Source of the DNA: Synechococcus sp. CS-1328
GTDB taxonomy: Bacteria > Cyanobacteriota > Cyanobacteriia > PCC-6307 > Cyanobiaceae
Length of the DNA stretch: 64,000 bases
NCBI RefSeq assembly: GCF_025128095.1
Contig: NZ_JAHLYT010000056.1
Location: forward strand, 1 to 64,000
Reading direction: 5' to 3'
The notes under the pieces were generated by a model, which did no database searches, was not told the DNA's origin, and was given only the letters and a program-made list of their open reading frames with translations. Made by a program: the position numbers and the translations under genes. Positions 1-64,000 of this stretch are shown here, one piece after another. The number at the start of each line of letters is the position of its first letter. Position 1 is the first letter of the stretch.

Positions 1-748
1 GCTCGCGCCTCCTTCGTCGTAAGCACGCACCCTTTACCCTTGCAGGCAAACGGCACTCGCCCTCAGTGCCTCTCAGCACCGAAGACTCTGCGCTTCCGCC
101 GGTGCTCTCGCTCCCGGTGTGCTGCGCAGTCCAAAACCATAACCCATCTCGCTCCGATCGCGCAAGCTTCCCTCGAATGGCGCAGGTCTTCCTCTGCCTG
201 CCTGGCCAGTCCCGGCCTCTGAAGGCCCCAGCTCAACCGTGCCAGCACGGGCCGAAGCAGCTCCATAGAAGGGGCAGGAGCAGCGACGAGCCAGGCTCAA
301 GAGGTGACTCAGTCAGGAGCCAGGCAAGGGAGTAGGCAGGGATGGCACGGGGGGCAAAACCCGGACCCCTGAGCACCCACATCAGGGCGTCAGGCCGGGC
401 ACTGCTCCGCTCAGACTCAGATGCAAGCGGGTCAGGGACGACTGAAACGCTGCTTCACGCCAACACAGCTGCAGTTGCAGGCAGACACAACCCAAGCCCA
501 AGCGCCTGATCCAGCCCTGGACCAAAGCGCAAGCTACGGATCCAGCCCGGGCCCTGTGGCTCCTTCTTGGACCTGAGACCTTCCTTCTTGGACCTGGCAG
601 TGCTGCCCGAAAGAAGCTGTGCACATTCAAGGCTCTGCAGCCACTCTCGGGCAACCTGCATCCCCCCCCTGCATCCCTGAATTGTTCGATCCGTGGTTCA
701 GGGCGGGCACAACGTTTCTAGCGTTGGCCCAAGCTCCGATGGAGGCCC
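1..748. other. Region without a recognisable gene
   Basis: No reading frame in this stretch has a recognisable family or an arginine/proline-poor composition typical of a real protein; the open frames on both strands look like by-products of high GC. It ends at the GTG start of the invertase gene. Any regulatory signal for the invertase must lie here, but no convincing promoter was identified. Confidence 0.5.
561..596. repeat. Two tandem copies of a 15-bp word
   Basis: The word TCCTTCTTGGACCTG occurs at 561-575 and again at 582-596, a period of 21 bp. It lies about 150 bp upstream of the invertase gene. Its role is unknown; it could be a paired protein-binding site or simple slippage. Confidence 0.5.
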
Positions 749-2197
749 GTGGCCCGACCTTTCAGCCAAGAGCACCAACGGGTTCGGCCCAGCTCCAAGG
801 AAGACGCCGTGGTGATCCGCGCCCAGGAGCACTTCGAGCGCACCCTGGTGCGGGTCAAAGGCGAACTGGTGGGATCGGTCGCCGCGCTCGACCATCCCGG
901 CCGCTCCGGAGAGGCCAATTACGGCGAGGTGTTCCTGCGGGACAACGTGCCGGTGATGATTTATCTGCTGCTGCAGGGCCGTTATGAGGTGGTGCGCAAC
1001 TTCCTCTCCGTCTCGCTGGAACTGCAGAGCAACGACATCAAGACCCGCGGTGTTTTCCCCACCAGCTTTGTGGAGCAGGACGGGGTCGTGCTGGCCGACT
1101 ACGGCCAGCGATCGATCGGACGGATCACTTCAGTCGACGCCAGCCTGTGGTGGCCCATCCTCTGCTGGCTCTATGTGAAGCGCAGCCGCGACATGGAATT
1201 CGGCGCCAGCCAACAGGTGCAGCGCGGCGTGCAGCTGCTGCTGGATCTGGTGCTGCATCCCACCTTTGAGGGCACGCCGGTGCTGTTCGTGCCGGACTGT
1301 GCGTTCATGATTGATCGTCCGATGGATGTCTGGGGCAATCCGCTGGAGGTGGAGGTGCTCCTCTACGGCTGCCTGCGCAGTTGCTGCCACCTGATGGAAC
1401 TGGCCCAGCGTGACCGCATGAGCCGCCTGCTGCATCAGCGGATCGAGCTCACCCAGGAGTGGATGCATGATCTGCGATCCTTCCTGCTCAAGCACTACTG
1501 GGTGACTAGCAAAACGGTGCAGGTTCTTCGTCGACGGCCGACCGAGCAGTACGGCGACCACCAGCACGAAAACGAGTTCAATGTGCAGCCTCAGGTGATC
1601 CCCCCCTGGCTGCAGGACTGGCTCGAGAACCGGGGCGGCTACCTGATCGGCAATATGCGCACCGGTCGGCCGGACTTCCGCTTCTACAGCCTCGGCAACT
1701 CCCTCGCCTGCCTGTTCGGCGTGATCACGGCGCCGCAACAACGTGCTCTGTTCCGGTTGGTGCTGCACAACCGCGACCACCTGATGGCGCAGATGCCGAT
1801 GCGCATCTGCCATCCCCCCATGGAGGGTGACGAATGGATGAATAAAACCGGATCAGACCCGAAGAACTGGCCGTGGAGCTACCACAACGGTGGGCACTGG
1901 CCAAGCCTGCTCTGGTATCTCGCCGGTGCTGTGCTGTTGCATGAGCAGCGCCATCCCGAGGCGGACGTGCTGTTGATGGGCCAGATGCGGGCGATGATGG
2001 AGGAGTGCTACTGGGCCCAGCTCAACCAGCTGCCGCGCCAGCAGTGGGCCGAGTACTTCGACGGTCCCACAGGCACCTGGGTGGGGCAGCAGGCTCGCAC
2101 CTACCAGACCTGGACGATCGTGGGCTTCCTACTGCTGCACCACATGCTGCGGGTCAATCCCAGCCAGGTGAGTCTGATTGATATCGAGACCCACTGA
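749..2197 (+). CDS. Alkaline/neutral invertase (glycoside hydrolase family 100)
   Basis: This 482-residue protein hydrolyses sucrose to glucose and fructose in the cytoplasm, so it sets the fate of sucrose in a cyanobacterium that may use it as a compatible solute. The sequence shows GH100 hallmarks in order: the GEVFLRDNVPVMIYLL block near residue 50, RGVFPTSFVE, RSIGRITSVDASLWWP near residue 120, the GNPLEVEVLLYGCLRSC block near 195, and WPWSYHNGGHWPSLLWYLAG near 370. Length matches cyanobacterial homologues. The GTG at 749 gives an N-terminus (MARPFSQEHQRVRPSSKEDA) typical of the family. It converges with the petB-petD operon, sharing the intergenic hairpin at 2276-2300. Confidence 0.95.
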   Translation: MARPFSQEHQRVRPSSKEDAVVIRAQEHFERTLVRVKGELVGSVAALDHPGRSGEANYGEVFLRDNVPVMIYLLLQGRYEVVRNFLSVSLELQSNDIKTRGVFPTSFVEQDGVVLADYGQRSIGRITSVDASLWWPILCWLYVKRSRDMEFGASQQVQRGVQLLLDLVLHPTFEGTPVLFVPDCAFMIDRPMDVWGNPLEVEVLLYGCLRSCCHLMELAQRDRMSRLLHQRIELTQEWMHDLRSFLLKHYWVTSKTVQVLRRRPTEQYGDHQHENEFNVQPQVIPPWLQDWLENRGGYLIGNMRTGRPDFRFYSLGNSLACLFGVITAPQQRALFRLVLHNRDHLMAQMPMRICHPPMEGDEWMNKTGSDPKNWPWSYHNGGHWPSLLWYLAGAVLLHEQRHPEADVLLMGQMRAMMEECYWAQLNQLPRQQWAEYFDGPTGTWVGQQARTYQTWTIVGFLLLHHMLRVNPSQVSLIDIETH

Positions 2198-2275
2198 AGT
2201 CAGGTCGACGCAACCCAGCCTGACAAACAACGCTGGATGAATCAGGATCACTGCATGAAACAACATCACTGCATC

Positions 2276-2300
2276 AAAAAACCCCGGCGTCGGCCGGGGT
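2276..2300 (-). terminator. Rho-independent terminator of petB-petD
   Basis: A perfect 8-bp stem (ACCCCGGC/GCCGGGGT) closes a GTCG loop at 2281-2300. On the minus strand it is followed directly by a run of T residues (A-run at 2276-2281 on the plus strand). It lies 40 bp past the petD stop, as expected for the end of the petBD transcript, and may also stop read-through from the invertase side. Confidence 0.85.
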
Positions 2301-2339
2301 TGAAGTGTCAACAGAAATAAGGTCTTTGAATCAGCTGAT

Positions 2340-2822
2340 TCAGAACAGACCGAGAGTCAGGGATTTGTCGATCGGCAGAGCGGCTCCGATGCCGAGATAA
2401 ATCGTGAAGGCTGTGCCAAACAGGAAGGCAGCCATGGCGACTGGGCGACGGAAAGGATTCTGGAACTTGTTGAAGCTCTCAATAAAGGGAATCAACATCA
2501 ACCCCAGCGGAACCATCGTCTGCAGGGCGATGCCCAGCAACTTGTTGGGTACCACTCTCAGAATCTGGAAAACCGGATACAGGTACCACTCCGGCAGAAT
2601 TTCCAGAGGAGTGGCAAAGGGATCCGCCTTATCCGCCAGCATGGCGGGATCCAGCACGGCCAGCCCTACAACACAGGCGATCGTGCCCAGGATAACCACC
2701 GGAAAGATGTAGAGGAGATCGTTGGGCCAGGCGGGCTCGCCGTAATAGTTATGGCCCATGCCCTTGGCCAGCTTGGCCCTCAGCTTGGGATCGGTGAGGT
2801 CAGGCTTCTTGAGGATGTGCAT
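2340..2822 (-). CDS. petD: Cytochrome b6-f complex subunit IV
   Basis: Subunit IV of the thylakoid cytochrome b6f complex carries part of the plastoquinol oxidation site. The 160-residue protein shows the family N-terminus MHILKKPDL, the [20 protein letters not shown] block, the conserved PEWY of the Qo site ([15 protein letters not shown], near residue 77), and three hydrophobic helices. Length is the usual 160. It lies downstream of petB on the same strand with a 162-bp spacer, the standard cyanobacterial petBD operon. Confidence 0.99.
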
Positions 2823-2984
2823 GACGAAGGCCGTGGAGGGAGAGCCGGAAAGCCGGCAGGAACCTGGAGACGAAAGCTAGGAAGGGCGCAAGTCCGAAGG
2901 TGTGGCCAGTCCAGGCAACAACGGGTGGATTGCAATACTTCGCAAAACAGGGCCCAGGTCGCATCGGACCTGGGCTGCCTGGAA

Positions 2985-3659
2985 TCACAAGGGACCGGAA
3001 ATGCCCTGCTTGCGGATCATCAGGAAGTGCATGAGCATGAACACCGCCAGCAGCCAGGGCATCACAAAGGTATGCAGGCTGTAGAAGCGGGTCAGGGTGG
3101 CCTGGCCAACGCTTTCGCCACCACGCAGCAGTTCGACCATGAAGTCGCCCACCACGGGCACAGCTGCCGGAACGCCACTGACGATCTTCACGGCCCAGTA
3201 GCCCACCTGATCCCAGGGGAGCGAGTAGCCGGTGACACCGAAAGACACGGTGATCACGGCCATGGTGACGCCGGTGATCCAGGTGAGCTCACGGGGGCGC
3301 TTGAAGCCACCGGTGAGGTAGACGCGGAACACGTGAAGGATCAGCATCAGCACCATCATCGAGGCGCTCCAGCGGTGCACCGAACGGATCAGCCAACCGA
3401 AGCTGACATCGGTCATCAGGTACTGCACCGAGGAGTAGGCCTCAGCGACCGTGGGCTTGTAATAGAAGGTCATCGCAAACCCAGTGGCGAACTGGATCAG
3501 GAAGCAGACCAGGGTGATGCCGCCAAGGCAATAAAAAATGTTGACGTGCGGCGGCACGTACTTGGCGGAGATGTCGTCGGCGATCGCCTGAATTTCCAGG
3601 CGCTCCTGGAACCAGTCGTATACAGGTGACGACTTTGCGGCAGGAGAGGAATTCGCCAT
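2985..3659 (-). CDS. petB: Cytochrome b6
   Basis: The membrane-spanning haem protein of the b6f complex moves electrons between the Qo and Qi sites. The protein is 224 residues. Haem-ligand histidines are visible in [27 protein letters not shown] (helix B) and in [31 protein letters not shown] (helix D); the invariant cysteine for haem c' is in [11 protein letters not shown]. The N-terminus ([24 protein letters not shown]) is a little longer than in most chloroplast forms. It is divergent from the protease gene, and a longer start for that protease would overlap petB. Confidence 0.99.
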
Positions 3660-3709
3660 GCAGCGGGCGGCTTGGGTTGCGAGAGTCTACCGACCGCCCG
3701 AAACCCTCC

Positions 3710-5047
3710 GTGAGCGCGCAACGGCAGCCCCCCCCGCCGAACCGAATCCCATCGCAGAGCCAGCCAAGCCGCAGGCCCTGGCTGGGGTGGGCCAGTGAAC
3801 CCTGGCAGCGCCGGCTGGGACGGGGACTCGGGCTCACCCTGTTGCTGAGCCTGCTGCTGGCCCCCTGGAATGCCCCGGCGGCGCTGGCCCTGAACGACGC
3901 CCAGCAACTGGTGGTGGAAGCCTGGCGGCTGGTGAACCAGAGCTACGTGGATCCAGGCCGCTTCGTGCCGATTCACTGGCAACGGCTGCGGCAGAAGGCC
4001 CTGGAGCAGCCAATCAGCAGCTCAGCGGACGCTTACGCGGCGATCGAAACGATGCTGACCCCACTCGACGACCCCTACACCCGCCTGCTCCGGCCCACCG
4101 AATTCAGCACCCTGCAATCCGCCACCCAGCAGGGCACCGTGACCGGCGTGGGTCTGCAGCTTGGCCTGCGTGCCGCCGACGAGCAGATCGTCGTGATCGC
4201 CCCGCTGGACGGCTCTCCGGCCGCCGATGCCCACATCGCCAGCGGTACGGAGGTGCTGGCCGTGGACGGCAGCGACACCGCTGGACTGGGACTCGATCTG
4301 ACCGCAACACGGCTGCGAGGCGCCTCCGGCAGCACCGTTCTGGTACAGCTGCGGGACCCGCAGGGTCAGGAGCGGGAGGTGGAACTGGAACGGCGCCAGG
4401 TGGACCTGCGGCCGGTGCGCAGCAAACGGCTGCGCCAGGACAATCTCACCCTTGGCTACCTGCGCATCACCCAGTTCAGTGAACCGGTGCCGGAACTGGT
4501 GCAGCAGGCGATCGCCGACCTGACCGGCAAGGACATCGAAGGCCTGATCCTCGATCTGCGCAACAACTCCGGCGGACTGGTGAGCGCCGGGCTCGCCGTG
4601 GCCGACGACCTGCTCAACGGGTCGGTGATCGTGGAGACAGAAGACCGTGGCGGCATCGGCGATCGCCAGCAGGCCCATCTCGGCGTGCTCTATGACGGCC
4701 CGATGCTCACCCTGGTGAATGGCGGCACGGCCAGCGCCAGCGAGATCCTGGCGGGCGCCCTGCAGGACCAGGAGCGCAGCCGGCTGGTGGGCAGTCGCAC
4801 CTTCGGCAAGGGCCTGATCCAGACCCTGATTCCCCTGGGAGACGGCAGCGGCCTGGCGGTGACGGTGGCCCGCTACCTCACCCCGGATGGTCGCGACATC
4901 CAGAACCAGGGCATTCGGCCTGATCTGGAGCTGGCGGCGCCGGAACCACTCGATCCGGGCGGGGAGGACGACACTTGGTTGGCGGAGGCCCAGCGACTGC
5001 TGACCCACCAGATCGAGCAGGCACAAGCCCCGACCCACGCCCAGTGA
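3710..5047 (+). CDS. ctpA: Carboxyl-terminal processing protease (peptidase S41, CtpA type)
   Basis: A lumenal serine protease of the family that trims the C-terminal extension of photosystem II D1 precursor. A basic N-terminus is followed by a hydrophobic export segment (LGLTLLLSLLLAPW) ending at an ALA cleavage-like site. A PDZ domain (GVGLQLGLR ... ASGTEVLAVDG) precedes the S41 core. The catalytic pair is visible as serine in NGGTASASEILAG and lysine in TFGKG, spaced 25 residues, the same spacing as known for D1 protease. The GTG at 3710 (445 residues) avoids overlap with petB; an upstream GTG at 3626 would add 28 residues of unlikely sequence. Its last base overlaps the start of the next gene. 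Which of several Ctp paralogues this is cannot be settled here. Confidence 0.9.
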   Translation: MSAQRQPPPPNRIPSQSQPSRRPWLGWASEPWQRRLGRGLGLTLLLSLLLAPWNAPAALALNDAQQLVVEAWRLVNQSYVDPGRFVPIHWQRLRQKALEQPISSSADAYAAIETMLTPLDDPYTRLLRPTEFSTLQSATQQGTVTGVGLQLGLRAADEQIVVIAPLDGSPAADAHIASGTEVLAVDGSDTAGLGLDLTATRLRGASGSTVLVQLRDPQGQEREVELERRQVDLRPVRSKRLRQDNLTLGYLRITQFSEPVPELVQQAIADLTGKDIEGLILDLRNNSGGLVSAGLAVADDLLNGSVIVETEDRGGIGDRQQAHLGVLYDGPMLTLVNGGTASASEILAGALQDQERSRLVGSRTFGKGLIQTLIPLGDGSGLAVTVARYLTPDGRDIQNQGIRPDLELAAPEPLDPGGEDDTWLAEAQRLLTHQIEQAQAPTHAQ

Positions 5048-6297
5048 TGGGCCAGCGCACCTATCACGATCCCCTGCATGGCGCCATCCAGCTCGATCGG
5101 GAGGATCCAGCCGAAGCCCTGGCGATCGACCTGATCGACACCGCACCGTTCCAGCGGCTGCGTCGGATCCGCCAGCTTGGACCGGCGTTCCTCACCTTTC
5201 ACGGTGCCGAATCGAGCCGCTTCACCCACTCCCTCGGCGTGCTGCATCTGGCCCGCCTCGCCCTGCAGCGGCTGATCCGTCAAGACCCCTCCCTTGAGGA
5301 GCACAAGGCCGTGCTGTTTGCCGCGGCCCTGCTCCACGACCTGGGCCACGCCCCCTTGAGCCACACCGGCGAGGACATGTTCGGGCTGCGCCACGAGCGC
5401 TGGTCTGCGCGGCTGGTGCGGGATCACCCGGATCTGCGGCAGCGCCTCGATGCGGAAGGCGTCGGCACCGCCGATGCGGTGGCGGATCTGCTGGAGCACG
5501 GCCGCTATCCCCGCCAGGCGATCGGGGCCCTGGTGAGCAGCCAGCTCGATTGCGACCGCCTCGACTATCTGGTGCGGGACAGCTACAGCGCCGGCACCCG
5601 CTACGGCCAGCTCGATCTCGAACGCATCCTGGCGGCCCTGACACTCGCGCCCGACGGCAGCCTCGCCCTTCACCCCAAGGGACTGATGGCGGTCGAGCAC
5701 TACCTGGTGGTGCGCCAGCTTATGTATCGCAGCGTCTACAACCACCGTCTCAACGTGGTGTGCAACTGGCTGCTCAGCCAGGTGATCGCCGTGGCGCGGC
5801 GGCTGGGTCCAGGGCAGGTGTTCAGCGACACGGTGATGGGCCGCTGGCTGTGGCACAGCGACGAGCTGGACCTGGAGACCTACCTGGCCAACGACGACCT
5901 GCGCAGCGGCTACCACCTGCTGCGCTGGCGGGAGGAAGGGCCCGAGGAACTCAGGGAGCCCTGTGCCCGTCTGCTGGATCGGCGCCTGCTCAAGGCCACC
6001 GACGTGAGCGATCTGGCCAGCACCCAGCGGCTGGAGCTGCTGGCCGAGGTGCAGGGAATGGCCCGGCGCCAGCAGCTGGTGGCGGAGCGCTGCTGCGGGC
6101 TGCAGCAGAGCCAGAACCGGGGCTATCACCCCTACAAAGGCGGGCTGCGGCTCTGGGATGGCGAACGGCTGGAGGCGCTCGAAACCCGTTCGCCCCTGGT
6201 GCGGAGCCTGATCCACCCGGTGGAGCAGGCCTGGCTGATCCATCCTGCGGAGGTGCGCGAGCCCTTGCAGCAGCGCCTGGCGGAACTGCACACCTAG
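5047..6297 (+). CDS. HD-domain phosphohydrolase (dGTPase-like)
   Basis: A 416-residue cytoplasmic metal-dependent phosphohydrolase of the YdhJ/dGTPase-like HD superfamily. The metal ligands are visible as FTHSLGVLHLA and LLHDLGHAPLSHTGED, and the conserved QLDCDRLDYLVRDS block follows near residue 175. Substrate is unknown; relatives hydrolyse dNTPs or related nucleotides. The ATG at 5047 shares the TGATG overlap with the stop of ctpA, indicating translational coupling. The gene sits between ctpA and minC. Confidence 0.88.
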   Translation: MGQRTYHDPLHGAIQLDREDPAEALAIDLIDTAPFQRLRRIRQLGPAFLTFHGAESSRFTHSLGVLHLARLALQRLIRQDPSLEEHKAVLFAAALLHDLGHAPLSHTGEDMFGLRHERWSARLVRDHPDLRQRLDAEGVGTADAVADLLEHGRYPRQAIGALVSSQLDCDRLDYLVRDSYSAGTRYGQLDLERILAALTLAPDGSLALHPKGLMAVEHYLVVRQLMYRSVYNHRLNVVCNWLLSQVIAVARRLGPGQVFSDTVMGRWLWHSDELDLETYLANDDLRSGYHLLRWREEGPEELREPCARLLDRRLLKATDVSDLASTQRLELLAEVQGMARRQQLVAERCCGLQQSQNRGYHPYKGGLRLWDGERLEALETRSPLVRSLIHPVEQAWLIHPAEVREPLQQRLAELHT

Positions 6298-6324
6298 CCT
6301 TCGCCCCAATCGAATCCGGAACGG

Positions 6325-7071
6325 ATGGCAGCGGTGTTCCTGGCGGCGGCTCCGGGCCAGCCCCACCGGCTGGTGCTGACCGCCACGGCCGATGGGGCCA
6401 GCGGAGTCGAGGAGGTGCGCTACGCCCTCGGGGCCTCACCCCCACCGGGCTGGGTGGAACTGGAGGCCCTCGATCTCCGCCTCACCTTGCCGCAGCTGCG
6501 GGCCATCCAGGAACTGCTGGACACGGCCGGGCATGGCCTGCTGCGGGTCGTCAGCCGCAGCGACGACACCCTGGTGGCTGCGGCCGCCCTTGGCGTCGAG
6601 AGCGGCTGGCCACCGCCACCGCGGAACGCCGAGCTCGGAGCCCATCCCGGCGAGAGCCCTGCCTCAGCAGCGGCTTCCACAACCGGCCAGGAGCTCGAAT
6701 TCCTGATCCATCGGGGCACCCTGCGCTCCGGAGATCATCTGCAGGCCCCCGGCTCGGTGCTGCTGCTGGGGGACGTGAACCCGGGGGCCCGGATCAGCGC
6801 GGCTGGCGACGTGCTGGTCTGGGGCCGGCTGCGGGGCGTGGCCCATGCCGGCTGCCAGGGTGATGACCAGGCCAGGATCGTGGCGCTGCAGTTGCGCCCC
6901 CTGCAATTGCGCATCGCCGCGGCCGTGGCCCGGGGCCCTGCGGAGCCGCCACCGCCGGGCCTGGCGGAGGAAGCCCGGTTGATGGACGGAACGATCCGGA
7001 TCGATCCCGCCGGACCTCAGCTGCCCAGGCCACGGGGGGGCCTGAGCGCAGCCGAGCGGATCAGCGGTTGA
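6325..7071 (+). CDS. minC: Septum site-determining protein MinC
   Basis: An inhibitor of FtsZ assembly that acts with MinD away from mid-cell. The 248-residue sequence has an N-terminal domain with weak conservation, a proline/alanine linker, and a clear C-terminal beta-helix domain: HRGTLRSGDHLQAPGSVLLLGDVNPGARISAAGDVLVWGRLRGVAHAG, followed by ARIVALQLRPLQLRIA. It lies 27 bp after the HD gene. MinD and MinE are not directly downstream as expected; three reverse genes (7061-9335) intervene. The gene's end overlaps the convergent chromate transporter gene by 11 bp. Confidence 0.92.
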   Translation: MAAVFLAAAPGQPHRLVLTATADGASGVEEVRYALGASPPPGWVELEALDLRLTLPQLRAIQELLDTAGHGLLRVVSRSDDTLVAAAALGVESGWPPPPRNAELGAHPGESPASAAASTTGQELEFLIHRGTLRSGDHLQAPGSVLLLGDVNPGARISAAGDVLVWGRLRGVAHAGCQGDDQARIVALQLRPLQLRIAAAVARGPAEPPPPGLAEEARLMDGTIRIDPAGPQLPRPRGGLSAAERISG

Positions 7072-7690
7072 TCACCCCGAAGCCGCCCAGCACCCCTGCC
7101 ACCGCCATGAACCAGAGGGGCGAGATCCGCGTGCGCAGCATCAGCGCACACACCACCAGCGACACCACCACCCCGGGGGGGTTGGTATCGGCGGTATGGA
7201 GGATTTTCAGGCCCACCGCGAACAGGATGCCGAGGGTGATCGGCCCCAGGCCCCGCTCAAAGGACACCCGCCAGGGGGAATCGCGGAAGCGCTGCCAGCT
7301 GAGGCAGGCCACCACCATCAGCAGGGTGGAGGGCAGCAGGATGGCGCATTCGGCTCCGTAGGCCGAAAGCAACGCCCAGAAGGGCCCCTCACGCTGGGCC
7401 GCCCCCAGGCCAAGCAGGCCCACGATCATCGAGCTGGGTCCGGGCGCCGCCTCGGCCAGGGCGTAGAGATCGGCGAACTGGGCATTGCTGAGCCAGCAGA
7501 ACTGGTCGACGCTGAGATGGTGGTATTCGGCCAGCAATGTGTTGCCGCCCCCCAGGGAAAACAGCGACAACGACAGGAACTCCCCGATCACGCGCAGCAG
7601 GTTGGCCAGATCCGAGAGGGGCAGGGGGCTGCAGGCCTGGGCCTCGGCCAGAAGCCGGGTCGATGGGGACAGCCAGATCAGAGGCACCAT
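7061..7690 (-). CDS. chrA: Chromate transporter, short-chain ChrA (second subunit)
   Basis: One half of a two-gene chromate ion transporter of the CHR family, an inner-membrane protein that exports chromate or related oxyanions. From the ATG at 7690 it has 209 residues with six or so hydrophobic stretches and the CHR signature: LFSLGGGNTLLAEYHH near the start and LAEAAPGPSSMIVGLLG. The start overlaps the stop of the partner gene in an ATGA. Short ChrA proteins normally work as such pairs. The ORF could be opened upstream to 7735 but that would only overlap the partner. Confidence 0.85.
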   Translation of the reverse strand: MVPLIWLSPSTRLLAEAQACSPLPLSDLANLLRVIGEFLSLSLFSLGGGNTLLAEYHHLSVDQFCWLSNAQFADLYALAEAAPGPSSMIVGLLGLGAAQREGPFWALLSAYGAECAILLPSTLLMVVACLSWQRFRDSPWRVSFERGLGPITLGILFAVGLKILHTADTNPPGVVVSLVVCALMLRTRISPLWFMAVAGVLGGFGVINR

Positions 7691-8313
7691 CAGGGAGGAC
7701 CCGATGGGGTTGTGCCTGGGCGGGGCCAGTACCACGCCATTGCGAGTGGACCGAGCACCAGTACCACCGGCACGAGGCGCACATGAGCCAGGGTCAGGGC
7801 CAGGAAGGTGACGGCCGCCAGCAGCAGGGCCATGCGGTCGCTCAGATAGGTGTGGAGAATCTTGAACCCCATCGACAGGGCCATGCCAGCGGCGGCGGCC
7901 ACCACTCCGGCAAGCACCCGATCCACCGCCGGCAGCCCATGCAGCTGGAAGTAGGCCAGCCCCACCAGCATCAGCAGAGTGAAGGGCACCAGCAGCATGC
8001 CGGCCAGGGCCACCAGAGCGCCGGGCAGGCCGCGAAACCTGGTGCCGATGTAGATGGCCATGTTGATCTGATTCGGCCCAGGAAACAGACGGGCCACCGT
8101 GAGCCCGGTGATGAAGGCCTCATTGCTCATCCAGCGGCGCTGTTCCACCACGATCCGCTGGCTCCAGGCCGACAGGCCACCGCCGAAGGAGGAGAGGGCG
8201 ACCTGGAGCATGCCGCTGAACAGGGCCCCCAGCCCGGGGGGCGGGGCCAGGGCGAGATCCTCGTCAACAGGATCCCGATCAGGGAGGACCACGCCCTCAG
8301 GAGGGGCACCCAT
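7690..8313 (-). CDS. chrA: Chromate transporter, short-chain ChrA (first subunit)
   Basis: Partner half of the split chromate transporter. The 207-residue protein shows the CHR motif SSFGGGLSAWSQRIVVEQRRW, then GLTVARLFPGPNQINMAIYIG with the conserved PGP, and repeated hydrophobic helices. It begins with an ATGA overlap at the end of the PLD-family gene (8313) and ends with another ATGA overlap into the second ChrA gene, so the three genes form one reverse transcription unit. The set is set between minC and minD, which suggests a later insertion into the host min region. Confidence 0.87.
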   Translation of the reverse strand: MGAPPEGVVLPDRDPVDEDLALAPPPGLGALFSGMLQVALSSFGGGLSAWSQRIVVEQRRWMSNEAFITGLTVARLFPGPNQINMAIYIGTRFRGLPGALVALAGMLLVPFTLLMLVGLAYFQLHGLPAVDRVLAGVVAAAAGMALSMGFKILHTYLSDRMALLLAAVTFLALTLAHVRLVPVVLVLGPLAMAWYWPRPGTTPSGPP

Positions 8314-9335
8314 CAGTCGTGCACGAAGTGGGGATCGGGCGGCAGCTCACCCTCCTCATGCAGGCTCGGATCCAGCGGGTCGGGAGCGTCGTATTTGCAG
8401 GCCTGGTCCCAGTCGGCCTCGAAGGTGGCCTTGAGGCGCTGCACCACCGCAGGGGCATCACTCTCGATGCCGAGTTCGCGCCGCAGATCGAAGGCGCTGC
8501 GGTCGATGTTCATCGAGCCGGTCTGGGCAAAGGCCCCATCCACCAGGATCAACTTGGCATGCAATTTGAGGTGCTTCTGCCGGCGCACCTTCACCCCGAA
8601 GCGGCGCATCACCCGAAGGGAGGAGAAGGTGTCGTAGATGTCCCAATCACTGATGCCGTGCTTACCACCGCACAGCACCCGCACCTTCACACCCCGCTCC
8701 CGCGCCGAGAGGATGCGCTCAAGGATCACCGCATCCACGAACTTGGGGTGCTGGATCCAGAGGGTGTGACGGGCCGCGTCAACGATGCGGGCCATCTGGC
8801 CTCGGCTGTGCATGCTGCTCCACACCAGGCCCACGGCGAGATCGGGCTGGAAGAAGGTGCGGTTCCAGTCGGCCTCGAAACCAGCGATCACCTGCTCGAT
8901 CACCGGGGCCGCGTAGGTGACCACGCCGTAGTCGCGGGTCTGGGTGAAATATTTATCCGACAGGTTGAAGGTGGCGATCAGCGCACAGTCGTGATCCACC
9001 ACCAGCGACTTCTCATGGGTCACCGGAAAGGCCTCGCTGGTCCAGGCCACGGCAATCCCCCAGCCCTGCAGTCGGGAGTAGGTCTCGTCATTCCAGCGGT
9101 CGCCGCCGGAGGTGTGGGGGTTGAGCATCACCCGCACCTGCACGCCGCGCTGCTGAGCCCGCAACAGGGCCTGCTCCACCGCTTCGGACTGGAGCTTGAA
9201 CTGCTTGAGACGCAGCTCCGACCGGGCCTGGTCGATCAGCGCCACCACCGCATCGGCTCCGTCGTCCGGCATCACGATCAGGTGCTGATGGCTGCGGATC
9301 GGCACCGGCGGCGATGCGGCTGTCGATTCGGCCAC
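8313..9335 (-). CDS. Phospholipase D-family protein (cardiolipin synthase-like)
   Basis: A 340-residue protein with two complete HxKxxxxD catalytic motifs: HEKSLVVD near residue 107 and HAKLILVD near residue 265, the latter followed by TGSMNIDRSAFDLRRELGIE. Two such motifs make one active site in phospholipase D, cardiolipin synthase and some nucleases. No membrane helices are evident, so a soluble phosphodiesterase is more likely than a classical cardiolipin synthase. It is the first gene of the reverse islet with two chrA genes, and its actual substrate is unknown. Confidence 0.8.
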   Translation of the reverse strand: MAESTAASPPVPIRSHQHLIVMPDDGADAVVALIDQARSELRLKQFKLQSEAVEQALLRAQQRGVQVRVMLNPHTSGGDRWNDETYSRLQGWGIAVAWTSEAFPVTHEKSLVVDHDCALIATFNLSDKYFTQTRDYGVVTYAAPVIEQVIAGFEADWNRTFFQPDLAVGLVWSSMHSRGQMARIVDAARHTLWIQHPKFVDAVILERILSARERGVKVRVLCGGKHGISDWDIYDTFSSLRVMRRFGVKVRRQKHLKLHAKLILVDGAFAQTGSMNIDRSAFDLRRELGIESDAPAVVQRLKATFEADWDQACKYDAPDPLDPSLHEEGELPPDPHFVHD

Positions 9336-9463
9336 GCGTCTATCCCGGGCAAGGGGGAGGGAAGAAACCCTGTTCTATCGGGGTCCGGGTCCGGCGGCCC
9401 GCATCAGCCAGCACCGCCAGCGCCTGGGGGTGGCCTTAACCTGCTGCAACGCCAGCCAGTGCC

Positions 9464-10282
9464 GTGACCGCCGCCCCGACGCGCATCATTCTGATCTGCT
9501 CTGGAAAAGGCGGAGTGGGCAAGACCACCCTCACCGCCAACCTGGGCATCGCCCTGGCCCGCCAGGGTTCCCGCACCGCTGTGCTCGACGCAGATTTCGG
9601 TCTGCGAAACCTCGATCTCCTGCTGGGGCTCGAGAACCGGATCGTCTACACCGCCCAGGAGGTGCTCGCCGAGACCTGCCGCCTGGAGCAGGCGCTGGTG
9701 AAGCACAAGCAGGAACCCAACCTGGCTCTGCTGCCGGCGGGCAACCCGCGGATGCTGGAGTGGCTGACGCCGGAGGATATGCAGCGGATCGTCGCCCTGC
9801 TGGCCGAGCGCTTCGACATCGTGCTGATCGACTGCCCCGCCGGCATCGAAGACGGCTTCCGCAATGCCGCAGCGGCGGCCCGCGAGGCGATTGTGGTCAC
9901 AACCCCGGAGGTGTCCGCCGTGCGGGATGCCGACCGGGTGATCGGGCTGCTCAACACCCAGGGGATTGAGCCGATCCAGCTGGTGCTCAACCGGGTGCGG
10001 CCCAAGATGATGCTCAACCAGGAGATGCTGGCGGTGAGCGATGTCACCGACATCCTGGCGCTGCCACTGCTGGGCCTGGTTCTGGAGGACGAGCAGGTGA
10101 TCGTCTCCACCAACCGCGGCGAACCGCTCACCCTGAACGGCAACGGCTCACCAGCCGCGAAGGCTTATCACAACATCGCCCGGCGCCTGCGGGGCGAGAC
10201 CGTCCCCCTGATCGATCCGGCCAAGGAGGGGCAGGGCCTGCGGGCCAAGCTCGGTCGATTCATGCAGACCCGGATTTTCTGA
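9464..10282 (+). CDS. minD: Septum site-determining protein MinD
   Basis: A membrane-associated ATPase that recruits MinC and is released by MinE. The 272-residue protein starts at GTG 9464 and shows the deviant Walker A motif [16 protein letters not shown], the [20 protein letters not shown] block, and [16 protein letters not shown] as Walker B. The C-terminus ([13 protein letters not shown]) is the amphipathic membrane-targeting helix. MinE follows after 4 bp. MinC lies 2.4 kb upstream, displaced by the chrA/PLD islet. Confidence 0.98.
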
Positions 10283-10286
10283 ACCG

Positions 10287-10586
10287 ATGACCCTGCGCGA
10301 TTTCATCAACCGACTGCTGGGTCGTCAGCCCGCCAGCGCCACCCTGGCCAAACAGCGGCTGCAGCTGGTGCTTGCCCACGACCGCAGCGACCTCAACCCC
10401 GAGCTGCTCGAGAAAATGCGGAGCGAGATCCTTGAGGTGGTCTCCCGCTACGTGGAGATCGATGTGGAGGGAGGTGATGTGAGCCTCGAAACCGAGGACC
10501 GGGTCACCGCCCTGGTGGCCAACCTGCCGATCAAGCGGGCCCGTGCCATCCCCCTGGCCGCCGTCGCCGAGCCGGCGGAAGGGTGA
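10287..10586 (+). CDS. minE: Cell division topological specificity factor MinE
   Basis: The 99-residue protein stimulates MinD ATPase and gives the Min system its position. It has an N-terminal membrane/MinD-contact region ([14 protein letters not shown]), the central [17 protein letters not shown]-like helix (here [19 protein letters not shown]), and the dimerisation beta-sheet ([22 protein letters not shown]). It is 4 bp downstream of minD and certainly co-transcribed. Confidence 0.97.
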
Positions 10587-10663
10587 GCCAGCGGATTGCT
10601 GAGTCGCCAGAAAGCTGAGCCTGTCCGTATTGGGGAATCCTGCAGACAGCTCGACCCGGATCG

Positions 10664-10885
10664 ATGGCTCTCTGCACCAACACCGCTCCTTTCCCCCTGT
10701 CGCCGCTCACCCCAGCGGAACAGCGGGTGCTGCAGCAGCTGCGCTGTGGCTTCAGCAACAAGGGCATCGCCGCTGTGCTGGTGGTGAGCCCGCGCACCGT
10801 CGAAAGCCACATCTCCAATCTGCTGGCCAAGACCGGTTGCCGCAACCGCACCCAACTGCTCCTGTGGGCGCTGGGGGAGCGATAA
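10664..10885 (+). CDS. Stand-alone LuxR-type helix-turn-helix protein
   Basis: A 73-residue protein that is essentially only a GerE/LuxR DNA-binding domain: LTPAEQRVLQQLRCGFSNKGIA, then VVSPRTVESHISNLLAKTGC as the recognition helix region, then RNRTQLLLWALGE. No receiver or sensor domain is present, so control must come from its expression level or a partner. It lies between minE and tRNA-Thr, just outside the integrated element. Short LuxR-only proteins are common in picocyanobacteria; target genes are unknown. Confidence 0.85.
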   Translation: MALCTNTAPFPLSPLTPAEQRVLQQLRCGFSNKGIAAVLVVSPRTVESHISNLLAKTGCRNRTQLLLWALGER

Positions 10886-10916
10886 AGTCGGCGCGGGGCC
10901 TGAGGGCCCGGCCCTT

Positions 10917-10988
10917 GCCGGCTTAGCTCAGCGGTAGAGCAGCGCTTTTGTAAAGCGAAGGTCATCGGTTCAAATCCGTTAGCCGGCT
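10917..10988 (+). tRNA. tRNA-Thr (anticodon TGT)
   Basis: A 72-nt cloverleaf: acceptor GCCGGCT pairs with AGCCGGC, the D-arm is GCTC...GAGC, the anticodon loop is TTTGTAA with anticodon TGT, and the T-loop is TTCAAAT. CCA is not encoded. The 3' part of the gene, from the anticodon loop onward, is repeated at 41104-41150, which identifies it as the target of an integrative element. The gene remains complete at this end. Confidence 0.97.
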
Positions 10989-10993
10989 TCCTG
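10947..10993 (+). repeat. attL: left direct repeat of the integrated element
   Basis: This 47-bp segment runs from the anticodon loop of tRNA-Thr to 5 bp past the gene end. The same 47 bp occur at 41104-41150 in the same orientation, with one mismatch (T at 10962, C at 41119). Sequence on either side differs. This is the expected scar of site-specific integration by a tyrosine recombinase into a tRNA gene. Confidence 0.93.
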
Positions 10994-11141
10994 CTTCAGT
11001 TCAAGAAAGCGCTCCACCATTGGGGTCTGGGCGTATTGGGCAGACTGAAGCGTCCACACGAGCGAGCCTCCTCGCGCCCGGTTTGACACGGATTTGTCCG
11101 AGTGTTGTCCGACAGACTGAGGGGGATCAAAGTCTTGAACC

Positions 11142-12269
11142 ATGGACGCCGAGGGCCTGCGTGAGCTGCTGAAGAAGGATCGTCTGGTAGGCCGCGGCCA
11201 AGGATCCCTCTTCAGTGACCGAGGGTCCCTCTACCTCCGGGTGGACGGGCTTCGGCTTCGCTTGGGGGTCCCTGAAGAGTCGGCCCGCTACGAAGAGGTC
11301 CGTGACCTGGTTCATGGCCTGCAAGCACTAAGACGGAGGGGCGCCCTCAGCCGGCCTGCTTGGGAAGCCCACCTTCGACAGCTGGAGACCGAGCAGGCTG
11401 CAACGAATCTGGACGGCTTTGCGGAAGTTGCAAGGTTCGTCTTGGCACAGAAGCTCGACGAGGGAGCCTCTGAGGCAACCGTCCGCTCCAGGTACTTCCC
11501 TGTGCTGCGCCGGATGTACGAACACCCCTCTGGCGCACCATGGGCAACAACCACAATTAGGGAGGCACTTCAACCCCTAGCCCCCTTAGGCCAGACAAGG
11601 AGGCAAATCGTGCCCTTCCTGCGTCAACTTGCTCAGGAGCTCAGCAAGCCCTGGGATCCGGTGCTTGATCGAGCGGCAAACGCAGGTAAGAAGATCGAAC
11701 GAAGCCGCGGACTCGACTACTACGACGACCAAAGGATCCTCCGGATGCTTCATGCGGAGCTTGAGCCGGAGTGGAGAGTCGTGGTCGGCCTTCTTGCCAT
11801 TTACGGCCTGCGCCCATGGGAGGTCACCGTCGCGGAGCCCTGCGAAAGGTACCGGAAGATGGTCTGGGTCAATCAAGGGAAGAAGTCAGCTCGCGGAACA
11901 AATCCCCCGAGATCTGTCCCCCCTTTCAGAAGTGAGTGGGTCGAGGAGATCGATCTTTTCCAGTTGTGGCGAATTCACGGACTGCCAGAGGCCCTAGGGG
12001 TACAGAACCGACGACAAGCCGGCAGCATCATCCAGGTGGCACTCCAACGGAAATCCCGAGGGGTCCTCACACATGGGGAAGGAGCTTATGGATTTCGTCA
12101 CTCATGGGTCCGAAGGATGCACCAGGCCTTCGAGATCTCCGATACGGACGGGGCACTCTTTGCAGGGCACACCCTGGACTGCCACATCCGCACCTACAGG
12201 AGCTGGCTTCCCGGCATGGATGATCCGTACCAGCGGCTCACCACCCATGAGTGTCCAGCAACCGAGTGA
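11142..12269 (+). CDS. int: Tyrosine recombinase (integrase)
   Basis: The 375-residue integrase inserts and, with a helper, removes the element at tRNA-Thr. The C-terminal catalytic domain shows R224 in IYGLRPWEV, R319 in GAYGFRHSW, H343 in FAGHT and the nucleophile Y352 in IRTYRSW. The usual HxxR box reads YGFR, so the histidine is replaced by tyrosine, a substitution I believe recurs in cyanobacterial tRNA integrases. It starts 153 bp after the tRNA. The stop overlaps the convergent excisionase-like gene by 32 bp, so the two transcripts are antagonistic. Confidence 0.88.
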   Translation: MDAEGLRELLKKDRLVGRGQGSLFSDRGSLYLRVDGLRLRLGVPEESARYEEVRDLVHGLQALRRRGALSRPAWEAHLRQLETEQAATNLDGFAEVARFVLAQKLDEGASEATVRSRYFPVLRRMYEHPSGAPWATTTIREALQPLAPLGQTRRQIVPFLRQLAQELSKPWDPVLDRAANAGKKIERSRGLDYYDDQRILRMLHAELEPEWRVVVGLLAIYGLRPWEVTVAEPCERYRKMVWVNQGKKSARGTNPPRSVPPFRSEWVEEIDLFQLWRIHGLPEALGVQNRRQAGSIIQVALQRKSRGVLTHGEGAYGFRHSWVRRMHQAFEISDTDGALFAGHTLDCHIRTYRSWLPGMDDPYQRLTTHECPATE

Positions 12270-12471
12270 TGTTCTCAACATGGAACTGCATCCTGTCCCG
12301 AGTGCCAACAGTGATGCAGCGAAAATGCTTGCCCCTGACCCAGTGCGGGGCCGTCTTGGAACGATCGCGAAGGGTCGTCGGGCTCATACCAAGCTGGCCA
12401 GCCGCATCCCCGGTCCCAAACCATGAGCGAGCCCTAGAGCAGGAAGCAACAGGGCGAGCGGAGTCCACCAC
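12238..12471 (-). CDS. Small helix-turn-helix protein, excisionase-like
   Basis: A 77-residue frame whose middle reads GTGDAAGQLGMSPTTLRDRSK, a MerR/Xis-style winged-helix start, followed by PHWVRGKHFRC and VENITRLLDTHGW. This pattern (strand carrying W-x-GKH, then a helix) is typical of small phage and plasmid DNA-binding proteins placed beside integrases. It converges on the integrase and overlaps its end by 32 bp. The first 17 or so residues may not be translated because the start codon is uncertain (GTG at 12471). The direct role as excisionase is inferred from position and size. Confidence 0.55.
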   Translation of the reverse strand: MVDSARPVASCSRARSWFGTGDAAGQLGMSPTTLRDRSKTAPHWVRGKHFRCITVGTRDRMQFHVENITRLLDTHGW

Positions 12472-12501
12472 AAGCAGGGGTCCTATCAGAGTCCTTACAC
12501 C

Positions 12502-13344
12502 CTAGTCGGTCAAGCGCAGATCGTGACAAGCGTGGAGCTGCTGTTCCGACTTGGAGGGCAGCACCGCCAGGGGGTCACCGGGCGCGCCCGTGAGCTCATC
12601 AATCAAGCCGCGCGGGGTTCTGGCCATCCCATCGATGAGGCCGAAGACCTTGCAGATACCTTCTGCATCCAGAGAAAGCTCTTCAGGCTCGTATTGATCA
12701 AGTCCAGCCGCCACTGCAATAAGCTTCGACGCGCGCTCCCTTGCAGGAAAGACCTTCTCTGCGATGGCCTTGACCTCAATGAAATCCTTCCCTGACCTGG
12801 AGATCAGTCGTGACGCGTACTGAGGGAAACGACTGACAGCGATTTCCATGCTCTGGTCACCTCTGGCACCCCCCACAACCCCAGTGATAGCAATGTATCC
12901 CAGGTAAAGCAACATCCATCCTCCCTGATCCAAGGGCAGGCCACTTCGGGGATCTTCGATCACGAAAGCGTCCTTAATCAGGCCCTCAATCTTGGAAGTA
13001 ACAGGCGCCGTTCCGAGCTTCTGGAACAAGTCACGACGATTCTGGTAGGCCCAAACAGCCAAGTTGATGGCTCCAAAAGCATCCAGAGTCTTAACGCCCA
13101 TCATCCGCATCTTGCCATTTCGGATGTGTGAGATCTGGGAGGTGTGAAGTACTCCCGTCTCGTTTAGCGCCCAGGTCGCGAGGGCCTCGGTGGCTGGATG
13201 GCTCCATTGATTTCGAGCCAGCCAGTAGATCATGACTGCACTCATGTGCTGCCTGCCCAGCTCACGCCGGGTGTGCCCATCGGCGGGGGCGCCGGGGATC
13301 AGGAACTGCGGCGACAGGATCGCCGTGGCAAGAGCTTTCGTCAT
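12502..13344 (-). CDS. Putative regulatory protein of the mobile element, family not recognised
   Basis: From the ATG at 13344 this gives 280 residues. I do not recognise a family with confidence. The N-terminal third (SAVMIYWLARNQWSHPATEALATWALNE, then TSQISHIRNGKMRMMGVKTLDAFGAINLAVW) looks like a helical DNA-binding region, with TSQISHIRNGKMR resembling an HTH recognition helix plus wing. The rest is mixed and includes a hydrophobic stretch (MLLYLGYIAITGVVGG). It is transcribed divergently from the small gene at 13456 across a 111-bp region that carries three CTGTCRG boxes, so it may act as the element's regulator. Codons are visibly less GC-rich than in host genes. Confidence 0.6.
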   Translation of the reverse strand: MTKALATAILSPQFLIPGAPADGHTRRELGRQHMSAVMIYWLARNQWSHPATEALATWALNETGVLHTSQISHIRNGKMRMMGVKTLDAFGAINLAVWAYQNRRDLFQKLGTAPVTSKIEGLIKDAFVIEDPRSGLPLDQGGWMLLYLGYIAITGVVGGARGDQSMEIAVSRFPQYASRLISRSGKDFIEVKAIAEKVFPARERASKLIAVAAGLDQYEPEELSLDAEGICKVFGLIDGMARTPRGLIDELTGAPGDPLAVLPSKSEQQLHACHDLRLTD

Positions 13345-13401
13345 GCTTCGCACCCTAACGAGTCCACGAGCAGAGAGGAAGGCGTTCCACAGGAGGCATT
13401 T

Positions 13402-13446
13402 CTGTCAGCATGCGCATTGGGGTCTAGGCTGTCGGAGTACTGACAG
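13402..13446. promoter_or_regulatory. Repeated CTGTCRG boxes in a divergent promoter region
   Basis: CTGTCAG is at 13402-13408, CTGTCGG at 13429-13435 and the inverted copy CTGACAG at 13440-13446. The last two make a near-palindrome of 18 bp immediately upstream of the ATG at 13456. The stretch lies between two divergent genes, the layout expected for an operator recognised by the regulator encoded at 12502-13344. This is inference from pattern; no promoter hexamers were confidently assigned. Confidence 0.45.
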
Positions 13447-13455
13447 CAGACCACC

Positions 13456-13668
13456 ATGACATCGAATGCCGAACACCGCTTCCTGTCCGCTCAAGAATTT
13501 GGAGGGTGGTGGGCACCTGTAAGCCTTCGCGATGCCTTGTCAGGCGGCAGGTTTGTAGGCCAGACGATGCGGGAACACCGCAGGCGCCAGGAACGCATCA
13601 AGCGCCGTGCTGCCAAGGCCTCCTCTTTCCCTGGGTGCAAGCGCCGTAACGGCCGTAAAGACAGGTAG
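13456..13668 (+). CDS. Small basic protein of unknown function
   Basis: The 70-residue frame starts at ATG 13456 and has a sensible N-terminal half (FLSAQEFGGWWAPVSLRDALSGGRFVGQTMREHRRR) and a strongly basic tail rich in Arg and Lys. It could be a nucleic-acid-binding accessory of the element. The tail composition also fits a chance frame in GC-rich DNA, so the call is tentative. It is the first plus-strand gene upstream of the replicase. Confidence 0.45.
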   Translation: MTSNAEHRFLSAQEFGGWWAPVSLRDALSGGRFVGQTMREHRRRQERIKRRAAKASSFPGCKRRNGRKDR

Positions 13669-13685
13669 GCCGTCACGCTCCGATA

Positions 13686-13718
13686 GGCGGCGACGGGACC
13701 TAGTGCTCCGTCGCCGCC
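13686..13718. repeat. Strong hairpin upstream of the replicase gene
   Basis: A perfect 11-bp inverted repeat (GGCGGCGACGG / CCGTCGCCGCC) encloses an 11-nt loop. It is not followed by a T-run, so it is a poor Rho-independent terminator. It sits 114 bp before the replicase start in a non-coding gap and could be an attenuator or a structural part of a replication origin. Confidence 0.55.
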
Positions 13719-13831
13719 ACCATTGACATGAGCCCCAGAAGCTCAGTCACGAAAGAGCCGGGGACGAGTCAGCCGGCCCAGCGGTTCGACTTCTGGCCCC
13801 ACACAGGGGGCACCTCTCTCCCCCCTCCCCC

Positions 13832-16627
13832 TTGCAGCTGAGTGCATTGTTCGGATTTCCCTATTCCGTCCCCCCACCACAGACGCCGACTCAAACGGCC
13901 GCATTCATCGAAGCGGTAGCCGAGCTCGCCACCTATGGCATTGATCCCAATCTGGCTATGGCAAGCATTCGGGTAGGGGTTGCCCCAGAGCAGGAACAGG
14001 CCTGGGCACGTCTTGAGCGTAAGGCTGCAGAGAACTCCTTGCATGGCCAAGCCGCTGAGATGCGCCGCATAAACGACTGGACCAGGCAAGCCCGTCAAAT
14101 CGCATCGACCAACGGAATCGGGTTCTACGGCGTCAAGGTGGTGCACGGCGTCATCAAACAGGAGGCGACCTTCTCGACGATGCGACGACCTACTGGACCT
14201 CGTTATGACAGTTCCTACCAATCGGACGCCGACCGGATTTATCTAGCACCGGTGCCCTTGTCCGTCGCGGCCCGAATCTTCCCTGGGACCTTCACCAAAC
14301 TGGGGTACACGCCAGATCAATTCTGGAGGCACGTCCTTGCAGACCCGAAGATCGGGATCTATCTGGAAGAGGGCGTGAAGAAGGCTCTCGCTCGTCTCAG
14401 CGCTGGAGGTGTCGCGATCGCACTGGGAGGCATCGATGGAGGATTTCAAGCTGGGAGTGGGGGCAGGCTCCAATCCATCCTCCGCAAGTTCGCGAAGGGT
14501 GGGCGACAGATCATCGTTCAGTTCGACCGGCCCGGTGAGAAGCGCCCCGAAGTCCGCGCCGGTAAGCGAATGGTCCGGGCTTTAAATGCCAGTGGAGCCG
14601 ACGCCAGACTTGCACTCTGGGAAGGCGACCAGAAGGGCACCGATGACGTACTCAAGATGCTCACAGAGCTGCGCAGGCTCGCGACAGAAGACCTTGAGCT
14701 CTTGCCCAATGAGCTACGTACCCGAATAGAGGCTTACCTGCAAGCTGCACCTGATTCAGCGACGGCACTGGCGATGCTCACTGTCGCAGAATTGGTACCT
14801 GATGGAGATGCACCTCGACGCCTCACCAGAGAGCCCTGGCTGATCTCCTCAACAGAGTTCAACGTGGTTCATGTTCTCGACGGCTTAGGTCTCTCCAATA
14901 TGAGCGCCGCTGCCTGGGATGGGAACCACACACTGGCGATCGCCGGTGCCACTGGCACGGCAAAGACTGAATCTGTGCTGGCCGCACGTGATGCTCTAAT
15001 CGACGCCAATCCAGAAGATCCAATCCTCACGATATGCCCCACCTACCGGGCCTCATTGGCTGGAAAATATGGCAGCCAGTTCGGCGTTCCTCTGATCCGC
15101 GGCAATAAAGTGCTACGCGCCGGCTCAACGAAACCAGGAGCATCTTTCTGCCTAGAGTCTGGCCTCAGGCCTGGGGGACTGGAAGACCTGCATCGCAAGC
15201 TCAAGGACGGCGCTCGCGCACTGCTTCTACTTGACGAAGCTGATCAGGTGCTGGTCTCGTTGCTCATCGGCGGGACAGAGCCTCTCGTAGAGAACCGCCG
15301 CAAGACGCTTGATCTCCTGCTCGCACTACTGGCTCATGAGAATGTCCTTACCGTCGCCCTTGATGCGGGGCTAAGCGATATGACTCTGGACTTCCTGGAA
15401 CACGCCACGGGGCGTCCTGTTCGACTGCTCTCAACCTCGTTCACCAGGCAGAAGTCAGTTCGGTTAGTCACCCACAAAACCGCCATAGGGAAAGCATTAC
15501 GGGCCGCAGCAGATGGGATTCCTGTGCGAGTGGCCGTGGCAACCCCGAAGCTTGCTGCCGAGGTCGTCGAAGCTCTTTCTGAACACATTCCCAAAGACAA
15601 GATCCTCACCATCACTGGAGAGAACTCCGGCGAACCGAACGCGCTGGTATTCATGCAGGATCCTGATGGTCAGGCTCCTCGGTGGCGTGCACTCGTTCAT
15701 ACTCAGGCGCTGGTCTCGGGCGTGTCCCTGACTGGTGGGCATTTCAAGGTCATCGTCTGTCTGCAGGATCACGCGATGGGCCCCGCAGACGTGATCCAAC
15801 TCCTGAACCGCGACCGTCTCGCGACACAGCGCTTCCTCGCCATTCGGCGTTCCGTACCGCAGGCCTGCCCACAGCATCGCATCAGCAGCCCTAAGGGAGT
15901 GGACCGCTACTACCGCGATCTCGCGATGCAAGCCGACCCCGGCCGCTTTGTAGAGGATCTCCGGACAATGCCGTATTGGCTCCACTCGCTGATCTCTCGA
16001 TTCGAGGCCCAACAAGTCTCTGAAGCTCTGAACAGCGAGGTTGTTCTGCGGCGCATGCTGTCCGAAGAGGGATATGACATCGCCGAAGTCGATGACGAGA
16101 CGGAGATGGCACGGGAGCCAAACCCCAAATCAGGACCTACAACCACTGAGGAGCCAACAGGACCAGGGGCAATCCCAGAGATATGGCAACTCGTCACGGG
16201 GGAGGCTCTTCTAGAGGAGCACCACGAGCGAGTCGACCATGAGCTGGAAGGAAGCTTGCCGACCGACAGAATCCTCGCCGACCTGACAGAAAAGCTTGCT
16301 CTGGCGCGGGGCTTGAGACTTGATCGTCTGGCCACCCTGGGCACTTCATACACAGCCAACACGCCGGAGGTGATGGAGACATGGGAAGCGCTTTGCACCA
16401 CAGACAAACCGATGAGGCAAAGGCTCACCCGGGCTGGCTACTTTCAGAAGGTGAAATTGATCCCGGGCTGTGATCAACGGGGTGTGGTGCCGCCAGTGAA
16501 TATGCGCACCATCGGTGCCGTCTTGGCGAAGGTGGGCGGGAAACAAGCGCAGACCGGCTACGAAGGGGGCCGGGGGAATCAGCTCCGAGCCTTCCGCGTG
16601 GCTCCCAACCTGCACATAGGTTCCTGA
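13832..16627 (+). CDS. Replicase with DUF3854 (Toprim-like) and helicase domains, cyanobacterial RepA type
   Basis: The 931-residue protein combines a primase-like region and a P-loop helicase, the architecture of cyanobacterial plasmid replication protein CyRepA1 and of replicases in picocyanobacterial integrative elements. Residues 150-260 contain the DUF3854 region (ALARLSAGGVAIALGGIDGG, QIIVQFDRPG, RAGKRMVRALNASG). Walker A is GATGTAKTES (372-381) and Walker B LLLLDEADQ (464-472); a helicase C-terminal core follows (QALVSGVSLTGGHF, IQLLNRDR). It probably initiates or supports replication of the excised form. The TTG start at 13832 is uncertain since no clear ribosome-binding site precedes it. 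Confidence 0.82.
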   Translation: MQLSALFGFPYSVPPPQTPTQTAAFIEAVAELATYGIDPNLAMASIRVGVAPEQEQAWARLERKAAENSLHGQAAEMRRINDWTRQARQIASTNGIGFYGVKVVHGVIKQEATFSTMRRPTGPRYDSSYQSDADRIYLAPVPLSVAARIFPGTFTKLGYTPDQFWRHVLADPKIGIYLEEGVKKALARLSAGGVAIALGGIDGGFQAGSGGRLQSILRKFAKGGRQIIVQFDRPGEKRPEVRAGKRMVRALNASGADARLALWEGDQKGTDDVLKMLTELRRLATEDLELLPNELRTRIEAYLQAAPDSATALAMLTVAELVPDGDAPRRLTREPWLISSTEFNVVHVLDGLGLSNMSAAAWDGNHTLAIAGATGTAKTESVLAARDALIDANPEDPILTICPTYRASLAGKYGSQFGVPLIRGNKVLRAGSTKPGASFCLESGLRPGGLEDLHRKLKDGARALLLLDEADQVLVSLLIGGTEPLVENRRKTLDLLLALLAHENVLTVALDAGLSDMTLDFLEHATGRPVRLLSTSFTRQKSVRLVTHKTAIGKALRAAADGIPVRVAVATPKLAAEVVEALSEHIPKDKILTITGENSGEPNALVFMQDPDGQAPRWRALVHTQALVSGVSLTGGHFKVIVCLQDHAMGPADVIQLLNRDRLATQRFLAIRRSVPQACPQHRISSPKGVDRYYRDLAMQADPGRFVEDLRTMPYWLHSLISRFEAQQVSEALNSEVVLRRMLSEEGYDIAEVDDETEMAREPNPKSGPTTTEEPTGPGAIPEIWQLVTGEALLEEHHERVDHELEGSLPTDRILADLTEKLALARGLRLDRLATLGTSYTANTPEVMETWEALCTTDKPMRQRLTRAGYFQKVKLIPGCDQRGVVPPVNMRTIGAVLAKVGGKQAQTGYEGGRGNQLRAFRVAPNLHIGS

Positions 16628-16640
16628 TTCTGTACTCGCT

Positions 16641-16696
16641 AAATACCCCTGGCCGATTGTCGCTCTATAAAGACAAGCCATCTCCCCGGGGTATTT
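16641..16696. repeat. Spaced 9-bp inverted repeat after the replicase
   Basis: AAATACCCC at 16641-16649 is matched by GGGGTATTT at 16688-16696, a perfect inverted pair with 38 bp between. It begins 14 bp after the replicase stop. It may be an operator or part of an origin; the wide spacing argues against a terminator. Confidence 0.45.
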
Positions 16697-16797
16697 GGCG
16701 CATACCATCCCGACCTTTCACACCCTCTACCACGCCGCACCATCGATGGGGTTCCCCCTATTTCGTGGAACCAGATGCGTATGACACCGCACCCTCA

Positions 16798-17070
16798 ATG
16801 CTTTCGTCCCTGAGATTTCCTCCCGATCAAGCCCGGAATACTTCGACGTCTCTTGCGAATGGCCCCATGGATCAGGTTCGTTCCCTCCCACCCAGCAACT
16901 GCTCTCCAGTTGCGATCGAGGTCCTGAATCGCTCGGGAGGCTGGGTGGCCGGCTTCAGTCTCCTTCGGTTCAACGATGACGGCACTGTCAAGGTCATGAG
17001 CGATCGCTCGGGTGCTGTCCGTGATCTGCCTCAGACCGCCTGGCGCGACCTTCCTCCGGCCCTTACCTGA
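16798..17070 (+). CDS. Small hypothetical protein of the mobile element
   Basis: From ATG 16798 this reads 90 residues. The second half has balanced, protein-like composition: VAIEVLNRSGGWVAGFSLL, then RFNDDGTVKVMSDRSGAVRDLPQTAWRDL, reminiscent of a small beta-barrel. Family not recognised. A shorter start at ATG 16867 is possible, and the frame is open upstream to a TTG at 16657. It lies between the replicase and the terminase-like gene. Confidence 0.45.
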   Translation: MLSSLRFPPDQARNTSTSLANGPMDQVRSLPPSNCSPVAIEVLNRSGGWVAGFSLLRFNDDGTVKVMSDRSGAVRDLPQTAWRDLPPALT

Positions 17071-17107
17071 GCCACCACGGAAGACAAGGTCAGACGACTT
17101 CTGCACT

Positions 17108-17305
17108 GTGTCTGACCTACGCCGCCAGATCTTCCCCGAGTACAAGAAGGGCCGGCCCTCCATCGCTGAGCGAAGAGCTGCCCACCGGCGCCGGTTCCTG
17201 GAGAGCTTCGATGTTCCGCTCTCTTGGTGGCTGAGCGGACCGGAATGGCCCTGCTGCCCGGTTCCCGAGAGATCAGACAAGGCGGCGGATGGTTTCGGCT
17301 TCTGA
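17108..17305 (+). CDS. Small hypothetical protein of the mobile element
   Basis: A GTG at 17108 opens a 65-residue frame beginning VSDLRRQIFPEYKKGRPSIAE, followed by a basic helix (RRAAHRRRFLESF) and a tryptophan-containing segment. The N-terminal half resembles a short DNA-binding helix pair, but no family was recognised. Position between the replicase and the terminase-like gene suggests an accessory role. The start and the reality of the gene are uncertain. Confidence 0.4.
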   Translation: MSDLRRQIFPEYKKGRPSIAERRAAHRRRFLESFDVPLSWWLSGPEWPCCPVPERSDKAADGFGF

Positions 17306-17572
17306 CGGAGAAGCGACGCTCTGGAGCTGCTTGGGCGGGAACCGGCCTGGCCACGATCAAGACCCTTCTACCGGTTCTAGGTGCTGCCGGCTGGCACACG
17401 ACAACGGCTGGCCAAGCATCCCCCACCTGATCCACCTTCAGAGAGGTCTCTGGTGTGCCCCTCCCCGCCAGTGACCGAACTGTTCTCATCGCCTGCCCGG
17501 TTCGATTCCCTGCCGGTCCGCTGCGATCCGCTGCGACGCCCTGGAAGCCTGAGGACACCGCCTGAGGACACC

Positions 17573-18175
17573 GTGACAGCCCCGCCATCTCCCTGGGAGC
17601 AACTCGACGGGGAGCACGCCCGCGACTTCGAGCGATTCCTCAGCTATCTGCATCTGGGGCCCAGCCGTACGAACGTGGCCACGGCTGGGGTCTGCGGTTG
17701 CTCTGAGGCCTTGGTCCGTCGCCTTGCCGTCGCCTGGGACTGGAAGGAACGGGCCGCGGCCTACGACCGCCAGCGTGGGCGGAAGGTCAGTGACTGCCTG
17801 CTGGAGGCCGTCCAGGGGGATGTAGCCACCTACCGCGACGCGCTGACTGCCTACCGGGATCAGCAAGTGCGGAACGCCGAGGCCCTGACCAATGCCGCCA
17901 GCCTGATGCTGCAGCTCTGCGTTCGCAGCGTGAAGCAACTGCAGGAGAGCGGTGCCGCCGTGCCGCCGGCCTCCCTGGGCAGCCTCTCCGCGGCCGCCTG
18001 CAAGATGCTGGAGCAATCAAGCAACACCGTGGCGAGTCTCCTGGGCATCGACGAACTGACCGCGATGCTTGACGACGACGATGACAACCCCCGCCCCGGG
18101 CCCCCACTCCTCGAACCCCTGCCTGGGAGCACTGGCGAGACCGCCGAGGCCCTGCGGAACGTGGCCCGGGCCTGA
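17573..18175 (+). CDS. Terminase small subunit-like protein
   Basis: From GTG 17573 the protein has 200 residues. Its N-terminal domain (WEQLDGEHARDFERFLSYLHLGPSRTN, then ATAGVCGCSEALVRRLAVAWDWKERAAAYDR) follows the pattern of phage terminase small subunit or related packaging HTH proteins, in which a homeodomain-like HTH is followed by a tryptophan-rich WxWxxRAxAYD segment. A helical region follows and the tail is acidic (MLDDDDDNPRP). There is no large terminase, portal or capsid gene nearby, so it may redirect packaging by a helper phage, as phage satellites do. That role is inferred; a generic DNA-binding protein is the alternative. Confidence 0.6.
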   Translation: MTAPPSPWEQLDGEHARDFERFLSYLHLGPSRTNVATAGVCGCSEALVRRLAVAWDWKERAAAYDRQRGRKVSDCLLEAVQGDVATYRDALTAYRDQQVRNAEALTNAASLMLQLCVRSVKQLQESGAAVPPASLGSLSAAACKMLEQSSNTVASLLGIDELTAMLDDDDDNPRPGPPLLEPLPGSTGETAEALRNVARA

Positions 18176-18631
18176 GCCTGCCGTCAGATCAGCCCCCGCC
18201 CCCGGAGTCCTTCGGTCAGCAGCTCCCGCGACGACGTCCGGGGAGCGACGCCCTGGGCCTCGATCACCTTCAAGGTCGCCGGAGGGATCCGCACGCCGAA
18301 GGCCTTGAGGGAATCCGGGTCGGTACGGAACCGCCCTGAAGGGTCCTGACGACAGGGGGTCGGATCAGCAGCAGGAACGGTGGGGCACGGCTGAGATCTG
18401 ACCGCTACGGCTGGCGGTTGCGCCCGGTGCCTTGGATCGTTACGCCCCCCTACCCCTGGCCGCGGCTTCCTGCTGGCCGTGTCCGCTGCCCTGGGGCGTC
18501 AGGCGCAGCTCATGGGGGTCAGACACTTTCTAGATGGCCCAGAAGAGGATCTCGAAGAGAAACTCTGAATAGGAGACCCTTGGCAGGCTCAATGCTGTGG
18601 GGAGGCAATCAGCTCTTATCAGCTCAATAAC
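18176..18631. other. Gap between mobility module and defence module
   Basis: No complete gene was identified. On the minus strand an open frame ends at 18184 and reads like a ribbon-helix-helix peptide (FRTDPDSLKAFGVRIPPATL, then a helix ending GRGLI) but lacks a start codon except a GTG at 18294 that would leave only 36 residues. It may be a decayed antitoxin-like gene. The stretch marks the boundary between mobility genes and defence cargo, and also the 3' end of the UvrD-type gene. Confidence 0.45.
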
Positions 18632-21169
18632 TTAATCCAGCTCGCCGGCCTGGACCTTCTTCCGGATCCTTCTCAGCAACCCCCGGATCTCCTCTTCTCC
18701 GCCACCAAAGCCCCCGGAGTGCCGGTCTGCCCTCGCCTTGAAGAAGAGGGCGCAGCGCAGCTGGGTGAGGGTCTCAGCGCTGCTTGGGTTGTTAGCAAGG
18801 TCGGCGCAGGCTTCGAAGGAACCAGCCACCTCGTAACCATTGATCGTGTGGGCAAACACCACCCAGTCGTAGAGGTCCCCGTCAGGATCAGGAATTCGGT
18901 TGAGCGTGAGCAGATGGTTGTTCACTCGCCCATCGAGTGCCTCGTGTCCCCTTGCGAAGTCCCTGTCGAAGTCGGCCCTGCCTGGCGACAGGAAAGATGA
19001 TGGCTTGCCGCTGTAGGTCACAACCACCCTCTTCTTGGCTCGGGTGGCAGCGACATGCAGAAGCGATCGCTCCTGCTGTTCGAACAGCTCACGCGAGACC
19101 TGATCCGGACGACGGTTCAGCTCCACCCTGTAGGGCATCTGGTCGGCCGTGAGCTCGGGGATGAAGACCTGGTCAAACTCCAGCCCTTTGACGCGATGCA
19201 TGGTGGCCAAACGCAGGGCCGGATCGCTGGGGTCATCGGCCTCATTGGCCTCAATCAGACGAACGAGGAACCCGGCCTTCTCCAGGCCCTTGGCGACCCG
19301 GTCGCGGGCCTTCTTGGTGCGCAGGGTGACGCAGGTGGAGGCAAGGTTGCCATCGCCTTGGCAGAGCTGACTGAGGGCGTCCTGTAGGAAGCGCTGTTCG
19401 TCGGCCGGGTCGTCGAAACCTCGGAGCACCGGCTTCTCGCCGTGGAGCAGCGAGCGGTAATCGCTGGTGGAGTCGTTGCCTCCATCAAGGTCGTCAAAGT
19501 CGACCCCCTCCAAGACAGCAGTGGCCCAGGCGCGGGTCTCTTCGGTGGTGCGGTAGTTGATCCGCAGCTTGCGGGAGCGGCCGCGCACATCAATGCCGCA
19601 ACGTCCGAGCACGATCGGCTTGCCGTAGATGCGCTGATGGGGATCGCCCACGATGAACAGGTCGTTGGGATGGGGCTCGCCGGCCAAAACCCGGATCAGG
19701 GAGAACGAGGCGACATCGAGGTCCTGGGCCTCATCCACCACCACCGCCACGTAGCGCCCCCCCTGGCCGGCATTGCGCAGCAGATCCGCCGCTGCGGTTT
19801 TGGCCTCTTCCGGTTCCCAGAGCCCGCGCTGGCGGAACTCAGCCCGCAGGGCATCGAACACCGGCCAGATCAGGGCCCGCTGCTGCTTGCTCAAGCGGGT
19901 GCCGCGTCCGATCCTCCGGGCTGCCAGGTAGTCGTCACGGGAGCGGCAGCCATTGGCCAGCACCACGTCTTTCCACTCCTCCCGGTAGAAGCGCTCCTCC
20001 AGGCCCAGGGCGGGGTCAGCCACATCCATGGCGAGGCTCCAGCAGGCATCACGCGCTTCTTCGTTGAAGACCCGTACCTGGAGACCCTGATTTTTGAGGA
20101 AGGTCATCACCCAGCCATCGAGGTGGATGACTTCGATGCGCCTGAGTTCTTCAAGGCTGCAGATCTTGGCGAGGTTGCTGCGGATGTCGGTGGCGAGGTT
20201 GCGGGTGAACGTGGTGAACAGCACCTGGCCCGGGGCACCGGAGGCGAGTAACCGGTTGGCCAGCCAGCGGGCGCGATGCATGGCCACGACCGTCTTGCCT
20301 GTGCCGGCGCCGCCCAGAACCCTCACCGGGCCGTTCCAGTCGCGATTCACCAGTCGTCGCTGGCTGGGATGCAGGAACACCCGCCACTGCTCCAGCGGCG
20401 CCGAGAGCATGGCCTCCAGCTCGTCGTCGTCGGTGATGACGAGAAACTCCGCCTGGCTTTCGGGTGTGGCCAACGCCGTGGCCACATCCTCGGGATCGAT
20501 GTGAGCGGGCCGCTGGCGCTCCAGCTCCTCGATCACCGCCTCGATGGGCTTTCCCTCAGCCAGCAGGATCAGACCATCGACGCAATCCTGCGGCACCCAT
20601 TCGATCAGCCGCGCCAGGGCCTCCTCGCTCTGGACAGCACGAACGGCCGGCAGCAGTGCCTCGGGAACGCCGAGCAGCATGAGCTGGTCATCCCCGCAGT
20701 GGGCAAACAGGGAAACCGCCTCTGCTGTGGGTTGACGCTCCGGGAGGGTGACGTCGCTGGGGGCTGCGGTGATCCCTTTGGTGCCGGCCGTTGCGCTCGC
20801 ATCCCCCACGGCGGTCTCGGCCGCCTCGACATCGACGATCTGCAAAGCGCCAGACACGCGGTTCACATGGCAGGTCTTGCGCCGCGCCCAGTTGTAGGCG
20901 TCATCGTGCTTATCGATCCAGAGCAGCACGAAGGTGTCTCCCTGCTCGGGCGCCCGCAAGATGCAGCGGATGTCCTGATCGACCCGGATCGAGCGGATCA
21001 AGGGATCCTTGCCGCCCTCGATGCGCTCGTAGTTGAGGCCAGGGCTACGCGGATTGTCGCGGAACTTGGAGACGAACGCCGCCACCTTGCCGCGAGCCTT
21101 CTCCGGCAACTGGTTGAGGGCCTTGAGGAAGCCAGTGGAGAGGGCAACGGTGATGCGGGGTTCGCTCAT
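18632..21169 (-). CDS. RelE-like domain fused to UvrD/Rep-type superfamily 1 helicase
   Basis: The 845-residue protein starts at ATG 21169, whose first bases overlap the stop of the upstream helicase gene in an ATGA. Residues 1-90 resemble a RelE/ParE toxin fold (VALSTGFLKALNQLPEKARGKV, then YERIEGG, SIRVDQDIRCILR, LLWIDKHDDAYNWA). A UvrD-type helicase follows: Walker A GGAGTGKTVVAMHRA near 288, VVVDEAQDLD near 480, NYRTTEETRAWA, then VKGLEFDQVFIPEL and LHVAATRAKKRVVVTYSG. It would translocate on single-stranded DNA; whether the RelE-like part still cleaves RNA or only binds is unknown. It is the last gene of the defence operon. Confidence 0.85.
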   Translation of the reverse strand: MSEPRITVALSTGFLKALNQLPEKARGKVAAFVSKFRDNPRSPGLNYERIEGGKDPLIRSIRVDQDIRCILRAPEQGDTFVLLWIDKHDDAYNWARRKTCHVNRVSGALQIVDVEAAETAVGDASATAGTKGITAAPSDVTLPERQPTAEAVSLFAHCGDDQLMLLGVPEALLPAVRAVQSEEALARLIEWVPQDCVDGLILLAEGKPIEAVIEELERQRPAHIDPEDVATALATPESQAEFLVITDDDELEAMLSAPLEQWRVFLHPSQRRLVNRDWNGPVRVLGGAGTGKTVVAMHRARWLANRLLASGAPGQVLFTTFTRNLATDIRSNLAKICSLEELRRIEVIHLDGWVMTFLKNQGLQVRVFNEEARDACWSLAMDVADPALGLEERFYREEWKDVVLANGCRSRDDYLAARRIGRGTRLSKQQRALIWPVFDALRAEFRQRGLWEPEEAKTAAADLLRNAGQGGRYVAVVVDEAQDLDVASFSLIRVLAGEPHPNDLFIVGDPHQRIYGKPIVLGRCGIDVRGRSRKLRINYRTTEETRAWATAVLEGVDFDDLDGGNDSTSDYRSLLHGEKPVLRGFDDPADEQRFLQDALSQLCQGDGNLASTCVTLRTKKARDRVAKGLEKAGFLVRLIEANEADDPSDPALRLATMHRVKGLEFDQVFIPELTADQMPYRVELNRRPDQVSRELFEQQERSLLHVAATRAKKRVVVTYSGKPSSFLSPGRADFDRDFARGHEALDGRVNNHLLTLNRIPDPDGDLYDWVVFAHTINGYEVAGSFEACADLANNPSSAETLTQLRCALFFKARADRHSGGFGGGEEEIRGLLRRIRKKVQAGELD

Positions 21170-24100
21170 CGGGAGAGGGGGACGGGGCAGGACTGAAGGC
21201 GTTCGATCAAGGCGCTGGCCGTCGCATCGGGTGGGTCCTCCGCCAGCCAGCATTGCCAGCCCGCGGCATCAAAAGCTGGTTGGTCGCCTGACTCCAGCAC
21301 CAAGGCCAGGCGCTGTTGAGGCCAGGCCAGATCGGCCATCGGCCCAGCAACGTCTCCCCTGGCTCCTTCCAGCTCGTAGCCGAGATCCGGGAAGGGGATC
21401 TTCTCTTGCAGGAGCAGATCCCGCAGTTTCTCGAGAACGGGCCTTGATGCAGGTTCGGCCAGGTCGAGAGCCTGATCCCATTGGCGCTGCAGCTCGGGGT
21501 TGCTGGCTGTGGCTGCTCCCCTGCCATTGGCTCCCGCCAATCCAGCCACCCACACGGTGGGGGGATCCACGGCGGCGCTCTGTTCCGCCCCTGACCAGCC
21601 TGGGGTGGACAGGAGGAAATGGGGCAGGAACTGGAAGAGGTTGCCCTGACGCAGCCATTCCTGCCAGCTGCTCTGCTGCTGCTGGTCTGAGCTGGCGAGT
21701 TCCGGGTCGTAGTGGATGGAGCGAAAGCTTGCGGCAGGATGCCGGCTGCCATGGCGCGCCTGCTCCAGCAGGTTGAGTGCACTCAGGCCAGGGGCAATGG
21801 CCAGAACCTGGCCCAGCCGACGACCGGGCTCTGGGCCCTGCCACTCGTCCACGTGATCCTCCAACGCCTGATCGGCGATGGCCGCCTTGATCTCGGTTCC
21901 ATCGAGCGCCATAGCACTGCCCTGGGACAGGCAGAACAGCTGTGCCAGCCCCTGCCACAGGCTCTCCGATGGGTTGGCCAGATAGGCCATCAGCAGCTGC
22001 AGGCTGTTGGCTGCCTGTACCTCGCGGGGCATCAGCAGGGGCGGCTGAGGGAGGGACTGGAGCAGCGCCTCTGGCCACCACCTTTCAGTGAACTTCTCCG
22101 GGCTGGTGGCGAAGGCCGGCACCACCCCGACCGCCAAGCCATTGGGCTCCAGCGGGGTCTGGGCGCTGGGTAGCTTCTCGACCACGTCGGACCAACTCAG
22201 CGACCACACCAGATAGCGGCCGCTGCGCTGCAGGGCCATGCGTTGGCGGGCGTCATCGGCGAGGCGGCCGTGGTGGAATTCCCAGCCATCGGTGTAGATG
22301 GCGATCGGCTTGCCCCCTGCGGTGGGGGTGAGCAGGAAGTCGGCGCGGGAGAACTCCGCCACGCCCTCGCCCTCACCCAGGGGCACCTGCTGCTCCAACT
22401 TCCAGGTGGTGGCCGCCGGCCCGCTACCGATCTTGAGGAGATAGCCGATGCGGCCATGGATCACGTCCTTCTTGAGCACCACCGGCACGCCATCCGGGGC
22501 ACCCTTACCGGTGCGCAGAGCCTCGAGGAAGCGGAGCTCGAGTTCGCTTTCGGCTCGACTGTTGATCGTGATCTCTGAAAGGCTGCGATCGGTGGCCTGC
22601 AGGTCATCCCAGCGGCGCAGGATCGCCTGCAGCTGCTCGATAGCGCGGCGCTTGCTGGTGCGCTCGCGATCGAAGCGCTGGCGGTACATGAAGATGCAGC
22701 GGTAGCAGCCGTCGCTGCAGGGGCAGGACTGCAGGGCCGCGAGCGAGCTCTGGAACACCTCGCGCAGATCCTTGCCGCCCTGCTCCATCAACTGGCGCAC
22801 GTAGCCGGTGCCGCCGGGAACTGAATCAAAGAGGTAGAGGAAGGTTTTGCGCTGCTGGCTGCCGGGCTGGGGTTCTTCACCAAGGGCAGAGCGCAGGTGG
22901 TCCACCTTGCCGCCGAAACGATGGCGCAGGCCAAGGTGCAACGCGCCCACGAAGGAGGGCTGGCCCTCGTCATCCCAGAAGCTGGCACCGGGCAAGAGGA
23001 AACGCACCGCCTCGGAGCTGAACTCCCGGTACATGAACAGGAGATTGCGGAGCTGAGCGCTGTCGGGCTGGTCACGGGACTTGCAGGCCCAGGTGTGGTT
23101 CGAGGCCTTGGCGGGGCCACGTTGCACCTTGCCGCAGCTGCGGCAGAGCTCAAACCCCCTGACCCGGAGGGGTTTGCCGGCGATGTTGTGCGTCGCCCCG
23201 ATGGGTGTGAGCTCCCCGAAGTTGATCTCGCGGAAGGTGGTGCTGGCCAGGTACTCGGCGCCAAAGGGAAAGTCTTCGTCGTCCACGGCCAGGGAGATCT
23301 CGCGGCGGGACAGGTCGGGAAGGATCAGCAGTTCGCGGTGGAAGAAGAGTGGATTCCGCTCGTCGGTGTCGTCCCCGAAGCGGCTGCGGGCATCTTCCGT
23401 GGTGGCCTGCACCTGGCGCAGGCGGGCCATCTCCTTGACCTGACCGTGGTCGGCGTAGCCGCTGTGGCCACAGCGAGGGCACTCCTTGCGGTTGTAGTCG
23501 TCGTCGGTTTCGCGGCAGGCGAAGGAACAGGAGGGGCAGAACCGCCAGTGCTCCGGCTTGTTGAGGTTGGGATCGATCTGATCCACCTTCACCCGCCTGC
23601 CCTGGGCATAGAACTGGCCGTCGGGAACCAATTCGCGGATCGCGACGTTGGCCGGCCGCTCGTAGCTGAGGGTCGGCAGCTCCTCGGTGCGCCTGGGGCC
23701 ACCGCCACGAGCGGGCAAGCGTCGCCAGAGCACTGACTTCAGCGTCACGCCGGCTTCAGGGAAGGCGTAGTTGGGCAGGAAGCCCTCGTCGGTGAGCATG
23801 GCCAGCAGTGGCCGGCCATCGAGGTCCTTGCGCAGCTGGTTGTAGGCGATCTGTTCGCGCCGGATGGCGTCTTTGTCTTCCCGCTGCTGCTCCAGCAGGG
23901 ATTGCTCGGGAATGGCGGCGAGCTTGTTGAACCGCTCGCGCAGTTTGGTGGCCTCACTGCGCAGGCGCTTGCGCTCGGCGATCAGCTCCTCGAGCCGCCC
24001 GATCAGGCCCCTGGCGTAGGGCGCAGCGAAGGCACCGGCCTGGCCGGCATCAGGGGAGCTGAGGAAGTAGGCGCGCAACTCCTGGCGGCTTGGCTCCTGC

Positions 24101-27100
24101 AGCTGTTCATCGAAAAGCGCCAGGAAGCGATCAAGCAAGTCGGTCTGTTCGGTGCTGCACCAGCGCAGCCAGCTGTAAGGGAAGGCGTCTGGGATGGTGG
24201 CCTCCTTGCCGGCCCGCTCCACGGCATCGAGCACGGGCTTGAGCTTGCGGGGCAAGGCTTCCGCCGCGATGCCGCTCTGCACCCAGCGATCGATCGTGTA
24301 GGCCAGCAGCTGGCGTTTGAGGATCGCGGCAGCGTCGAGATAGCAGCCGGGGGGGCTCACCTGCCCCTGCAGCATCTCGCGGGGGTCGGAGAAGAAGTAG
24401 AGGTCGTGGGCGGTGCCAGTGACGACAGTGCCGACCATGGCATTGCCATCGCGGCGGCCGGCGCGGCCGATCCTCTGCAGGTAGTTGGCGGGCTCGGGAG
24501 GTACCGAGGCCAGCAGCACGGTGGAAAGATCGCCGATGTTGATGCCCATCTCCAGGGTGGAGGTGGCCGAGAGCAGGTTGGGATCGCTGCGGTACTTGCC
24601 TCGGATGAACTGGGTTTCCAGCCGCTCGCGGTCGGGGCGCTCCAGCAGACCGGTGTGCTCGCGGGCCACGATCCGATGCACTTCTCCGCGCTCGTAGAGG
24701 CGGCGGTAAAGCGGCAGGCCAGCGCGGGGATCGCGCCGGTAGTGGCCTGGGCATTGGCGCACCAGGCAGGGCATGCCTTCCCACACGGGCAGCTGCTCGG
24801 CGAGAACGCTTTCCCCATCGCCACAGCAATCGCAGCGGACCAGCTGGGGTTGGGCGGCGACCAGCAGAACCTGGCGCGGAATCGCCCAGATGTGCTCACC
24901 CCTGGGGCCGGAGAACTCCTGCAGCAGGCCGGCTTCTGTGAGGGCGCCAACGATGGACTGGAGCGCCTCTTTCTGCTGCTCGACGTCGAGGGGTTGGCTG
25001 GTCTCCAGCGTGCGTGCCAACCAGTGCTGGCTCCAGGTGGGTCGGCCCTTCTCGCGCACCAGCTGCTGGAAGCTGCCCTTGCCCCTGTAGCTGGTGAGAA
25101 AGATCGGTCGGGTGGAGGAGCCACCGAACCTTGGGGTATGCAGGATCTGGTTGAACTTGAAGGTGTTCTCCGCTCCGCTGCTGAGGTACTCAGATCCTTT
25201 GCCATCAAGCCCCACCAGCTCGGGAACGGCGATGGCGCCGCGCTGGCGCAGGTGATGCAGCAGCCCCACCACCAGCTGCTGCAGCTGGGGGATGCGGACG
25301 TTGCGCAGCGGTTCCACCTCGTTCTGCAGGCGGGTGAGCAGGGGTGGCAGCAGGTTCTGGATGCGGGCCGGATCCACACCAGCGGTCAGGGAGCCGGCCT
25401 GCTCCACGGAGGAGCCGAGGCGGGAGCGGTAGCCGAATTCGGCGGCCACCTCCCAGCGCAGCCGCTCACAGACGGTTCGCACCAGGAAGCTGTCGGTGCC
25501 GAGGGCCGGTATGTCCTGGTGCTGGAGGTCATCCCATTCCCGCAGCCACTCCAGTTCAGCCGGCAGGAAGGTGGCGGCGAAATCCACCGGATTCGGCAGT
25601 TTCTGCTGCCAACGACTGATCAGCTGGTCTTGCAGCTGATCAAGGAACAGAGGTCCGGTTTCCTGCAGGGTGCCGGTGAGAGCCGTGCGGAAGGAGGTGC
25701 GATAGGCGCGAGCAGCGATGAAGCCGGCGCGATGGGCGGCATCCTGCACCGAATCGGAAAAGGCCAGCAGCTTCTTGTCGCCGTTGAAGGCGGAGGCAAA
25801 CAGCGCGGCGCTCCAGGTGCTGGTGAGGCTGGCGGCCGATGTTCCCACCAGCAGCAGGCCCTGCTGGGCGTTGCAGTAGGGGCAGTCGCGGCTGATGCGG
25901 GGATGGTTGTGCTGATCGAGATAGCCGCACTCGGGCATATCGACCAGCAGCAGCTCGCGGCTCTGGCAGTTGGGGCACACCTCCTTGAGGTCTTTCGGCG
26001 CGTGGATCGAGAGGCAGTCAGTACAGAGCACCTTGAGGCTGGACTCTTCGGGGGAGGCCTCTTGGGGAGAAGCGGCGGCAGGCTGGAAGGGTCGCTGAGG
26101 GAAGAGGTAGCGAACCTCCGGTTGACCGGAGAAGTAGGCCTTGTAGAACGCCCGCAGGTTGCCGGCACGATCGAGGCGATGGCTGCCCTGGTTCAGCAGG
26201 GTGGAGGTCCAGGCGGTGGCACCGCAATCCCGGCAGTGCACCACCGGCAGATGGGCACCGCTCTCCTTGCCGGCCAGGTCGTCGGAGTGAACCAGCTGGG
26301 GCTCGGCCTCCACCGAAGCCACCATGCGCTTGAGCTCCCGCAGCCATAGCTGCACCCGCAGGTTGAGCCAGGGCACCACGACGGGCGTGCCGTCGAGTTT
26401 GTCGGTGGTGCGGCGGGCATGGGCAAGCAGGGCCAGCAGGCTTTCAAGCAGCAGCACCCTGTAACGCAGGGGATAGCGATCCCCGAGGCCGAGCTGCCGG
26501 GAGAAACGCTCCAGCAGCTCCTCGGTGGAACAGGTGGCCGCGGCCTGGCGCACCAGGTTGTGAACCGCCGGCAGGGTGCCGAGCCGCAGACCCAGATCAA
26601 GGCGCCAACCCTGATCAGCCACGTCATCGCCTGGCGCTGGTGGCAGGGTGTCGCCTAACCAGATCTCCGCCTGCTTCTGGATGTACGCCTCGGCGCTGGT
26701 GGCGTGCTCTGGATCCAAGGCCTCCATCGCATCGAGTCCAGGCAGGGGTAGGGCGAAGAGGCCCTCCTCGCCAAAGGCCGTATGGACGGTGAAGAACTCT
26801 TCAGGGCTGAGCCGTTCTTCTTCGATCAACGACTCCGGATCGAAGCGGCTGGCAAAGATCTGCCCGGCGTAGTCGCGCATCGCGCCCCGCGATTCGGGGC
26901 CACCCAGGGTGGCGGAGGTGCCGACGCACACCAGCTCCTCACCGGGGCAGTGGAGCCGATCGCGCAGACGGCGGATCAGGCAGGCGAGATCGGTGCCCTG
27001 GGCCCCGTCGAAGGTGTGGAACTCGTCCACCACCAGATAGCGCAGAACGCTGGTTCCATCCGGCAGCTGGCCGTTGTGCTCCCAGAGGCTCTGCACATGG

Positions 27101-27723
27101 GGCTGCAGCAGCAGGTAGTCGAGCTGCTTGTAGTTGGTGAGCAGAATGTCGGGCGGAGCCTTGTGCAGGGCGTCCTTGTCGGTGATCACGCTGGTGGCAC
27201 TCATCGCCGCCGTTGGCGCGTCGTCGGAGGCGCCGATGTAAAGGCCGGCCCGCAGGCCGGCCAGGGCGGGAATGGTGTGGATCAGATCGGCGATGCGGCG
27301 CGCCTGGTCGGTGGCCAGGGCATTCATCGGGTAGATCAGGATCGCCTTGATGCCCCTCTGCCCCTGGGTGTGCTGCAGGCGGCAATGTTCCAGCAGCGGG
27401 AGCAGGAAGCACTCGGTTTTGCCCGAACCGGTGCCGGTAGCCACCAGGGTGTTGCGGGGCGTGCCAGGCAACAGCCGATCAAAGGCCTTCTCCTGGTGCC
27501 GGTAGGGGGGGAACGGCAACGGGATCTGGGGGAACCAATCGCGCCCAGAGCCCTGGTGGAAGGGCAGTGCCACCGACACGTAGGGCCCCTTCAGCAGCCG
27601 CTCACGATCGGCGAGGAAGCGATCGATCAGCCCCGCGAAGCCCGGCGTGGTGGGGTGAAAGGCGGTGCGAATCGCATCGCAGGCCACCTGCTCCAGTTCG
27701 CTGGCAACAACGGAGGGAAGCAA
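21166..27723 (-). CDS. Giant DEAD/DEAH helicase with DUF1998 and C-terminal nuclease-like domain
   Basis: A 2185-residue superfamily 2 helicase. Walker A GTGSGKTE is near residue 97, DEFH (YLVVDEFHTFDGAQG) near 236, SAT motif CVGTSATLG near 269, and motif VI YLQRIGRAGRRDG near 1088. Several CxxC pairs (residues 490-600, about 930 and 1420) look like zinc ribbons. The DUF1998 cysteine cluster CPCSDGCYRC is near 1668. Near 1815 comes YTDGWEFHHGRLADDARQR followed by SGRYLVWSLSWSDV, a Vsr/PD-(D/E)XK-like segment. Large DUF1998 helicases occur in Druantia (DruE), DISARM (DrmA/DrmB, separate) and Hma-type defence; which subtype this is needs profile searches. It is coupled to the RelE-UvrD gene and reads away from the HigBA pair. 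Confidence 0.88.
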   Translation of the reverse strand: MLPSVVASELEQVACDAIRTAFHPTTPGFAGLIDRFLADRERLLKGPYVSVALPFHQGSGRDWFPQIPLPFPPYRHQEKAFDRLLPGTPRNTLVATGTGSGKTECFLLPLLEHCRLQHTQGQRGIKAILIYPMNALATDQARRIADLIHTIPALAGLRAGLYIGASDDAPTAAMSATSVITDKDALHKAPPDILLTNYKQLDYLLLQPHVQSLWEHNGQLPDGTSVLRYLVVDEFHTFDGAQGTDLACLIRRLRDRLHCPGEELVCVGTSATLGGPESRGAMRDYAGQIFASRFDPESLIEEERLSPEEFFTVHTAFGEEGLFALPLPGLDAMEALDPEHATSAEAYIQKQAEIWLGDTLPPAPGDDVADQGWRLDLGLRLGTLPAVHNLVRQAAATCSTEELLERFSRQLGLGDRYPLRYRVLLLESLLALLAHARRTTDKLDGTPVVVPWLNLRVQLWLRELKRMVASVEAEPQLVHSDDLAGKESGAHLPVVHCRDCGATAWTSTLLNQGSHRLDRAGNLRAFYKAYFSGQPEVRYLFPQRPFQPAAASPQEASPEESSLKVLCTDCLSIHAPKDLKEVCPNCQSRELLLVDMPECGYLDQHNHPRISRDCPYCNAQQGLLLVGTSAASLTSTWSAALFASAFNGDKKLLAFSDSVQDAAHRAGFIAARAYRTSFRTALTGTLQETGPLFLDQLQDQLISRWQQKLPNPVDFAATFLPAELEWLREWDDLQHQDIPALGTDSFLVRTVCERLRWEVAAEFGYRSRLGSSVEQAGSLTAGVDPARIQNLLPPLLTRLQNEVEPLRNVRIPQLQQLVVGLLHHLRQRGAIAVPELVGLDGKGSEYLSSGAENTFKFNQILHTPRFGGSSTRPIFLTSYRGKGSFQQLVREKGRPTWSQHWLARTLETSQPLDVEQQKEALQSIVGALTEAGLLQEFSGPRGEHIWAIPRQVLLVAAQPQLVRCDCCGDGESVLAEQLPVWEGMPCLVRQCPGHYRRDPRAGLPLYRRLYERGEVHRIVAREHTGLLERPDRERLETQFIRGKYRSDPNLLSATSTLEMGINIGDLSTVLLASVPPEPANYLQRIGRAGRRDGNAMVGTVVTGTAHDLYFFSDPREMLQGQVSPPGCYLDAAAILKRQLLAYTIDRWVQSGIAAEALPRKLKPVLDAVERAGKEATIPDAFPYSWLRWCSTEQTDLLDRFLALFDEQLQEPSRQELRAYFLSSPDAGQAGAFAAPYARGLIGRLEELIAERKRLRSEATKLRERFNKLAAIPEQSLLEQQREDKDAIRREQIAYNQLRKDLDGRPLLAMLTDEGFLPNYAFPEAGVTLKSVLWRRLPARGGGPRRTEELPTLSYERPANVAIRELVPDGQFYAQGRRVKVDQIDPNLNKPEHWRFCPSCSFACRETDDDYNRKECPRCGHSGYADHGQVKEMARLRQVQATTEDARSRFGDDTDERNPLFFHRELLILPDLSRREISLAVDDEDFPFGAEYLASTTFREINFGELTPIGATHNIAGKPLRVRGFELCRSCGKVQRGPAKASNHTWACKSRDQPDSAQLRNLLFMYREFSSEAVRFLLPGASFWDDEGQPSFVGALHLGLRHRFGGKVDHLRSALGEEPQPGSQQRKTFLYLFDSVPGGTGYVRQLMEQGGKDLREVFQSSLAALQSCPCSDGCYRCIFMYRQRFDRERTSKRRAIEQLQAILRRWDDLQATDRSLSEITINSRAESELELRFLEALRTGKGAPDGVPVVLKKDVIHGRIGYLLKIGSGPAATTWKLEQQVPLGEGEGVAEFSRADFLLTPTAGGKPIAIYTDGWEFHHGRLADDARQRMALQRSGRYLVWSLSWSDVVEKLPSAQTPLEPNGLAVGVVPAFATSPEKFTERWWPEALLQSLPQPPLLMPREVQAANSLQLLMAYLANPSESLWQGLAQLFCLSQGSAMALDGTEIKAAIADQALEDHVDEWQGPEPGRRLGQVLAIAPGLSALNLLEQARHGSRHPAASFRSIHYDPELASSDQQQQSSWQEWLRQGNLFQFLPHFLLSTPGWSGAEQSAAVDPPTVWVAGLAGANGRGAATASNPELQRQWDQALDLAEPASRPVLEKLRDLLLQEKIPFPDLGYELEGARGDVAGPMADLAWPQQRLALVLESGDQPAFDAAGWQCWLAEDPPDATASALIERLQSCPVPLSR

Positions 27724-27897
27724 GTTGCGGGGCCGTGCGGCAGAAGCAGGCTAAGCGAGATCGCTGGTCTGCCAAGCGGTTTGAACCATTCAGCCACTGC
27801 TTAGCGGCCCCGCCTGCACGACCGGCGCTGCGAGACGACCCAAGGCCTGGACGAACCAGCCTGTTGCTCCCATAATGGGAGGACACTGCCTTGCGAC

Positions 27898-28194
27898 GTG
27901 CGCATCATCGCCAAGCGGACGCTCGTGCAGTTCTGGGAATCAGGCCATGGCGATGCCGAACAACCCCTCAAGGCATGGCATGCCGTCGCCAAGGCGGCCA
28001 GCTGGAGCGAACCTGCCGAGATCAAGGCGATGTTCTCATCGGCAAGCTTTCTGGCCAACAACCGGGTGGTGTTCAACATCAGCGGCAACAAGTATCGACT
28101 GATTGCCAAAGTTGAATACCGCCTGAAGGCGATTTACATCCGCTTCATCGGCACCCATGCCGACTACGACAAGCTTGACGCTTCCACGCTATGA
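27898..28194 (+). CDS. higB: HigB-type toxin (mRNA interferase)
   Basis: The 98-residue protein matches the HigB family: MRIIAKRTLVQFWESG at the start, then AKAASWSEPAEIKAMF, NNRVVFNISGNKYRLIAKVEY and YIRFIGTHADYDKLD. Members cleave mRNA on the ribosome and are neutralised by the downstream antitoxin. The stop overlaps the antitoxin ATG by 4 bp. It is divergent from the giant helicase gene, with 174 bp between, and is the first gene of the cassette embedded in the defence operon. Confidence 0.93.
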   Translation: MRIIAKRTLVQFWESGHGDAEQPLKAWHAVAKAASWSEPAEIKAMFSSASFLANNRVVFNISGNKYRLIAKVEYRLKAIYIRFIGTHADYDKLDASTL

Positions 28195-28664
28195 CCTCCA
28201 CACTCCGCCCCATCCAACCCATTCGCACCGAGGCCGACTACGAGAGCGCCCTTCGTGAGATCGATCTCTGCCTGGATGCCGACGAGGGGAGTCCCGAGTT
28301 CGAAAGATTGGAAGTTCTTTCGATCCTGGTTGACGACTACGAGGCAAAGCACCATGACATTGGGCCGCCCGACCCCATTGCCGCAATTCAGTTCGCCCTT
28401 GAGCAACGTGGCCTAACCCGAAAAGACCTTGGGGACGTGATCGGCAGCAGTGGACGTATTTCCGAGGTGATGAACAAGCAGCGCCCGCTGACGCTGGCCA
28501 TGATCCGGAAGCTCATTGCCAAGTTTGACATTCCCGCAGCGGTCCTCGTACGCAGCTCGGAAGCCCCATCTGCAAAGGAAATCAGCACGAATGTGAGCCC
28601 AAGAGGGCAGTCGCATACTGGGCATCGAACCAATCGGCCTAAGACTGGAGTTGCAGCAGTCTGA
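28191..28664 (+). CDS. higA: HigA-type antitoxin (XRE-like HTH)
   Basis: The 157-residue protein is the partner of HigB. An N-terminal region (PIRTEADYESALREIDLCLDAD) typical of the long HigA type precedes an HTH: FALEQRGLTRKDLGDVIGSSGRISEVMNKQRPLTLAMIRKL. A low-complexity tail after residue 125 (SEAPSAKEISTNVS and onward) is longer than usual and may be partly dispensable. HigA proteins repress their own promoter, so the divergent region 27724-27897 probably carries its operator and might also influence the adjacent helicase gene. Confidence 0.9.
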   Translation: MTSTLRPIQPIRTEADYESALREIDLCLDADEGSPEFERLEVLSILVDDYEAKHHDIGPPDPIAAIQFALEQRGLTRKDLGDVIGSSGRISEVMNKQRPLTLAMIRKLIAKFDIPAAVLVRSSEAPSAKEISTNVSPRGQSHTGHRTNRPKTGVAAV

Positions 28665-28789
28665 TCTGACGCAGGTTTGTTCAACAGCTGGCGAACCGTG
28701 AGCGTCATAGACAACGCGCCATTGCCTCCTTGAATAAACAACGAGCTAATTCACTCCACAGAAGAACTGGTTCATGATATTCCTATAAG

Positions 28790-30406
28790 TTGTGTGGCAT
28801 CGACCAGCCCGCAGCAGGCTTGACGGTGGCGCGCTATCGAGACATAGCTGTGAATGGCCGAGCCGAATCTCCAAGCGAAAGCGACCAATTGAACGGGATT
28901 GCGAGTAGAAAGAGTTCAGCTATCCCACCCCCCTTGGACGACTCCACCCCAGATGCCGTCGGTGGAGGCGGCTATGACCCAGAGGCGATCAAGTCTGGGA
29001 TCCTGCAGGAAATCGCTGATCTGAAGCAAACCGTCCAATCCTTCGGGGTCCAGGCGATCAAGGACGGCACCTGGTTCAACAAGTTCCTCAATAGCTGCCT
29101 GGGCAGCTACGAGCGCAAGGTGATGGAGCAGGGCGGGGCCGCCTACCTCCAGGGCAAGTACCCCGGGCTGCCCATTGACGCGGTTGCCGGCAAGCTCTGC
29201 GAACTGGCAGAGAAAAACGCAGCCATTGCCGGTGGGCTTTCGGGAGCCGCGGCCAGTTCAGTCGCGCTCTCCGCAGGGGCGTCCCTGCCTGCTGCGATCT
29301 CGGCTGTGATGGCCGAAGTGCTGTACACCGTGCGCCTCCAGTTGCGGCTGGCCTTCGACTTGCATCTTCTCCACGGCATCCCCATGGATGCCGATGATCC
29401 GGAGGATCTGATCAGGCTTTTCGCCGTGGTCTATGGAGTGAAAGTCGCTGAGGTGGGAGGTCTGGGCGTCAAGGCTTTGGGTCCGGAGGTTGCACGGGCC
29501 CAGCTGTTTCGCCTGATCCATGGCAACACCAAGGTGATCCAGGGCGCGGCGAGATCGGTGCTTGGCCCACGGATCGCCAAGCAGGTGACCCAGAAGGCGA
29601 TGATCAAGGCTGCTGTGCCGATTGTGGGCGTCGGGATTTCAGCCGGCTGGAACTACACCACCACCCGGATGATTGGAACCCGCGTGCGGCATGGCGTACG
29701 GGTGTCGGCGGCGTTGCGGGAAGAAACCAGACGACTGCAGGGGCAGATCGGCCGCAATGAACAGGCAGAGGTGGCGGTGCTGGAGGGCCTGATGGCCTTG
29801 GCCCTGGCCGACAGAAACTTCGATGACAAGGAACGGGAGGTGTACCTCACCTTCCTCAAGCAGCTGGCCTTGCCGGGAGAGGAGCTTCAGCGGCTGGCAG
29901 AGCAAGTGGATACGGATCTCGACGCGGTCTGCACGGCCTTGCGTTCGATTCAGGAGGCCGCCAACCGGGAATCGGTAGCGCGTGTTTTTTGCCTGATCAC
30001 CGCTGCCGATGGCGAGCTACAGACCGCTGAGCAGGAGGTGCTGGCTCGGCTGCTGGAGGCCCTCGGCCAGGAGCAGCTTCTGGAGGAGCAGCCCGCCTTG
30101 GCCAAGCGGTTCCGCCGGGAGGATGGCGCGTTCGATCAGGCGCTTTTCGCCGCAGGAGATGTGGCCAATCGGGCGGGGGCCAAGGTAGGAGAAGCTCTTG
30201 GCTGGGCCGGCAAGCTGTTCAACAAAGACAAGCCGGCGGAGTCGGACGGCTCAGCCGTGGTTTTCGAGACAACGGTGGAGGAAAAAACCAATGAGGTGAT
30301 CCTGGCCGGGATGGAGAGGCTCACCCAGCGGTGTGCGGCTGGTGAGCTGAGCCAGGATGAGTACAAGGTTCAGTTCGCGGTGCTGGTGGAGCAGCTGAAG
30401 ACATGA
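28790..30406 (+). CDS. EcsC-family protein with TerB-like C-terminal region
   Basis: Up to 538 residues from a TTG at 28790; in-frame GTG codons at 28826 and 28850 are alternative starts. Residues 90-310 resemble EcsC: a long helical, partly membrane-active region with glycine/alanine-rich stretches (AAIAGGLSGAAASSVALSAGASLPAAISAVMAEVLYTVRLQ, shown in part; then AAVPIVGVGISAGWNYTTTRMIG). Residues 325-425 look TerB-like (LEGLMALALADRNFDDKEREV, CLITAADGELQTAEQE), a domain used in stress and phage-defence proteins. A C-terminal short helix follows. The stop overlaps the next ATG in an ATGA, so it is made together with the PD-(D/E)XK-like protein. Function unknown; a membrane sensor or pore-forming effector is a reasonable guess. 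Confidence 0.7.
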   Translation: MCGIDQPAAGLTVARYRDIAVNGRAESPSESDQLNGIASRKSSAIPPPLDDSTPDAVGGGGYDPEAIKSGILQEIADLKQTVQSFGVQAIKDGTWFNKFLNSCLGSYERKVMEQGGAAYLQGKYPGLPIDAVAGKLCELAEKNAAIAGGLSGAAASSVALSAGASLPAAISAVMAEVLYTVRLQLRLAFDLHLLHGIPMDADDPEDLIRLFAVVYGVKVAEVGGLGVKALGPEVARAQLFRLIHGNTKVIQGAARSVLGPRIAKQVTQKAMIKAAVPIVGVGISAGWNYTTTRMIGTRVRHGVRVSAALREETRRLQGQIGRNEQAEVAVLEGLMALALADRNFDDKEREVYLTFLKQLALPGEELQRLAEQVDTDLDAVCTALRSIQEAANRESVARVFCLITAADGELQTAEQEVLARLLEALGQEQLLEEQPALAKRFRREDGAFDQALFAAGDVANRAGAKVGEALGWAGKLFNKDKPAESDGSAVVFETTVEEKTNEVILAGMERLTQRCAAGELSQDEYKVQFAVLVEQLKT

Positions 30407-31278
30407 AATACGAACAGATCACCAAGCTCTCGATCAAGAGCCACCCCGAGCTCACTGAGCGATGGGTGCAGGACCGCATTGCTGAAAACCCTCAGATCCT
30501 TGGGCTGGGGGATGTGGTGCTCAAGGACAAGGAGCGCATCCATCCGAGGGCCGGCCGACTGGATCTGCTCCTCCAGGACGCGGAGGCCAGCCACCGCTAC
30601 GAGGTGGAGGTGCAGCTGGGCAAGACGGATGAATCCCACATCGTCCGCACCATCGAATACTGGGACATCGAGCGCAAGCGTTATCCCCAGTACGAGCACA
30701 CGGCGGTGATCGTGGCGGAAGAGATCACGTCCAGATTCCTGAATGTGATTTCCCTGTTCAACGGCACCATCCCCCTGATCGCGATCCAGATGAGCGCAGT
30801 ACAGCTCGCTGACACGGTTTCGCTGCTGTTCACCACAGTGCTGGATGAAGCCCGCTTCGGGTTGGTGGACGAGGACGAGGAGGTGCAGGAGGTGACCGAT
30901 CGCGCCTATTGGGAGACGCGGGGTTCGAAGGCCACCGTGGCCATGGCCGATGAGGTGCTCAAGCTGGTTGCGGAGTTCGCTCCTGGCCTGGAGCTGAAGT
31001 ACAACAAGTTCTATATCGGCTTGGCCACCAACGGGCAGCCCAACAACTTCGTGCAGTTCAGGCCGCAGAAGAACGCCTTGCGGGTGGATGTTCGCTTGCC
31101 ACAATCCCAGGAGACAGAAGCCACTATCGAGGCCTCGGGGTTGGATGTGATGGACTACGACAAGCGCTGGGGACGCTATCGTCTGCGACTCAACAAGGGA
31201 GAAGTGGGAAAGTTCGCCGAAGTTCTGAGTGCGCTTGCCAAGCAGGCCTTTGTGGGGGCTGGAAAGGGTATTGAATGA
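30403..31278 (+). CDS. PD-(D/E)XK nuclease-like protein of unknown role
   Basis: The 291-residue protein has a nuclease-like core: D54 in AGRLDLLLQD, then E67-V-E69-V-Q71 in YEVEVQLGK, followed by the helix HIVRTIEYWDIERKRYPQ. This D-(n)-ExQ spacing with the flanking strand and helix fits the PD-(D/E)XK fold. The C-terminal 100 residues (YNKFYIGLATNGQPNNFVQFRP, then DVRLPQSQE) resemble the DNA- or nucleotide-contact region found after such cores in uncharacterised proteins. Its ATG overlaps the EcsC-TerB stop. Nuclease activity is inferred from pattern. Confidence 0.65.
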   Translation: MKYEQITKLSIKSHPELTERWVQDRIAENPQILGLGDVVLKDKERIHPRAGRLDLLLQDAEASHRYEVEVQLGKTDESHIVRTIEYWDIERKRYPQYEHTAVIVAEEITSRFLNVISLFNGTIPLIAIQMSAVQLADTVSLLFTTVLDEARFGLVDEDEEVQEVTDRAYWETRGSKATVAMADEVLKLVAEFAPGLELKYNKFYIGLATNGQPNNFVQFRPQKNALRVDVRLPQSQETEATIEASGLDVMDYDKRWGRYRLRLNKGEVGKFAEVLSALAKQAFVGAGKGIE

Positions 31279-31407
31279 TCTCCCACCAAGTGTCGGTCTT
31301 AAGCATGTGCTTTTGCTCAACAACCAATATACTCTTTCGTCGGCGAAGGAGTCGAAGAATGAGTGTAGCAAGTTCGAGGTCCACGCTGAATCCATGAGAC
31401 AGGAACG

Positions 31408-31866
31408 ATGACCATCCTCACCACTGTTGTTGCTGGTGTTCTGGTCTTTCTTATTGGGCAGCTTGTGCTGAAATGCGTGATTGAGCCCGTGCAGGCACTG
31501 AAGGCAACGATCGCACGGGTCAGCAATCTACTGCTGCTCTATCAGGCCAAGCTAACGAATGCATCATGCGAGGATGCAATCGCCGAAGACATCAAGCGGT
31601 TGTCAGCGGATATCATTTCTGATTCCTATCATATTCTTTGGTTCCCTGTATCCCGTCTGGCTTTTGGCTTGCCTTCAAGAGAAGCGTTATTGAACGCAGC
31701 TAGAGAGCTCAATATGATTCATTATGGAATGCTCCCGGCTGCAAGGAATACTGAGGCGACCGGAGGATATGGCTCGACTCCAAGCCGGGCAATGCGGAAC
31801 ATCAATGCGATGGAGCGAATCGGCAAGCTTCTCAGGGTCATGACTGATTATTCAACTAGCCCATAG
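31408..31866 (+). CDS. Small protein with one N-terminal membrane helix, unknown
   Basis: The 152-residue protein starts with a clear transmembrane segment (TILTTVVAGVLVFLIGQLVL) followed by an aromatic and leucine-rich helical domain. No family recognised. Its DNA is visibly AT-richer than its neighbours; the row 31621-31680 has 27 of 60 G or C. It lies 129 bp downstream of the nuclease-like gene and converges with the methylase gene (55 bp between stops). Its foreign composition suggests a recent addition to the embedded cassette. Confidence 0.6.
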   Translation: MTILTTVVAGVLVFLIGQLVLKCVIEPVQALKATIARVSNLLLLYQAKLTNASCEDAIAEDIKRLSADIISDSYHILWFPVSRLAFGLPSREALLNAARELNMIHYGMLPAARNTEATGGYGSTPSRAMRNINAMERIGKLLRVMTDYSTSP

Positions 31867-31921
31867 CCCTTGCTGCCCGTTCGATTGTTCAATAATGCGA
31901 AGCAGAAAATCGCTCCAAGAC

Positions 31922-34900
31922 TCATGCGGAGAGGAACTCCCAGGCTATCCGATAGTCCCCCACCCGATCACAAAGATCAAACGGCGCCTGATAGATGATC
32001 GTGCGCTCGACGCCCCCCCCGGGGAGCGTGTCATCGAGGATGGTGCGGGAGACGGTGCCGGAGGCCATCCCCTGGATGTCTTCCCATCCGGTGGTCTTGT
32101 TGGCGCCGCGGCCTGAGCCCTTTCGGGGGAAACCGACGCCGGAGAGGCCCTTGCTAGCGGTGAAGACGATGCGACCGTTCTGGTCGTACCAGGTATCGCG
32201 TTCGTATTGCTGCATCACCGGGAACTGCACGCGGTAGATGGTGATCAGTTCTTCGAGGGTGAGCTTGAGAGCCTGGGCCACCAGCACATCGATCTCCACC
32301 AGGGCCTGGCGGCGAGCGTAATCGGTGCGCAAGGCGCAATCGCGCTGCCAGGTGGGGGTGAGGTTGGTGAAGAACTCGTTGGGGAGGCGGGGATCCTGTT
32401 TGGCCCAGCGTTGCTGGCGGAAGGCTTCATCCCAGCATTCGCTCCAGAGATCGGCGTAGTGGGTGGTGAGGCAGTTGAGGGTGAGGGTTCGCAGCTGAAG
32501 CTCAGGATTGCTTTGGAGGAGAGGGAAGGATTCCCAGGTGTAGTGAAGATTGCTTCTACCAGTTGTCTTGATGAAGAAATCGGCGATCAGGCTGAAACCA
32601 AAGCCTGCCTGTGCAACAAGGGCTTCAGTGCTTTTTAGAACTGTTGTCTGAACACCATGGATGTGTGCTATTCCAGGGGGAACGATCGAGGCAATGTAGG
32701 TGCGCTCGCCGGCTTGACTCAGCATTCCCCGGGCTGCAATCCGATAAAAGTCCGTAACCGGTTTCTTCTCCCCCCAGGGCACCTGCGGAGTTCGGGCACT
32801 ATACTCAGACGGCGCTACATCCGGCCGGTAGTTGGTGCGGGGCAGGTAGTCGTCCGGCAGGCTGGTGAGATCGAGACAGTCGTAGTGGCCCTTTTCCGTG
32901 CAGATGGCACGAGGTGATTTGTAGAGAGGTGAGCCTACGTAGAAATGGGGGCCCGAGAGCACCAGCTCGGTGGCATCCACAGGAAAGCTGGTGTCGCGTC
33001 GGATGGTGCCGTCTTTCTTGACGGCGTTGGTTTCGTCCCACATCGCCGTGGCGTAGTACTCCCTTTGCAGATCACCCAGGCGTTGGGGAACCGCTGCATA
33101 CTTCTCCAGCACGCTCTGCAGTTGCTGGGAATGCAACGCCGGCAAACGCGCCTGGCGCGCGGGCGTACTCGGTTCGTCGTAAAGCTGGGCGTAGAGGGCC
33201 AGGCTCTGCTCGCCCACCGGTATCAGGCGCTGGCGGTGACCAGATGTATTCCATCTTCCATCTGCAGTCTTGATTCCAGGGACTGTTCCGTTCCCGTCAT
33301 GACTAAAACATGTGTCGATCGCCTTGGGCGCGAAAAGGTTGGCAAGATGAATAAAACTAGGTTGGCGTGGGGATCCATGGACATTGATGCCGAATCGTCT
33401 TGTTCCTCCAATCGGGAAGAGGATCAGTTCGTTCTCGAATTGGAAGTGATTGCGCAGCCGCCCATAGAGAACCTCCCGCAGAGCCCCACCCTTAGGGTCG
33501 TCGTACACCCCCTCCGGATGCAGAAAGCCACTCACTCCATGTGTTGACGCCGCCCGCCAGGCCTGGGGCAGGAAGCACTTGAACAGGTTGGTCTGACTGC
33601 CCTTTAGCAGCGGGTAGTTTGCCACCGCCTTGAGAAACGCCTGGCTGCCCGCCAAGCCCACGTACTCCTCCAGATACGCCGCCTGTAGAGGGGGATGATC
33701 CGCGAAGGCCTCGGTGCGCACCTTGGCCAGATCGCTGGCGCTGAGCTTGCGCACCAGCACCATAGGGTCCACATCGCCGATAATCCCCTTCTCCTCCCAC
33801 TCCACTCTTAGCCAGGGCGGGTTGCCCACGAACAGATCGAAGCCGCCGCCCTGGAGCACATCGGCGAACTCCAGATCCCAATGCAGGAAGCGCTGCCGTT
33901 CGGTGGTGGCCTCAACCAGCTTCAGGCGCGGGAGATCATCCAGCAGCTTGGCCTTGTTCACGTACCCGTGGCGATCGGAGAAATCCACAGCCAGCTGTTT
34001 GGGTTGGGTATCGGGCAGTAGCTGCAGCTGCCCTTCCTCCCCTTCCAGCACCGATTCGATGTCCCCAAGAACACAACTCAGATCATTGAGCCATTCCTCC
34101 CGGCTGGGAAGCAACCGCGCCTGATCCAGCGGCCAGAACCACAGGGCGCACCAGTAGTCCATCGCCAGCTTCAGCCGCAGCCGTGCGTTGGCATTTGCCA
34201 CGCCATCGCCTGCCACCTCCTGGGCCTGGATGCGGTCCTTCAGGCTCAGGGGCTTGGCCTCTCCCTTGGCCCCATCACCCGGTTCCTCCCACACCGGCAG
34301 TGGATCGGTGGTGCGCTCCCTCACCTGTGCCAGCTCCGGGATCCACTGCTGCCACAGCCCGTCCACCAGGCGGCTCAGCCGCTGCAGGGTGCGGATCTGC
34401 TGCTCGCTGAACGGTGCCTTGATGGCCGCGGCCTGCCAGCGCTTGCAGCGTTCGATCTGCTCGGGCACCAGTCCCTTGACCACCTTGTCGCCATAGGCGG
34501 CCATGCCCGGATCAGGCAGCAGGAAATGGAAGATTGCGTCCTCCGGCAGGGGCGCCTCCCAGGCCAGTTCCTCGGGGGCGTGCTCATGCCAGAGTTTGGG
34601 AGGAGTGGCCTTGCGGCCCGTGCCGGTGGGGAGCTGGCTCACCCGATAAATCTGGCGACGGGCGCCGATCAGGGAATTGCCCACATGCAGCTGCTGGCCG
34701 AACCAGGGCACGAAGGCGCGGCCGTTCTCCGGTTGGTAGATGCTGTTGAGCCACAGGCTCACCTCTGCCAGCTCAACCGCCACTGGGTTGAGGTCGATGC
34801 CGAACACATTACGGTCGGCCAGGCGCATCTTCACCTTCTGCAGCTCGGTGTTGTAGCGCTCATGGCTAATCGTGCGGCCCGTTTCCTGCTGGCGCAGCTC

Positions 34901-36817
34901 TAGGTAGGACTGGGCCAGCTGGTCCACCACCTCGTTCAAGAACGCCGCCGAACCCATGGCCGGCTCGCACACCTTCAGCTCCAGGATCTCGGTCGCGGAT
35001 TTGCCGGGCAGCAGTTCCTTGAGGGCGTACTTCACCAGGCACTGGGTGAGCGATTCGGGCGTGTAGTAGCTGGCGCTCTTCTCCCGGTCGCGGCCGGCCA
35101 GGCGGTAGATGAAGCTGCCCTTGGGGTAGCACTTGGCACTGCCGGTCTTGGGGTCCACCACGATCTCGTTGGCCTTGTAGGCCGTGAGCCGCTCGGCGGT
35201 CACGAAGTGGCCCACATCCAGTTCGTCGTGTTCCTGGCCGCTGGCCTTGGGAGCGCCATTGCCATCGGCCTCGTCGTCACCGCCGGGGTCCTCCTCTCCC
35301 TCGTCGTCGCTGCTGGCGCTCTTCTTCTTCGGAGCCGGCTGAACCTCGTAGAGGTCTAGTTCTGCGAAGAAGCCGCGGAAGCTGAGCAGGGCCTCATACA
35401 CCGCTCCCAGCTGGTTGATACCCAGTTGCGAGTAGCTCACCCGACCGCGGCGTTTTCCCTTGCCCTCCTTGGTAAGCGACATCAGCTCGATCACCTCCCG
35501 CAGCACCACGTTGCGGAAGCGCACCCGGTTCAAGGTGGGCACACGCTCTGGGTCGAACAGATGCGCCTTGAGCGGCGTCAGCCGGAAGCTGTCGTGGAAG
35601 GGGTCCTCCGCATCGGCTAGGGGCAGCTGGGCTGTTTCGTCATCGCGCTTGGGGTAGCCCTCCCAGATCATCTGGAACAGCCGATCCAACGAATCACTGA
35701 TGTAGGTGCTCTCCTTGTCTTCCTCAGTCCCCAGCTCGGCAGAATCCATGTCGCGCAGGCTCTCGAGGCTGTAGCCGAGGCGATACACGTCGCTGCCCAT
35801 CGGCGCATAGCCCAGATCAGGCCGGCTTTCGATGTAGAAGAGAAACAGCAACCGATACATGTACCGGAGGCACTCAAAGGTAAGGGCCTGGGCGTCGATT
35901 TCGCCCTTGTAGACCCCTTCGCGGGCCTTGGTTTTCAGCCACGTGATGGCCTCATTGCCCAGCAGCTCAATCGAGCGGCGCAAGGCGTACTTGAGATCAG
36001 TGGAAACTTCGTAGGCGTGCTTGTGGCTGTTCTCGTCCAGCTCATCGAGGAGCGGCGTGCCACCCCCGCTCGGACAGGTGTGTTCGCGGTGCAGCAAGGT
36101 GGCCGCGGCCAGCAGGGCGTCGGGGTTGTTCTCCCCCAGCAAGGTTTCCAGCTCGAAGCGCAGCAGCCGTGAAGCGGCCCACTTCTGGCGATCGATCAGC
36201 AGCAGCTGGTCGCGGCTCACTGCCAGCACCCAACGCGGCGGGGTCTCCTGGCCGAACACCCGCTCGCTGATCAGCTCCTGCCAGGTTTCGCAGGGTTGGC
36301 CGTCCATGCCAAGCACCACCTTGCCGTCTGTGATGTCGGCGACTTGAGTGGCCCAGCTGGTGGCGATGGTGAGATCCAGCGGGTCGGCTGCCTCATCGCT
36401 GGGGTTGAAGCACTCCACAACCCACAGCCAGGGGTCGCCTTTGGCATTAGGCACCTCCGCAAGCAGTGGCACCTGATAGGCATCCCCGCCGATCAGCACC
36501 GGCTCGGCCTTGGGTTCATAGGGATAGCCGAGTGCCTCCAGCAGTGGCTGGAAGAACAGCTCCCGCTGCAACCTGAGCCGCTCGGCGGGGTCCTTGGTGA
36601 TTCCCTGCTCCGCTTCCCGCAGCTTCTGCCAGGGTTTGCGTAGGGCCTTGAAGCGTTGCTCCGGGGTGCTGATCTCAGCAGTGGGGTGTGCCTCCTGCTC
36701 GGCCTTGGCCTGGTCGGCCCAGCGCTCGCGCACCTTCTTGATGTCGCCCGTGAGCACGCTCTCGAGGTAGTGGGCGGAATAGAACTCGTTGGCGTTACTG
36801 ATGCCGGGTAGTGCCAT
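31922..36817 (-). CDS. Large Eco57I-like adenine-specific DNA methylase of the defence operon
   Basis: A 1631-residue DNA N6-adenine methylase. The N-terminal 600 residues are helical and include an acidic/serine linker near residues 495-525 (SDDEGEEDPGGDDEADG). The methylase core has SASYYTPESLTQCLVKYAL, SAM-binding motif VCEPAMGSAAFLNEV near 620, GIDLNPVAVELAEVSLWLN, and catalytic NPPW (FVGNPPWLRVEW) near 995. The remainder should hold target recognition and a helical C-terminus. Size and neighbours match methylases of DISARM class 1 (DrmMI) and Hma systems, where methylation marks self DNA. The start is 4 bp after the SNF2 gene stop. Two AT-richer patches (around 32521-32700 and 33240-33500) lie in the putative recognition part. 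Confidence 0.88.
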   Translation of the reverse strand: MALPGISNANEFYSAHYLESVLTGDIKKVRERWADQAKAEQEAHPTAEISTPEQRFKALRKPWQKLREAEQGITKDPAERLRLQRELFFQPLLEALGYPYEPKAEPVLIGGDAYQVPLLAEVPNAKGDPWLWVVECFNPSDEAADPLDLTIATSWATQVADITDGKVVLGMDGQPCETWQELISERVFGQETPPRWVLAVSRDQLLLIDRQKWAASRLLRFELETLLGENNPDALLAAATLLHREHTCPSGGGTPLLDELDENSHKHAYEVSTDLKYALRRSIELLGNEAITWLKTKAREGVYKGEIDAQALTFECLRYMYRLLFLFYIESRPDLGYAPMGSDVYRLGYSLESLRDMDSAELGTEEDKESTYISDSLDRLFQMIWEGYPKRDDETAQLPLADAEDPFHDSFRLTPLKAHLFDPERVPTLNRVRFRNVVLREVIELMSLTKEGKGKRRGRVSYSQLGINQLGAVYEALLSFRGFFAELDLYEVQPAPKKKSASSDDEGEEDPGGDDEADGNGAPKASGQEHDELDVGHFVTAERLTAYKANEIVVDPKTGSAKCYPKGSFIYRLAGRDREKSASYYTPESLTQCLVKYALKELLPGKSATEILELKVCEPAMGSAAFLNEVVDQLAQSYLELRQQETGRTISHERYNTELQKVKMRLADRNVFGIDLNPVAVELAEVSLWLNSIYQPENGRAFVPWFGQQLHVGNSLIGARRQIYRVSQLPTGTGRKATPPKLWHEHAPEELAWEAPLPEDAIFHFLLPDPGMAAYGDKVVKGLVPEQIERCKRWQAAAIKAPFSEQQIRTLQRLSRLVDGLWQQWIPELAQVRERTTDPLPVWEEPGDGAKGEAKPLSLKDRIQAQEVAGDGVANANARLRLKLAMDYWCALWFWPLDQARLLPSREEWLNDLSCVLGDIESVLEGEEGQLQLLPDTQPKQLAVDFSDRHGYVNKAKLLDDLPRLKLVEATTERQRFLHWDLEFADVLQGGGFDLFVGNPPWLRVEWEEKGIIGDVDPMVLVRKLSASDLAKVRTEAFADHPPLQAAYLEEYVGLAGSQAFLKAVANYPLLKGSQTNLFKCFLPQAWRAASTHGVSGFLHPEGVYDDPKGGALREVLYGRLRNHFQFENELILFPIGGTRRFGINVHGSPRQPSFIHLANLFAPKAIDTCFSHDGNGTVPGIKTADGRWNTSGHRQRLIPVGEQSLALYAQLYDEPSTPARQARLPALHSQQLQSVLEKYAAVPQRLGDLQREYYATAMWDETNAVKKDGTIRRDTSFPVDATELVLSGPHFYVGSPLYKSPRAICTEKGHYDCLDLTSLPDDYLPRTNYRPDVAPSEYSARTPQVPWGEKKPVTDFYRIAARGMLSQAGERTYIASIVPPGIAHIHGVQTTVLKSTEALVAQAGFGFSLIADFFIKTTGRSNLHYTWESFPLLQSNPELQLRTLTLNCLTTHYADLWSECWDEAFRQQRWAKQDPRLPNEFFTNLTPTWQRDCALRTDYARRQALVEIDVLVAQALKLTLEELITIYRVQFPVMQQYERDTWYDQNGRIVFTASKGLSGVGFPRKGSGRGANKTTGWEDIQGMASGTVSRTILDDTLPGGGVERTIIYQAPFDLCDRVGDYRIAWEFLSA

Positions 36818-36821
36818 TGGT

Positions 36822-39749
36822 TCAACCCTCGCGGTGCAGCACGGCCACCAACTTGAGGTAAGGCGCCGGTTCGATTGTCATCACCTCTTCCACGAAGCGC
36901 TCGTGATCCTGGAAGCACACATCGATGGCCTTCATTCGTTCATCCCGTTTCTTGTCTTTCACCTGTTGGCGGCTTTTCTCATCGGCGGCGTAGGCCAGCT
37001 CCAACTGCTCCACCTGCCTGCCTCGCAAGCGGCGCAGGCGCTGCCGCTGGGCCTCCAGCTCCGGCTGCATGCACTGTTTCCACTGCTCACGGCATTCCAG
37101 TAGGTACTGGTGGGCCGCATCCACGGCCACCTTGCGTTGCTGCTTGAGGGAGTCGGCGATGGCCGCTCCCGGGTTCGCGTAGCTGTGGCGTCCCAGCTTC
37201 AGCCGCTCGGCCACGGCCTGGAACGGCTCCACCGCCGCTACCCGCAAGCCGGTGCCCGCAAAGCACACGGCCACCCACTCCTGCACCACCGGCACACCGC
37301 GCTGGTTGGGGATCGTGCCCTGCAGCACCATCACCACCTCACCCGGCTCAAGCCCTTCGCTGAGCTGCAGCACCGGCGCTTGGTGGCGGGAGAAAGCGAT
37401 CTGGCCGCGGTCAGCCAGCCAGTCGACCAACGGGTGTAGATCCCAGAGGTATTCCAGTTCCGGCCAGGAGCTGTCCTGCCGGCGGGCCTGCTCCAGGGCG
37501 CGCTGCAGGGCTTCCGGATCGGTGCTCAGCGCCAGGCGCTGGCCGCGGGGCGGCTGCAGCTCGCGGGGGTAGCGGTCGTAGCGACGTTGCAGATCCTTCG
37601 GTGGGGTGAGCTCGAGGCGCTCCTCCGCCGGATAAGGCTTGAGATCGAGCGTTTCGCCGCGGCGCTCCATCTGCTCGCTCACCGCCTCCAGAGAGCGCTC
37701 CACATAGCTCCAGAGGCTTGGGAACAGGCTGAAGGCTTGGCTGCGCTGGACTGCCGGGACGGGCTCATCAGGCATGACTTCACCAGCGGAGGTGTTCCCC
37801 CCATCACTACTGCCAAACAGCTCATCGAACAGACCATCACCGGCGGATGCCTCCAGATAGGGCGCTGCGTTGGCATCCATCCGCGCTTCCAGTCCCGAGG
37901 CGTCGCCAGCTTCCACCGCTTTCTCAATCTCGATCTCTTCCGCCGCCGGATCAAAGACCCGCAGGAACACCGAGGGATCGCCGATGTTCTGCTGGGCCTG
38001 CGCATCTTTCCTGATCAGCACCCGCAGGATCTTCTCGGTGTCGCCCATGCCTTCGCTGCGGGAGGCCGTGAGCAGGTAGCGGATCTGGGGTTGCTGCGGC
38101 TGGCCATAGCGATCGATGCGGCCATTGCGCTGCTGCAGCGTCATCAGCGACCAGGGGATGTCGAAGTGCACGAGCCGATGGCTCAGGTAGTGCAGGTTCA
38201 GGCCTTCTGAGGCCACTTCGGTGGCCACCAGGATCCGCACCGCCTCTTTCTCCTGGGCGAACTGCTCCACCACCTGCGTCTGCTCCACATCGGGCATGGC
38301 CCCATCCAGCTGAACCACGGCGCCCTTCGGCAGGCCCAGGTCCTGGGGGAGGTGTTCCACCAGGAAGCGCTGGCTTTCGCGCCGCCCCGTGAAGATCACC
38401 AGCCGGTCCTTCGGGTCCTTGCCCTTCCAGCTCCAATCGGTGCGGATCAGCTGCAGCAGGCGCTGGTACTTGGAGAAGTCTTCGGCGCCGATCGCCACCA
38501 GCAGGGGTTCCAGGGGCTCCAAGGCTGCGATATCAGCTGGAGCCGGCGTAGTCCCAGCCCGTAGCCGCTTGAGGCGATTGCGCACCGTTTCCAGCGCCGC
38601 CATCGGGCTGGAGAGCATGCTCTTGGCCAGGGTGGTGCGGAACAGCTGGCCCGCCTTGGCCTTGGCATCGGTGTCGGGCAGCTTCAGATCAGCCAGCAGG
38701 GCGAAGACCCGCTCTTCCCGCTCGCTCGCCTGGCACTCCACGTCCATGCTCTCCCGCTCCTTGACGGTCTTGCGCAGGTCGGCGATCACGTCCTTGCGGA
38801 AGCGCCGCACGTAGAGATCCTTGATGTCGTCCTTGGTGTAGTGGCTCGGATCGGCGATCGCCGTGGCATCGAGCATGTTCATCAAGCTGGCGAAGCTCCT
38901 TGAGCTGCCGTCGTGGGGGGTGGCCGACAGCAGGATCAGCGTGTCGGAACGGGTGGCCAGTCGCTTCGCCAGGCGGGCCCGTTGCGAATTCTGCGCCGAA
39001 CTCTTGCCGCGCTCGGCCACGTTCTGGCATTCATCGATCACGATGATGTCCCAGCTGGCGCTATCGAGGTAGTAGCGGTATTCGCGGTCGTTCTTGAGCG
39101 TGTCCACCGACACGATCGCCTTGTCGTAGTAGTGGAAGGGATTCTGGTTGGTGGGGATCTGCTCGCGAATCCGCTGGATCCCCACGGAATCGAGGCGCAC
39201 CAGGGGGATCGAGAAGCGTGTCCAGAACTCCTTCTGGAACTGCACCAGCATGCTCTTGGTGGTGACGACCAGGAGCCGTTTGCCCCGGCCGCGGCGGATC
39301 AGCTCGCTGCAGAGGATGCCGCATTCCAGCGTCTTGCCGAGCCCCACCGCATCGGCAATCAACAGCCGCTGCCGCGGCATCGCCAGGGCCTTGGCGGCCG
39401 GCTGCAGCTGGAAGTCCATCACGTCCATCGCCGCCCGATGGCCCACCACCAGGGAGCCGTCGGTGGGCACCGTGCGGCGCAGATGGGCCTCAATGAACAG
39501 CAGGCTGTCGCGGTACTGGGGAGAGGGGTCAGCCACCAGCTCGGTGTCTTCCGGCTGCAGCACCTTGAAGCTGCCTGCCGCCTGCTCCACCTCCACGATG
39601 AAGCGAGCCTCCTTCTCCCGCAGGAAGGCCGAGACCCCCACCACATCCACCACCTGCTTGCCATCGGAGCTGCGGCCCAGGCTGCGCACCATCCACTCGG
39701 CGCTACGGCACTCGATGCGGGCTCCGGGGGCGAGAACGGCGGCGCTCAT
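36822..39749 (-). CDS. SNF2-type helicase, DrmD/HepA-like
   Basis: A 975-residue superfamily 2 translocase that probably moves on double-stranded DNA. A small N-terminal domain (MSAAVLAPGARIECRSAEW) is followed by Walker A ADAVGLGKTLECG (K139), Walker B as DECQ (VIDECQNVAERG, D239), LILLSATPHDG, and helicase C-terminal motifs (LVATEVASEGLNLHYLSHRLVHFD, LMTLQQRNGRIDRYGQP; both shown in part). The tail from about 800 is coiled-coil-like. DrmD, the SNF2 helicase of DISARM class 1, has this domain order. The ATG at 39749 overlaps the preceding stop (ATGA); a frame open to 40097 is not coding-like and overlaps the upstream gene. Confidence 0.85.
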   Translation of the reverse strand: MSAAVLAPGARIECRSAEWMVRSLGRSSDGKQVVDVVGVSAFLREKEARFIVEVEQAAGSFKVLQPEDTELVADPSPQYRDSLLFIEAHLRRTVPTDGSLVVGHRAAMDVMDFQLQPAAKALAMPRQRLLIADAVGLGKTLECGILCSELIRRGRGKRLLVVTTKSMLVQFQKEFWTRFSIPLVRLDSVGIQRIREQIPTNQNPFHYYDKAIVSVDTLKNDREYRYYLDSASWDIIVIDECQNVAERGKSSAQNSQRARLAKRLATRSDTLILLSATPHDGSSRSFASLMNMLDATAIADPSHYTKDDIKDLYVRRFRKDVIADLRKTVKERESMDVECQASEREERVFALLADLKLPDTDAKAKAGQLFRTTLAKSMLSSPMAALETVRNRLKRLRAGTTPAPADIAALEPLEPLLVAIGAEDFSKYQRLLQLIRTDWSWKGKDPKDRLVIFTGRRESQRFLVEHLPQDLGLPKGAVVQLDGAMPDVEQTQVVEQFAQEKEAVRILVATEVASEGLNLHYLSHRLVHFDIPWSLMTLQQRNGRIDRYGQPQQPQIRYLLTASRSEGMGDTEKILRVLIRKDAQAQQNIGDPSVFLRVFDPAAEEIEIEKAVEAGDASGLEARMDANAAPYLEASAGDGLFDELFGSSDGGNTSAGEVMPDEPVPAVQRSQAFSLFPSLWSYVERSLEAVSEQMERRGETLDLKPYPAEERLELTPPKDLQRRYDRYPRELQPPRGQRLALSTDPEALQRALEQARRQDSSWPELEYLWDLHPLVDWLADRGQIAFSRHQAPVLQLSEGLEPGEVVMVLQGTIPNQRGVPVVQEWVAVCFAGTGLRVAAVEPFQAVAERLKLGRHSYANPGAAIADSLKQQRKVAVDAAHQYLLECREQWKQCMQPELEAQRQRLRRLRGRQVEQLELAYAADEKSRQQVKDKKRDERMKAIDVCFQDHERFVEEVMTIEPAPYLKLVAVLHREG

Positions 39750-40681
39750 GGCTGGGTTTCGAGGGGGGTGGACACGATCTCTTCCAGGGCCTCCACGTAG
39801 GCCTGCTGGCGACTGACAAGCCAGGCCGCCAGCTTTGGCCAGGTGGCTGGCTCGCGGGCATCGGCATCCAGCGATTGCGAAAGTCCGTAGCCCTCGCCGT
39901 CGCTGATCGGTACGGCCAAGCGCTGCTCGAGCTCCTGCTGATGCTGCAACAGCAAGTCCCTGGACTCCTCCAGGGATTGCCCACGCCTGCCGCGCACGAA
40001 GATGCCGCAGCAGTCCACCGAGATGTAGGTCACCACCACCAGGCTGCTGTTCTTGAGCGGATGCCAACGGGAGCTGGCCGCATTCGCGGAACCCCACTGG
40101 GCCTGTTCGGGGTGGAGCTCCAGCAGCTTGCTCCAGAAGGCCAGGCGGAACTGGCCCAAGGCCGAGAGCTCACCGGCTTGGGAGGCCACCTGCTGCTGGA
40201 GCTGCCGGTCCCAGCCGTTGGGCTTCGCCATCACTTCGAACAGGGGAGCGATGGCTGAATCGCCGATCCGCACCGCCTTCACCTGCACGGCAAAGAACGC
40301 GAAGGGATCGACGGTGTGATCGTTCAACCAGTTGATCGCCGAGAGATGGGGGTCACGGAAGTCGCTGGCGATCCAGATGATCACCTGGGCCTCAAGTCCA
40401 GCCAGATAGGTGAGGATCTGGCCTAAGTGGTTGTGATCGGTTTGTTCCAGTTGGTTCTCGATCAGCACCAGGGAGCCGTCCTGGGGGTTACGGGCCAGCA
40501 GATCGGCTGAGAACGAGCCCACGCTCACCTCCTGGCCCTCCAGTTCCAGGGGAATCCCCAGTGCTGCGGAGAGGCGGTTCAGGTTCTCTGCCAGCCAAGG
40601 GGTGAAGCTATGGGCCTCATGGGCCCAGGCTTGCCTGAGATCCACGGTCTCCAGCTGGCCCAGGCTGGGGAGCTCCTTCAT
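39746..40681 (-). CDS. PD-(D/E)XK protein with DUF4268-like C-terminus, first gene of the defence operon
   Basis: From ATG 40681 the protein has 311 residues. Residues 15-110 match the uncharacterised family with WxxExxxFTPWLAEN, and a PD-(D/E)XK core: D60 in SFSADLLARN and E75-N-Q77 in SLVLIENQLEQTDHNHLGQ, then ILTYLAGLEAQVIIWIASDF. The C-terminal half (AFWSKLLELHPEQ, then ISVDCCGIFVRGRRG) resembles DUF4268. The open frame continues to 40834 but the upstream part is not conserved-looking. Its stop overlaps the SNF2 helicase start, so it is probably part of the same system. Whether it cuts DNA or only binds it is unknown. Confidence 0.78.
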   Translation of the reverse strand: MKELPSLGQLETVDLRQAWAHEAHSFTPWLAENLNRLSAALGIPLELEGQEVSVGSFSADLLARNPQDGSLVLIENQLEQTDHNHLGQILTYLAGLEAQVIIWIASDFRDPHLSAINWLNDHTVDPFAFFAVQVKAVRIGDSAIAPLFEVMAKPNGWDRQLQQQVASQAGELSALGQFRLAFWSKLLELHPEQAQWGSANAASSRWHPLKNSSLVVVTYISVDCCGIFVRGRRGQSLEESRDLLLQHQQELEQRLAVPISDGEGYGLSQSLDADAREPATWPKLAAWLVSRQQAYVEALEEIVSTPLETQP

Positions 40682-41103
40682 GGCTCGAATGCTGGCCCCT
40701 GTATGGAAGGAAGCTAGTTGGATCCAGAGGGATTTGCCCGTCTTCTCGAAGGCTGAGCAGGCTGCCCAGGCACCAGGTCCTCCAGTGCCCCCTGACAGGG
40801 GCAGAAGGCAAGGTTCCCAGGGATCAGGGACCACCCAGAGCCCGGTGGTGCTGGCAACTTATGGGAGAGGGTGGGCTTGTTGCTGGCGGCAAGGGTCCGG
40901 TGGACGTTGGCCAAGGAGCAATGAGCGACTCTTCCGGTTTTTCGTGGTGGCGGGGCTACTAGCCTTCACCTGGATGGGCGCCCATGCAGACGGATATATG
41001 AGCGACTGCTAGACCCAGTCCGTCCGAGGAATATCCGAATCACACGAGCAAGCCACACCCAAGATGGCTGCCCAGCAAGGGGTCCCAGCGAACAGTTCCC
41101 GCC
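40682..41103. other. Right-end non-coding region of the element
   Basis: Between the first defence gene and the right repeat no convincing gene was found. The defence operon promoter should lie here on the minus strand. A short plus-strand frame ending at 41012 finishes with a hydrophobic run (FFVVAGLLAFTWMGAHADGY) that could be a small membrane peptide or a remnant; it has no clear start. Confidence 0.4.
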
Positions 41104-41150
41104 TTTGTAAAGCGAAGGCCATCGGTTCAAATCCGTTAGCCGGCTTCCTG
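41104..41150 (+). repeat. attR: right direct repeat, 3' copy of tRNA-Thr
   Basis: This is the second copy of the 47-bp repeat seen at 10947-10993, in the same orientation, differing only at 41119. It contains the anticodon loop, T-arm and acceptor 3' half of tRNA-Thr but no 5' half, so it is not a functional tRNA. It marks the right boundary of the integrated element; host sequence resumes at 41151. Confidence 0.93.
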
Positions 41151-41244
41151 ACTCCGGGAACAGACCATTCCTGGAGCCATCGTTCCGTCAGAGGCCACGG
41201 TGTCCTGGGGAAGTGATCTGACCCAATCGCTTGGATCTCCGGCC

Positions 41245-41604
41245 TCAACCGGCCGGCAACGAACGCTCCCCATCCTCCAGCAGACCTGCCTGCTCGACAT
41301 GCAGCAGGCACTCGGCACTGGTGGGAAAGATCCGGAACACCTGGATGGTGCCGGTGGTCTCCAGAATCACCCGCAGCTGGCTGTTGAGGCTGCAGAGGAA
41401 GAGCTCCCGCCCCTGCCGGCGCAGCTTCTTCAATGCGGTGATCAGACAGGAGAAGCCGCTGCTGTCCATGAAGGTGATGGCACTGCAGTCGATCAGCACA
41501 GAGCGGGGATCACCCACCGTGAGGCTGTGAATACGGTCGCGCAGATCGGCGCCGGTATCGGCGTTGATGAAGCCCTGCGGCCGAAGGATGTGCAACTCAT
41601 CCAT
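41245..41604 (-). CDS. STAS-domain anti-sigma factor antagonist
   Basis: A 119-residue single STAS domain. The phosphorylatable serine lies in SVLIDCSAITFMDSSGFSCL, the canonical DSSG motif, followed by ALKKLRRQGRELFLCSLN and a C-terminal helix. Such proteins bind an anti-sigma kinase (RsbW-like) and are switched by phosphorylation. No kinase is adjacent. It is divergent from the CBS-EAL gene, with 102 bp between, and is the first host gene right of the element. The ATG at 41604 was chosen because upstream sequence is antisense to the next gene. Confidence 0.85.
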   Translation of the reverse strand: MDELHILRPQGFINADTGADLRDRIHSLTVGDPRSVLIDCSAITFMDSSGFSCLITALKKLRRQGRELFLCSLNSQLRVILETTGTIQVFRIFPTSAECLLHVEQAGLLEDGERSLPAG

Positions 41605-41706
41605 GGGTCGTCTGCACCTGGTGCGGGCATTCAAGGGCCAGGCGCCTGGCTCCACCATCGTCGCAGCCAGCGGCAGCGCACATCCCTGAGCCACTGAAGG
41701 GCCAGG

Positions 41707-43533
41707 ATGTTCACAGACCTTTCTGGACCCACAGTCCTGGTGCCCACCGGTTCGATGGCCAACGACCAAGAACTGCCGCCTCCGGTGCTTCCTGACCATG
41801 AGGGCGCGATCCTGCCGGTTCCCCCCACCCTGCCCACCACGGCGAGCCTGGAGGCCGCCCTGGAAGTGATGCGTTCCAGCCTTCGAGAGGCCCGCGACGC
41901 CTCGACGGACGAGGAACAGCTCACCGGCAACTGCGTGCTGGTAGTGGAGGGGCAGCAACTGGTCGGGATTCTCACTGAACGGGACGCGGTGCGGTGGGCC
42001 CTGAGCGACCTGCCCCCCAACCAGATCCGGTTGGGGGCGGTGATGACCCATCCGGTGATCTGCAGGCAGCGGCATGAATGCCTCGACATCCTGGCGACCA
42101 TGAGCCTGCTGCGCCGGCAGCGGATCCGCCACCTGCCGATCGTCGACGAATGGAACCACCCGGCCGGCATCGTCACCATCACCAGCCTCAATCGTGTCCT
42201 GAAGGAGACCTTCTTTCTGCGGTTTCGACAGGCTGTAGAGGTGATGAGCACCGCCGTGGTGACGGTGCGCCCCCAGGACACGCTGCGTCATGCCATTCAG
42301 ACCATGGCGCTGCGGGGGATCAGCTGCGTTGTGGTGACGGAACTGATAACCAGCCGGCGTGGCCCAAGCCGTGAACGCCCGATCGGCATTCTCACCGAAC
42401 GCGACATCCTCCAGATGCGCCGGTTTGCGCTCTCCCTCAGCACAACACAGGTCGACGAGGTGATGAGCGCGCCTCTCGCCTGTATTCACCCCGCCGACGA
42501 CCTGGCGGCCGTGCGGGATCGGATGCAGAAACTTCGCATCAGGCGGATGGTGGTGGCCAATGATGCCGGTGAACTGGTGGGGCTGATCACCGAGAGCAAT
42601 CTGATGCAGAGCATCGATCCGGTGGATCTCTATGGCGTCTACGAGATTCTGCAGCGGCAGGTGAGCATCCTCCGCGAGGGCCAGTTCCAGCTGCTGAGTC
42701 GTCAACGCTTCGATCTCTCCCGTGCGCTGGCCAACAGGGAATTCAGACTGGTGTATCAGCCGCTGCTGAATCTTGGCCAGGGAAAGATCCGATCGGCAGA
42801 GGCCCTGATCCGCTGGACGTCACCCCAGCACGGCACAGTTCCCCCCTGCGATTTCATCCCCCTGGCGGAGCATTCGGGCTTCATCGTGGAGCTGGGTGAC
42901 TGGATTCTGGAAACCGCCTGTCAGCAGATCCAGCAGTGGATGCAGGCAGACGGACAGGCGATCCAGATTGCCGTGAACGTGACGGCCCATCAACTTCTGG
43001 AACCTCAGTTCGTTGCCAAGCTGCTGGGCATCGTGGAGCGTGCCGGCATCCCCCCGGCTCTGCTGAAACTGGAACTCACCGAAAGCGTGCTGGTCGAGAA
43101 CACCATGGCAACGGCCCTCTGTTTCCAGGAACTGCAGAAGCAGGGAATCCAGATCGCCATCGACGACTTCGGCACCGGCTACGCCTCGCTCTCCTATCTG
43201 CAGCACTTCAGCTTCGATACGCTCAAGGTGGATCAGAGTTTCGTGCGCGGAATTCACAACAATCCCAAGGCTCAGGTGATCGTGCATTCCGTGCTTGACA
43301 TGGCCGAAAACATGGGATTCGAAACCGTCGCCGAAGGCGTGGAAGATCCTGAAGAGCTGCAGTGGCTACGCAATGCCGGCTGCCAGGTGATTCAGGGCTA
43401 TCTGATCGGCAAACCCTTGCCGCCGGCACAGTGGAGGCCCGAGTGGTTGTCCGGTGCTGTCCTGCCTCCGATCGGTGCCGCGACCGATTCAGGTGGCCGT
43501 GAGGATCGTCAAGCGTCCTCGCCAGGACGATAA
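41707..43533 (+). CDS. CBS-domain protein with EAL c-di-GMP phosphodiesterase
   Basis: A 608-residue soluble protein with two pairs of CBS domains (residues 30-330) followed by a complete EAL domain (345-590). CBS motifs include [45 protein letters not shown] and [15 protein letters not shown]. The EAL domain keeps the active-site blocks: [47 protein letters not shown] and [10 protein letters not shown], so c-di-GMP hydrolysis is expected. CBS pairs probably sense adenine nucleotides. ATG at 41755 is an alternative start. It is followed by a GGDEF gene, so opposite c-di-GMP activities are side by side. Confidence 0.92.
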
Positions 43534-43613
43534 CTTTAAGATCCGTTGGTGACAATTAGGTCCAAAAACCTGGCAGGGAAGATAATTTTAGGATAGCCAG
43601 TTCATTGAGCTCG

Positions 43614-44135
43614 ATGCCGAACTTGTTGCGTTCTGCACCACCCCGGCGGCTACTGAGGGAATTCCTGCCGATCGCAGCCCTGCTGAGCGGGATTGTCAGC
43701 CTGGCGATCTGGCCGTTGGTGCGCTCGATCGAGCAAGGAGAGAGAGCCGCCTTGACAGCGGAAGCCATAGGGGCGTTACAGGAATCCAGGAGCGATATCG
43801 AATGGCTCTTCTCCGAAAGGCTGGCTGACATTCGCGTGATCAGCCAGCTGCCATGGGTGCGGGAGGCCGTGAACAGCCCCACGCCAGAACGGCTACGTCC
43901 CCTGAACGGGATCTTCCGAACGTTCATGGAGTCCTATGGCCGCTACAGCTCCTTCTCCCTGGTCAACCGCCAGGGCACATCGGTGGCACATGAGGGGCCA
44001 GCAAAGCTGGCGCCAGGCCTGGAGGAGTTAGCAACGTGTTCCACCTGGCTAAGAGCCACGAGTCCTTACTGGCGAAGGCCTGGTCCTTGGATCCAGGGCA
44101 GTTTGTCGTCGGCCCCGTGGATTGGTACCCGGTGA
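43614..44135 (+). CDS. N-terminal sensor part of a frameshifted diguanylate cyclase
   Basis: The first membrane helix (FLPIAALLSGIVSLAIWPLV) and the start of a periplasmic Cache-type sensor (residues 35-140: RSDIEWLFSERLADIRVISQL, RYSSFSLVNRQGTSVAH) are encoded here. The frame then runs off into meaningless sequence after ELAT at about 44033, exactly where the next reading frame (44036) continues the sensor domain. A single-base deletion in an A-run (GCAACG for GCAAACG) would explain it. Whether this is a real mutation, programmed event or sequencing error cannot be told. Confidence 0.75.
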   Translation: MPNLLRSAPPRRLLREFLPIAALLSGIVSLAIWPLVRSIEQGERAALTAEAIGALQESRSDIEWLFSERLADIRVISQLPWVREAVNSPTPERLRPLNGIFRTFMESYGRYSSFSLVNRQGTSVAHEGPAKLAPGLEELATCSTWLRATSPYWRRPGPWIQGSLSSAPWIGTR

Positions 44136-45343
44136 CCAAGCAATCCTGCGAACCACTGATCGGGCTGGCCGTTCCATTAGCTGACTCATCTGGAAGGGTT
44201 CGACTTGTGCTGCTGGTGAACATTCTTCTCAGCCCTTTGCTGCAGGAACAACAGCGAATCCTGCATCTGCACAACATCTCCGCGTTGACAGCCATTCTGG
44301 ATGCCCAGGGCCGTCCGATCAACAGCCTCATTGCAACATCCGGCAACATCGGCATCCCCGATACCCGGAGTGCAAGAGCGGATCCAAGGACTTGGCTCGC
44401 GATCCGACGCAAGTTGTTCAACGAGGGGCTCGTCCCAGCCTCCCTTCAGACAGACCATCAAGGCCTGTTCATCTTTTTCCAGGTGAACCCGCTGAAGACC
44501 AGGCGGCTCCTTGCCCAGCCACTGGATGGCGAGATCCGTCCGAGCCGACGGATTCTGGCCATCGAACCCAAGGAGTGGCCCTGGGTCTTGCTCATCCAGA
44601 TCCCGCAGAAGACCCTCCAGACCCACGAGTTTCTGGGGAAGGGCAGGGGCTGGACGCTTCTGGTGGCGCTCTACCTGAGCACAGCACTTCTGGCCCTGAG
44701 CCTTGCCTATACCCGGCTACTGCGCAGGATCCGCTACGAGGAGGTGCAGGGTCACAGCGCTGAACTTGAGCTGTTGGCCCGCACCGACAGCCTCACCGGC
44801 CTGCCCAATCGCCGCAGCCTTGAGGAGCTGGCCAGTTACGAACTGGCGCGGTGGCAGCGTCACCGTATTCCGCTGGCGATCCTGATGCTGGATCTGGATC
44901 ATTTCAAATCGGTCAATGACCAGTACGGCCATTTGGTGGGCGATGCTGTGCTGGTGGCCTTCAGCCGCATCTGCCAGACGGAACTGCGCAACACCGATAC
45001 CCTCGCCCGCTGGGGCGGCGAGGAAATCCTGGCCCTTCTCCCCAACACCGACCGTTGCCAGGCCGAGACCCTGGCCGAACGACTGCGCCAGGCCGTTTCA
45101 GCCATGTCGATCCCCATGCTGGAGAATGCCGACCAGGAGGAATCCCTATCGAGATCCGTATCGACGTTGCACATCACAACCTCGATCGGCATCGCCATCT
45201 GCCATGGCGATTCAGGCAGCTTCGACGCACTGTTGCGGGAAGCGGATGCAGCCCTCTATGCGGCCAAGGAGGCTGGCCGCAACTGTATCCGCCACGCAGC
45301 GACTGGCATGCAGGCTCCCCTGAATGCTGCACCCAGTGAATGA
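44036..45343 (+). CDS. Diguanylate cyclase (GGDEF), C-terminal part of the frameshifted gene
   Basis: The frame starts at GTG 44036 inside the Cache sensor: FHLAKSHESLLAKAWSLDPGQFVVGPVDW, continuing VPLADSSGRVRLVLLVNI (shown in part). A second membrane helix (GWTLLVALYLSTALLALSLAY) leads to a GGDEF domain with LARTDSLTGLPNRRSLEE, MLDLDHFKSVNDQYGHLVGD and the active GGEEI signature (WGGEEILALLPN). As a separate protein it would have one membrane helix and lose half its sensor. Fused with the upstream frame it is a normal Cache-GGDEF enzyme of about 575 residues, making c-di-GMP and opposing the EAL protein upstream. Confidence 0.85.
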   Translation: MFHLAKSHESLLAKAWSLDPGQFVVGPVDWYPVTKQSCEPLIGLAVPLADSSGRVRLVLLVNILLSPLLQEQQRILHLHNISALTAILDAQGRPINSLIATSGNIGIPDTRSARADPRTWLAIRRKLFNEGLVPASLQTDHQGLFIFFQVNPLKTRRLLAQPLDGEIRPSRRILAIEPKEWPWVLLIQIPQKTLQTHEFLGKGRGWTLLVALYLSTALLALSLAYTRLLRRIRYEEVQGHSAELELLARTDSLTGLPNRRSLEELASYELARWQRHRIPLAILMLDLDHFKSVNDQYGHLVGDAVLVAFSRICQTELRNTDTLARWGGEEILALLPNTDRCQAETLAERLRQAVSAMSIPMLENADQEESLSRSVSTLHITTSIGIAICHGDSGSFDALLREADAALYAAKEAGRNCIRHAATGMQAPLNAAPSE

Positions 45344-45440
45344 TCAGCGACTGCTGTGCGGTGATGGGTGTTCAGTGACGACTTTTCGATGATCGATGTT
45401 CGGCAATGGCGGAGGACGCACACTGATCCCTCATTGCTGG

Positions 45441-45596
45441 TCAGCGCTCGCCGGCAAACAGCCAGACAGCGGCGGCCAGCACAAACCAACCCAGGGGCGC
45501 CAGGTTGAACAACTCAGAACCAATCCCCATCAGCGGGGCCAGAAACCAGTGCACCACGGCCATGGTCAGCACCACCACCAGGGCCAGAATCGCCAT
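45441..45596 (-). CDS. 51-residue two-helix membrane protein
   Basis: A short gene with ATG at 45596 encodes MAILALVVVLTMAVVHWFLAP, then a GIGSELFNLAPLGW loop, a second hydrophobic run (FVLAAAVWLFA) and GER at the end. The two helices, good start and position 3 bp downstream of tsaC on the same strand support it as real. Function unknown. Confidence 0.75.
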   Translation of the reverse strand: MAILALVVVLTMAVVHWFLAPLMGIGSELFNLAPLGWFVLAAAVWLFAGER

Positions 45597-45599
45597 CGT

Positions 45600-46187
45600 T
45601 CAGAGGTGCCGCAGCGCTGACGGCAGTAGAGCACCTTGCCGCAGCACCTGCCAGCCTCCCGTTTCTCTCCAGGCCACCACCGTGCTGGCCTGCCCCGATG
45701 CCGCCGGCCAAGGCAGGGGAGCCAGCAGGGGCAAGTCCGGAAACTGATCAACCGCCTCCTCTGCAGTGGTGGCCGCCGGTTCCCCTGACCGGTTGGCACT
45801 GGTGGTGGCCAGAGGGCCGCTCAAGCGCAGCAGGGAGAGGGTGGTCGCACAGTCCGGCACCCGCAGCCCGAGGCTGTGGCCGCCGGGATGGAGCGCCTCC
45901 ACCAGGGCGCCGCGGCACGGCAGCACCAGGGTGAGCGCCCCGGGCCACCCCTGCTCGGCCAGGGCGAGCCACTCCTCTTGCCACACCAGAGCCAGGCAGC
46001 GGAGGAACTGATCCAGATCCGCCGCCATCAGGATCAGCGGTTTGTCCGGGGGCCGGTGCTTGAGACGCCAGATCTGGGCTGCGTGCTCAGGCCGCGCTGC
46101 CAGGGCCGGCAGGGTGTCGGTGGGGAGGAGGGCCGCACCCCCCTGCTGCAATCGCGCCGCCAGGGCAGGGGCATCGAACACGGGCAT
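45600..46187 (-). CDS. tsaC: Threonylcarbamoyl-AMP synthase (Sua5/YrdC/TsaC family)
   Basis: Makes threonylcarbamoyl-AMP, the first step of t6A37 modification of ANN-decoding tRNAs. The 195-residue protein shows LLPTDTLPALAARPEH, the KxR-type substrate motif IWRLKHRPPDKPL, LTLVLPCRG, SLGLRVPDC, and TTSANRSGEPA. It is the short (TsaC) form without the Sua5 C-terminal domain. It lies 39 bp downstream of prmC. Confidence 0.92.
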   Translation of the reverse strand: MPVFDAPALAARLQQGGAALLPTDTLPALAARPEHAAQIWRLKHRPPDKPLILMAADLDQFLRCLALVWQEEWLALAEQGWPGALTLVLPCRGALVEALHPGGHSLGLRVPDCATTLSLLRLSGPLATTSANRSGEPAATTAEEAVDQFPDLPLLAPLPWPAASGQASTVVAWRETGGWQVLRQGALLPSALRHL

Positions 46188-46226
46188 GGAGGGGTGGCGG
46201 ACGAAAACCGCGTCGGCGCCCAGGGT

Positions 46227-47132
46227 CTAGCGGGCAGCTGGCGGCTGTGGGGCACGCCGGGCCAGCGCGAAACGGAGAGTCCCCTCCAGGTCCGCTGCGG
46301 CCTCCACATCTTGCAGGGCGGCATCGCCGAGCAGGGCCAGAACGGCATCACTCTGATCATGGTGATGCTCCAGCAGCAGCAGGCCACCGGGTGCCAGGGC
46401 CTCAGCAGCGTTGGCGGCAATGCAGCGCAGGGCCGCCAGACCATCAGCACCGCCATCGAGGGCCAGGCGGGGCTCGTGATCGTGCACCACCGGATCGAGA
46501 GTGTCGACAACCGCACTCGGGATGTAGGGGGGATTGGCCACCACCAGATCGAGGCGGCCCCACCAGGGCCGCAGCGGCTCCCACCAGTGGCCCTGCAGGG
46601 GGGTGATCTGCTCTTGCACACCACCGAGCTGCCAGTTGCTGCGAGCGATCGCCAGGGCCTCAGCGCTCAGGTCCACCGCCAGTCCACGGCTGGCGGGCCA
46701 GGCACGTGCCAGGGCCAGGGCCAGGCAGCCCGAACCGGTGCCGAGATCGGCCCAGAGCAGGGAAGAGTCGGCGGGCTGGCCGATCGCCAGGGCCAGCTCC
46801 ACCAGCAACTCGGTCTCCTGGCGGGGGATCAGCACCCCTGGCGCCACCTGGAGCTGCAGATCGCGCCAGGGGCAAAGGCCCACCAGATATTGCAGCGGCA
46901 CGGCCGTGGCGAGGTGCTGGCTCCAGAGCGCGGCGAGATCCTTAAGCGACAGGCGCAGGGTCAGCTGCCGGTCTGGGTGAAGCCGCAGGGCCTGCAGCTC
47001 AGTCCAGGCCACTCCTCCGGCCAGATCGAGCAACCAGTCGAGGTCGGCCGCATGGCCTCCCCGCCCCAGGCAGCGGCGGCGCCACTCCAGCAAGGCCGTG
47101 GCGCTGACGTGCAAGGGGTTGGACGGAGCCAC
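46227..47132 (-). CDS. prmC: Peptide chain release factor glutamine methyltransferase
   Basis: Methylates the GGQ glutamine of release factors RF1 and RF2. The 301-residue protein has the N-terminal helical domain (LQYLVGLCPWRDLQLQVAPGVLIPRQETE in part), SAM motif LWADLGTGSGCLALALA, and the catalytic NPPY in LVVANPPYIPS. It precedes tsaC in a minus-strand run that also includes dprA, the common HemK-TsaC neighbourhood. Confidence 0.95.
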   Translation of the reverse strand: MAPSNPLHVSATALLEWRRRCLGRGGHAADLDWLLDLAGGVAWTELQALRLHPDRQLTLRLSLKDLAALWSQHLATAVPLQYLVGLCPWRDLQLQVAPGVLIPRQETELLVELALAIGQPADSSLLWADLGTGSGCLALALARAWPASRGLAVDLSAEALAIARSNWQLGGVQEQITPLQGHWWEPLRPWWGRLDLVVANPPYIPSAVVDTLDPVVHDHEPRLALDGGADGLAALRCIAANAAEALAPGGLLLLEHHHDQSDAVLALLGDAALQDVEAAADLEGTLRFALARRAPQPPAAR

Positions 47133-47187
47133 GCAACGGCAAGCGGCGACGAGGCCGGCCTTGATTGGTTCCAGGATGCTGTGCCCC

Positions 47188-48324
47188 TCAGCAGGGTCGC
47201 CAGCAGAGGCCCGGCTCAGCGTGCAGCACCCCCGTCAGTTCGAGCTGCAGCAGGGCGGTGACCAGCTGATCAGCCGGACGATCGAGGCGATGGCAGAGCT
47301 GCTCCAGCGAGGCGCCGGCCCCCACCGCCTCCACCAGGGCCTTGGCCGGTTCCGAGCAGGCAACTGCCGAAGCCCCGCTGCCGATCGGGGCAGCGAGCAT
47401 GGTGCCCTTGCGGGTCAGGGGGCCGGGCCCCAGCTGACGGATCAGATCGCCGGGATCCAGCAGTGGCGTCGCACCGCGGGCCAGCAGCCGGTTGCTACCG
47501 GCGGCAGAAACCCTGCCCGTATCGGCCGGCACCACCCAGAGCGGCAGCCCCTCCCGCCAGGCCCGTTCGGCCGAATGCAGGGCACCACTGCGCTCGGGGC
47601 ACTCCACCACCACCACGGCGGCGGCCAGAGCGACCTGCAGGCGATTGCGTTCGGCGAAATGGCCCGGTCGCACCGCCGCACCGGGGAGCTGTTCGGTGAC
47701 CAGCAGGCCCCGCTCGCCCACCTGATGCTGGAGCCGGTCGTGATGGCGCGGATAGACCCGATCCAGCGGTGTCCCCAGCACCGCCACCGGCGCTCCTGAG
47801 CCGCGCAGGCACCCGTCATGCACCGCTCCATCGATGCCTTCTGCCAGACCGCTCACCACCGGCCAGCCCGCTCCGGCCAGGGCCTCACCCAGCTGCCGCG
47901 CCACGGTGAGGCCATGCAGGGATGGCCTCCTGGTGCCCACTACCGCCACCGCCTGACGGCGGCGCAGCGGTGCCCAGAGGCTGCCCCGCCCGCGCCAGTG
48001 GAGGGCCAGGGGCGGGCGCTCCAGCCAACGCACCGCCGGCGGCAGGGATGGATCGCCGGGCAGCAGCAGGCGCCGATCCTCGGGTCGGGACAAAGCCGGG
48101 TGCAGAAGGGGATCGTCTCCCCAGGAGAGCCGAAAGGCCACCACCTGCTCTGTCAGCCGAGCCCCCCAGCCGGGCAGACCCTCCAACTGACGGCGGGGCA
48201 CCCGCCAGGCCTGCTCCAGGGACCCGCAGCCCTGCTCGAGGGCCTGCAATCGCTGCCAGCCCAGGCCGGGGCAGCGGCACCAGAGCCGCCACCAGAGCCG
48301 CCGCCGCGCCGGCCAGCCCACCAT
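47188..48324 (-). CDS. dprA: DNA processing protein DprA (Smf)
   Basis: Loads RecA on incoming single-stranded DNA in natural transformation. The 378-residue protein from ATG 48324 has an N-terminal HhH/SAM-like region (CPGLGWQRLQALEQG), then the Rossmann core with AVAVVGTRRPSLHG, PVVSGLAEGIDGAVHDG, VAVLGTPLDRVYPRHH, GHFAERNR, and a C-terminal winged helix (LEQLCHRLDRPADQLVTALLQLE). The open frame reaches 48495 but the added 57 residues are proline/serine-rich and unlike the family. ComF further right supports competence capacity, although other com genes are not in this window. Confidence 0.92.
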   Translation of the reverse strand: MVGWPARRRLWWRLWCRCPGLGWQRLQALEQGCGSLEQAWRVPRRQLEGLPGWGARLTEQVVAFRLSWGDDPLLHPALSRPEDRRLLLPGDPSLPPAVRWLERPPLALHWRGRGSLWAPLRRRQAVAVVGTRRPSLHGLTVARQLGEALAGAGWPVVSGLAEGIDGAVHDGCLRGSGAPVAVLGTPLDRVYPRHHDRLQHQVGERGLLVTEQLPGAAVRPGHFAERNRLQVALAAAVVVVECPERSGALHSAERAWREGLPLWVVPADTGRVSAAGSNRLLARGATPLLDPGDLIRQLGPGPLTRKGTMLAAPIGSGASAVACSEPAKALVEAVGAGASLEQLCHRLDRPADQLVTALLQLELTGVLHAEPGLCWRPC

Positions 48325-48500
48325 CGGCTGGGGCGAGGCCAGCGCTGACGCAGCAGGAGACTCAGAAGAAGGCAGCTCAGAAGGCAGCGGCACCTGAAGC
48401 GGCAGCGCACCCGACAACTCCCGAGGCGGCTCGCCAGGGCCACCAAACACAACGGACACCAACTCGCCCAACGAACCGCTCGCCGCTGAGAACAAGTGTA

Positions 48501-48992
48501 CTACTCACTGATCTGATCCGGGCCGATCTCCAGGCGCTCGATCGCTTTGTGCAGGTCATCCGGGAGGCGACGCAGCAGCCGGCGACGTTCCGGGCCTGCC
48601 GAGAGGTCGACCAGCACAAGCTCCACCCGCGCCTCGGCGGCAAGGCCTCCAGCCGGCCCCAGAAAGCGGCTGTGCCACGGAAGTCTCACGCCACTGCGGG
48701 GCAACACCTCACTCCAGAGCTCCACCGTGTCGCCATGCAACAGGGCCTGGCGATAGTCGATCGTCAACGAGACCACTGGCAGCTCCAGCCCCCGCGCCGC
48801 CAGATCCCGGTACGCCAGACCTGCCGCCGCCAGCGCCTCCACCCTCGCCTCCTCAAGCCAGGCCAGATAGGCGCCATGCCACATCACGCCAGCGTGATCG
48901 GTGTGCTGGGGCAGAACCCGGCGGCGCAGACACCATCCACGATTCGGAGAAGTGCCGGTCTCGATCCCGGCGGCGGGGATTTGTCTCTGCAT
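48501..48992 (-). CDS. Hotdog-fold acyl-CoA thioesterase (4-hydroxybenzoyl-CoA thioesterase type)
   Basis: The 163-residue protein has the hotdog signature QHTDHAGVMWHGAYLAWLEEARVEAL, with Asp and His positions as in 4HBT enzymes, and LTIDYRQALLHGDTVELWSEV. In cyanobacteria a close relative hydrolyses 1,4-dihydroxy-2-naphthoyl-CoA in phylloquinone synthesis, so that is a plausible role. The start is uncertain: ATG 48992 is used; a GTG at 49004 adds four residues. It is divergent from the Usp gene. Confidence 0.85.
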   Translation of the reverse strand: MQRQIPAAGIETGTSPNRGWCLRRRVLPQHTDHAGVMWHGAYLAWLEEARVEALAAAGLAYRDLAARGLELPVVSLTIDYRQALLHGDTVELWSEVLPRSGVRLPWHSRFLGPAGGLAAEARVELVLVDLSAGPERRRLLRRLPDDLHKAIERLEIGPDQISE

Positions 48993-49063
48993 CACGGTCT
49001 GCACCAGGGGGCGCTGTCAACCCTTCCATCGGCCATAGGCTGCCGCAGAGCTGGACCTGTCCT

Positions 49064-49912
49064 GTGTTCCGCAATCTTCTGATCGCCGATTCCGGCAAGG
49101 GTCATGTGGAGGAGATGGTGCGCATGCTGCGCGACATCCCCCCCTGCCGACAGGCCCGCATCAACCTGCTGCATGTGGTGCCCGAGCAGGCCGGCGAAGA
49201 CTTCCAGGAGCACTGGCAAAAAGCTGCGGGCATCGTGGCCGAAGCCGTGCAGCGGCTTGGACTCAACCCCGGCGATGTGAACACGATCATCCGCCAGGGG
49301 GACACCAAGCAGACCGTGCTGAAGGTGGCCGATGAGCTCAACGCCGATCTGATCGTGATGGGCTCCCGCGGGCTGGGACGCCTGCAGTCGATCCTGAGCA
49401 ACAGCGCCAGCCAGTACGTCTTCCAGCTCTCCACCCGCCCGATGCTGCTGGTGCGGGACGACCTCTACGTCCGCCACGTCAACCGCGTTCTGGTGACCGT
49501 GGACGGAACCGGCGTGGGTGACGACGCCCTACGCATGGCCTGTGAACTGGTGCGCGACATCCCCGGCGGCAGCCTGATCGGCGTCCATGTGACCCGGCAA
49601 GACATCACGCCATCCCGGGGCGGCAAGAGCCCGGTGGACGAGGTGCTGGAAAAGGCCGTGCAGCGCGCCCGCGGCTTTGGCGTCGAGATGCAGACCCTGC
49701 ACCGCACCGGCGACATCGGCCGCACCGTCTGCGCGGCCGCCGAGGAAGCCAAAGCAGACCTGCTGGTGATCGCCTCCCAGGACCGCAGGCCTCTGGTGGC
49801 CCAGGCCCTTGTCGACCTCGACAGACTGCTGGGCAGTTCGGTAAGCGATTACATCCGCGTGCATGCACCAGCCCCGGTGCTGCTGGTGCGCGAGCCGGAA
49901 GGGCGTCGCTGA
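49064..49912 (+). CDS. Tandem universal stress protein
   Basis: A 282-residue cytoplasmic protein made of two Usp domains. The first (VFRNLLIADSGKGHVEEMVR) ends with the nucleotide-binding pattern DLIVMGSRGLGRLQSILSNSASQYVF; the second begins VNRVLVTVDGTGVGDDALR and ends ADLLVIASQDRRP... SSVSDYIRVHAPAPVLLVRE. GTG 49064 is the natural start. Such tandem proteins bind ATP or sense stress; specific role unknown. It is followed by a region without a clear gene. Confidence 0.93.
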   Translation: MFRNLLIADSGKGHVEEMVRMLRDIPPCRQARINLLHVVPEQAGEDFQEHWQKAAGIVAEAVQRLGLNPGDVNTIIRQGDTKQTVLKVADELNADLIVMGSRGLGRLQSILSNSASQYVFQLSTRPMLLVRDDLYVRHVNRVLVTVDGTGVGDDALRMACELVRDIPGGSLIGVHVTRQDITPSRGGKSPVDEVLEKAVQRARGFGVEMQTLHRTGDIGRTVCAAAEEAKADLLVIASQDRRPLVAQALVDLDRLLGSSVSDYIRVHAPAPVLLVREPEGRR

Positions 49913-50301
49913 GGCTGCCGACTGAGGCCAGAGCCCGGCGGCTTGATCAGCCGTGGCCTCTTGTGCTGAGCGGCTGGCCTTCTCGCGGAACAGTCATGCA
50001 GTGGCAGGGGCCATCGCAGCAGGCCGGCAAGCAAACCGGGAAGGCAAAGGGCGTGGTACTCAGACCTGAGCTGATGGCGCCCAGGAAAGAGAAGAAGCGC
50101 CAATCAGCTGCCAGAAGAAACACGGCCACCCAGGCAAAGCAACCTCAGCCACAGCCAGAGCTACCCAGTGGCAAAACGGGCATCAAGGCTCCAAGCAAGC
50201 CAGAGGCCTGGCCCAGAGTGAATGAGCCAGGCCTGCTGACGCCTTAAGGCGCCTTGAACTGAAGCTCAGACGCAGGAGATCCGAATCAACCCGAAGACCG
50301 A
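49913..50301. other. Region without a clear gene between Usp and psbM
   Basis: A plus-strand frame at 49963-50247 is very rich in Lys, Arg, Gln, Pro and has no recognisable motif; minus-strand frames are no better. It may hold untranslated regulatory sequence for psbM, but nothing can be assigned. Confidence 0.4.
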
Positions 50302-50409
50302 TCAGCCGCCCTGACGGCTACTGGTCTGGATGTAAAGAATGATCAAAAACACCGCGGGCACCAGAACGAACAGAAGGCTGGCGACGAAACCGAGATCGTT
50401 GGTTTCCAT
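50302..50409 (-). CDS. psbM: Photosystem II reaction center protein M
   Basis: A 35-residue one-helix photosystem II subunit at the dimer interface. The sequence [20 protein letters not shown] followed by [15 protein letters not shown] matches PsbM of other cyanobacteria in length and pattern. It lies downstream of the ferredoxin gene on the same strand (84 bp between). Confidence 0.97.
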
Positions 50410-50493
50410 AGCAGTGTCGGAGATGCTGGGAGGGTATCACCGCCATTCAGCCCTCTTTTCAGCCCCTTCATCGCTCGTTGCGATGCCACCCTT

Positions 50494-50979
50494 TCAGCCC
50501 GGCTGCGGATCGTCGGGACGGTCGCTCCCTGCCATGTCAGTCAGGGCGTCATCCGCGGGGATCTCCTCTGGCACTTCGATCGGCTCGGGCGGGGCGGGCC
50601 AGGCGGTGGGGCCCTCGGGCAGAAGCTGCTGGCTGGCCTGCGCCAGCAGAAGGTCGCGATCGGGAAGCCCCACCTGGGGACGGGTCAGCACCAGCACCGA
50701 GCGGTTCACGAGGGTCTGGCAGGCGAGGCGCCAGCCCTGGGGCCTGCTGCGCAACTTCTGCTCTTCCACCGCCGTGAGCGGGCTCAGGGCAGACGGCGTC
50801 TCCGGGTCTTCGACGATCTCGACAAAGCAGGTGATGCACTGGCCGCATCCGCCGCAGTTGCCGAGCTTGCCCTTGAGGCCATAGAGCTCCAGCCCCTGGC
50901 GCAAGGCCACCTCGCGCAGGTTCTCACCCGGGTAACACTCCACATCCTGACCTTCACGCACGAATCGGATCACGGGCAT
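50494..50979 (-). CDS. [2Fe-2S] ferredoxin-like protein with extended C-terminus
   Basis: A 161-residue soluble electron carrier. The 2Fe-2S ligands are in KLGNCGGCGQCITCFVEIVE, with a fourth cysteine in GWRLACQTLV; the spacing is of the adrenodoxin/bacterial type rather than the main photosynthetic ferredoxin. A proline/alanine-rich tail of about 60 residues is added. ATG 50979 is used. The gene is divergent from psbB and co-oriented with psbM, a neighbourhood I have seen conserved in marine and freshwater Synechococcus. Its partner reductase is unknown. Confidence 0.88.
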   Translation of the reverse strand: MPVIRFVREGQDVECYPGENLREVALRQGLELYGLKGKLGNCGGCGQCITCFVEIVEDPETPSALSPLTAVEEQKLRSRPQGWRLACQTLVNRSVLVLTRPQVGLPDRDLLLAQASQQLLPEGPTAWPAPPEPIEVPEEIPADDALTDMAGSDRPDDPQPG

Positions 50980-51184
50980 GGCGTCTATCCAGCTCAGCCC
51001 CCATTCTGAAACCGGCAGTTGCGCTCCGTAACTCAGGCTCCCGCCGGACCGGGAACAACCCTTACGATCACCAGCACTGATCGACTCAATGGCAATTCCC
51101 CGCCAATGGGTCAATCGTTGCTGGCCCAACCCCATCGACCGGATGGGGTTGGGCCAGCTCCCTGTTTCCCCGGACCTAACCCCC

Positions 51185-52744
51185 ATGGGATTGCCCTGGT
51201 ATCGGGTGCACACGGTCGTGATCAACGACCCGGGCCGTTTGCTCGCCGTGCACCTCATGCACACCGCTCTGGTTGCCGGCTGGGCCGGCTCCATGGCGCT
51301 CTATGAGCTCGCCATTTTCGATCCCTCCGACCCGGTGCTCAACCCCATGTGGCGCCAGGGCATGTTCGTGATGCCCTTTATGGCGCGTCTGGGCGTGACC
51401 GGCAGCTGGGGTGGATGGAGCATCACCGGTGAGACCGGTGTGGATCCAGGCTTCTGGAGCTTCGAAGGTGTGGCTGCTGCTCACATCATTTTCAGTGGCC
51501 TGCTCTTCCTCGCCGCCATCTGGCACTGGACCTTCTGGGATCTGGAGATCTGGCAGGACCCACGCACCGGTGAGCCGGCCCTGGATCTGCCCAAAATCTT
51601 CGGGATCCACCTGCTTCTGGCCGGCCTCGGCTGCTTTGGCTTCGGTGCCTTCCACCTGACCGGCGTCTTCGGTCCCGGCATGTGGGTCTCTGACCCCTAT
51701 GGCGTCACCGGTCACCTGGAGGCTGTTCAACCTGCCTGGGGACCGGAGGGCTTCAACCCCTTCAACCCGGGCGGCATCGTGGCCCACCACATTGCCGCGG
51801 GCATCGTGGGGATCATCGCCGGCATCTTCCACATCACCACCCGACCGCCGGAACGCCTCTACAAGGCTCTGCGGATGGGAAACATTGAAACGGTGCTCGC
51901 CAGTGCCATTGCCGCCGTGTTCTTTGCAGCCTTTGTGGTGGCAGGAACCATGTGGTACGGCGCCGCCGCCACCCCTGTCGAGCTGTTTGGTCCCACCCGC
52001 TACCAGTGGGATCAGGGCTACTTCAAGACCGAGATCAACCGTCGCGTTCAGACCGCACTCGACAACGGTGCCAGCAAGGCCGAGGCCTATGCCGCCATTC
52101 CTGAGAAGCTCGCCTTCTACGACTACGTGGGCAATAGCCCTGCCAAGGGTGGCCTGTTCCGCGTCGGTCCGATGGTGAATGGCGATGGCCTGCCCACCAG
52201 CTGGCTGGGCCACATCTCTTTCACAGACAAGGAGGGCCGTGATCTGGAAGTGCGCCGCCTGCCCAACTTCTTCGAGAACTTCCCCGTGGTTCTCCAGGAC
52301 AAAGACGGCATCGTGCGCGCCGACATCCCGTTCCGCCGGGCTGAAGCCAAGTACTCCTTCGAACAGACCGGCGTCACCGCGACGGTCTACGGAGGCGCAC
52401 TCAATGGCCAGACCTACACCGATCCTGCAGACGTCAAGCGACTGGCTCGCAAGGCCCAGCTGGGTGAAGCCTTCGAATTCGACCTCGAGCGCTACCACTC
52501 CGATGGCACCTTCCACAGCTCTCCGCGTGGCTGGTTCACCTTCGGCCACGCCACCTTCGCGCTGCTCTTCTTCTTCGGCCATATCTGGCACGGTGCTCGC
52601 ACCCTCTACCGCGATGTGTTCGCCGGCATCGACCCCGATCTCGGCGAGCAGGTGGAATTCGGTCTCTTCCAGAAACTGGGAGACCGCTCCACCCGTCGTC
52701 TGCCGGAGGGCTATGCACCTCCTGCCGGCTCCCCGCTCAGCTGA
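51185..52744 (+). CDS. psbB: Photosystem II chlorophyll-binding protein CP47
   Basis: The 519-residue core antenna protein of photosystem II. ATG 51185 gives the canonical N-terminus [19 protein letters not shown]. Six helices with paired His ligands are evident ([60 protein letters not shown]), and the large lumenal loop lies between helices V and VI. psbT follows after 24 bp. Confidence 0.99.
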
Positions 52745-52768
52745 CCGCCAGTTCCTTCGAGGTAACCC

Positions 52769-52864
52769 ATGGAGAGCTTCGCTTACATCCTGATCCTCAC
52801 GCTGGCCATCGCCACCCTGTTCTTCGCCATCGCCTTCCGCGATCCCCCGAAGATCGGTAAGTGA
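52769..52864 (+). CDS. psbT: Photosystem II reaction center protein T
   Basis: A 31-residue one-helix PSII subunit: [20 protein letters not shown] then [11 protein letters not shown]. Length and the PPKI ending fit the family. It is 24 bp downstream of psbB, the standard psbB-psbT unit, and is followed by a terminator. Confidence 0.98.
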
Positions 52865-52894
52865 GAGTTCACTTGCGGCTCCAGGGTCGCTTCC

Positions 52895-52920
52895 AACCCC
52901 CGCCAAGGCGGGGGTTTTTT
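52895..52920 (+). terminator. Rho-independent terminator of psbB-psbT
   Basis: AACCCCCGCC and GGCGGGGGTT form a 10-bp stem with a two-base loop followed by TTTTTT. It begins 31 bp after the psbT stop. Confidence 0.93.
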
Positions 52921-53065
52921 CTTGGCAGCACCTGGCAAAGCCATGCGATCTGGAGCAATGTTCCGTGACTGTTGCAACACCGGGCAGCATCTGTCGCCCC
53001 GCTGGCTATTGCCGAATCAGAGGATCGCTGTCTAAGCTAAAAAAATTCGCGTCGCACCTTCAGGG

Positions 53066-53569
53066 ATGCAATGTCCCTCCTGCCAACACACGGACAGTCG
53101 GGTGCTCGAATCCCGTGCGGCCGATGTCGGGCGCAGCGTCAGGCGCCGCCGCGAATGCCTGGAGTGCAGCTTTCGCTTCACCACCTATGAGCGGGTCGAA
53201 ACCGTACCGATCACCGTGGTGAAGCGGAGCGGCGGTCGTGAGATCTTCAGCCGCCACAAGGTGTTGCATGGCCTGATCCGCGCCTGCGAGAAGACCGGCA
53301 TCGAACCAGCCTGCCTCGAGAGTGTGGTGGAAGAGATCGAAGTGCAGCTGCAGCAGCGGGGTGGACGCGAGGTCCCCAGTGCTGAGATCGGTGAACTGGC
53401 GCTGCAACGTCTCGGGGATCTGAGCGAAGTGGCCTATGTGCGCTTCGCCTCGGTGTACCGCCAGTTCCAGGGCATCAGCGATTTTGTGGCAGCCCTCGAT
53501 GGGCTCAGCCGTCGGGAGACCAGCAGCAAGGAGAGCCTGGAGCCTGTCTCCCTGGCCGCCGTGGGCTGA
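53066..53569 (+). CDS. nrdR: Transcriptional repressor NrdR
   Basis: Represses ribonucleotide reductase genes in response to dNTP/ATP state. The 167-residue protein has a zinc ribbon ([17 protein letters not shown] ... [18 protein letters not shown]) and an ATP-cone domain ([22 protein letters not shown], through [14 protein letters not shown]). Length and both motifs are standard. It precedes rps1. Confidence 0.98.
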
Positions 53570-53706
53570 GTCAGACGACACGCATGGGATGGCCTGATGG
53601 CCAGAACGGGACGGCCTGCCTGTAGGTTGGGAGATTGCGTTGGTTTCGCTGGCGGGCGGACGCAACGCACCCTTCCCATCTGCCACCGGCAGACCGCCGT
53701 TTCACG

Positions 53707-54786
53707 ATGACCGTAACCCCTTCCGAAGCCAGCGCTCTTGAGAGCACGGCCGAGATCGCTGCAGACGTGGATCAGGCCTTCGATGCCGACACTGCCACCG
53801 ACCTCGATCTGGCCATTCCGGAAGAGGTGCCCAGCGCCGATGACCCCAGCAGCCGTGCCGTGAGCCGCGACCTGGATGGTGTGGGCTTCACCCTGGATGA
53901 ATTCGCAGCACTGCTCAGCAAATACGACTACAACTTCAAGCCCGGTGACGTGGTGAACGGCACCGTGTTCGCCATGGAGCCCAAGGGCGCCATGATCGAC
54001 ATCGGCGCCAAGACGGCCGCCTTCATGCCTCTGCAGGAGGTGTCGATCAACCGGGTCGAGGCGCTCAGCGACGTACTCGAACCCGGGGAGGTGCGCGAAT
54101 TCTTCATCCTCAGCGAGGAGAACGAAGACGGCCAGCTCACCCTCTCGATCCGTCGCATCGAGTACCAGCGTGCCTGGGAGCGGGTGCGGCAGCTGCAGAA
54201 GGAAGACGCCACCATTCACTCCGAGGTGTTCGCCACCAACCGCGGTGGTGCCCTGGTACGGGTTGAAGGTCTGCGCGGCTTCATCCCCGGCAGCCACATC
54301 AGCACCCGCAAGGCCAAAGAAGAGCTGGTGGCCGACTTCCTCCCCCTCAAGTTCCTGGAGGTGGACGAAGAGCGCAACCGCCTGGTGCTCAGCCATCGCC
54401 GCGCCCTGGTGGAGCGCAAGATGAACCGCCTCGAGGTTGGCGAAGTGGTGATCGGCACCGTGCGTGGCATCAAGCCCTACGGCGCCTTCATCGACATCGG
54501 TGGCGTCAGCGGCCTGCTGCACATCTCCGAGATCAGCCACGAGCACATTGAGACACCCCACACGGTGCTGAATGTGAACGACCAGATGAAGGTGATGATC
54601 ATCGACCTCGACGCCGAGCGGGGCCGGATCTCCCTCTCCACCAAAGCCCTCGAGCCCGAACCCGGCGACATGCTCACCGACCCCCAGAAGGTGTTCGACA
54701 AGGCCGAGGAAATGGCGGCTCGCTACAAGCAGATGCTGCTGGAGCAGGCTGAAGACAACGAGCCCATGGGCGTCACCCTCGACTGA
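53707..54786 (+). CDS. rpsA: 30S ribosomal protein S1
   Basis: A 359-residue S1 protein with three S1 RNA-binding domains: DYNFKPGDVVNGTVFAMEPKGAMIDIG, then the second with ATNRGGALVRVEGLRGFIP, and the third, best conserved, VGEVVIGTVRGIKPYGAFIDIGGVSGLLHISEIS (all shown in part). An acidic N-terminal extension of about 60 residues precedes them. Length is typical of cyanobacterial S1, shorter than the six-domain proteobacterial form. ATG 53707 was preferred over an upstream frame at 53635. Confidence 0.96.
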   Translation: MTVTPSEASALESTAEIAADVDQAFDADTATDLDLAIPEEVPSADDPSSRAVSRDLDGVGFTLDEFAALLSKYDYNFKPGDVVNGTVFAMEPKGAMIDIGAKTAAFMPLQEVSINRVEALSDVLEPGEVREFFILSEENEDGQLTLSIRRIEYQRAWERVRQLQKEDATIHSEVFATNRGGALVRVEGLRGFIPGSHISTRKAKEELVADFLPLKFLEVDEERNRLVLSHRRALVERKMNRLEVGEVVIGTVRGIKPYGAFIDIGGVSGLLHISEISHEHIETPHTVLNVNDQMKVMIIDLDAERGRISLSTKALEPEPGDMLTDPQKVFDKAEEMAARYKQMLLEQAEDNEPMGVTLD

Positions 54787-54842
54787 GGCACCCGGTTTCC
54801 GTTTCCGTTCTGCTTCACCGCGCAGCCTCCGTCCCATTGCCC

Positions 54843-55676
54843 ATGGTCCACCTGACGCTGCGCGGCCAGCCCCTCGGCCGCTTCGCGGCGGTGCTGTTCG
54901 ACAAGGACGGCACCCTCAGCCACAGCGAACCGCTGCTGATCGCCCTGGCCGAAGCCAGGGTTTTTCATGCGGTGCAGCGCCTGATCGCCGCCCATCCGGA
55001 GCGGGCCCACGACGGCAGCAGCACCGAACTCAAGACCTTGCTGCGCCGGGCCTATGGCCTTGATCAGCACGGTGTGCATCCGGCCGGCACCACGGCCGTG
55101 GCTTCGCGCGAACACAATCTGATCTCAACCGCCACCGCCCTGGCCCAGGTGGAGGTCGGCTGGCCCGAGGCGTTGGCGCTGGCGAACGCCGTGTTCAGCG
55201 ACACCGATGGGCTGCATGGGGAAGGTGCCGCCGCTGCGGCCCCCACCGACGGACTGATGGAGCTGCTGACGGCGCTCTCTGGCGCCGGCCTGCGTTGTGG
55301 TGTGATCAGCAACGACGGCACCGCTGGAATCCGCCACTTCCTGCATCACAACGGACTGAGCGGCTTTTTTTCGGCCAGCTGGAGCGCCGATCACCGGCCC
55401 TGCAAACCGGATCCTGGTGCGGTGCATGGGCTGTGCGCGCTGCTGCAGGTGACGCCGGCCGAGTGCCTGCTGATCGGAGATGCCAACAGTGATCTGCGCA
55501 TGGCTCTGGCGGCAGGGCTTCCCACCGCCCTCGGGTACACCGCCGGATGGCAACGACGACCGCCACTGGACCCCCTGTTTCCACAGCTGCAGCACTGGTC
55601 TGACCTGGCCGTCATGGAGATGGACGATCCGAGCGGCGTGAGCAGAACAGCGTCTGGCTGCAGCGTTGCCGAATAA
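54843..55676 (+). CDS. HAD-family hydrolase
   Basis: A 277-residue haloacid dehalogenase-type phosphatase. Motif I is AVLFDKDGTLSHSEP (Asp nucleophile and acid), motif II is GVISNDGTAG, motif III lysine is in RPCKPDPGA, and motif IV is LLIGDANSDLRMA. A cap domain lies between I and II, as in phosphoglycolate-phosphatase-like enzymes. Substrate unknown. ATG 54843 is used; a TTG at 54837 is two codons earlier. It sits between rps1 and metK. Confidence 0.9.
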   Translation: MVHLTLRGQPLGRFAAVLFDKDGTLSHSEPLLIALAEARVFHAVQRLIAAHPERAHDGSSTELKTLLRRAYGLDQHGVHPAGTTAVASREHNLISTATALAQVEVGWPEALALANAVFSDTDGLHGEGAAAAAPTDGLMELLTALSGAGLRCGVISNDGTAGIRHFLHHNGLSGFFSASWSADHRPCKPDPGAVHGLCALLQVTPAECLLIGDANSDLRMALAAGLPTALGYTAGWQRRPPLDPLFPQLQHWSDLAVMEMDDPSGVSRTASGCSVAE

Positions 55677-55707
55677 GCTGCTCACCTGATCCATCAGCCA
55701 GCGTGGG

Positions 55708-56979
<1,272 letters not shown>

Positions 56980-57069
56980 TCCAGGGTTCAGCGGTCGTCA
57001 GCTCGGCACCCTTCCATCGTTACCCCAGGCCCAGGCAGCGATCCAGGCTCACTGGACTGGTCACTTGGC

Positions 57070-58353
57070 GTGGACCTGGGCAGCAGCGGCCTACGGCTTG
57101 CCCTGATCGATGGAGCCGGCCAGCGACAGGCCGACGAATCCTGCGCCTACCCCGCTCCGTTCCCAGATCCCGGCGGCTGGCGGAGCGGACTGATCGCGCT
57201 GGTGGATCGGCTGCCCCGACGGTGGCGCCAGCGGATCGGCGCCATCGCGGTGGACGGGACCTCCGGCACGTTGCTGCTGTGCCATCCCAACGGTGAACCA
57301 CCTGCAGGGCAACTGGGCCAAGCGTTGCCGTACCACCAGGCCTGTCCAGACAAGGCTGCCGAATCTGCCGCCCTGGCCGCGGATTGCGCCGCCGCCGCCA
57401 GTCCCAGCGGCAGCCTGGCCCGGGCCCTGCACCTGCTGGATCAAGCGTCAGCAGAGGGCTACGGGCCTGCGGATCTGTGGCTGCGTCATCAGGCCGACTG
57501 GCTGATGGGCTGGCTGCTGAACGACTGGCGCTGGGGCGAGGAAGGCAACAACCTCCGCCTCGGCTGGCTCTTGCCAGACTCGGCAACAGGAGAAGGGCAG
57601 TGGGCCGGAGCGATCTGCCAGCAGGCCTGGAGCCCTGCCCTGCCTCAGATCCGGCCCAGTGGCACCTGTCTGGGGCCCCTGGCGCCGACCTCGGCGATAG
57701 CCCTCGATCTGCCCGCCAGCTGCCTCGTGATCGCCGGCAGCACCGACAGCAACGCCGGGGTGCTCGCCGCCGACCCAGCCCCGGACGACGGCATCACGGT
57801 GCTGGGCACCACCTTGGTCTTGAAACAGTTCAGTGCCGTGCCGGTCCGGGCCCCTGGGGTGAGCTGCCACCGCCTGGGGGGACGTTGGTTGGTGGGGGGA
57901 GCCTCCAATGCGGGCGCGGGCATCCTGCGCCGCTTCTTCGACGACGCCACGATCGCGGCCCTCAGCCGGCAGATCGACCCAGGGCGGCCCAACGGCCTCG
58001 ACCTGCTGCCCCTGCCCGGGACGGGCGAACGGTTTCCGGTGGACGATCCGGACCTCAGGCCTCGGCTCGATCCCCGCCCCGTGAGTGATGCGCTCTACCT
58101 GCAGGCCCTGCTGGAGGGGCTCACGGCGATTGAGCAGGAAGGCTGGCAACGGCTGGAAACCCTCGGCCTGCCTCCGGTGCGGCGGGTGATCACGTTGGGG
58201 GGAGGAGCCCGCAATCCGCAGTGGCGCAGCCTGCGCCAACAACGACTGGGCCGCACCGTGCTGAACCGTCCGGCGCTGTCGGCCGCCCTCGGGATGGCGC
58301 GCCTGGCCCGGCAGGGTCTGAGACTGGGCCCCTACCCCACCCATTCCCCATGA
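57070..58353 (+). CDS. FGGY-family carbohydrate kinase (candidate D-ribulose kinase)
   Basis: A 427-residue sugar kinase of the FGGY family: GSSGLRLALIDGAGQ at the start (phosphate-1 motif), AVDGTSGTLLLC, GSTDSNAGVLAADP, TVLGTTLVLKQFS, and the C-terminal GGGARNPQWRSLRQQRLG. Cyanobacterial members of this short type have been described as D-ribulose kinases, a plausible substrate here. The GTG at 57070 begins exactly at the first strand, so the true start may lie a few codons upstream, but no ATG/GTG/TTG is available there before the previous gene. Its stop overlaps the next ATG. Confidence 0.85.
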   Translation: MDLGSSGLRLALIDGAGQRQADESCAYPAPFPDPGGWRSGLIALVDRLPRRWRQRIGAIAVDGTSGTLLLCHPNGEPPAGQLGQALPYHQACPDKAAESAALAADCAAAASPSGSLARALHLLDQASAEGYGPADLWLRHQADWLMGWLLNDWRWGEEGNNLRLGWLLPDSATGEGQWAGAICQQAWSPALPQIRPSGTCLGPLAPTSAIALDLPASCLVIAGSTDSNAGVLAADPAPDDGITVLGTTLVLKQFSAVPVRAPGVSCHRLGGRWLVGGASNAGAGILRRFFDDATIAALSRQIDPGRPNGLDLLPLPGTGERFPVDDPDLRPRLDPRPVSDALYLQALLEGLTAIEQEGWQRLETLGLPPVRRVITLGGGARNPQWRSLRQQRLGRTVLNRPALSAALGMARLARQGLRLGPYPTHSP

Positions 58354-58469
58354 ACGACCGTCTGCGCACCGTGATCTCGATGGCCCTGTTTGTGGTGCTG
58401 GCGGGATACGTGGGCTTCAGCGCCATCCGCCTGGGCCTGCTGCTCTGGCAGCGATTCGGTGCCGCCTGA
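58350..58469 (+). CDS. 39-residue single-helix membrane protein
   Basis: ATG 58350 overlaps the kinase stop (ATGA). The peptide has a basic N-terminus (MNDRLRTV), one hydrophobic helix (ISMALFVVLAGYVGFSAIRL) and a short tail. Translational coupling and composition support it as real; function unknown. Confidence 0.72.
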   Translation: MNDRLRTVISMALFVVLAGYVGFSAIRLGLLLWQRFGAA

Positions 58470-58540
58470 AGGAGAGGGGTGCAGGACAGGGGTTCGGCGC
58501 GAACGCCAGAATCAGGCCGACCCCATCCGCCCGTTGCCCC

Positions 58541-58822
58541 ATGGCCGCCGACCCCCTCACCACCGCCGTGAGCGATCGGATCTGCAAGCACATGAACGAA
58601 GACCATGCCGAAGCGGTGCTGTCCTATGCCCGGCACTACGCCGGCATCAGCGGGGCGGCCGAGGCTCGCATGCTGGCGGTGAACCCCGAAGCGATGCGGC
58701 TGGAGGTGGACGGAGCCAGCGTGGAGGTGGCCTTTGATCACCAGCTCAGCGACAGCGAGGATGCCCATCGCACCCTGGTGGCCATGCTGCGGGCGCTGCC
58801 GAAGCAGGACGCCAACGCCTGA
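58541..58822 (+). CDS. DUF2470-domain protein
   Basis: A 93-residue protein matching DUF2470: RICKHMNEDHAEAVLSYARHYAG, then MLAVNPEAMRLEVDGA and DHQLSDSEDAHRTLVAML. Such domains occur with haem oxygenase-like proteins and in haem or tetrapyrrole handling; here it is free-standing. Precise role unknown. Confidence 0.9.
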   Translation: MAADPLTTAVSDRICKHMNEDHAEAVLSYARHYAGISGAAEARMLAVNPEAMRLEVDGASVEVAFDHQLSDSEDAHRTLVAMLRALPKQDANA

Positions 58823-58827
58823 ACCGT

Positions 58828-59622
58828 GTGGGTCCGCGTTGGGGAATCCTTCCGCCAGTTCGCCTGCCGCCGGCAGCTGCCGTTCTGGTCGCCTTCCATC
58901 TTCCCTCCCCCCAGCTGTCGCCGCCCGATCCAATCCAACGGGCGCTCAATCTGATCAGCCGGCCCTGTTGTCCCCTCTGCCGCCGTGCCCGGGCCAGCAC
59001 CGATGGGAGCCGCAGCGAACAGCACCACTGGCCCTGTGCCCCCTGCCAGGAGCGCCTGGACCTGCGGTTTCCCTGCCTGCACGAGAGTGCTCCACTGCCC
59101 TGGTGGGCGGTGGGCAGCTACGAAGGCCCGCTGCGCCAGTTGCTGCTGAGCCTGCGCAAGCACGCCGATGGCGCCACCAGCCGCGACGCCATCGCCGGCC
59201 TGTTGCAGCAGATGAGCCTGGGCCTGCCGCTCTGGAAGCAGCCGCCGCTGCTGGTCGCCATTCCCAGCTGGAAACGGCGCGGCAATCCGCTACCGGCAAT
59301 GATCTGCGACGAACTGCAGCGGTTGCTCGGCTGCCGCAGCCGAGCACTCCTGGAGCGCAGCCGACCCACCCTGGGGCAACACCACCTGGGCCGGGCTCTG
59401 CGGCTGGCCAACCAGGCGGGTGCCTTCCGCTGCAGCCAGGCCAGACCGGTGCAGTCGGGGCCGCGCCAGCCGGTGCTGTTGATCGACGACATCCTCACCA
59501 CAGGCGCAACCGCCTGCGCCGCCGCCGCCGCCCTGGAGGAGAGTGGCTGGCGCGTCGCCGGCCTGCTCTGCCTGGCCCGAACGCCGGCGCTGGGTGGTGA
59601 TCTAAGATCTGCGGGTCGCTGA
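58828..59622 (+). CDS. comF: ComF-family phosphoribosyltransferase-like protein
   Basis: A 264-residue competence-associated protein. A Cys4 zinc finger (CCPLCRRAR...CAPCQERLDLRFPC) precedes the phosphoribosyltransferase fold with LLVAIPSWKRRGNPLP and PRPP loop VLLIDDILTTGATACAAA. GTG 58828 starts 5 bp after the DUF2470 gene. ComF and DprA in one window indicate capacity for DNA uptake or processing. Confidence 0.9.
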   Translation: MGPRWGILPPVRLPPAAAVLVAFHLPSPQLSPPDPIQRALNLISRPCCPLCRRARASTDGSRSEQHHWPCAPCQERLDLRFPCLHESAPLPWWAVGSYEGPLRQLLLSLRKHADGATSRDAIAGLLQQMSLGLPLWKQPPLLVAIPSWKRRGNPLPAMICDELQRLLGCRSRALLERSRPTLGQHHLGRALRLANQAGAFRCSQARPVQSGPRQPVLLIDDILTTGATACAAAAALEESGWRVAGLLCLARTPALGGDLRSAGR

Positions 59623-59630
59623 TGCGACGG

Positions 59631-59703
59631 GCCGGGATAGCTCAGTTGGTAGAGCAGGCGACTGAAAATCGCCGTGTCCCCAGTTCAAATCTGGGTCCTG
59701 GCA
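59631..59703 (+). tRNA. tRNA-Phe (anticodon GAA)
   Basis: A 73-nt cloverleaf: acceptor GCCGGGA pairs with TCCTGGC (one G-T), D-stem GCTC/GAGC, anticodon loop CTGAAAA with anticodon GAA closed by GGCGA/TCGCC, and T-loop TTCAAAT closed by CCCAG/CTGGG. CCA is not encoded. It begins 8 bp after comF. Confidence 0.98.
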
Positions 59704-60040
59704 TCACAATTTTAATCGATCCTGATCACTTGCGATCCGAAGGGTTGATGATCCCCAGCCAGGCACAGAGGGCTTCCTTCACCTCGGATCACCCCTGGAT
59801 CGGGAGCCATTGGACCTCAGCGCCACGGCTTTAGCCTGATTCGACCCATTGACCAGTGGAACGCGACACCCACACCGCCTCTCCTGCTCCAGGGAGGCCT
59901 CTGGGACGCACCTCCAGCACACCTTTCACAGCACGACAGACTTGCCCATGACGCCAGCTCGGGGTCTTCGCAGCCTGGGGGCCTACCGGCCAGCAGCGCC
60001 GGCCCGCCTTCACCTGATGCCGCAGAGGCAGGGCTGAACC
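59704..60040. other. Region without a recognised gene after tRNA-Phe
   Basis: No reading frame here has a recognisable composition or motif. No repeat of the tRNA 3' end was seen close by, so there is no sign of an integrated element at this tRNA within the window. Confidence 0.45.
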
Positions 60041-60352
60041 ATGGGAAGTCCGATCGATAAGGAGACCTTCCTGGCGCGGGCACGAACCCGCTTCGGCCAG
60101 CGCTACGACTATTGCGATATCGTGTACAAGAGCTATAAGACACCGATCAAGATCCGCTGCAGCCTGCATCCGGTGAAGTTGATCACGATCACGCCGGAAA
60201 AGCACCTGCAGACCACCGGGGGCTGCAAGTTCTGCCTGCGCGACAGCCGCATTCAGATGCTGGAGAGGGAGCTGCGCCGCGACCCCGCCGATCGCCCCCA
60301 GGCCCTGGAGCAACCCAAAGCCTCCCGCCAGGTCCCGCAGGCAGGCAGCTGA
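60041..60352 (+). CDS. Small zinc-ribbon-like protein (DUF723-like)
   Basis: A 103-residue protein with FLARARTRFGQRYDYCDIVY, then IKIRCSLHPVKLITITPEKHL and GGCKFC. The Cys-x-x-His and CKFC pairs and the Y/DY-start resemble the DNA-binding modules of phage and homing-endonuclease-associated proteins (DUF723 type). The C-terminal 40 residues are low-complexity. Function unknown. Confidence 0.7.
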   Translation: MGSPIDKETFLARARTRFGQRYDYCDIVYKSYKTPIKIRCSLHPVKLITITPEKHLQTTGGCKFCLRDSRIQMLERELRRDPADRPQALEQPKASRQVPQAGS

Positions 60353-60421
60353 CCCAGGCTCACCAACGCCTGAGCACCCGCCAGGTCCACGGGCAGAATG
60401 GGAAGGTTGCTGCCGAGGCCG

Positions 60422-60643
60422 ATGCCCGTACCGCCACTGGCTTCTGATCGGTTGTATGACAACGCCGACAGCTTCGCCCAGAGCTTCGATGCCGCCTGGA
60501 AGGCCCTGGGCAACAGCCCCGAGGACACCAACCACAGGATTGAGCTGGTGCTTGACCAGCTCCGCGACCACCCCTTCATGCTCAGCCGTCCGGCCATGGC
60601 CCGCCAGGTGGCTGACTTTCGCATTCGCCTGCTGGGTTTGTAA
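60422..60643 (+). CDS. Small conserved-looking hypothetical protein
   Basis: ATG 60422 gives 73 residues beginning MPVPPLASDRLYDNADSF, with a helical body (IELVLDQLRDHPFMLSRPAMARQVADFRIRLLG). It lies just upstream of the CpcT-family gene and may be co-transcribed with it (11 bp). Family not recognised. Confidence 0.65.
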   Translation: MPVPPLASDRLYDNADSFAQSFDAAWKALGNSPEDTNHRIELVLDQLRDHPFMLSRPAMARQVADFRIRLLGL

Positions 60644-60654
60644 GGTCTGAGGTC

Positions 60655-61257
60655 ATGAGCAGCTCTCTCGGTCGACTGGTGGGCATGCTGAGCGCCGGCT
60701 TCAGCAATCAGGCCCAGGCGTTCGATAACCCCCCCCTCTACGCCCACATCCTGGTCCACTTCCGCCCCCTGCCGCAGCTGGCCCCGGGGTCGCTGCTGCT
60801 GGAGCAGTCGTACGCCATTGCACCGGCAGTCCCGTACCGGATCCGGGTGCTGCAGGCTGAGGAGCGGCAGGGAAACCTGATCATCCGCAACCAGGCCCTG
60901 CGGGACGAACGTCGCTTCTGGGGTGCCATCGACGACGCCGAGCGACGCGAGCAGATTGTCGCCGACGATCTGCTGCCCCTGGAAGGTTGCAATTACGTGG
61001 TTCGCGAACAGGGCGAAGGATTCGTGGGCGAGGTGGAGCCGGGTTGCCGCTGCCTGGTGGAACGCAAGGGCAGTACCGCCTACCTGGTCAGCAGCTTTGA
61101 CATCGACAGTCGCGGCATGCGCACCATTGACCGTGGCCATGACCCCAGCACCCACGAACAGCTGTGGGGATCGCTGGCGGGCCCGTTTGAATTCAGCCGC
61201 ACCCACGACTACAGCGCCGAGATTCCCGCATCCTGGGGCGACACCTTCCGAACCTGA
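60655..61257 (+). CDS. cpcT: Phycobiliprotein chromophore lyase, CpcT/CpeT family
   Basis: Attaches phycocyanobilin or phycoerythrobilin to a cysteine of the phycobiliprotein beta subunit (Cys-153/155 type). The 200-residue protein shows the family core: QAFDNPPLYAHILVHFRPLPQL, FYRIR-like PYRIRVLQAEERQGN, GCNYVVREQGEGFVGEVEPG, and TAYLVSSFDIDSRGMRTIDRG. The distinction between CpcT and CpeT cannot be made from sequence alone. It lies just before the rod linker genes. Confidence 0.88.
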   Translation: MSSSLGRLVGMLSAGFSNQAQAFDNPPLYAHILVHFRPLPQLAPGSLLLEQSYAIAPAVPYRIRVLQAEERQGNLIIRNQALRDERRFWGAIDDAERREQIVADDLLPLEGCNYVVREQGEGFVGEVEPGCRCLVERKGSTAYLVSSFDIDSRGMRTIDRGHDPSTHEQLWGSLAGPFEFSRTHDYSAEIPASWGDTFRT

Positions 61258-61415
61258 ACAACGCGGGGCCCTATCCTGCCAGCCCTGGCCAAGGTTCACG
61301 AAACAAAGAAGAGCGACATCAATCTTGAAGTCGTGAAGCGATGTAATAAGCCGCGCCGAACGGACCCATTTCTGCCAGAAGCCCCATACCGTTCAGCACG
61401 TTATTCTCACCAGGC

Positions 61416-62192
61416 ATGGCACTGCCCCTTCTCAGCACCAACCCCACCGCGATCAACGCGAGAGTCCAGGGATTCACCACAGGAAGTGAGCAGGATGCCG
61501 GACGACTGGCGCAGCGACTGCCCAGTGAAACCGCCGCTCGTAGCCGGGACGAAGTCGATGCTCTGATTGAGCGGGCCTATCAGCAGATCTTCTTTCATGC
61601 CTTCCGGGTCGACCGCGAAGCGGTGCTGGAATCCCAGCTGCGGAACGGCTTGATCAGCACGCGCGACTTCATTCGCGGCCTTCTGTTGTCGCAGAGGTTC
61701 CGGGATGGCTTCTACCGCTGCAACAGCAACTATCGCGTGGTGGAGCAGATGGTGGGCCGCGTTCTGGGCCGGCCGGTGCATGGCCAGCAGGAACAGATTG
61801 CCCTCTCGATTCTGATCGCTGAGCAGGGTCTTCCAGGCCTGATCGACACCCTGTTGGATTCGCAGGAATACCTCGAGGCCTTCGGTCTCGATGAGGTTCC
61901 CTATCAGCGCAACCGGGTGCTGCCAGGACGTGCCATCGGCGCGCTTCCCTTCAACCAGCAGGCACCGCGTTACGACCAGTACTGGCGCGACGCCACGAAC
62001 CGCCGGGCTCCAGCCGGCGGACTGGGCTCGGGAGCACGGTTTTCCGGCGAAATCACCTCGCCGTCCTGGAAGGGCGGCAAGCCTCCGGAATGGGCCCAGC
62101 GGCTCTGGCTGGGCCTGGCCGCCGTGGGTGCTCTGGAAGTGGGCCGGGTGCTGCTGACCACCGCCGGAGCCATGCTGAGCACCGGTCCCTGA
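61416..62192 (+). CDS. Phycobilisome linker of CpcG/CpcL type with C-terminal membrane helix
   Basis: A 258-residue linker with one N-terminal PBS-linker domain (residues 35-180: AYQQIFFHAFRVDREAVLES, GLISTRDFIRGLLLSQRFRD, FYRCNSNYRVVEQMVGRVLGRPVHG in part). The C-terminus has a hydrophobic helix (LWLGLAAVGALEVGRVLLTT). That tail marks the CpcL (CpcG2) type, which anchors rod-only phycobilisomes to the thylakoid membrane near photosystem I, rather than ordinary CpcG that binds the core. Alternatively it is a CpcG variant. The tail converges with the next gene with 5 bp between stops. Confidence 0.8.
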   Translation: MALPLLSTNPTAINARVQGFTTGSEQDAGRLAQRLPSETAARSRDEVDALIERAYQQIFFHAFRVDREAVLESQLRNGLISTRDFIRGLLLSQRFRDGFYRCNSNYRVVEQMVGRVLGRPVHGQQEQIALSILIAEQGLPGLIDTLLDSQEYLEAFGLDEVPYQRNRVLPGRAIGALPFNQQAPRYDQYWRDATNRRAPAGGLGSGARFSGEITSPSWKGGKPPEWAQRLWLGLAAVGALEVGRVLLTTAGAMLSTGP

Positions 62193-62197
62193 ACGGA

Positions 62198-62674
62198 TCA
62201 GGCCGTTTGCTGCGCCAGTGGAACCTCGTCATCCATGAAGGCCTGTTCCTCCTCCTGCGGGAACGGATCAGACGGGAAGGGATCAGGCGTGATCATCACC
62301 ACCTGATCACCGCTGGCAGCTTCTGGCCTGGCAGTTTCTGGCTTGGCGGCTGACGGGCTGGACATCGCGGCAGGAACCACTTGCAGCCTGGCGGGGGGTG
62401 CGGCCTTGGATCGCGCCTCTCCGCCGCCCAGCAGGATTTCCAACCGCTCCAGCCGATCTTCGGTCTCCAGCAGGCGCAGCTCCGTCTCCTCGGCCTGATG
62501 GGCCGCCGCCGCGCTCTCAGCCTGCAGCCGCTCCAGGCTGCGGGCTTCCTGTGCTTTCAGCCGCTCTTCCAGATCCAGAAGGCGATAGGTGAGCGTCTCA
62601 GCGACCTGCGACAGGGATTGAAGCTGCTCAGCAAGTCGCAGGGCGGGATCGGCAGCCTCGGGAGCCGTTGCCAT
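62198..62674 (-). CDS. Coiled-coil protein of unknown function
   Basis: From ATG 62674 the 158 residues start with a long heptad-rich region (AEQLQSLSQVAETLTYRLLD, then LEERLKAQEARSLERLQAES, EETELRLLETEDRLERLEIL) and end with a proline/acidic low-complexity tail (DPFPSDPFPQEEEQAF). No membrane helix. It is the only minus-strand gene in the phycobilisome cluster. Its role is unknown. Confidence 0.7.
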   Translation of the reverse strand: MATAPEAADPALRLAEQLQSLSQVAETLTYRLLDLEERLKAQEARSLERLQAESAAAAHQAEETELRLLETEDRLERLEILLGGGEARSKAAPPARLQVVPAAMSSPSAAKPETARPEAASGDQVVMITPDPFPSDPFPQEEEQAFMDDEVPLAQQTA

Positions 62675-62944
62675 CACGAGGAGTTCGGAGATGTGGGCGG
62701 ATGGTATCGGCCCTGCCCAGGCTGGCCAGAGGGGATGGGCCCCAGGCACAGGGCAGCCAGAACGGGCGAAACATTTGTAACGATTCTGAAAGCCAGACCG
62801 GTGAGAGAAACCGCCCCCATAGGATCCGGCTGAAGCCTCTTGGTCAGAACCACCAGCGGCTCCCCACGCCACCGGACGTCTGCCGATGACGTCCGCGGCA
62901 CCGTCTTCTGCCTGTCCGCTTCCGCCCCCCGGCCCCTCACGCCC

Positions 62945-63790
62945 ATGACTCTCGCCAACGCTGCCTACCTGGGCATCGAGCGTTTCTCCAATGCAAAGAA
63001 CAAGGAGAACTGGACGAACGGAACGGAGGTGGATAAGTCCACCCTGATCCGGGCCGTCTACCAGCAGGTGCTGGGCAACCAGTACATCATGCAAAGCGAG
63101 CGCCTTGAGGGTCCCGAATCCCTGTTCCGGCGCGGCTATCTGAGCGTGCGTGAGTTCGTGCGTCAGGTGGCCAAAAGTGGCTTGTACCGCCAGAAGTTCT
63201 TCGAGAACTGCAACGCCTATCGCTTCATCGAGCTGAATTTCAAGCACCTGCTCGGTCGCGCTCCCCAGAACAAAGCAGAGATGCTGGAGCACTTCACCAT
63301 TCTCCAAGAGCAGGGTTTCGACGCCGAGATTGACTCTTACATCGACAGCGCCGAATACCAGAACCGCTTTGGCGAGGAGATGGTTCCTTACCTGCATGGC
63401 TGGAACTACTCCATTGGCCAGCAGGGCCTGCAGTTTTCCTACATGCTTCAGCTCAGCCGCGGCGCTGCGGCCTCGGTCAAGGGGGACATCCTCAAGAATC
63501 AATCCCGCCTCAACCCCGCCGTTCATTCCGAAGCTGCCCTACCGGTGGTGAGCCCCAACGCCAAGGGCTCCGTGTTCCGCAAGGTGCTGTCCGATGGCGT
63601 GACCCGCATGGGCGTAGGCGCGGCCGAGGAAGGGCGCACCTTCCGGGTGGAGATCACCGGCTTCAGCAACTACCGCCTGCACAAGCGCAGCAATCGCGTG
63701 CGCTTCATTCCCTTCGCAAAACTGCTGGCGTACCAGCAGCAGATCCACCGTGAAGGCGGTCGTGTCGCCAGCATCACCCCGGTGAACTGA
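62945..63790 (+). CDS. cpcC: Phycobilisome rod linker with CpcD domain (CpcC-like)
   Basis: A 281-residue rod linker. ATG 62945 gives MTLANAAYLGIERF. An N-terminal PBS-linker domain (IRAVYQQVLGNQYIMQSERL, YLSVREFVRQVAKSGLYRQKF, YRFIELNFKHLLGRAPQNK in part) is followed by a C-terminal CpcD-like domain (FRVEITGFSNYRLHKRSNRVRFIPFAKLL in part). This arrangement joins hexamers within the phycocyanin or phycoerythrin rod. The exact assignment (CpcC1, CpcC2 or MpeC-like) is not determinable here. Confidence 0.88.
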   Translation: MTLANAAYLGIERFSNAKNKENWTNGTEVDKSTLIRAVYQQVLGNQYIMQSERLEGPESLFRRGYLSVREFVRQVAKSGLYRQKFFENCNAYRFIELNFKHLLGRAPQNKAEMLEHFTILQEQGFDAEIDSYIDSAEYQNRFGEEMVPYLHGWNYSIGQQGLQFSYMLQLSRGAAASVKGDILKNQSRLNPAVHSEAALPVVSPNAKGSVFRKVLSDGVTRMGVGAAEEGRTFRVEITGFSNYRLHKRSNRVRFIPFAKLLAYQQQIHREGGRVASITPVN

Positions 63791-63824
63791 CCTCTTCTTC
63801 CATTCCCTTGCTGTTTGAACCACC

Positions 63825-64000
63825 ATGAAAGTTTCCGCAGGTTCCCGGGGCACGAGCTTCAGTAGCGGCCGTCAGGTCACCATCCAGGTGACTGGGCTTG
63901 CTCACAATGATTTCGTGCGCAGCGCTGATTGCGTCATGCAGGTGCCTTACACCCGCATGAATGAGACCCTTCAGATGGTTAACCGCATGGGCGGAAAGGT
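63825..64000 (+). CDS. cpcD: Rod-capping linker CpcD-like, truncated by the window end
   Basis: The first 58 residues are visible: MKVSAGSRGTSFSSGRQVTI, then the CpcD-type pattern QVPYTRMNETLQMVNRMGGK. This is the small domain that caps phycobilisome rods. The remainder lies beyond 64000. It could also be the start of a longer linker with an N-terminal CpcD-type domain. It is 34 bp after the rod linker gene. Confidence 0.75.
   Translation, partial: MKVSAGSRGTSFSSGRQVTIQVTGLAHNDFVRSADCVMQVPYTRMNETLQMVNRMGGK

Follow-up and report, generated by a model that had tools for sequence, protein, structure and literature searches.

A 30.2-kb element at positions 10947-41103 of the window (the whole stretch of 64,000 nucleotides analysed here), inserted in a tRNA-Thr gene of this picocyanobacterium, is probably an integrated phage satellite that replicates itself, redirects the TerL of a helper phage and carries defence cargo, its packaging being what we infer. 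The presence of a plasmid-type replicase and of a gene for packaging recognition, without genes for building a virus, makes travel in the particles of other viruses very probable, and a solitary small terminase subunit (TerS) accompanied by exchangeable replicases and integrases is best explained by a phage satellite. The features of the element are collected in Table 1.

Table 1. Features of the element and its insertion site (positions in the window).
Position	Strand	Feature	Details
10917-10988	+	tRNA-Thr (TGT)	ARAGORN; with left att copy, 10917-10993
10947-10993	+	Left att copy	Restores the tRNA-Thr 3' half
11142-12269	+	Tyrosine integrase, 375 aa	Residues R...HxxR...H...Y present
12502-13353	-	Divergent 283-aa protein	Candidate regulator (putative role)
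13832-16627	+	Replicase, DUF3854 domain and helicase	Single open 931-aa frame; CyRepA1/N15-RepA relative
16657-17070	+	Small ORF	Kept between replicase and TerS in L023 (there on the opposite strand)
17012-17305	+	Small basic ORF downstream of replicase	Kept in L022 and L023
17547-17573	+	Tandem 13-bp repeat (GCCTGAGGACACC x2) directly before terS	Tentative operator or pac candidate
17573-18175	+	terS, small terminase subunit, 200 aa	PHROG, tblastn, AF2 model, tree
18632-21253	-	Cargo: UvrD-like helicase, 873 aa	PF00580 E=2e-20; GajB / NERD+UvrD-type PADLOC matches
21166-27723	-	Cargo: DruE-like helicase with MZB domain, 2185 aa	DruE models to E=3e-93; PF00270, PF09369
28191-31866	+	Cargo block of four genes	The HTH gene and three genes of the next two lines
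28191-28664	+	Cargo: PD-Lambda-2_B-like HTH gene	In block 28191-31866
within 28191-31866	+	Cargo: PDC-S30-like (538 aa), PDC-S18-like (291 aa), 152-aa protein	152-aa protein without assigned family
31922-36817	-	Cargo: type IIG restriction-methyltransferase / DrmMI-like, 1631 aa	PDLC03614 E=7e-252; DrmMI E=3e-55
36822-40097	-	Cargo: DrmD-like helicase	DrmD E=3e-97; with PDC-S11 gene, 36822-40834
39746-40834	-	Cargo: PDC-S11 protein	PDC-S11 E=2e-92
41104-41150	+	Right att copy	Duplicate of the tRNA-Thr 3' half

The two att copies form a 47-bp direct repeat with a single mismatch, and an uninterrupted tRNA-Thr gene, corresponding to the empty site, is present in a genome of the same genus (L051). 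Searches of the 375-aa integrase against Pfam and NCBIfam gave no match; the protein can be aligned with the integrases of related TerS elements adjoining tRNA or tmRNA genes, one of which matches XerA/XerD models. The divergent 283-aa protein had no family match in Pfam, PHROGs and NCBIfam profile searches, and the L037 locus, whose TerS is truncated, has a homologue of it (E=4e-15). Its gene is a candidate for the divergent repressor/activator module expected in PICI-like satellites.

The 200-aa TerS, whose frame has an upstream in-frame GTG at 17381, matches phrog_6299 'terminase small subunit' over residues 6-169 (E=4.4e-18), as does the TerS of cyanophage PSS2 itself, and tblastn relates it to the annotated cyanophage TerS of PSS2 (3e-11), S-CRES3 (2e-8) and S-CBS2 (5e-6). 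The AF2 model, obtained from an alignment whose rows are satellite TerS only, reached a pLDDT of 85, with a predicted N-terminal HTH and a long alpha-hairpin, and its BFVD matches include one named TerS (E=0.04). Comparison of the model with the PDB gave no significant structure match and a PDB sequence search nothing usable, probably owing to unspecific matching of long coiled helices. Altogether, the sequence relation and the compatible predicted fold indicate a genuine TerS, in agreement with the original prediction, which had called the protein TerS-like and had set beforehand the lack of a structural relation to TerS as an outcome that would speak against it. The tandem repeat before the gene, found in a repeat-based search for a pac site, has an equivalent in 2 of 500 shuffles and was not seen in the relatives.

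The replicase proposed in the same prediction was confirmed by its DUF3854 domain (PF12965, E=2e-18, cut-off passed) and by the Walker A (GATGTAKTES) and Walker B (LLLLDEADQ) motifs of its helicase part. It matches phrog_4913 replication (E=5e-22) as well as plasmid and phage RepA proteins. Against NF042913 (CyRepA1) it scores 103 bits (E=1.7e-29), under the curated cut-off of 200 bits; on sequence grounds it is a relative of the cyanobacterial plasmid initiator CyRepA1, not a member of the NF042913 family. Replicase and TerS had also been claimed to be the only replication or packaging genes of an element devoid of structural phage genes, and as far as tested this holds: the remaining helicases (18632-27723 and 36822-40097) belong to defence-type families, and a search of the element genes for TerL, portal, capsid and tail genes, made with PHROGs or, in the case of the 2185-aa gene, with Pfam and PADLOC only, gave none. 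Of the two small ORFs between replicase and TerS, the first aligns with its counterpart in L023 (48% over 66 aa, E=2.5e-15), and the second was found by tblastn in L022 (64% over 66 aa, E=2e-24) and L023 (49%), with differences by codon position of 12/6/19.

Twenty relatives of TerS were detected in 17 other genomes of the host family. Next to 17 of them lies a replication gene, with three or more kinds represented, the integrases of these elements are either tyrosine or large serine enzymes, and none of the 20 loci has a PSS2-type TerL or portal nearby. Wide occurrence in non-mobile contexts, the second outcome named in advance as adverse, was looked for; the intact relatives adjoin replication genes and integrases instead, never a PSS2-type TerL. 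Since TerS is related to phage TerS, its relatives lie in mobile contexts and neither check turned against it, the suggested movement in phage particles stands as a satellite reading well supported by comparison, from which we infer actual packaging. Complete compact relatives are found in a tRNA-Pro gene (L022, 10.3 kb) and in tmRNA (L041, 12 kb), and the 30.2-kb element is two to three times their size. About 9.6 kb are common to three copies, 95-98% identical, in genomes of two genera, which indicates recent movement. Among about 400 genomes of the host family, TerS adjoins the replicase in 10 of the 12 strong replicase homologues (the G318 pair is split over contig ends), so that the pairing is not due to chance; nor is it obligatory, since L048 and L078 have replicase relatives in elements without a TerS of phrog_6299 type. 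We tentatively suggest that these elements might belong to a widespread picocyanobacterial satellite family with one conserved solitary TerS, in which replicases (for the most part CyRepA1 relatives) and integrases (of tyrosine or large serine type) are exchanged; they would in effect be integrative plasmids with an acquired phage packaging-signal reader, some of them enlarged to 30 kb by an accumulation of defence systems that phages thereby spread.

Neither a PSS2-type TerL nor a helper phage was found in the whole host assembly (94% complete). TerL-bearing loci in G023, G105 and G123, considered as possible helpers, have no recognisable TerS of phrog_6299 type, so that no resident helper could be named. 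No relative emerged from scans of IMG/VR with the TerS or the replicase of the satellites, these scans being insensitive and dependent on short conserved patterns; the diversity of a mixed TerS alignment was too great for use in contig scans.

The lack of virion-derived copies in those insensitive scans also fits a plasmid-like integrative element with a different means of transfer (vesicles, natural competence or conjugation helpers), with TerS acting, for example, as a regulator or replication accessory. The replicase being a plasmid-initiator relative, TerS lying nearly always close to a replicase, and the related element L078 having no TerS, agree with this explanation, which is nevertheless unlikely: the replicases and integrases that accompany TerS differ widely, a pattern that packaging fits better than a replicase-specific role, and the part best shared with phage TerS is the C-terminal 'LGxxEL' stretch, at the end expected to contact TerL. 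In lambda TerS, it is the C-terminal part that binds TerL (PMC6739421). The homology with siphovirus TerS is compatible with a gene left over from a PSS2-like prophage decayed within a genomic island, but the terS frame is intact with no further phage gene left, the solitary TerS and its neighbouring replicase recur across numerous genomes and sites of integration, compact 10-12-kb elements among them, and the tree places satellite TerS on one side and phage TerS on the other (90/80), making such a remnant quite improbable. A defence island happening to include a mobile-element fragment would account for the defence-type cargo (22 of the 30 kb, PADLOC) and is hardly credible, because the intact att sites, integrase, replicase and TerS, the precise att-to-att insertion and the empty site in the same genus make the whole block one unit.

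In the preferred reading as a phage satellite, the tyrosine integrase would insert the element into tRNA-Thr and excise it, and the CyRepA1-related initiator, judging from its relationship, would replicate the excised circle autonomously in a plasmid-like manner. By analogy with SaPI TerS, the N-terminal HTH would bind a site on the element DNA and the conserved C-terminal part would recruit the TerL of a tailed phage, whether infecting or resident, the element then being pumped into helper capsids. To fill a 70-110-kb cyanosiphovirus head, an element of 30 kb would have to form a concatemer or be packaged in a resized capsid, and the defence genes would travel along as cargo that may protect against competitors. 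Satellites are credited with gene transfer among bacteria of marine and fresh waters, but little is known of how defence islands move in picocyanobacteria. In sequence data, a solitary TerS is a marker of such elements and names helper capsids as their likely route; here it suggests cyanosiphoviruses with a PSS2/S-CBS2-type terminase as the helper class, and the link to a plasmid-type initiator points to integrative plasmids gaining a TerS as a possible origin of satellites.

The tycheposons of Prochlorococcus, from the work of Hackl and colleagues in 2023, are reportedly tRNA-integrated elements with a deep-branching tyrosine recombinase and large cargo, some of them viral satellites. The element resembles them in its picocyanobacterial host, integration in a tRNA gene, large cargo and an integrase of the tyrosine recombinase type. 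The tycheposon work is referred to in PMC11389934, PMC10803314 and PMC10872708. The cargo of the element consists of defence genes, that of tycheposons of nutrient genes. In pac SaPI-type phage-inducible chromosomal islands (PICIs), an own TerS redirects the helper TerL (PMC8494744, PMC6739421). As expected of a PICI-like satellite, the element has chromosomal att sites with an integrase, its own replication module in the 931-aa replicase, its own TerS and accessory cargo, without TerL or virion genes; unlike PICIs, it has a cyanobacterial host, a CyRepA1-related plasmid-type initiator and 30 kb of DNA, and no capsid-size or Ppi gene was recognised in it. With 30.2 kb between att sites it falls outside the strict PICI size, L022 and L041 lying within 10-12 kb; a range of about 7-20 kb is mentioned for phage satellites in PMC13376191. 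VEIMEs, referred to in PMC10803314 as virion-encapsidated integrative mobile elements of marine bacteria, likewise integrate and are believed to travel in phage particles; for the element and its relatives, the insensitive IMG/VR scans gave no virion-derived copy. CyRepA1 plasmids include pSYSA of Synechocystis (PMC10899382), which PMC9978351 describes as a defence plasmid; pSYSA shares with the element a related initiator and defence genes, whereas the element is chromosomally integrated, with an integrase and TerS, and its initiator scores under the CyRepA1 cut-off. P4-like satellites also bear anti-phage systems, in hotspots (PMC9122126). Their replicase and host are unrelated to those of the element. 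P4 is not known to encode a TerS. Altogether, the element is of the PICI, tycheposon or VEIME-like type and does not represent a new kind, its unusual traits being the plasmid-type initiator and the size of the cargo.

Analysis of the borders of the element revealed that the 3' half of tRNA-Thr, together with a few bases beyond, is repeated at its right end. In a same-genus genome (locus L051), a single uninterrupted tRNA-Thr was found with both flanks joined exactly at the repeat sequence (94% and 87% identity to the window flanks). The att repeats and this uninterrupted tRNA-Thr therefore delimit an inserted unit of about 30.2 kb, whose cargo is a dense mixture of defence-type genes. None of the tested element genes matched capsid, portal, tail or large-terminase (TerL) families, in agreement with the original observation that structural phage genes are absent, and no TerL of the type of cyanophages PSS2 or S-CBS2 was found in the host assembly.

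Features of the element and of related elements (L, loci of relatives, in their own coordinates; G, family genomes)
Feature	Coordinates	Strand	Description
tRNA-Thr	10917-10988		
Integrase	11142-12269		adjoins tRNA-Thr; tyrosine-recombinase residues; aligns with related elements' integrases
Replicase	13832-16627	+	intact frame, 931 aa; DUF3854 (PF12965, E=2e-18) and helicase region
Small basic ORF	17012-17305		between replicase and TerS; also L022 11143-11340, L023 12891-13115
13-bp tandem repeat	17547-17573		perfect; ends at terS start codon
terS	17573-18175	+	intact frame, 200 aa; phrog_6299 'terminase small subunit', E=4.4e-18
Defence-type cargo	18632-40834		UvrD/GajB-like, DruE-like, PD-Lambda-2_B-like, type IIG/DrmMI-like, DrmD-like, PDC-S11
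Right repeat	41104-41150		47 bp, one mismatch
L022	5963-16301		complete compact element; tRNA-Pro
L041	4777-16809		complete compact element; tmRNA
L023 (G202)	7851-18002		tRNA-Val; integrase, replicase, TerS
L078 (G174)	8211-13961		tRNA-Pro; integrase, replicase, no TerS
L048 (G294)	4439-18063		related replicase, TerL relative

The two genes proposed for replication and packaging were both confirmed as intact. The helicase region of the replicase matched phrog_4913 'replication' (E=5e-22) in a PHROG search, and the NCBIfam model of the cyanobacterial plasmid initiator CyRepA1 gave E=1.7e-29 and 103 bits against a family cut-off of 200 bits, a score that places the protein near CyRepA1 and below the family cut-off. 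In tblastn searches the replicase matched CyRepA1 encoded on plasmids of cyanobacteria; weaker matches were to the RepA proteins of phage-plasmids, N15 and phiHAP-1 among them.

The small terminase subunit (TerS) also matched its counterparts in the cyanophages PSS2, S-CRES3 and S-CBS2. In its AlphaFold2 model (mean pLDDT 85), the N-terminus forms three short HTH-type helices, and a hairpin of two very long helices comes after them; this architecture is familiar from TerS proteins. A PDB fold search with this model gave no significant match; a search of viral models retrieved phage proteins, including a named TerS at E=0.04. Satellite and phage TerS resemble each other most in the C-terminal 'LGxxEL' region, where mean identity is 37% (50% between window and PSS2); the HTH reaches 27% and the coils 19-21%. 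Satellite and phage TerS fall on separate sides of the tree (support 90/80, not strong, with long branches), so that the satellite proteins seem to form a separate old lineage and not to have been captured repeatedly. Immediately upstream of terS, the repeat GCCTGAGGACACC, absent from relatives, is a possible operator or packaging site. The small basic ORF is more conserved (49-64%) than TerS among window, L022 and L023, and is probably a real gene, since its differences favour third codon positions.

Among 400 family genomes, TerS matches (E<=0.001) were obtained in 18 rows, the window's own included; among the named members of this family of genomes are Prochlorococcus MIT 0701 and single cells of Synechococcus. 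None of the 20 TerS neighbourhoods inspected has a TerL or portal gene of the kind seen in PSS2 or S-CBS2 close by; TerL genes of some TerS-bearing genomes lie on other contigs or at least 80 kb away. A replication gene adjoins TerS in 17 neighbourhoods: DUF3854/CyRepA1-like at nine loci, a second CyRepA1-related type at five (E about 2e-10 in L022 and L023), an AAA_25 protein in L026, and a weak AEP-primase match (E=3e-4) in L034 and its relative L035. Of the other three, two have a TerS copy that is truncated or interrupted. Conversely, of the 12 strong replicase homologues, 10 have TerS as a neighbour, counting G318, where contig ends separate the two genes; L078 and L048 lack it. Integrases of the TerS relatives are tyrosine recombinases at tRNA-Pro, tRNA-Val and tmRNA sites, replaced in the L031 group by a large serine integrase (phrog_95). 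TerS thus stays constant while replicase and integrase are exchanged, which makes a role tied to one replicase unlikely.

Individual elements differ in content. Nearly identical TerS-replicase elements at L031, L039 and L040, with the serine integrase and a small resolvase, adjoin mutY- and pfkB-type genes; about 9.6 kb is common to them at 95-98% DNA identity in genomes of two genera, and such identity across genera shows recent movement. In L023 the gene content beyond TerS includes a helicase of DrmD-like type that matches the one in the window at 31%, which makes L023 a second TerS element with defence cargo of a similar kind. The L078 element adjoins what look like metal-handling genes, and its integrase and tRNA region is 82% identical in DNA to that of L022. 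At L048 a TerL relative (phrog_38, E=7e-39) occurs together with an integrase matching phrog_1, another gene that is integrase-like, and a row of small genes resembling Nif11-type leader peptides; a TerS of the window's family is absent there. G259 and G276 also have TerL relatives of this sort.

The element has integrated site-specifically, encodes a replicase and TerS, and lacks the rest of the phage gene set. In the SaPI strategy, the island TerS differs from that of the phage and partners with phage TerL (PMC8494744; PMC6739421); by analogy, the element's own TerS would bind element DNA and pass it on to a helper phage's TerL. The constancy of TerS beside exchanged replicases and integrases fits this hand-over, and so does the sharing of the 'LGxxEL' region, since in lambda TerL is bound by the C-terminal part of TerS (PMC6739421). 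No TerS of the window's family was recognised at TerL-bearing loci of the helper candidates G023, G105 and G123, and no virion-derived copies were found in IMG/VR, where scans rest on short conserved peptides; the phage collection searched contains few cyanosiphoviruses. Because the genomes of PSS2 (107.5 kb) and S-CBS2 (72.3 kb) exceed the 30-kb element, concatemer packaging or a resized capsid would be needed. The compact relatives suggest a core of 7-12 kb, to which the window's element would have added extra cargo.

Altogether, the original observation is confirmed, and the proposed reading as a phage satellite with its own small terminase is supported. It is best classed among the TerS-bearing phage satellites of PICI/tycheposon/VEIME type in the broad sense, and stands out by an initiator of plasmid type and a defence cargo of unusual size.

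Follow-up and report, generated by a model that had tools for sequence, protein, structure and literature searches.

A probable cargo slot between armB and armC in a type II ARMADA operon of Synechococcus sp. CS-1328

The armB-armC junction of a type II ARMADA operon in Synechococcus sp. CS-1328 most probably (about 85%, in our estimate) acts as an intra-operon cargo slot on a tRNA-Thr element, where unrelated defence genes are swapped; the five genes found there would be one such cargo, likely a back-up. Sequence comparison identifies the operon, the slot, its turnover, the cargo families and the element with its empty site. The analysed window is a stretch of 64,000 nucleotides, contig NZ_JAHLYT010000056.1, positions 1 to 64,000 (Table 1). 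A first-pass annotation had placed five plus-strand genes between the methylase and the giant helicase, running against an otherwise tightly coupled operon. The open reading frames are indeed there, and the coupling is borne out by ATGA overlaps that join the PDC-S11 gene to armA and armC to armD, and by an armA-armB junction of 4 bp.

Table 1. Features of the element, the operon and the slot in the window.
Feature	Position	Strand	Basis or remark
Att-like repeat	10947..10993	+	3' end of tRNA-Thr (10917-10988) + 5 bp
Tyrosine recombinase-like gene (weak)	11142..12269	+	27.8% to annotated recombinase, E 5e-7
DUF3854 protein of element	13832..16627	+	
armD, GajB-like UvrD helicase	18632..21169	-	refined start 21169; Pfam, PADLOC
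armC, YprA-family helicase (DEAD, Helicase_C, MZB)	21166..27723	-	Pfam, PADLOC
Cargo slot, armB-armC	27724..31921	.	4198 bp
Gene 1, HigB-type toxin, 98 aa	27898..28194	+	PF09907 5.6e-33; PADLOC PD-Lambda-2_A 1.3e-37
Gene 2, HigA-type antitoxin, 157 aa	28191..28664	+	HTH_3 2.6e-5; PADLOC
Gene 3, TerB-domain protein	28790..30406	+	Pfam TerB 1.1e-8; true start probably near 28934
Gene 4, predicted EndoMS-fold PD-(D/E)XK-type nuclease	30403..31278	+	predicted model; D54, E69, Q71
Gene 5, small protein, apparent N-terminal TM segment	31408..31866	+	ORF; TM read by eye; plasmid relatives
armB, PglX/type IIG-like methyltransferase with NPPW	31922..36817	-	Pfam, PADLOC
armA, SNF2/BrxHII-like helicase	36822..39749	-	refined start 39749; PADLOC
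PDC-S11 family gene	39746..40834	-	PADLOC; ATGA-coupled to armA
Second 47-bp repeat copy	41104..41150	+	one mismatch

The minus-strand operon at 39749-18632 matches ARMADA type II in its order armA-armB-armC-armD, with the slot as sole interruption. Bell et al. (2025, preprint, PMC12458937), in the portion available, define ARMADA type II as armABCD and describe the order as strict. The window shares with it a BrxHII-like ArmA, a PglX-like ArmB, a YprA-like ArmC and a GajB-like ArmD in the same order. ArmB is a PglX-like methylase of Eco57I/N6 type in which NPPW is present. ArmC is a single 2185-aa YprA-family polypeptide holding DEAD, Helicase_C and MZB (Pfam), and its top PADLOC match is DruE of Druantia (3e-93). 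Downstream of armC sits a GajB-like UvrD helicase gene, as ARMADA type II requires; for ArmD, no RelE-type match is among those listed (Pfam and the best 25 of 43 PADLOC matches). We assign the operon to ARMADA type II from these sequence features. A DISARM reading was dropped, since DrmA and DrmB are separate genes, whereas DEAD and MZB here lie in one protein. Hma was likewise rejected, as it needs the m5C methylase HmaB and the ATPase HmaC; neither appears among all PADLOC matches of the window's ArmC and of the E. coli ArmB, and ArmA matches DrmD better than HmaA. An Rfam scan of 18-42 kb gave zero matches.

The operon is carried by a 30.2-kb element at tRNA-Thr with a repeat of 47 bp at its ends; a same-genus genome has an empty site that matches the borders of the element. 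According to the available portion of PMC12458937, ARMADA occurs on tRNA-integrated elements in E. coli. The recombinase-like gene has three plasmid matches, one of them annotated as a tyrosine recombinase; it has no Pfam match, was not flagged by a PF00589 genome search, and has neither a PDB relative nor a phage match. It may weakly be read as an integrase. The genome is a 72-contig draft, so that an assembly artefact or mis-joined contigs could be suspected behind the filled slot. This is extremely improbable, as the element borders match the empty site and filled slots are also found in single-contig genomes (G284, G331) and other phyla.

Among 74 assessable loci, chosen as those that match the ArmC of the window best and not independent of each other, 46 have an armB-armC gap of at least 300 bp. 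Gaps of this size occur at armA-armB in 6 of 52 loci and at armC-armD in 2 of 70 (Fisher p = 5.9e-9 and 2.0e-15 against armB-armC, relatedness ignored). In the other 28 of 74, armB and armC lie less than 300 bp apart and often overlap, so that the five genes of the window represent an insertion; the operon halves are therefore adjacent elsewhere, as the reading of an interrupted operon had implied. Where A-B and B-C could both be read (50 loci), 20 are filled at B-C only, none at A-B only and six at both; for C-D and B-C (53 loci), the numbers are 27, none and one. Slot G+C is lower than that of the armB and armC flanks in 44 of 46 filled slots. One locus has the gene order C-D-A-B.

Of the loci in the genome scan, at least 563 in number, the best 80 were retained, and 6 of 34 plasmid records were examined. 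Duplicates were removed before counting (L026, identical to L038; L047, identical to L023; L051, identical to L028, itself unentered), and short or junction-less loci were left out (L001-L015, L019, L022, L028, L031, L037). From the remaining 101 loci or pieces, 27 were unassessable because armB is missing, truncated where the contig ends, rearranged or deleted. The 74 include near copies (L045/L046, L074/L075) and paired loci of one MAG (L044/L046, L080/L114). L104, absent from the tree, was scored as filled despite an uncertain armC start.

On the ArmC tree, the slot switched between filled and empty at least 18 times, with at least 12 switches forced by well-supported branches; the two states are somewhat clustered (13 of 500 shuffles as low). 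The pairs L077/L079 and L032/L034, with ArmC N-termini 97% and 94% identical, share 0% of their cargo, and the same holds for the window against L020, L021 and L044 (ArmC 87, 85 and 83%). In several related pairs the cargo is the same, L025/L029, L045/L046 and L100/L109 among them. For L034/L035, the slot edges are conserved (93% over the first 336 bp, 84% over the last 81 bp) and the interior differs. The comparison at the methylase/helicase junction that the first-pass annotation had proposed thus finds different gene sets in the same slot. Embedded cargo is characterized by gene sets that vary and are unrelated to each other but share one junction, with the operon otherwise collinear.

None of the window's five genes gave a match in the 73 other assessable slots (tblastn, E up to 1e-3). 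This speaks against the view that they belong to this ARMADA itself, as dedicated accessory or regulatory components that work together with the arm proteins, a view that their fixed slot inside the operon and a HigA-type repressor that could regulate it might suggest. We consider this view very unlikely, as the closest relatives (ArmC 83-87%) hold other cargo, the genes are antisense, and, according to the portion available of PMC12458937, the E. coli ARMADA assayed there operates with four genes.

Cargo families seen in the slots include Gabija, Hachiman, Zorya II, Mokosh, AbiE, PsyrTA, GmrSD, SIR2 and toxin-antitoxin genes, among the last AbiE (L044, L033), HepT-like (L120) and Unstab_antitox (L053). 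HEC-05, an Hma-embedded cargo family, is also found in ARMADA slots. With one protein chosen per slot, 22 of 30 match PADLOC models, some through generic helicase or ATPase domains, and eight have no such match. At least one cargo protein was profile-scanned in 38 of the 46 filled slots, window included, and BLAST comparison alone was used for L024, L029, L034, L039, L046, L048, L104 and L109. Because a codon-usage gene caller overlooked long cargo genes, ORFs were called by amino-acid composition instead, a method that is also error-prone; the two disagree on L020, L046 and L061, and L048 yielded no ORF. Most cargo ORFs of at least 90 aa (117 of 145) are co-oriented with the operon, and entirely antisense cargo, as in the window, occurs in only 3 of 45 slots.

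The junction could be merely insertion-tolerant within a mobile island, for instance if armC has its own promoter, and its cargo defence-island clutter under no selection for function there. The mobile island, the lower slot G+C and cargo that is not clearly defensive (a lysozyme domain in L035, DUF4277 in L033, Hsp70 in L023) agree with this idea. It nevertheless appears unlikely, as cargo genes are long, open, often recognisable as defence and mostly co-oriented with the operon, and the armA-armB and armC-armD junctions of these operons are mostly closed.

Within the window's cassette, 4-bp overlaps link HigB to HigA and TerB to the nuclease. PF05015 is not the HigB family concerned, and a search of the genome with it was empty; the toxin belongs to PF09907. 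PD-Lambda-2, as defined in the available part of PMC9519451, has a C-terminal peptidase in its second component. Gene 1 is HigB-like, as is the first component, but the 157-aa protein covers only 4-127 of the 402-position model, without the peptidase. Defence by PD-Lambda-2 also depends on a third component; the TerB protein encoded after HigA gave no PD-Lambda-2 match in the PADLOC library, which may hold no third-component model. Its annotated start is probably too early, since similarity to a homologue is steady only from about residue 63, and its predicted structure has a pLDDT of 45. The earlier label EcsC-TerB-like holds for TerB; EcsC was returned by none of our searches. The small membrane protein keeps its apparent TM segment, and neither it nor gene 4 has a Pfam match above cut-off. 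The stretch 27724-27897 occurs once in the genome. Promoter and terminator scans found three each, against 1.3 expected (near chance level) and 3.9 expected, respectively.

For gene 4, the predicted model has the PD-(D/E)XK fold that had been suggested, and matches EndoMS with Z 12-13 over 108-114 residues (PDB 2vld, 5gke; Foldseek E 9.8e-6); a sequence-level match in PDB was not found. We therefore predict an EndoMS-fold nuclease. The usual PD-(D/E)XK motif has ExK. In gene 4, D54 and E69 are shared by all 8 aligned sequences and Q71 takes the usual K position, with the correspondence to EndoMS residues read by eye. The protein thus shares the nuclease-domain fold with EndoMS/NucS but differs in its conserved ExQ and its C-terminal domain, which is YdhG/MotA-like (Z 7-9), perhaps merely a common arrangement.

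Nuclease homologues in nine fetched loci (eight places; L125 equals L127) have no TerB match in flanks of 1.5 kb (L125) to at least 5-6 kb; besides this set, the nuclease has three Rhizobium plasmid matches and several in Bradyrhizobium. A TerB homologue in G391 sits in another defence-like operon with no nuclease adjoining, and the pair occurs together nowhere else in the loci compared. TerB relatives were absent from the viral contigs searched, and nuclease relatives from the phage records searched. Gene 5 has distant relatives on 344 plasmid records and is therefore probably a real gene family. Since the nuclease, TerB and TM proteins occur apart elsewhere, we dropped the five-gene block as a conserved system: the slot in general stands as the prime place for an undescribed system that the first-pass annotation saw in it, whereas for this cassette that view is only partly supported. 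The cassette resembles a composite whose genes move independently of each other more than one proven system. HigBA alone could do the work, as an addiction module stabilising the 30-kb element with the other three genes as passengers; HigBA is open and overlapping, and other slots hold toxin-antitoxin genes. We find this doubtful: the residues of the putative nuclease active site are invariant, and a TerB homologue belongs to another defence-like operon, so that both look like working genes.

Embedding as such has precedents in Hma, BREX and type I R-M. Hma (Payne et al. 2024, as cited in the available parts of PMC11411939 and PMC12255303) carries other defence genes between its helicase and methylase system genes; as a host it differs by an m5C methylase and an ATPase gene (PMC8565338, in part). 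For BREX loci, the accessible text of PMC12839542 reports embedded PD-(D/E)XK, HNH, OLD, Schlafen and HEPN effectors, read as back-up, in a different host and with no single fixed junction in that text. Type I R-M operons with embedded TgvAB or DarTG2 are described in the same portions of PMC11411939 and PMC12255303, which term hsdS-hsdR a potential recombination hotspot; host system and the smaller number of cargo types distinguish them from ARMADA. Cargo between armB and armC, present here, finds no mention in the available main text of PMC12458937, and we found no account of an ARMADA cargo slot in the searchable literature outside the supplement of Bell et al.

We propose that abutting armB and armC were the original state, and that in many lineages unrelated defence genes were placed in the slot and later replaced; the route was probably homologous recombination spanning the conserved sequence on either side, at the 3' end of armB and the 5' end of armC. 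The window's cassette would be read against the operon from its own promoter or promoters. Its genes, if they co-operate, would most likely serve as back-up against phages that escape ARMADA or inhibit it. HigB would stop growth and make island loss costly, the nuclease would cut DNA, and a sensing or effector role at the membrane may fall to the TerB and TM proteins.

Beyond that, we tentatively consider a wider possibility. ARMADA II may be a vehicle with a dedicated armB-armC exchange site that recruits and swaps back-up defences across phyla, beside a variable, TRD-like ArmB block (about aa 1000-1500), and TerB with the EndoMS-fold (ExQ) nuclease may be an undescribed defence system. Specificity and back-up effector would then evolve as two cassettes. 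In the pair L039/L049, for example, ArmC is 99% alike but the ArmB block is different. Defence genes collect in the slot, whose place in the genome is fixed and easy to search, so that its unknown cargo supplies a shortlist of candidate new defence systems; examples are a protein of 685 aa in L077, one of 812 aa in L035 and the TerB/nuclease pair of the window. It also makes testable whether embedding gives synergy or back-up, or co-transfer alone.

The minus-strand operon of the window encodes, in the order armA-armB-armC-armD, a helicase of SNF2/BrxHII-like type, an N6 methyltransferase that resembles PglX/type IIG enzymes and carries NPPW, the DEAD-MZB helicase ArmC (2185 aa) and a GajB-like UvrD helicase. 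This gene set and order are the same as described for ARMADA type II (Bell et al. 2025, PMC12458937). With starts refined, ATGA overlaps couple the PDC-S11 family gene to armA and armC to armD, and armA and armB are spaced by 4 bp. The sole loosely spaced junction is armB-armC, where 4198 bp hold five plus-strand genes, so that the tightly coupled operon broken by an oppositely oriented cassette, as proposed in the first-pass annotation, is indeed present. A Cylindrospermopsis curvispora plasmid (L040, 18001-34674) has the ARMADA gene order C-D-A-B, which differs from the strict order given for type II in that account.

The cassette had been read as an insertion between two operon halves, and these halves do adjoin elsewhere. 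armB and armC abut in the E. coli plasmid p803Rt, Microvirga and Martelella (gaps of -1, 2 and 1 bp, respectively) and overlap by 4 bp in Nostoc sp. FACHB-973 and Cyanocohniella. From 104 loci or pieces entered, 3 duplicates were dropped and 27 were not assessable, leaving 74. With a gap of at least 300 bp counted as filled at all three junctions, armB-armC is filled in 46/74 loci (median over all 74, 1640 bp; the remaining 28 range between -4 and 206 bp), armA-armB in 6/52 and armC-armD in 2/70. Where armA-armB and armB-armC are both readable (n = 50), 20 loci are filled at armB-armC only, none at armA-armB only and 6 at both; for armC-armD and armB-armC (n = 53), the corresponding numbers are 27, 0 and 1. 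The Fisher values for armB-armC against the other junctions (p = 5.9e-9 and 2.0e-15) treat loci as independent and overstate this independence, because similarity to the window's ArmC guided the choice of loci, which include near copies. On a tree of ArmC N-termini (n = 73), which counts state changes with gain and loss taken together, filled and empty states change at least 18 times, at least 12 of these forced by well-supported branches; clustering of the states is mild, shuffling giving a mean of 22.5 changes and a count as low in 13 of 500 replicates. Spacings of 0.7-1.5 kb between armA and armB in six loci (L021, L024, L032, L035, L048, L080) perhaps represent a second, rarer slot. At L016/L017 (G009:C21, about 16606-25440), ArmB 1-1171 joins ArmC 1369 onward directly, a deletion spanning the slot with both gene ends gone; ArmA matches there as two pieces and is possibly frameshifted.

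Close relatives can carry unrelated gene sets in this slot, which answers the question raised in the first-pass annotation. L077 and L079 share 97% identical ArmC and 0% of their cargo; at 94% ArmC identity, L032/L034 have 0% and L032/L035 2% in common, and the window shares 0% with L020, L021 and L044 (ArmC 87, 85 and 83%). Cargo is common in whole or part for L025/L029, L045/L046, L100/L109 (88%), L033/L034 (50%), L095/L102 and L020/L045 (36% each), L034/L035 (22%), L080/L114 (15%) and L018/L023/L024 (7-10%). Nostoc NIES-25 (L039) and FACHB-973 (L049) have 99% identical ArmC N-termini; in the former, 630 bp with an ORF of 188 aa are inserted, and the latter has the 4-bp overlap. At the slot edges, L034 and L035 are alike over 336 bp at the start (93%) and 81 bp at the end (84%), L032 and L035 over the last 80 bp (88%), and the interiors differ. 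Since edges but not interiors are conserved in some close relatives, cargo may be replaced through recombination across conserved flanks. Slot G+C is lower than that of adjoining armB/armC in 44/46 cases. Embedding of defence genes is already known for Hma (Payne et al. 2024), BREX loci (PMC12839542) and type I R-M (PMC11411939, PMC12255303); for the ARMADA armB-armC slot, our literature search found no account in the texts covered, and supplements may show one.

Features of the window and cargo of armB-armC slots in compared loci (L numbers). Cargo was identified with Pfam and PADLOC; system names rest on one signature protein each.
Feature	Location	Remarks
tRNA-Thr	window 10917-10988	
Integrated element, 30.2 kb, at tRNA-Thr	window 10947-41150	47-bp repeats; empty site in same-genus genome G001
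armB	window 31922-36817	TRD-like variable block about aa 1000-1500, conserved C-terminal 100 aa in several close pairs
PDC-S11 family gene	window 40834-39746	minus strand; upstream of armA, ATGA-coupled
HEPN_Swt1-DUF499, sacsin-like, TerB genes	L155 (genome G391) 9028-18427	consecutive
685-aa protein	L077 2200-4257	slot
812-aa protein	L035 13413-15851	slot
GajA	L057	
HamB	L071	
ZorA2	L095	L102 similar by BLAST
MkoA	L069, L083	
AbiEii/AbiEi	L044, L033	L104, L034 by BLAST
PsyrT	L058	
GmrSD/HEC-05	L020, L025, L045	L027, L029, L046 by BLAST
SIR2	L103	
Schlafen AlbA	L061, L070	
PDC-M07A	L108	
AbiLi-like ATPase	L054	
Kinase	L063	
Patatin	L080	
Fic	L121	
HepT-like	L120	
Unstab_antitox	L053	
Dynamin with SNF2 helicase	L021	
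Sacsin	L027	
AAA_5 with DUF2357	L032	
PIN	L117	
Hsp70; phage lysozyme domain; DUF4277	L023; L035; L033	less telling

PADLOC was run on 30 cargo proteins, one from each slot and in some cases not its longest, at E up to 1e-10 (1e-8 in one of the scans). Matches were obtained for 22, some resting on common helicase or ATPase domains, and were absent for eight (L023, L032, L033, L035, L070, L077, L088, L105). At the thresholds applied, neither Pfam nor PADLOC matches the large L077 and L035 proteins. Most cargo ORFs of at least 90 aa are co-oriented with the operon (117/145); all-antisense cargo occurs in 3 of 45 slots, the window included.

The HigB and HigA genes of the window cassette share a 4-bp overlap; an assignment to PD-Lambda-2 was rejected because the second protein has no peptidase part. 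A homologue of the TerB-domain protein (53%) adjoins sacsin-like (SACS match below its cut-off) and HEPN_Swt1-DUF499 proteins in G391, a defence-like context. This gene row is possibly a BREX-related or new defence operon. In its AlphaFold model (pLDDT 82, pTM 0.51), residues 18-141 of the fourth protein resemble EndoMS/NucS (2vld_A, Z 13.1, rmsd 2.1 over 108 residues; 5gke_A, Z 12.6) and the C-terminal part YdhG and MotA domains (Z 7-9). D54, E69 and Q71, invariant across 8 aligned sequences, are the ExQ form of a putative active site, a form used by BglII. Homologues of 50-62% identity occur on two plasmids, four IMG/VR contigs and one cyanobacterial genome; the flanking DNA examined contains no relative of the TerB protein. 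Distant relatives of the fifth protein (31-33% in most matches listed) occur in 344 plasmid records, of which 317 are from Escherichia, in the single record inspected near HTH and RelE/ParE genes. Searches with the five genes gave no match in other slots, a HigA match at L038 falling outside the slot. As relatives of its genes occur separately and none in other slots, the cassette looks composite.

A variable block within ArmB is separate from this slot. L049 and L039 ArmB are 92-99% identical up to residue 900 and 79% in the 100 residues that follow; identity is 38-67% across about 1000-1500 and again high, 96%, at the C-terminal end. The pattern is similar in L049/L050, L079/L070 and L023/L024, weak between the window and L021 or L044, and absent from the L074/L075 comparison. 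The block is probably the target-recognition region.

A 47-bp copy of the tRNA-Thr 3' end plus the next 5 bp lies at 41104-41150 with one mismatch. In G001, counterparts of window 2541-10992 (93%) and 41100-48660 (87%) are adjacent and overlap by 50 bp at a tRNA-Thr, and this junction is the empty site of the element. A 375-aa protein adjoining the tRNA is weakly similar to an annotated tyrosine recombinase, an identity that gained no support from other searches, including profile, structure and phage relatives; a DUF3854 protein lies farther inside. Given the repeats and the empty site, the ARMADA operon and its cargo ride on this integrated element at tRNA-Thr, just as ARMADA type II of E. 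coli is described on tRNA-integrated elements, there at tRNA-Phe and tRNA-Leu (Bell et al., PMC12458937).
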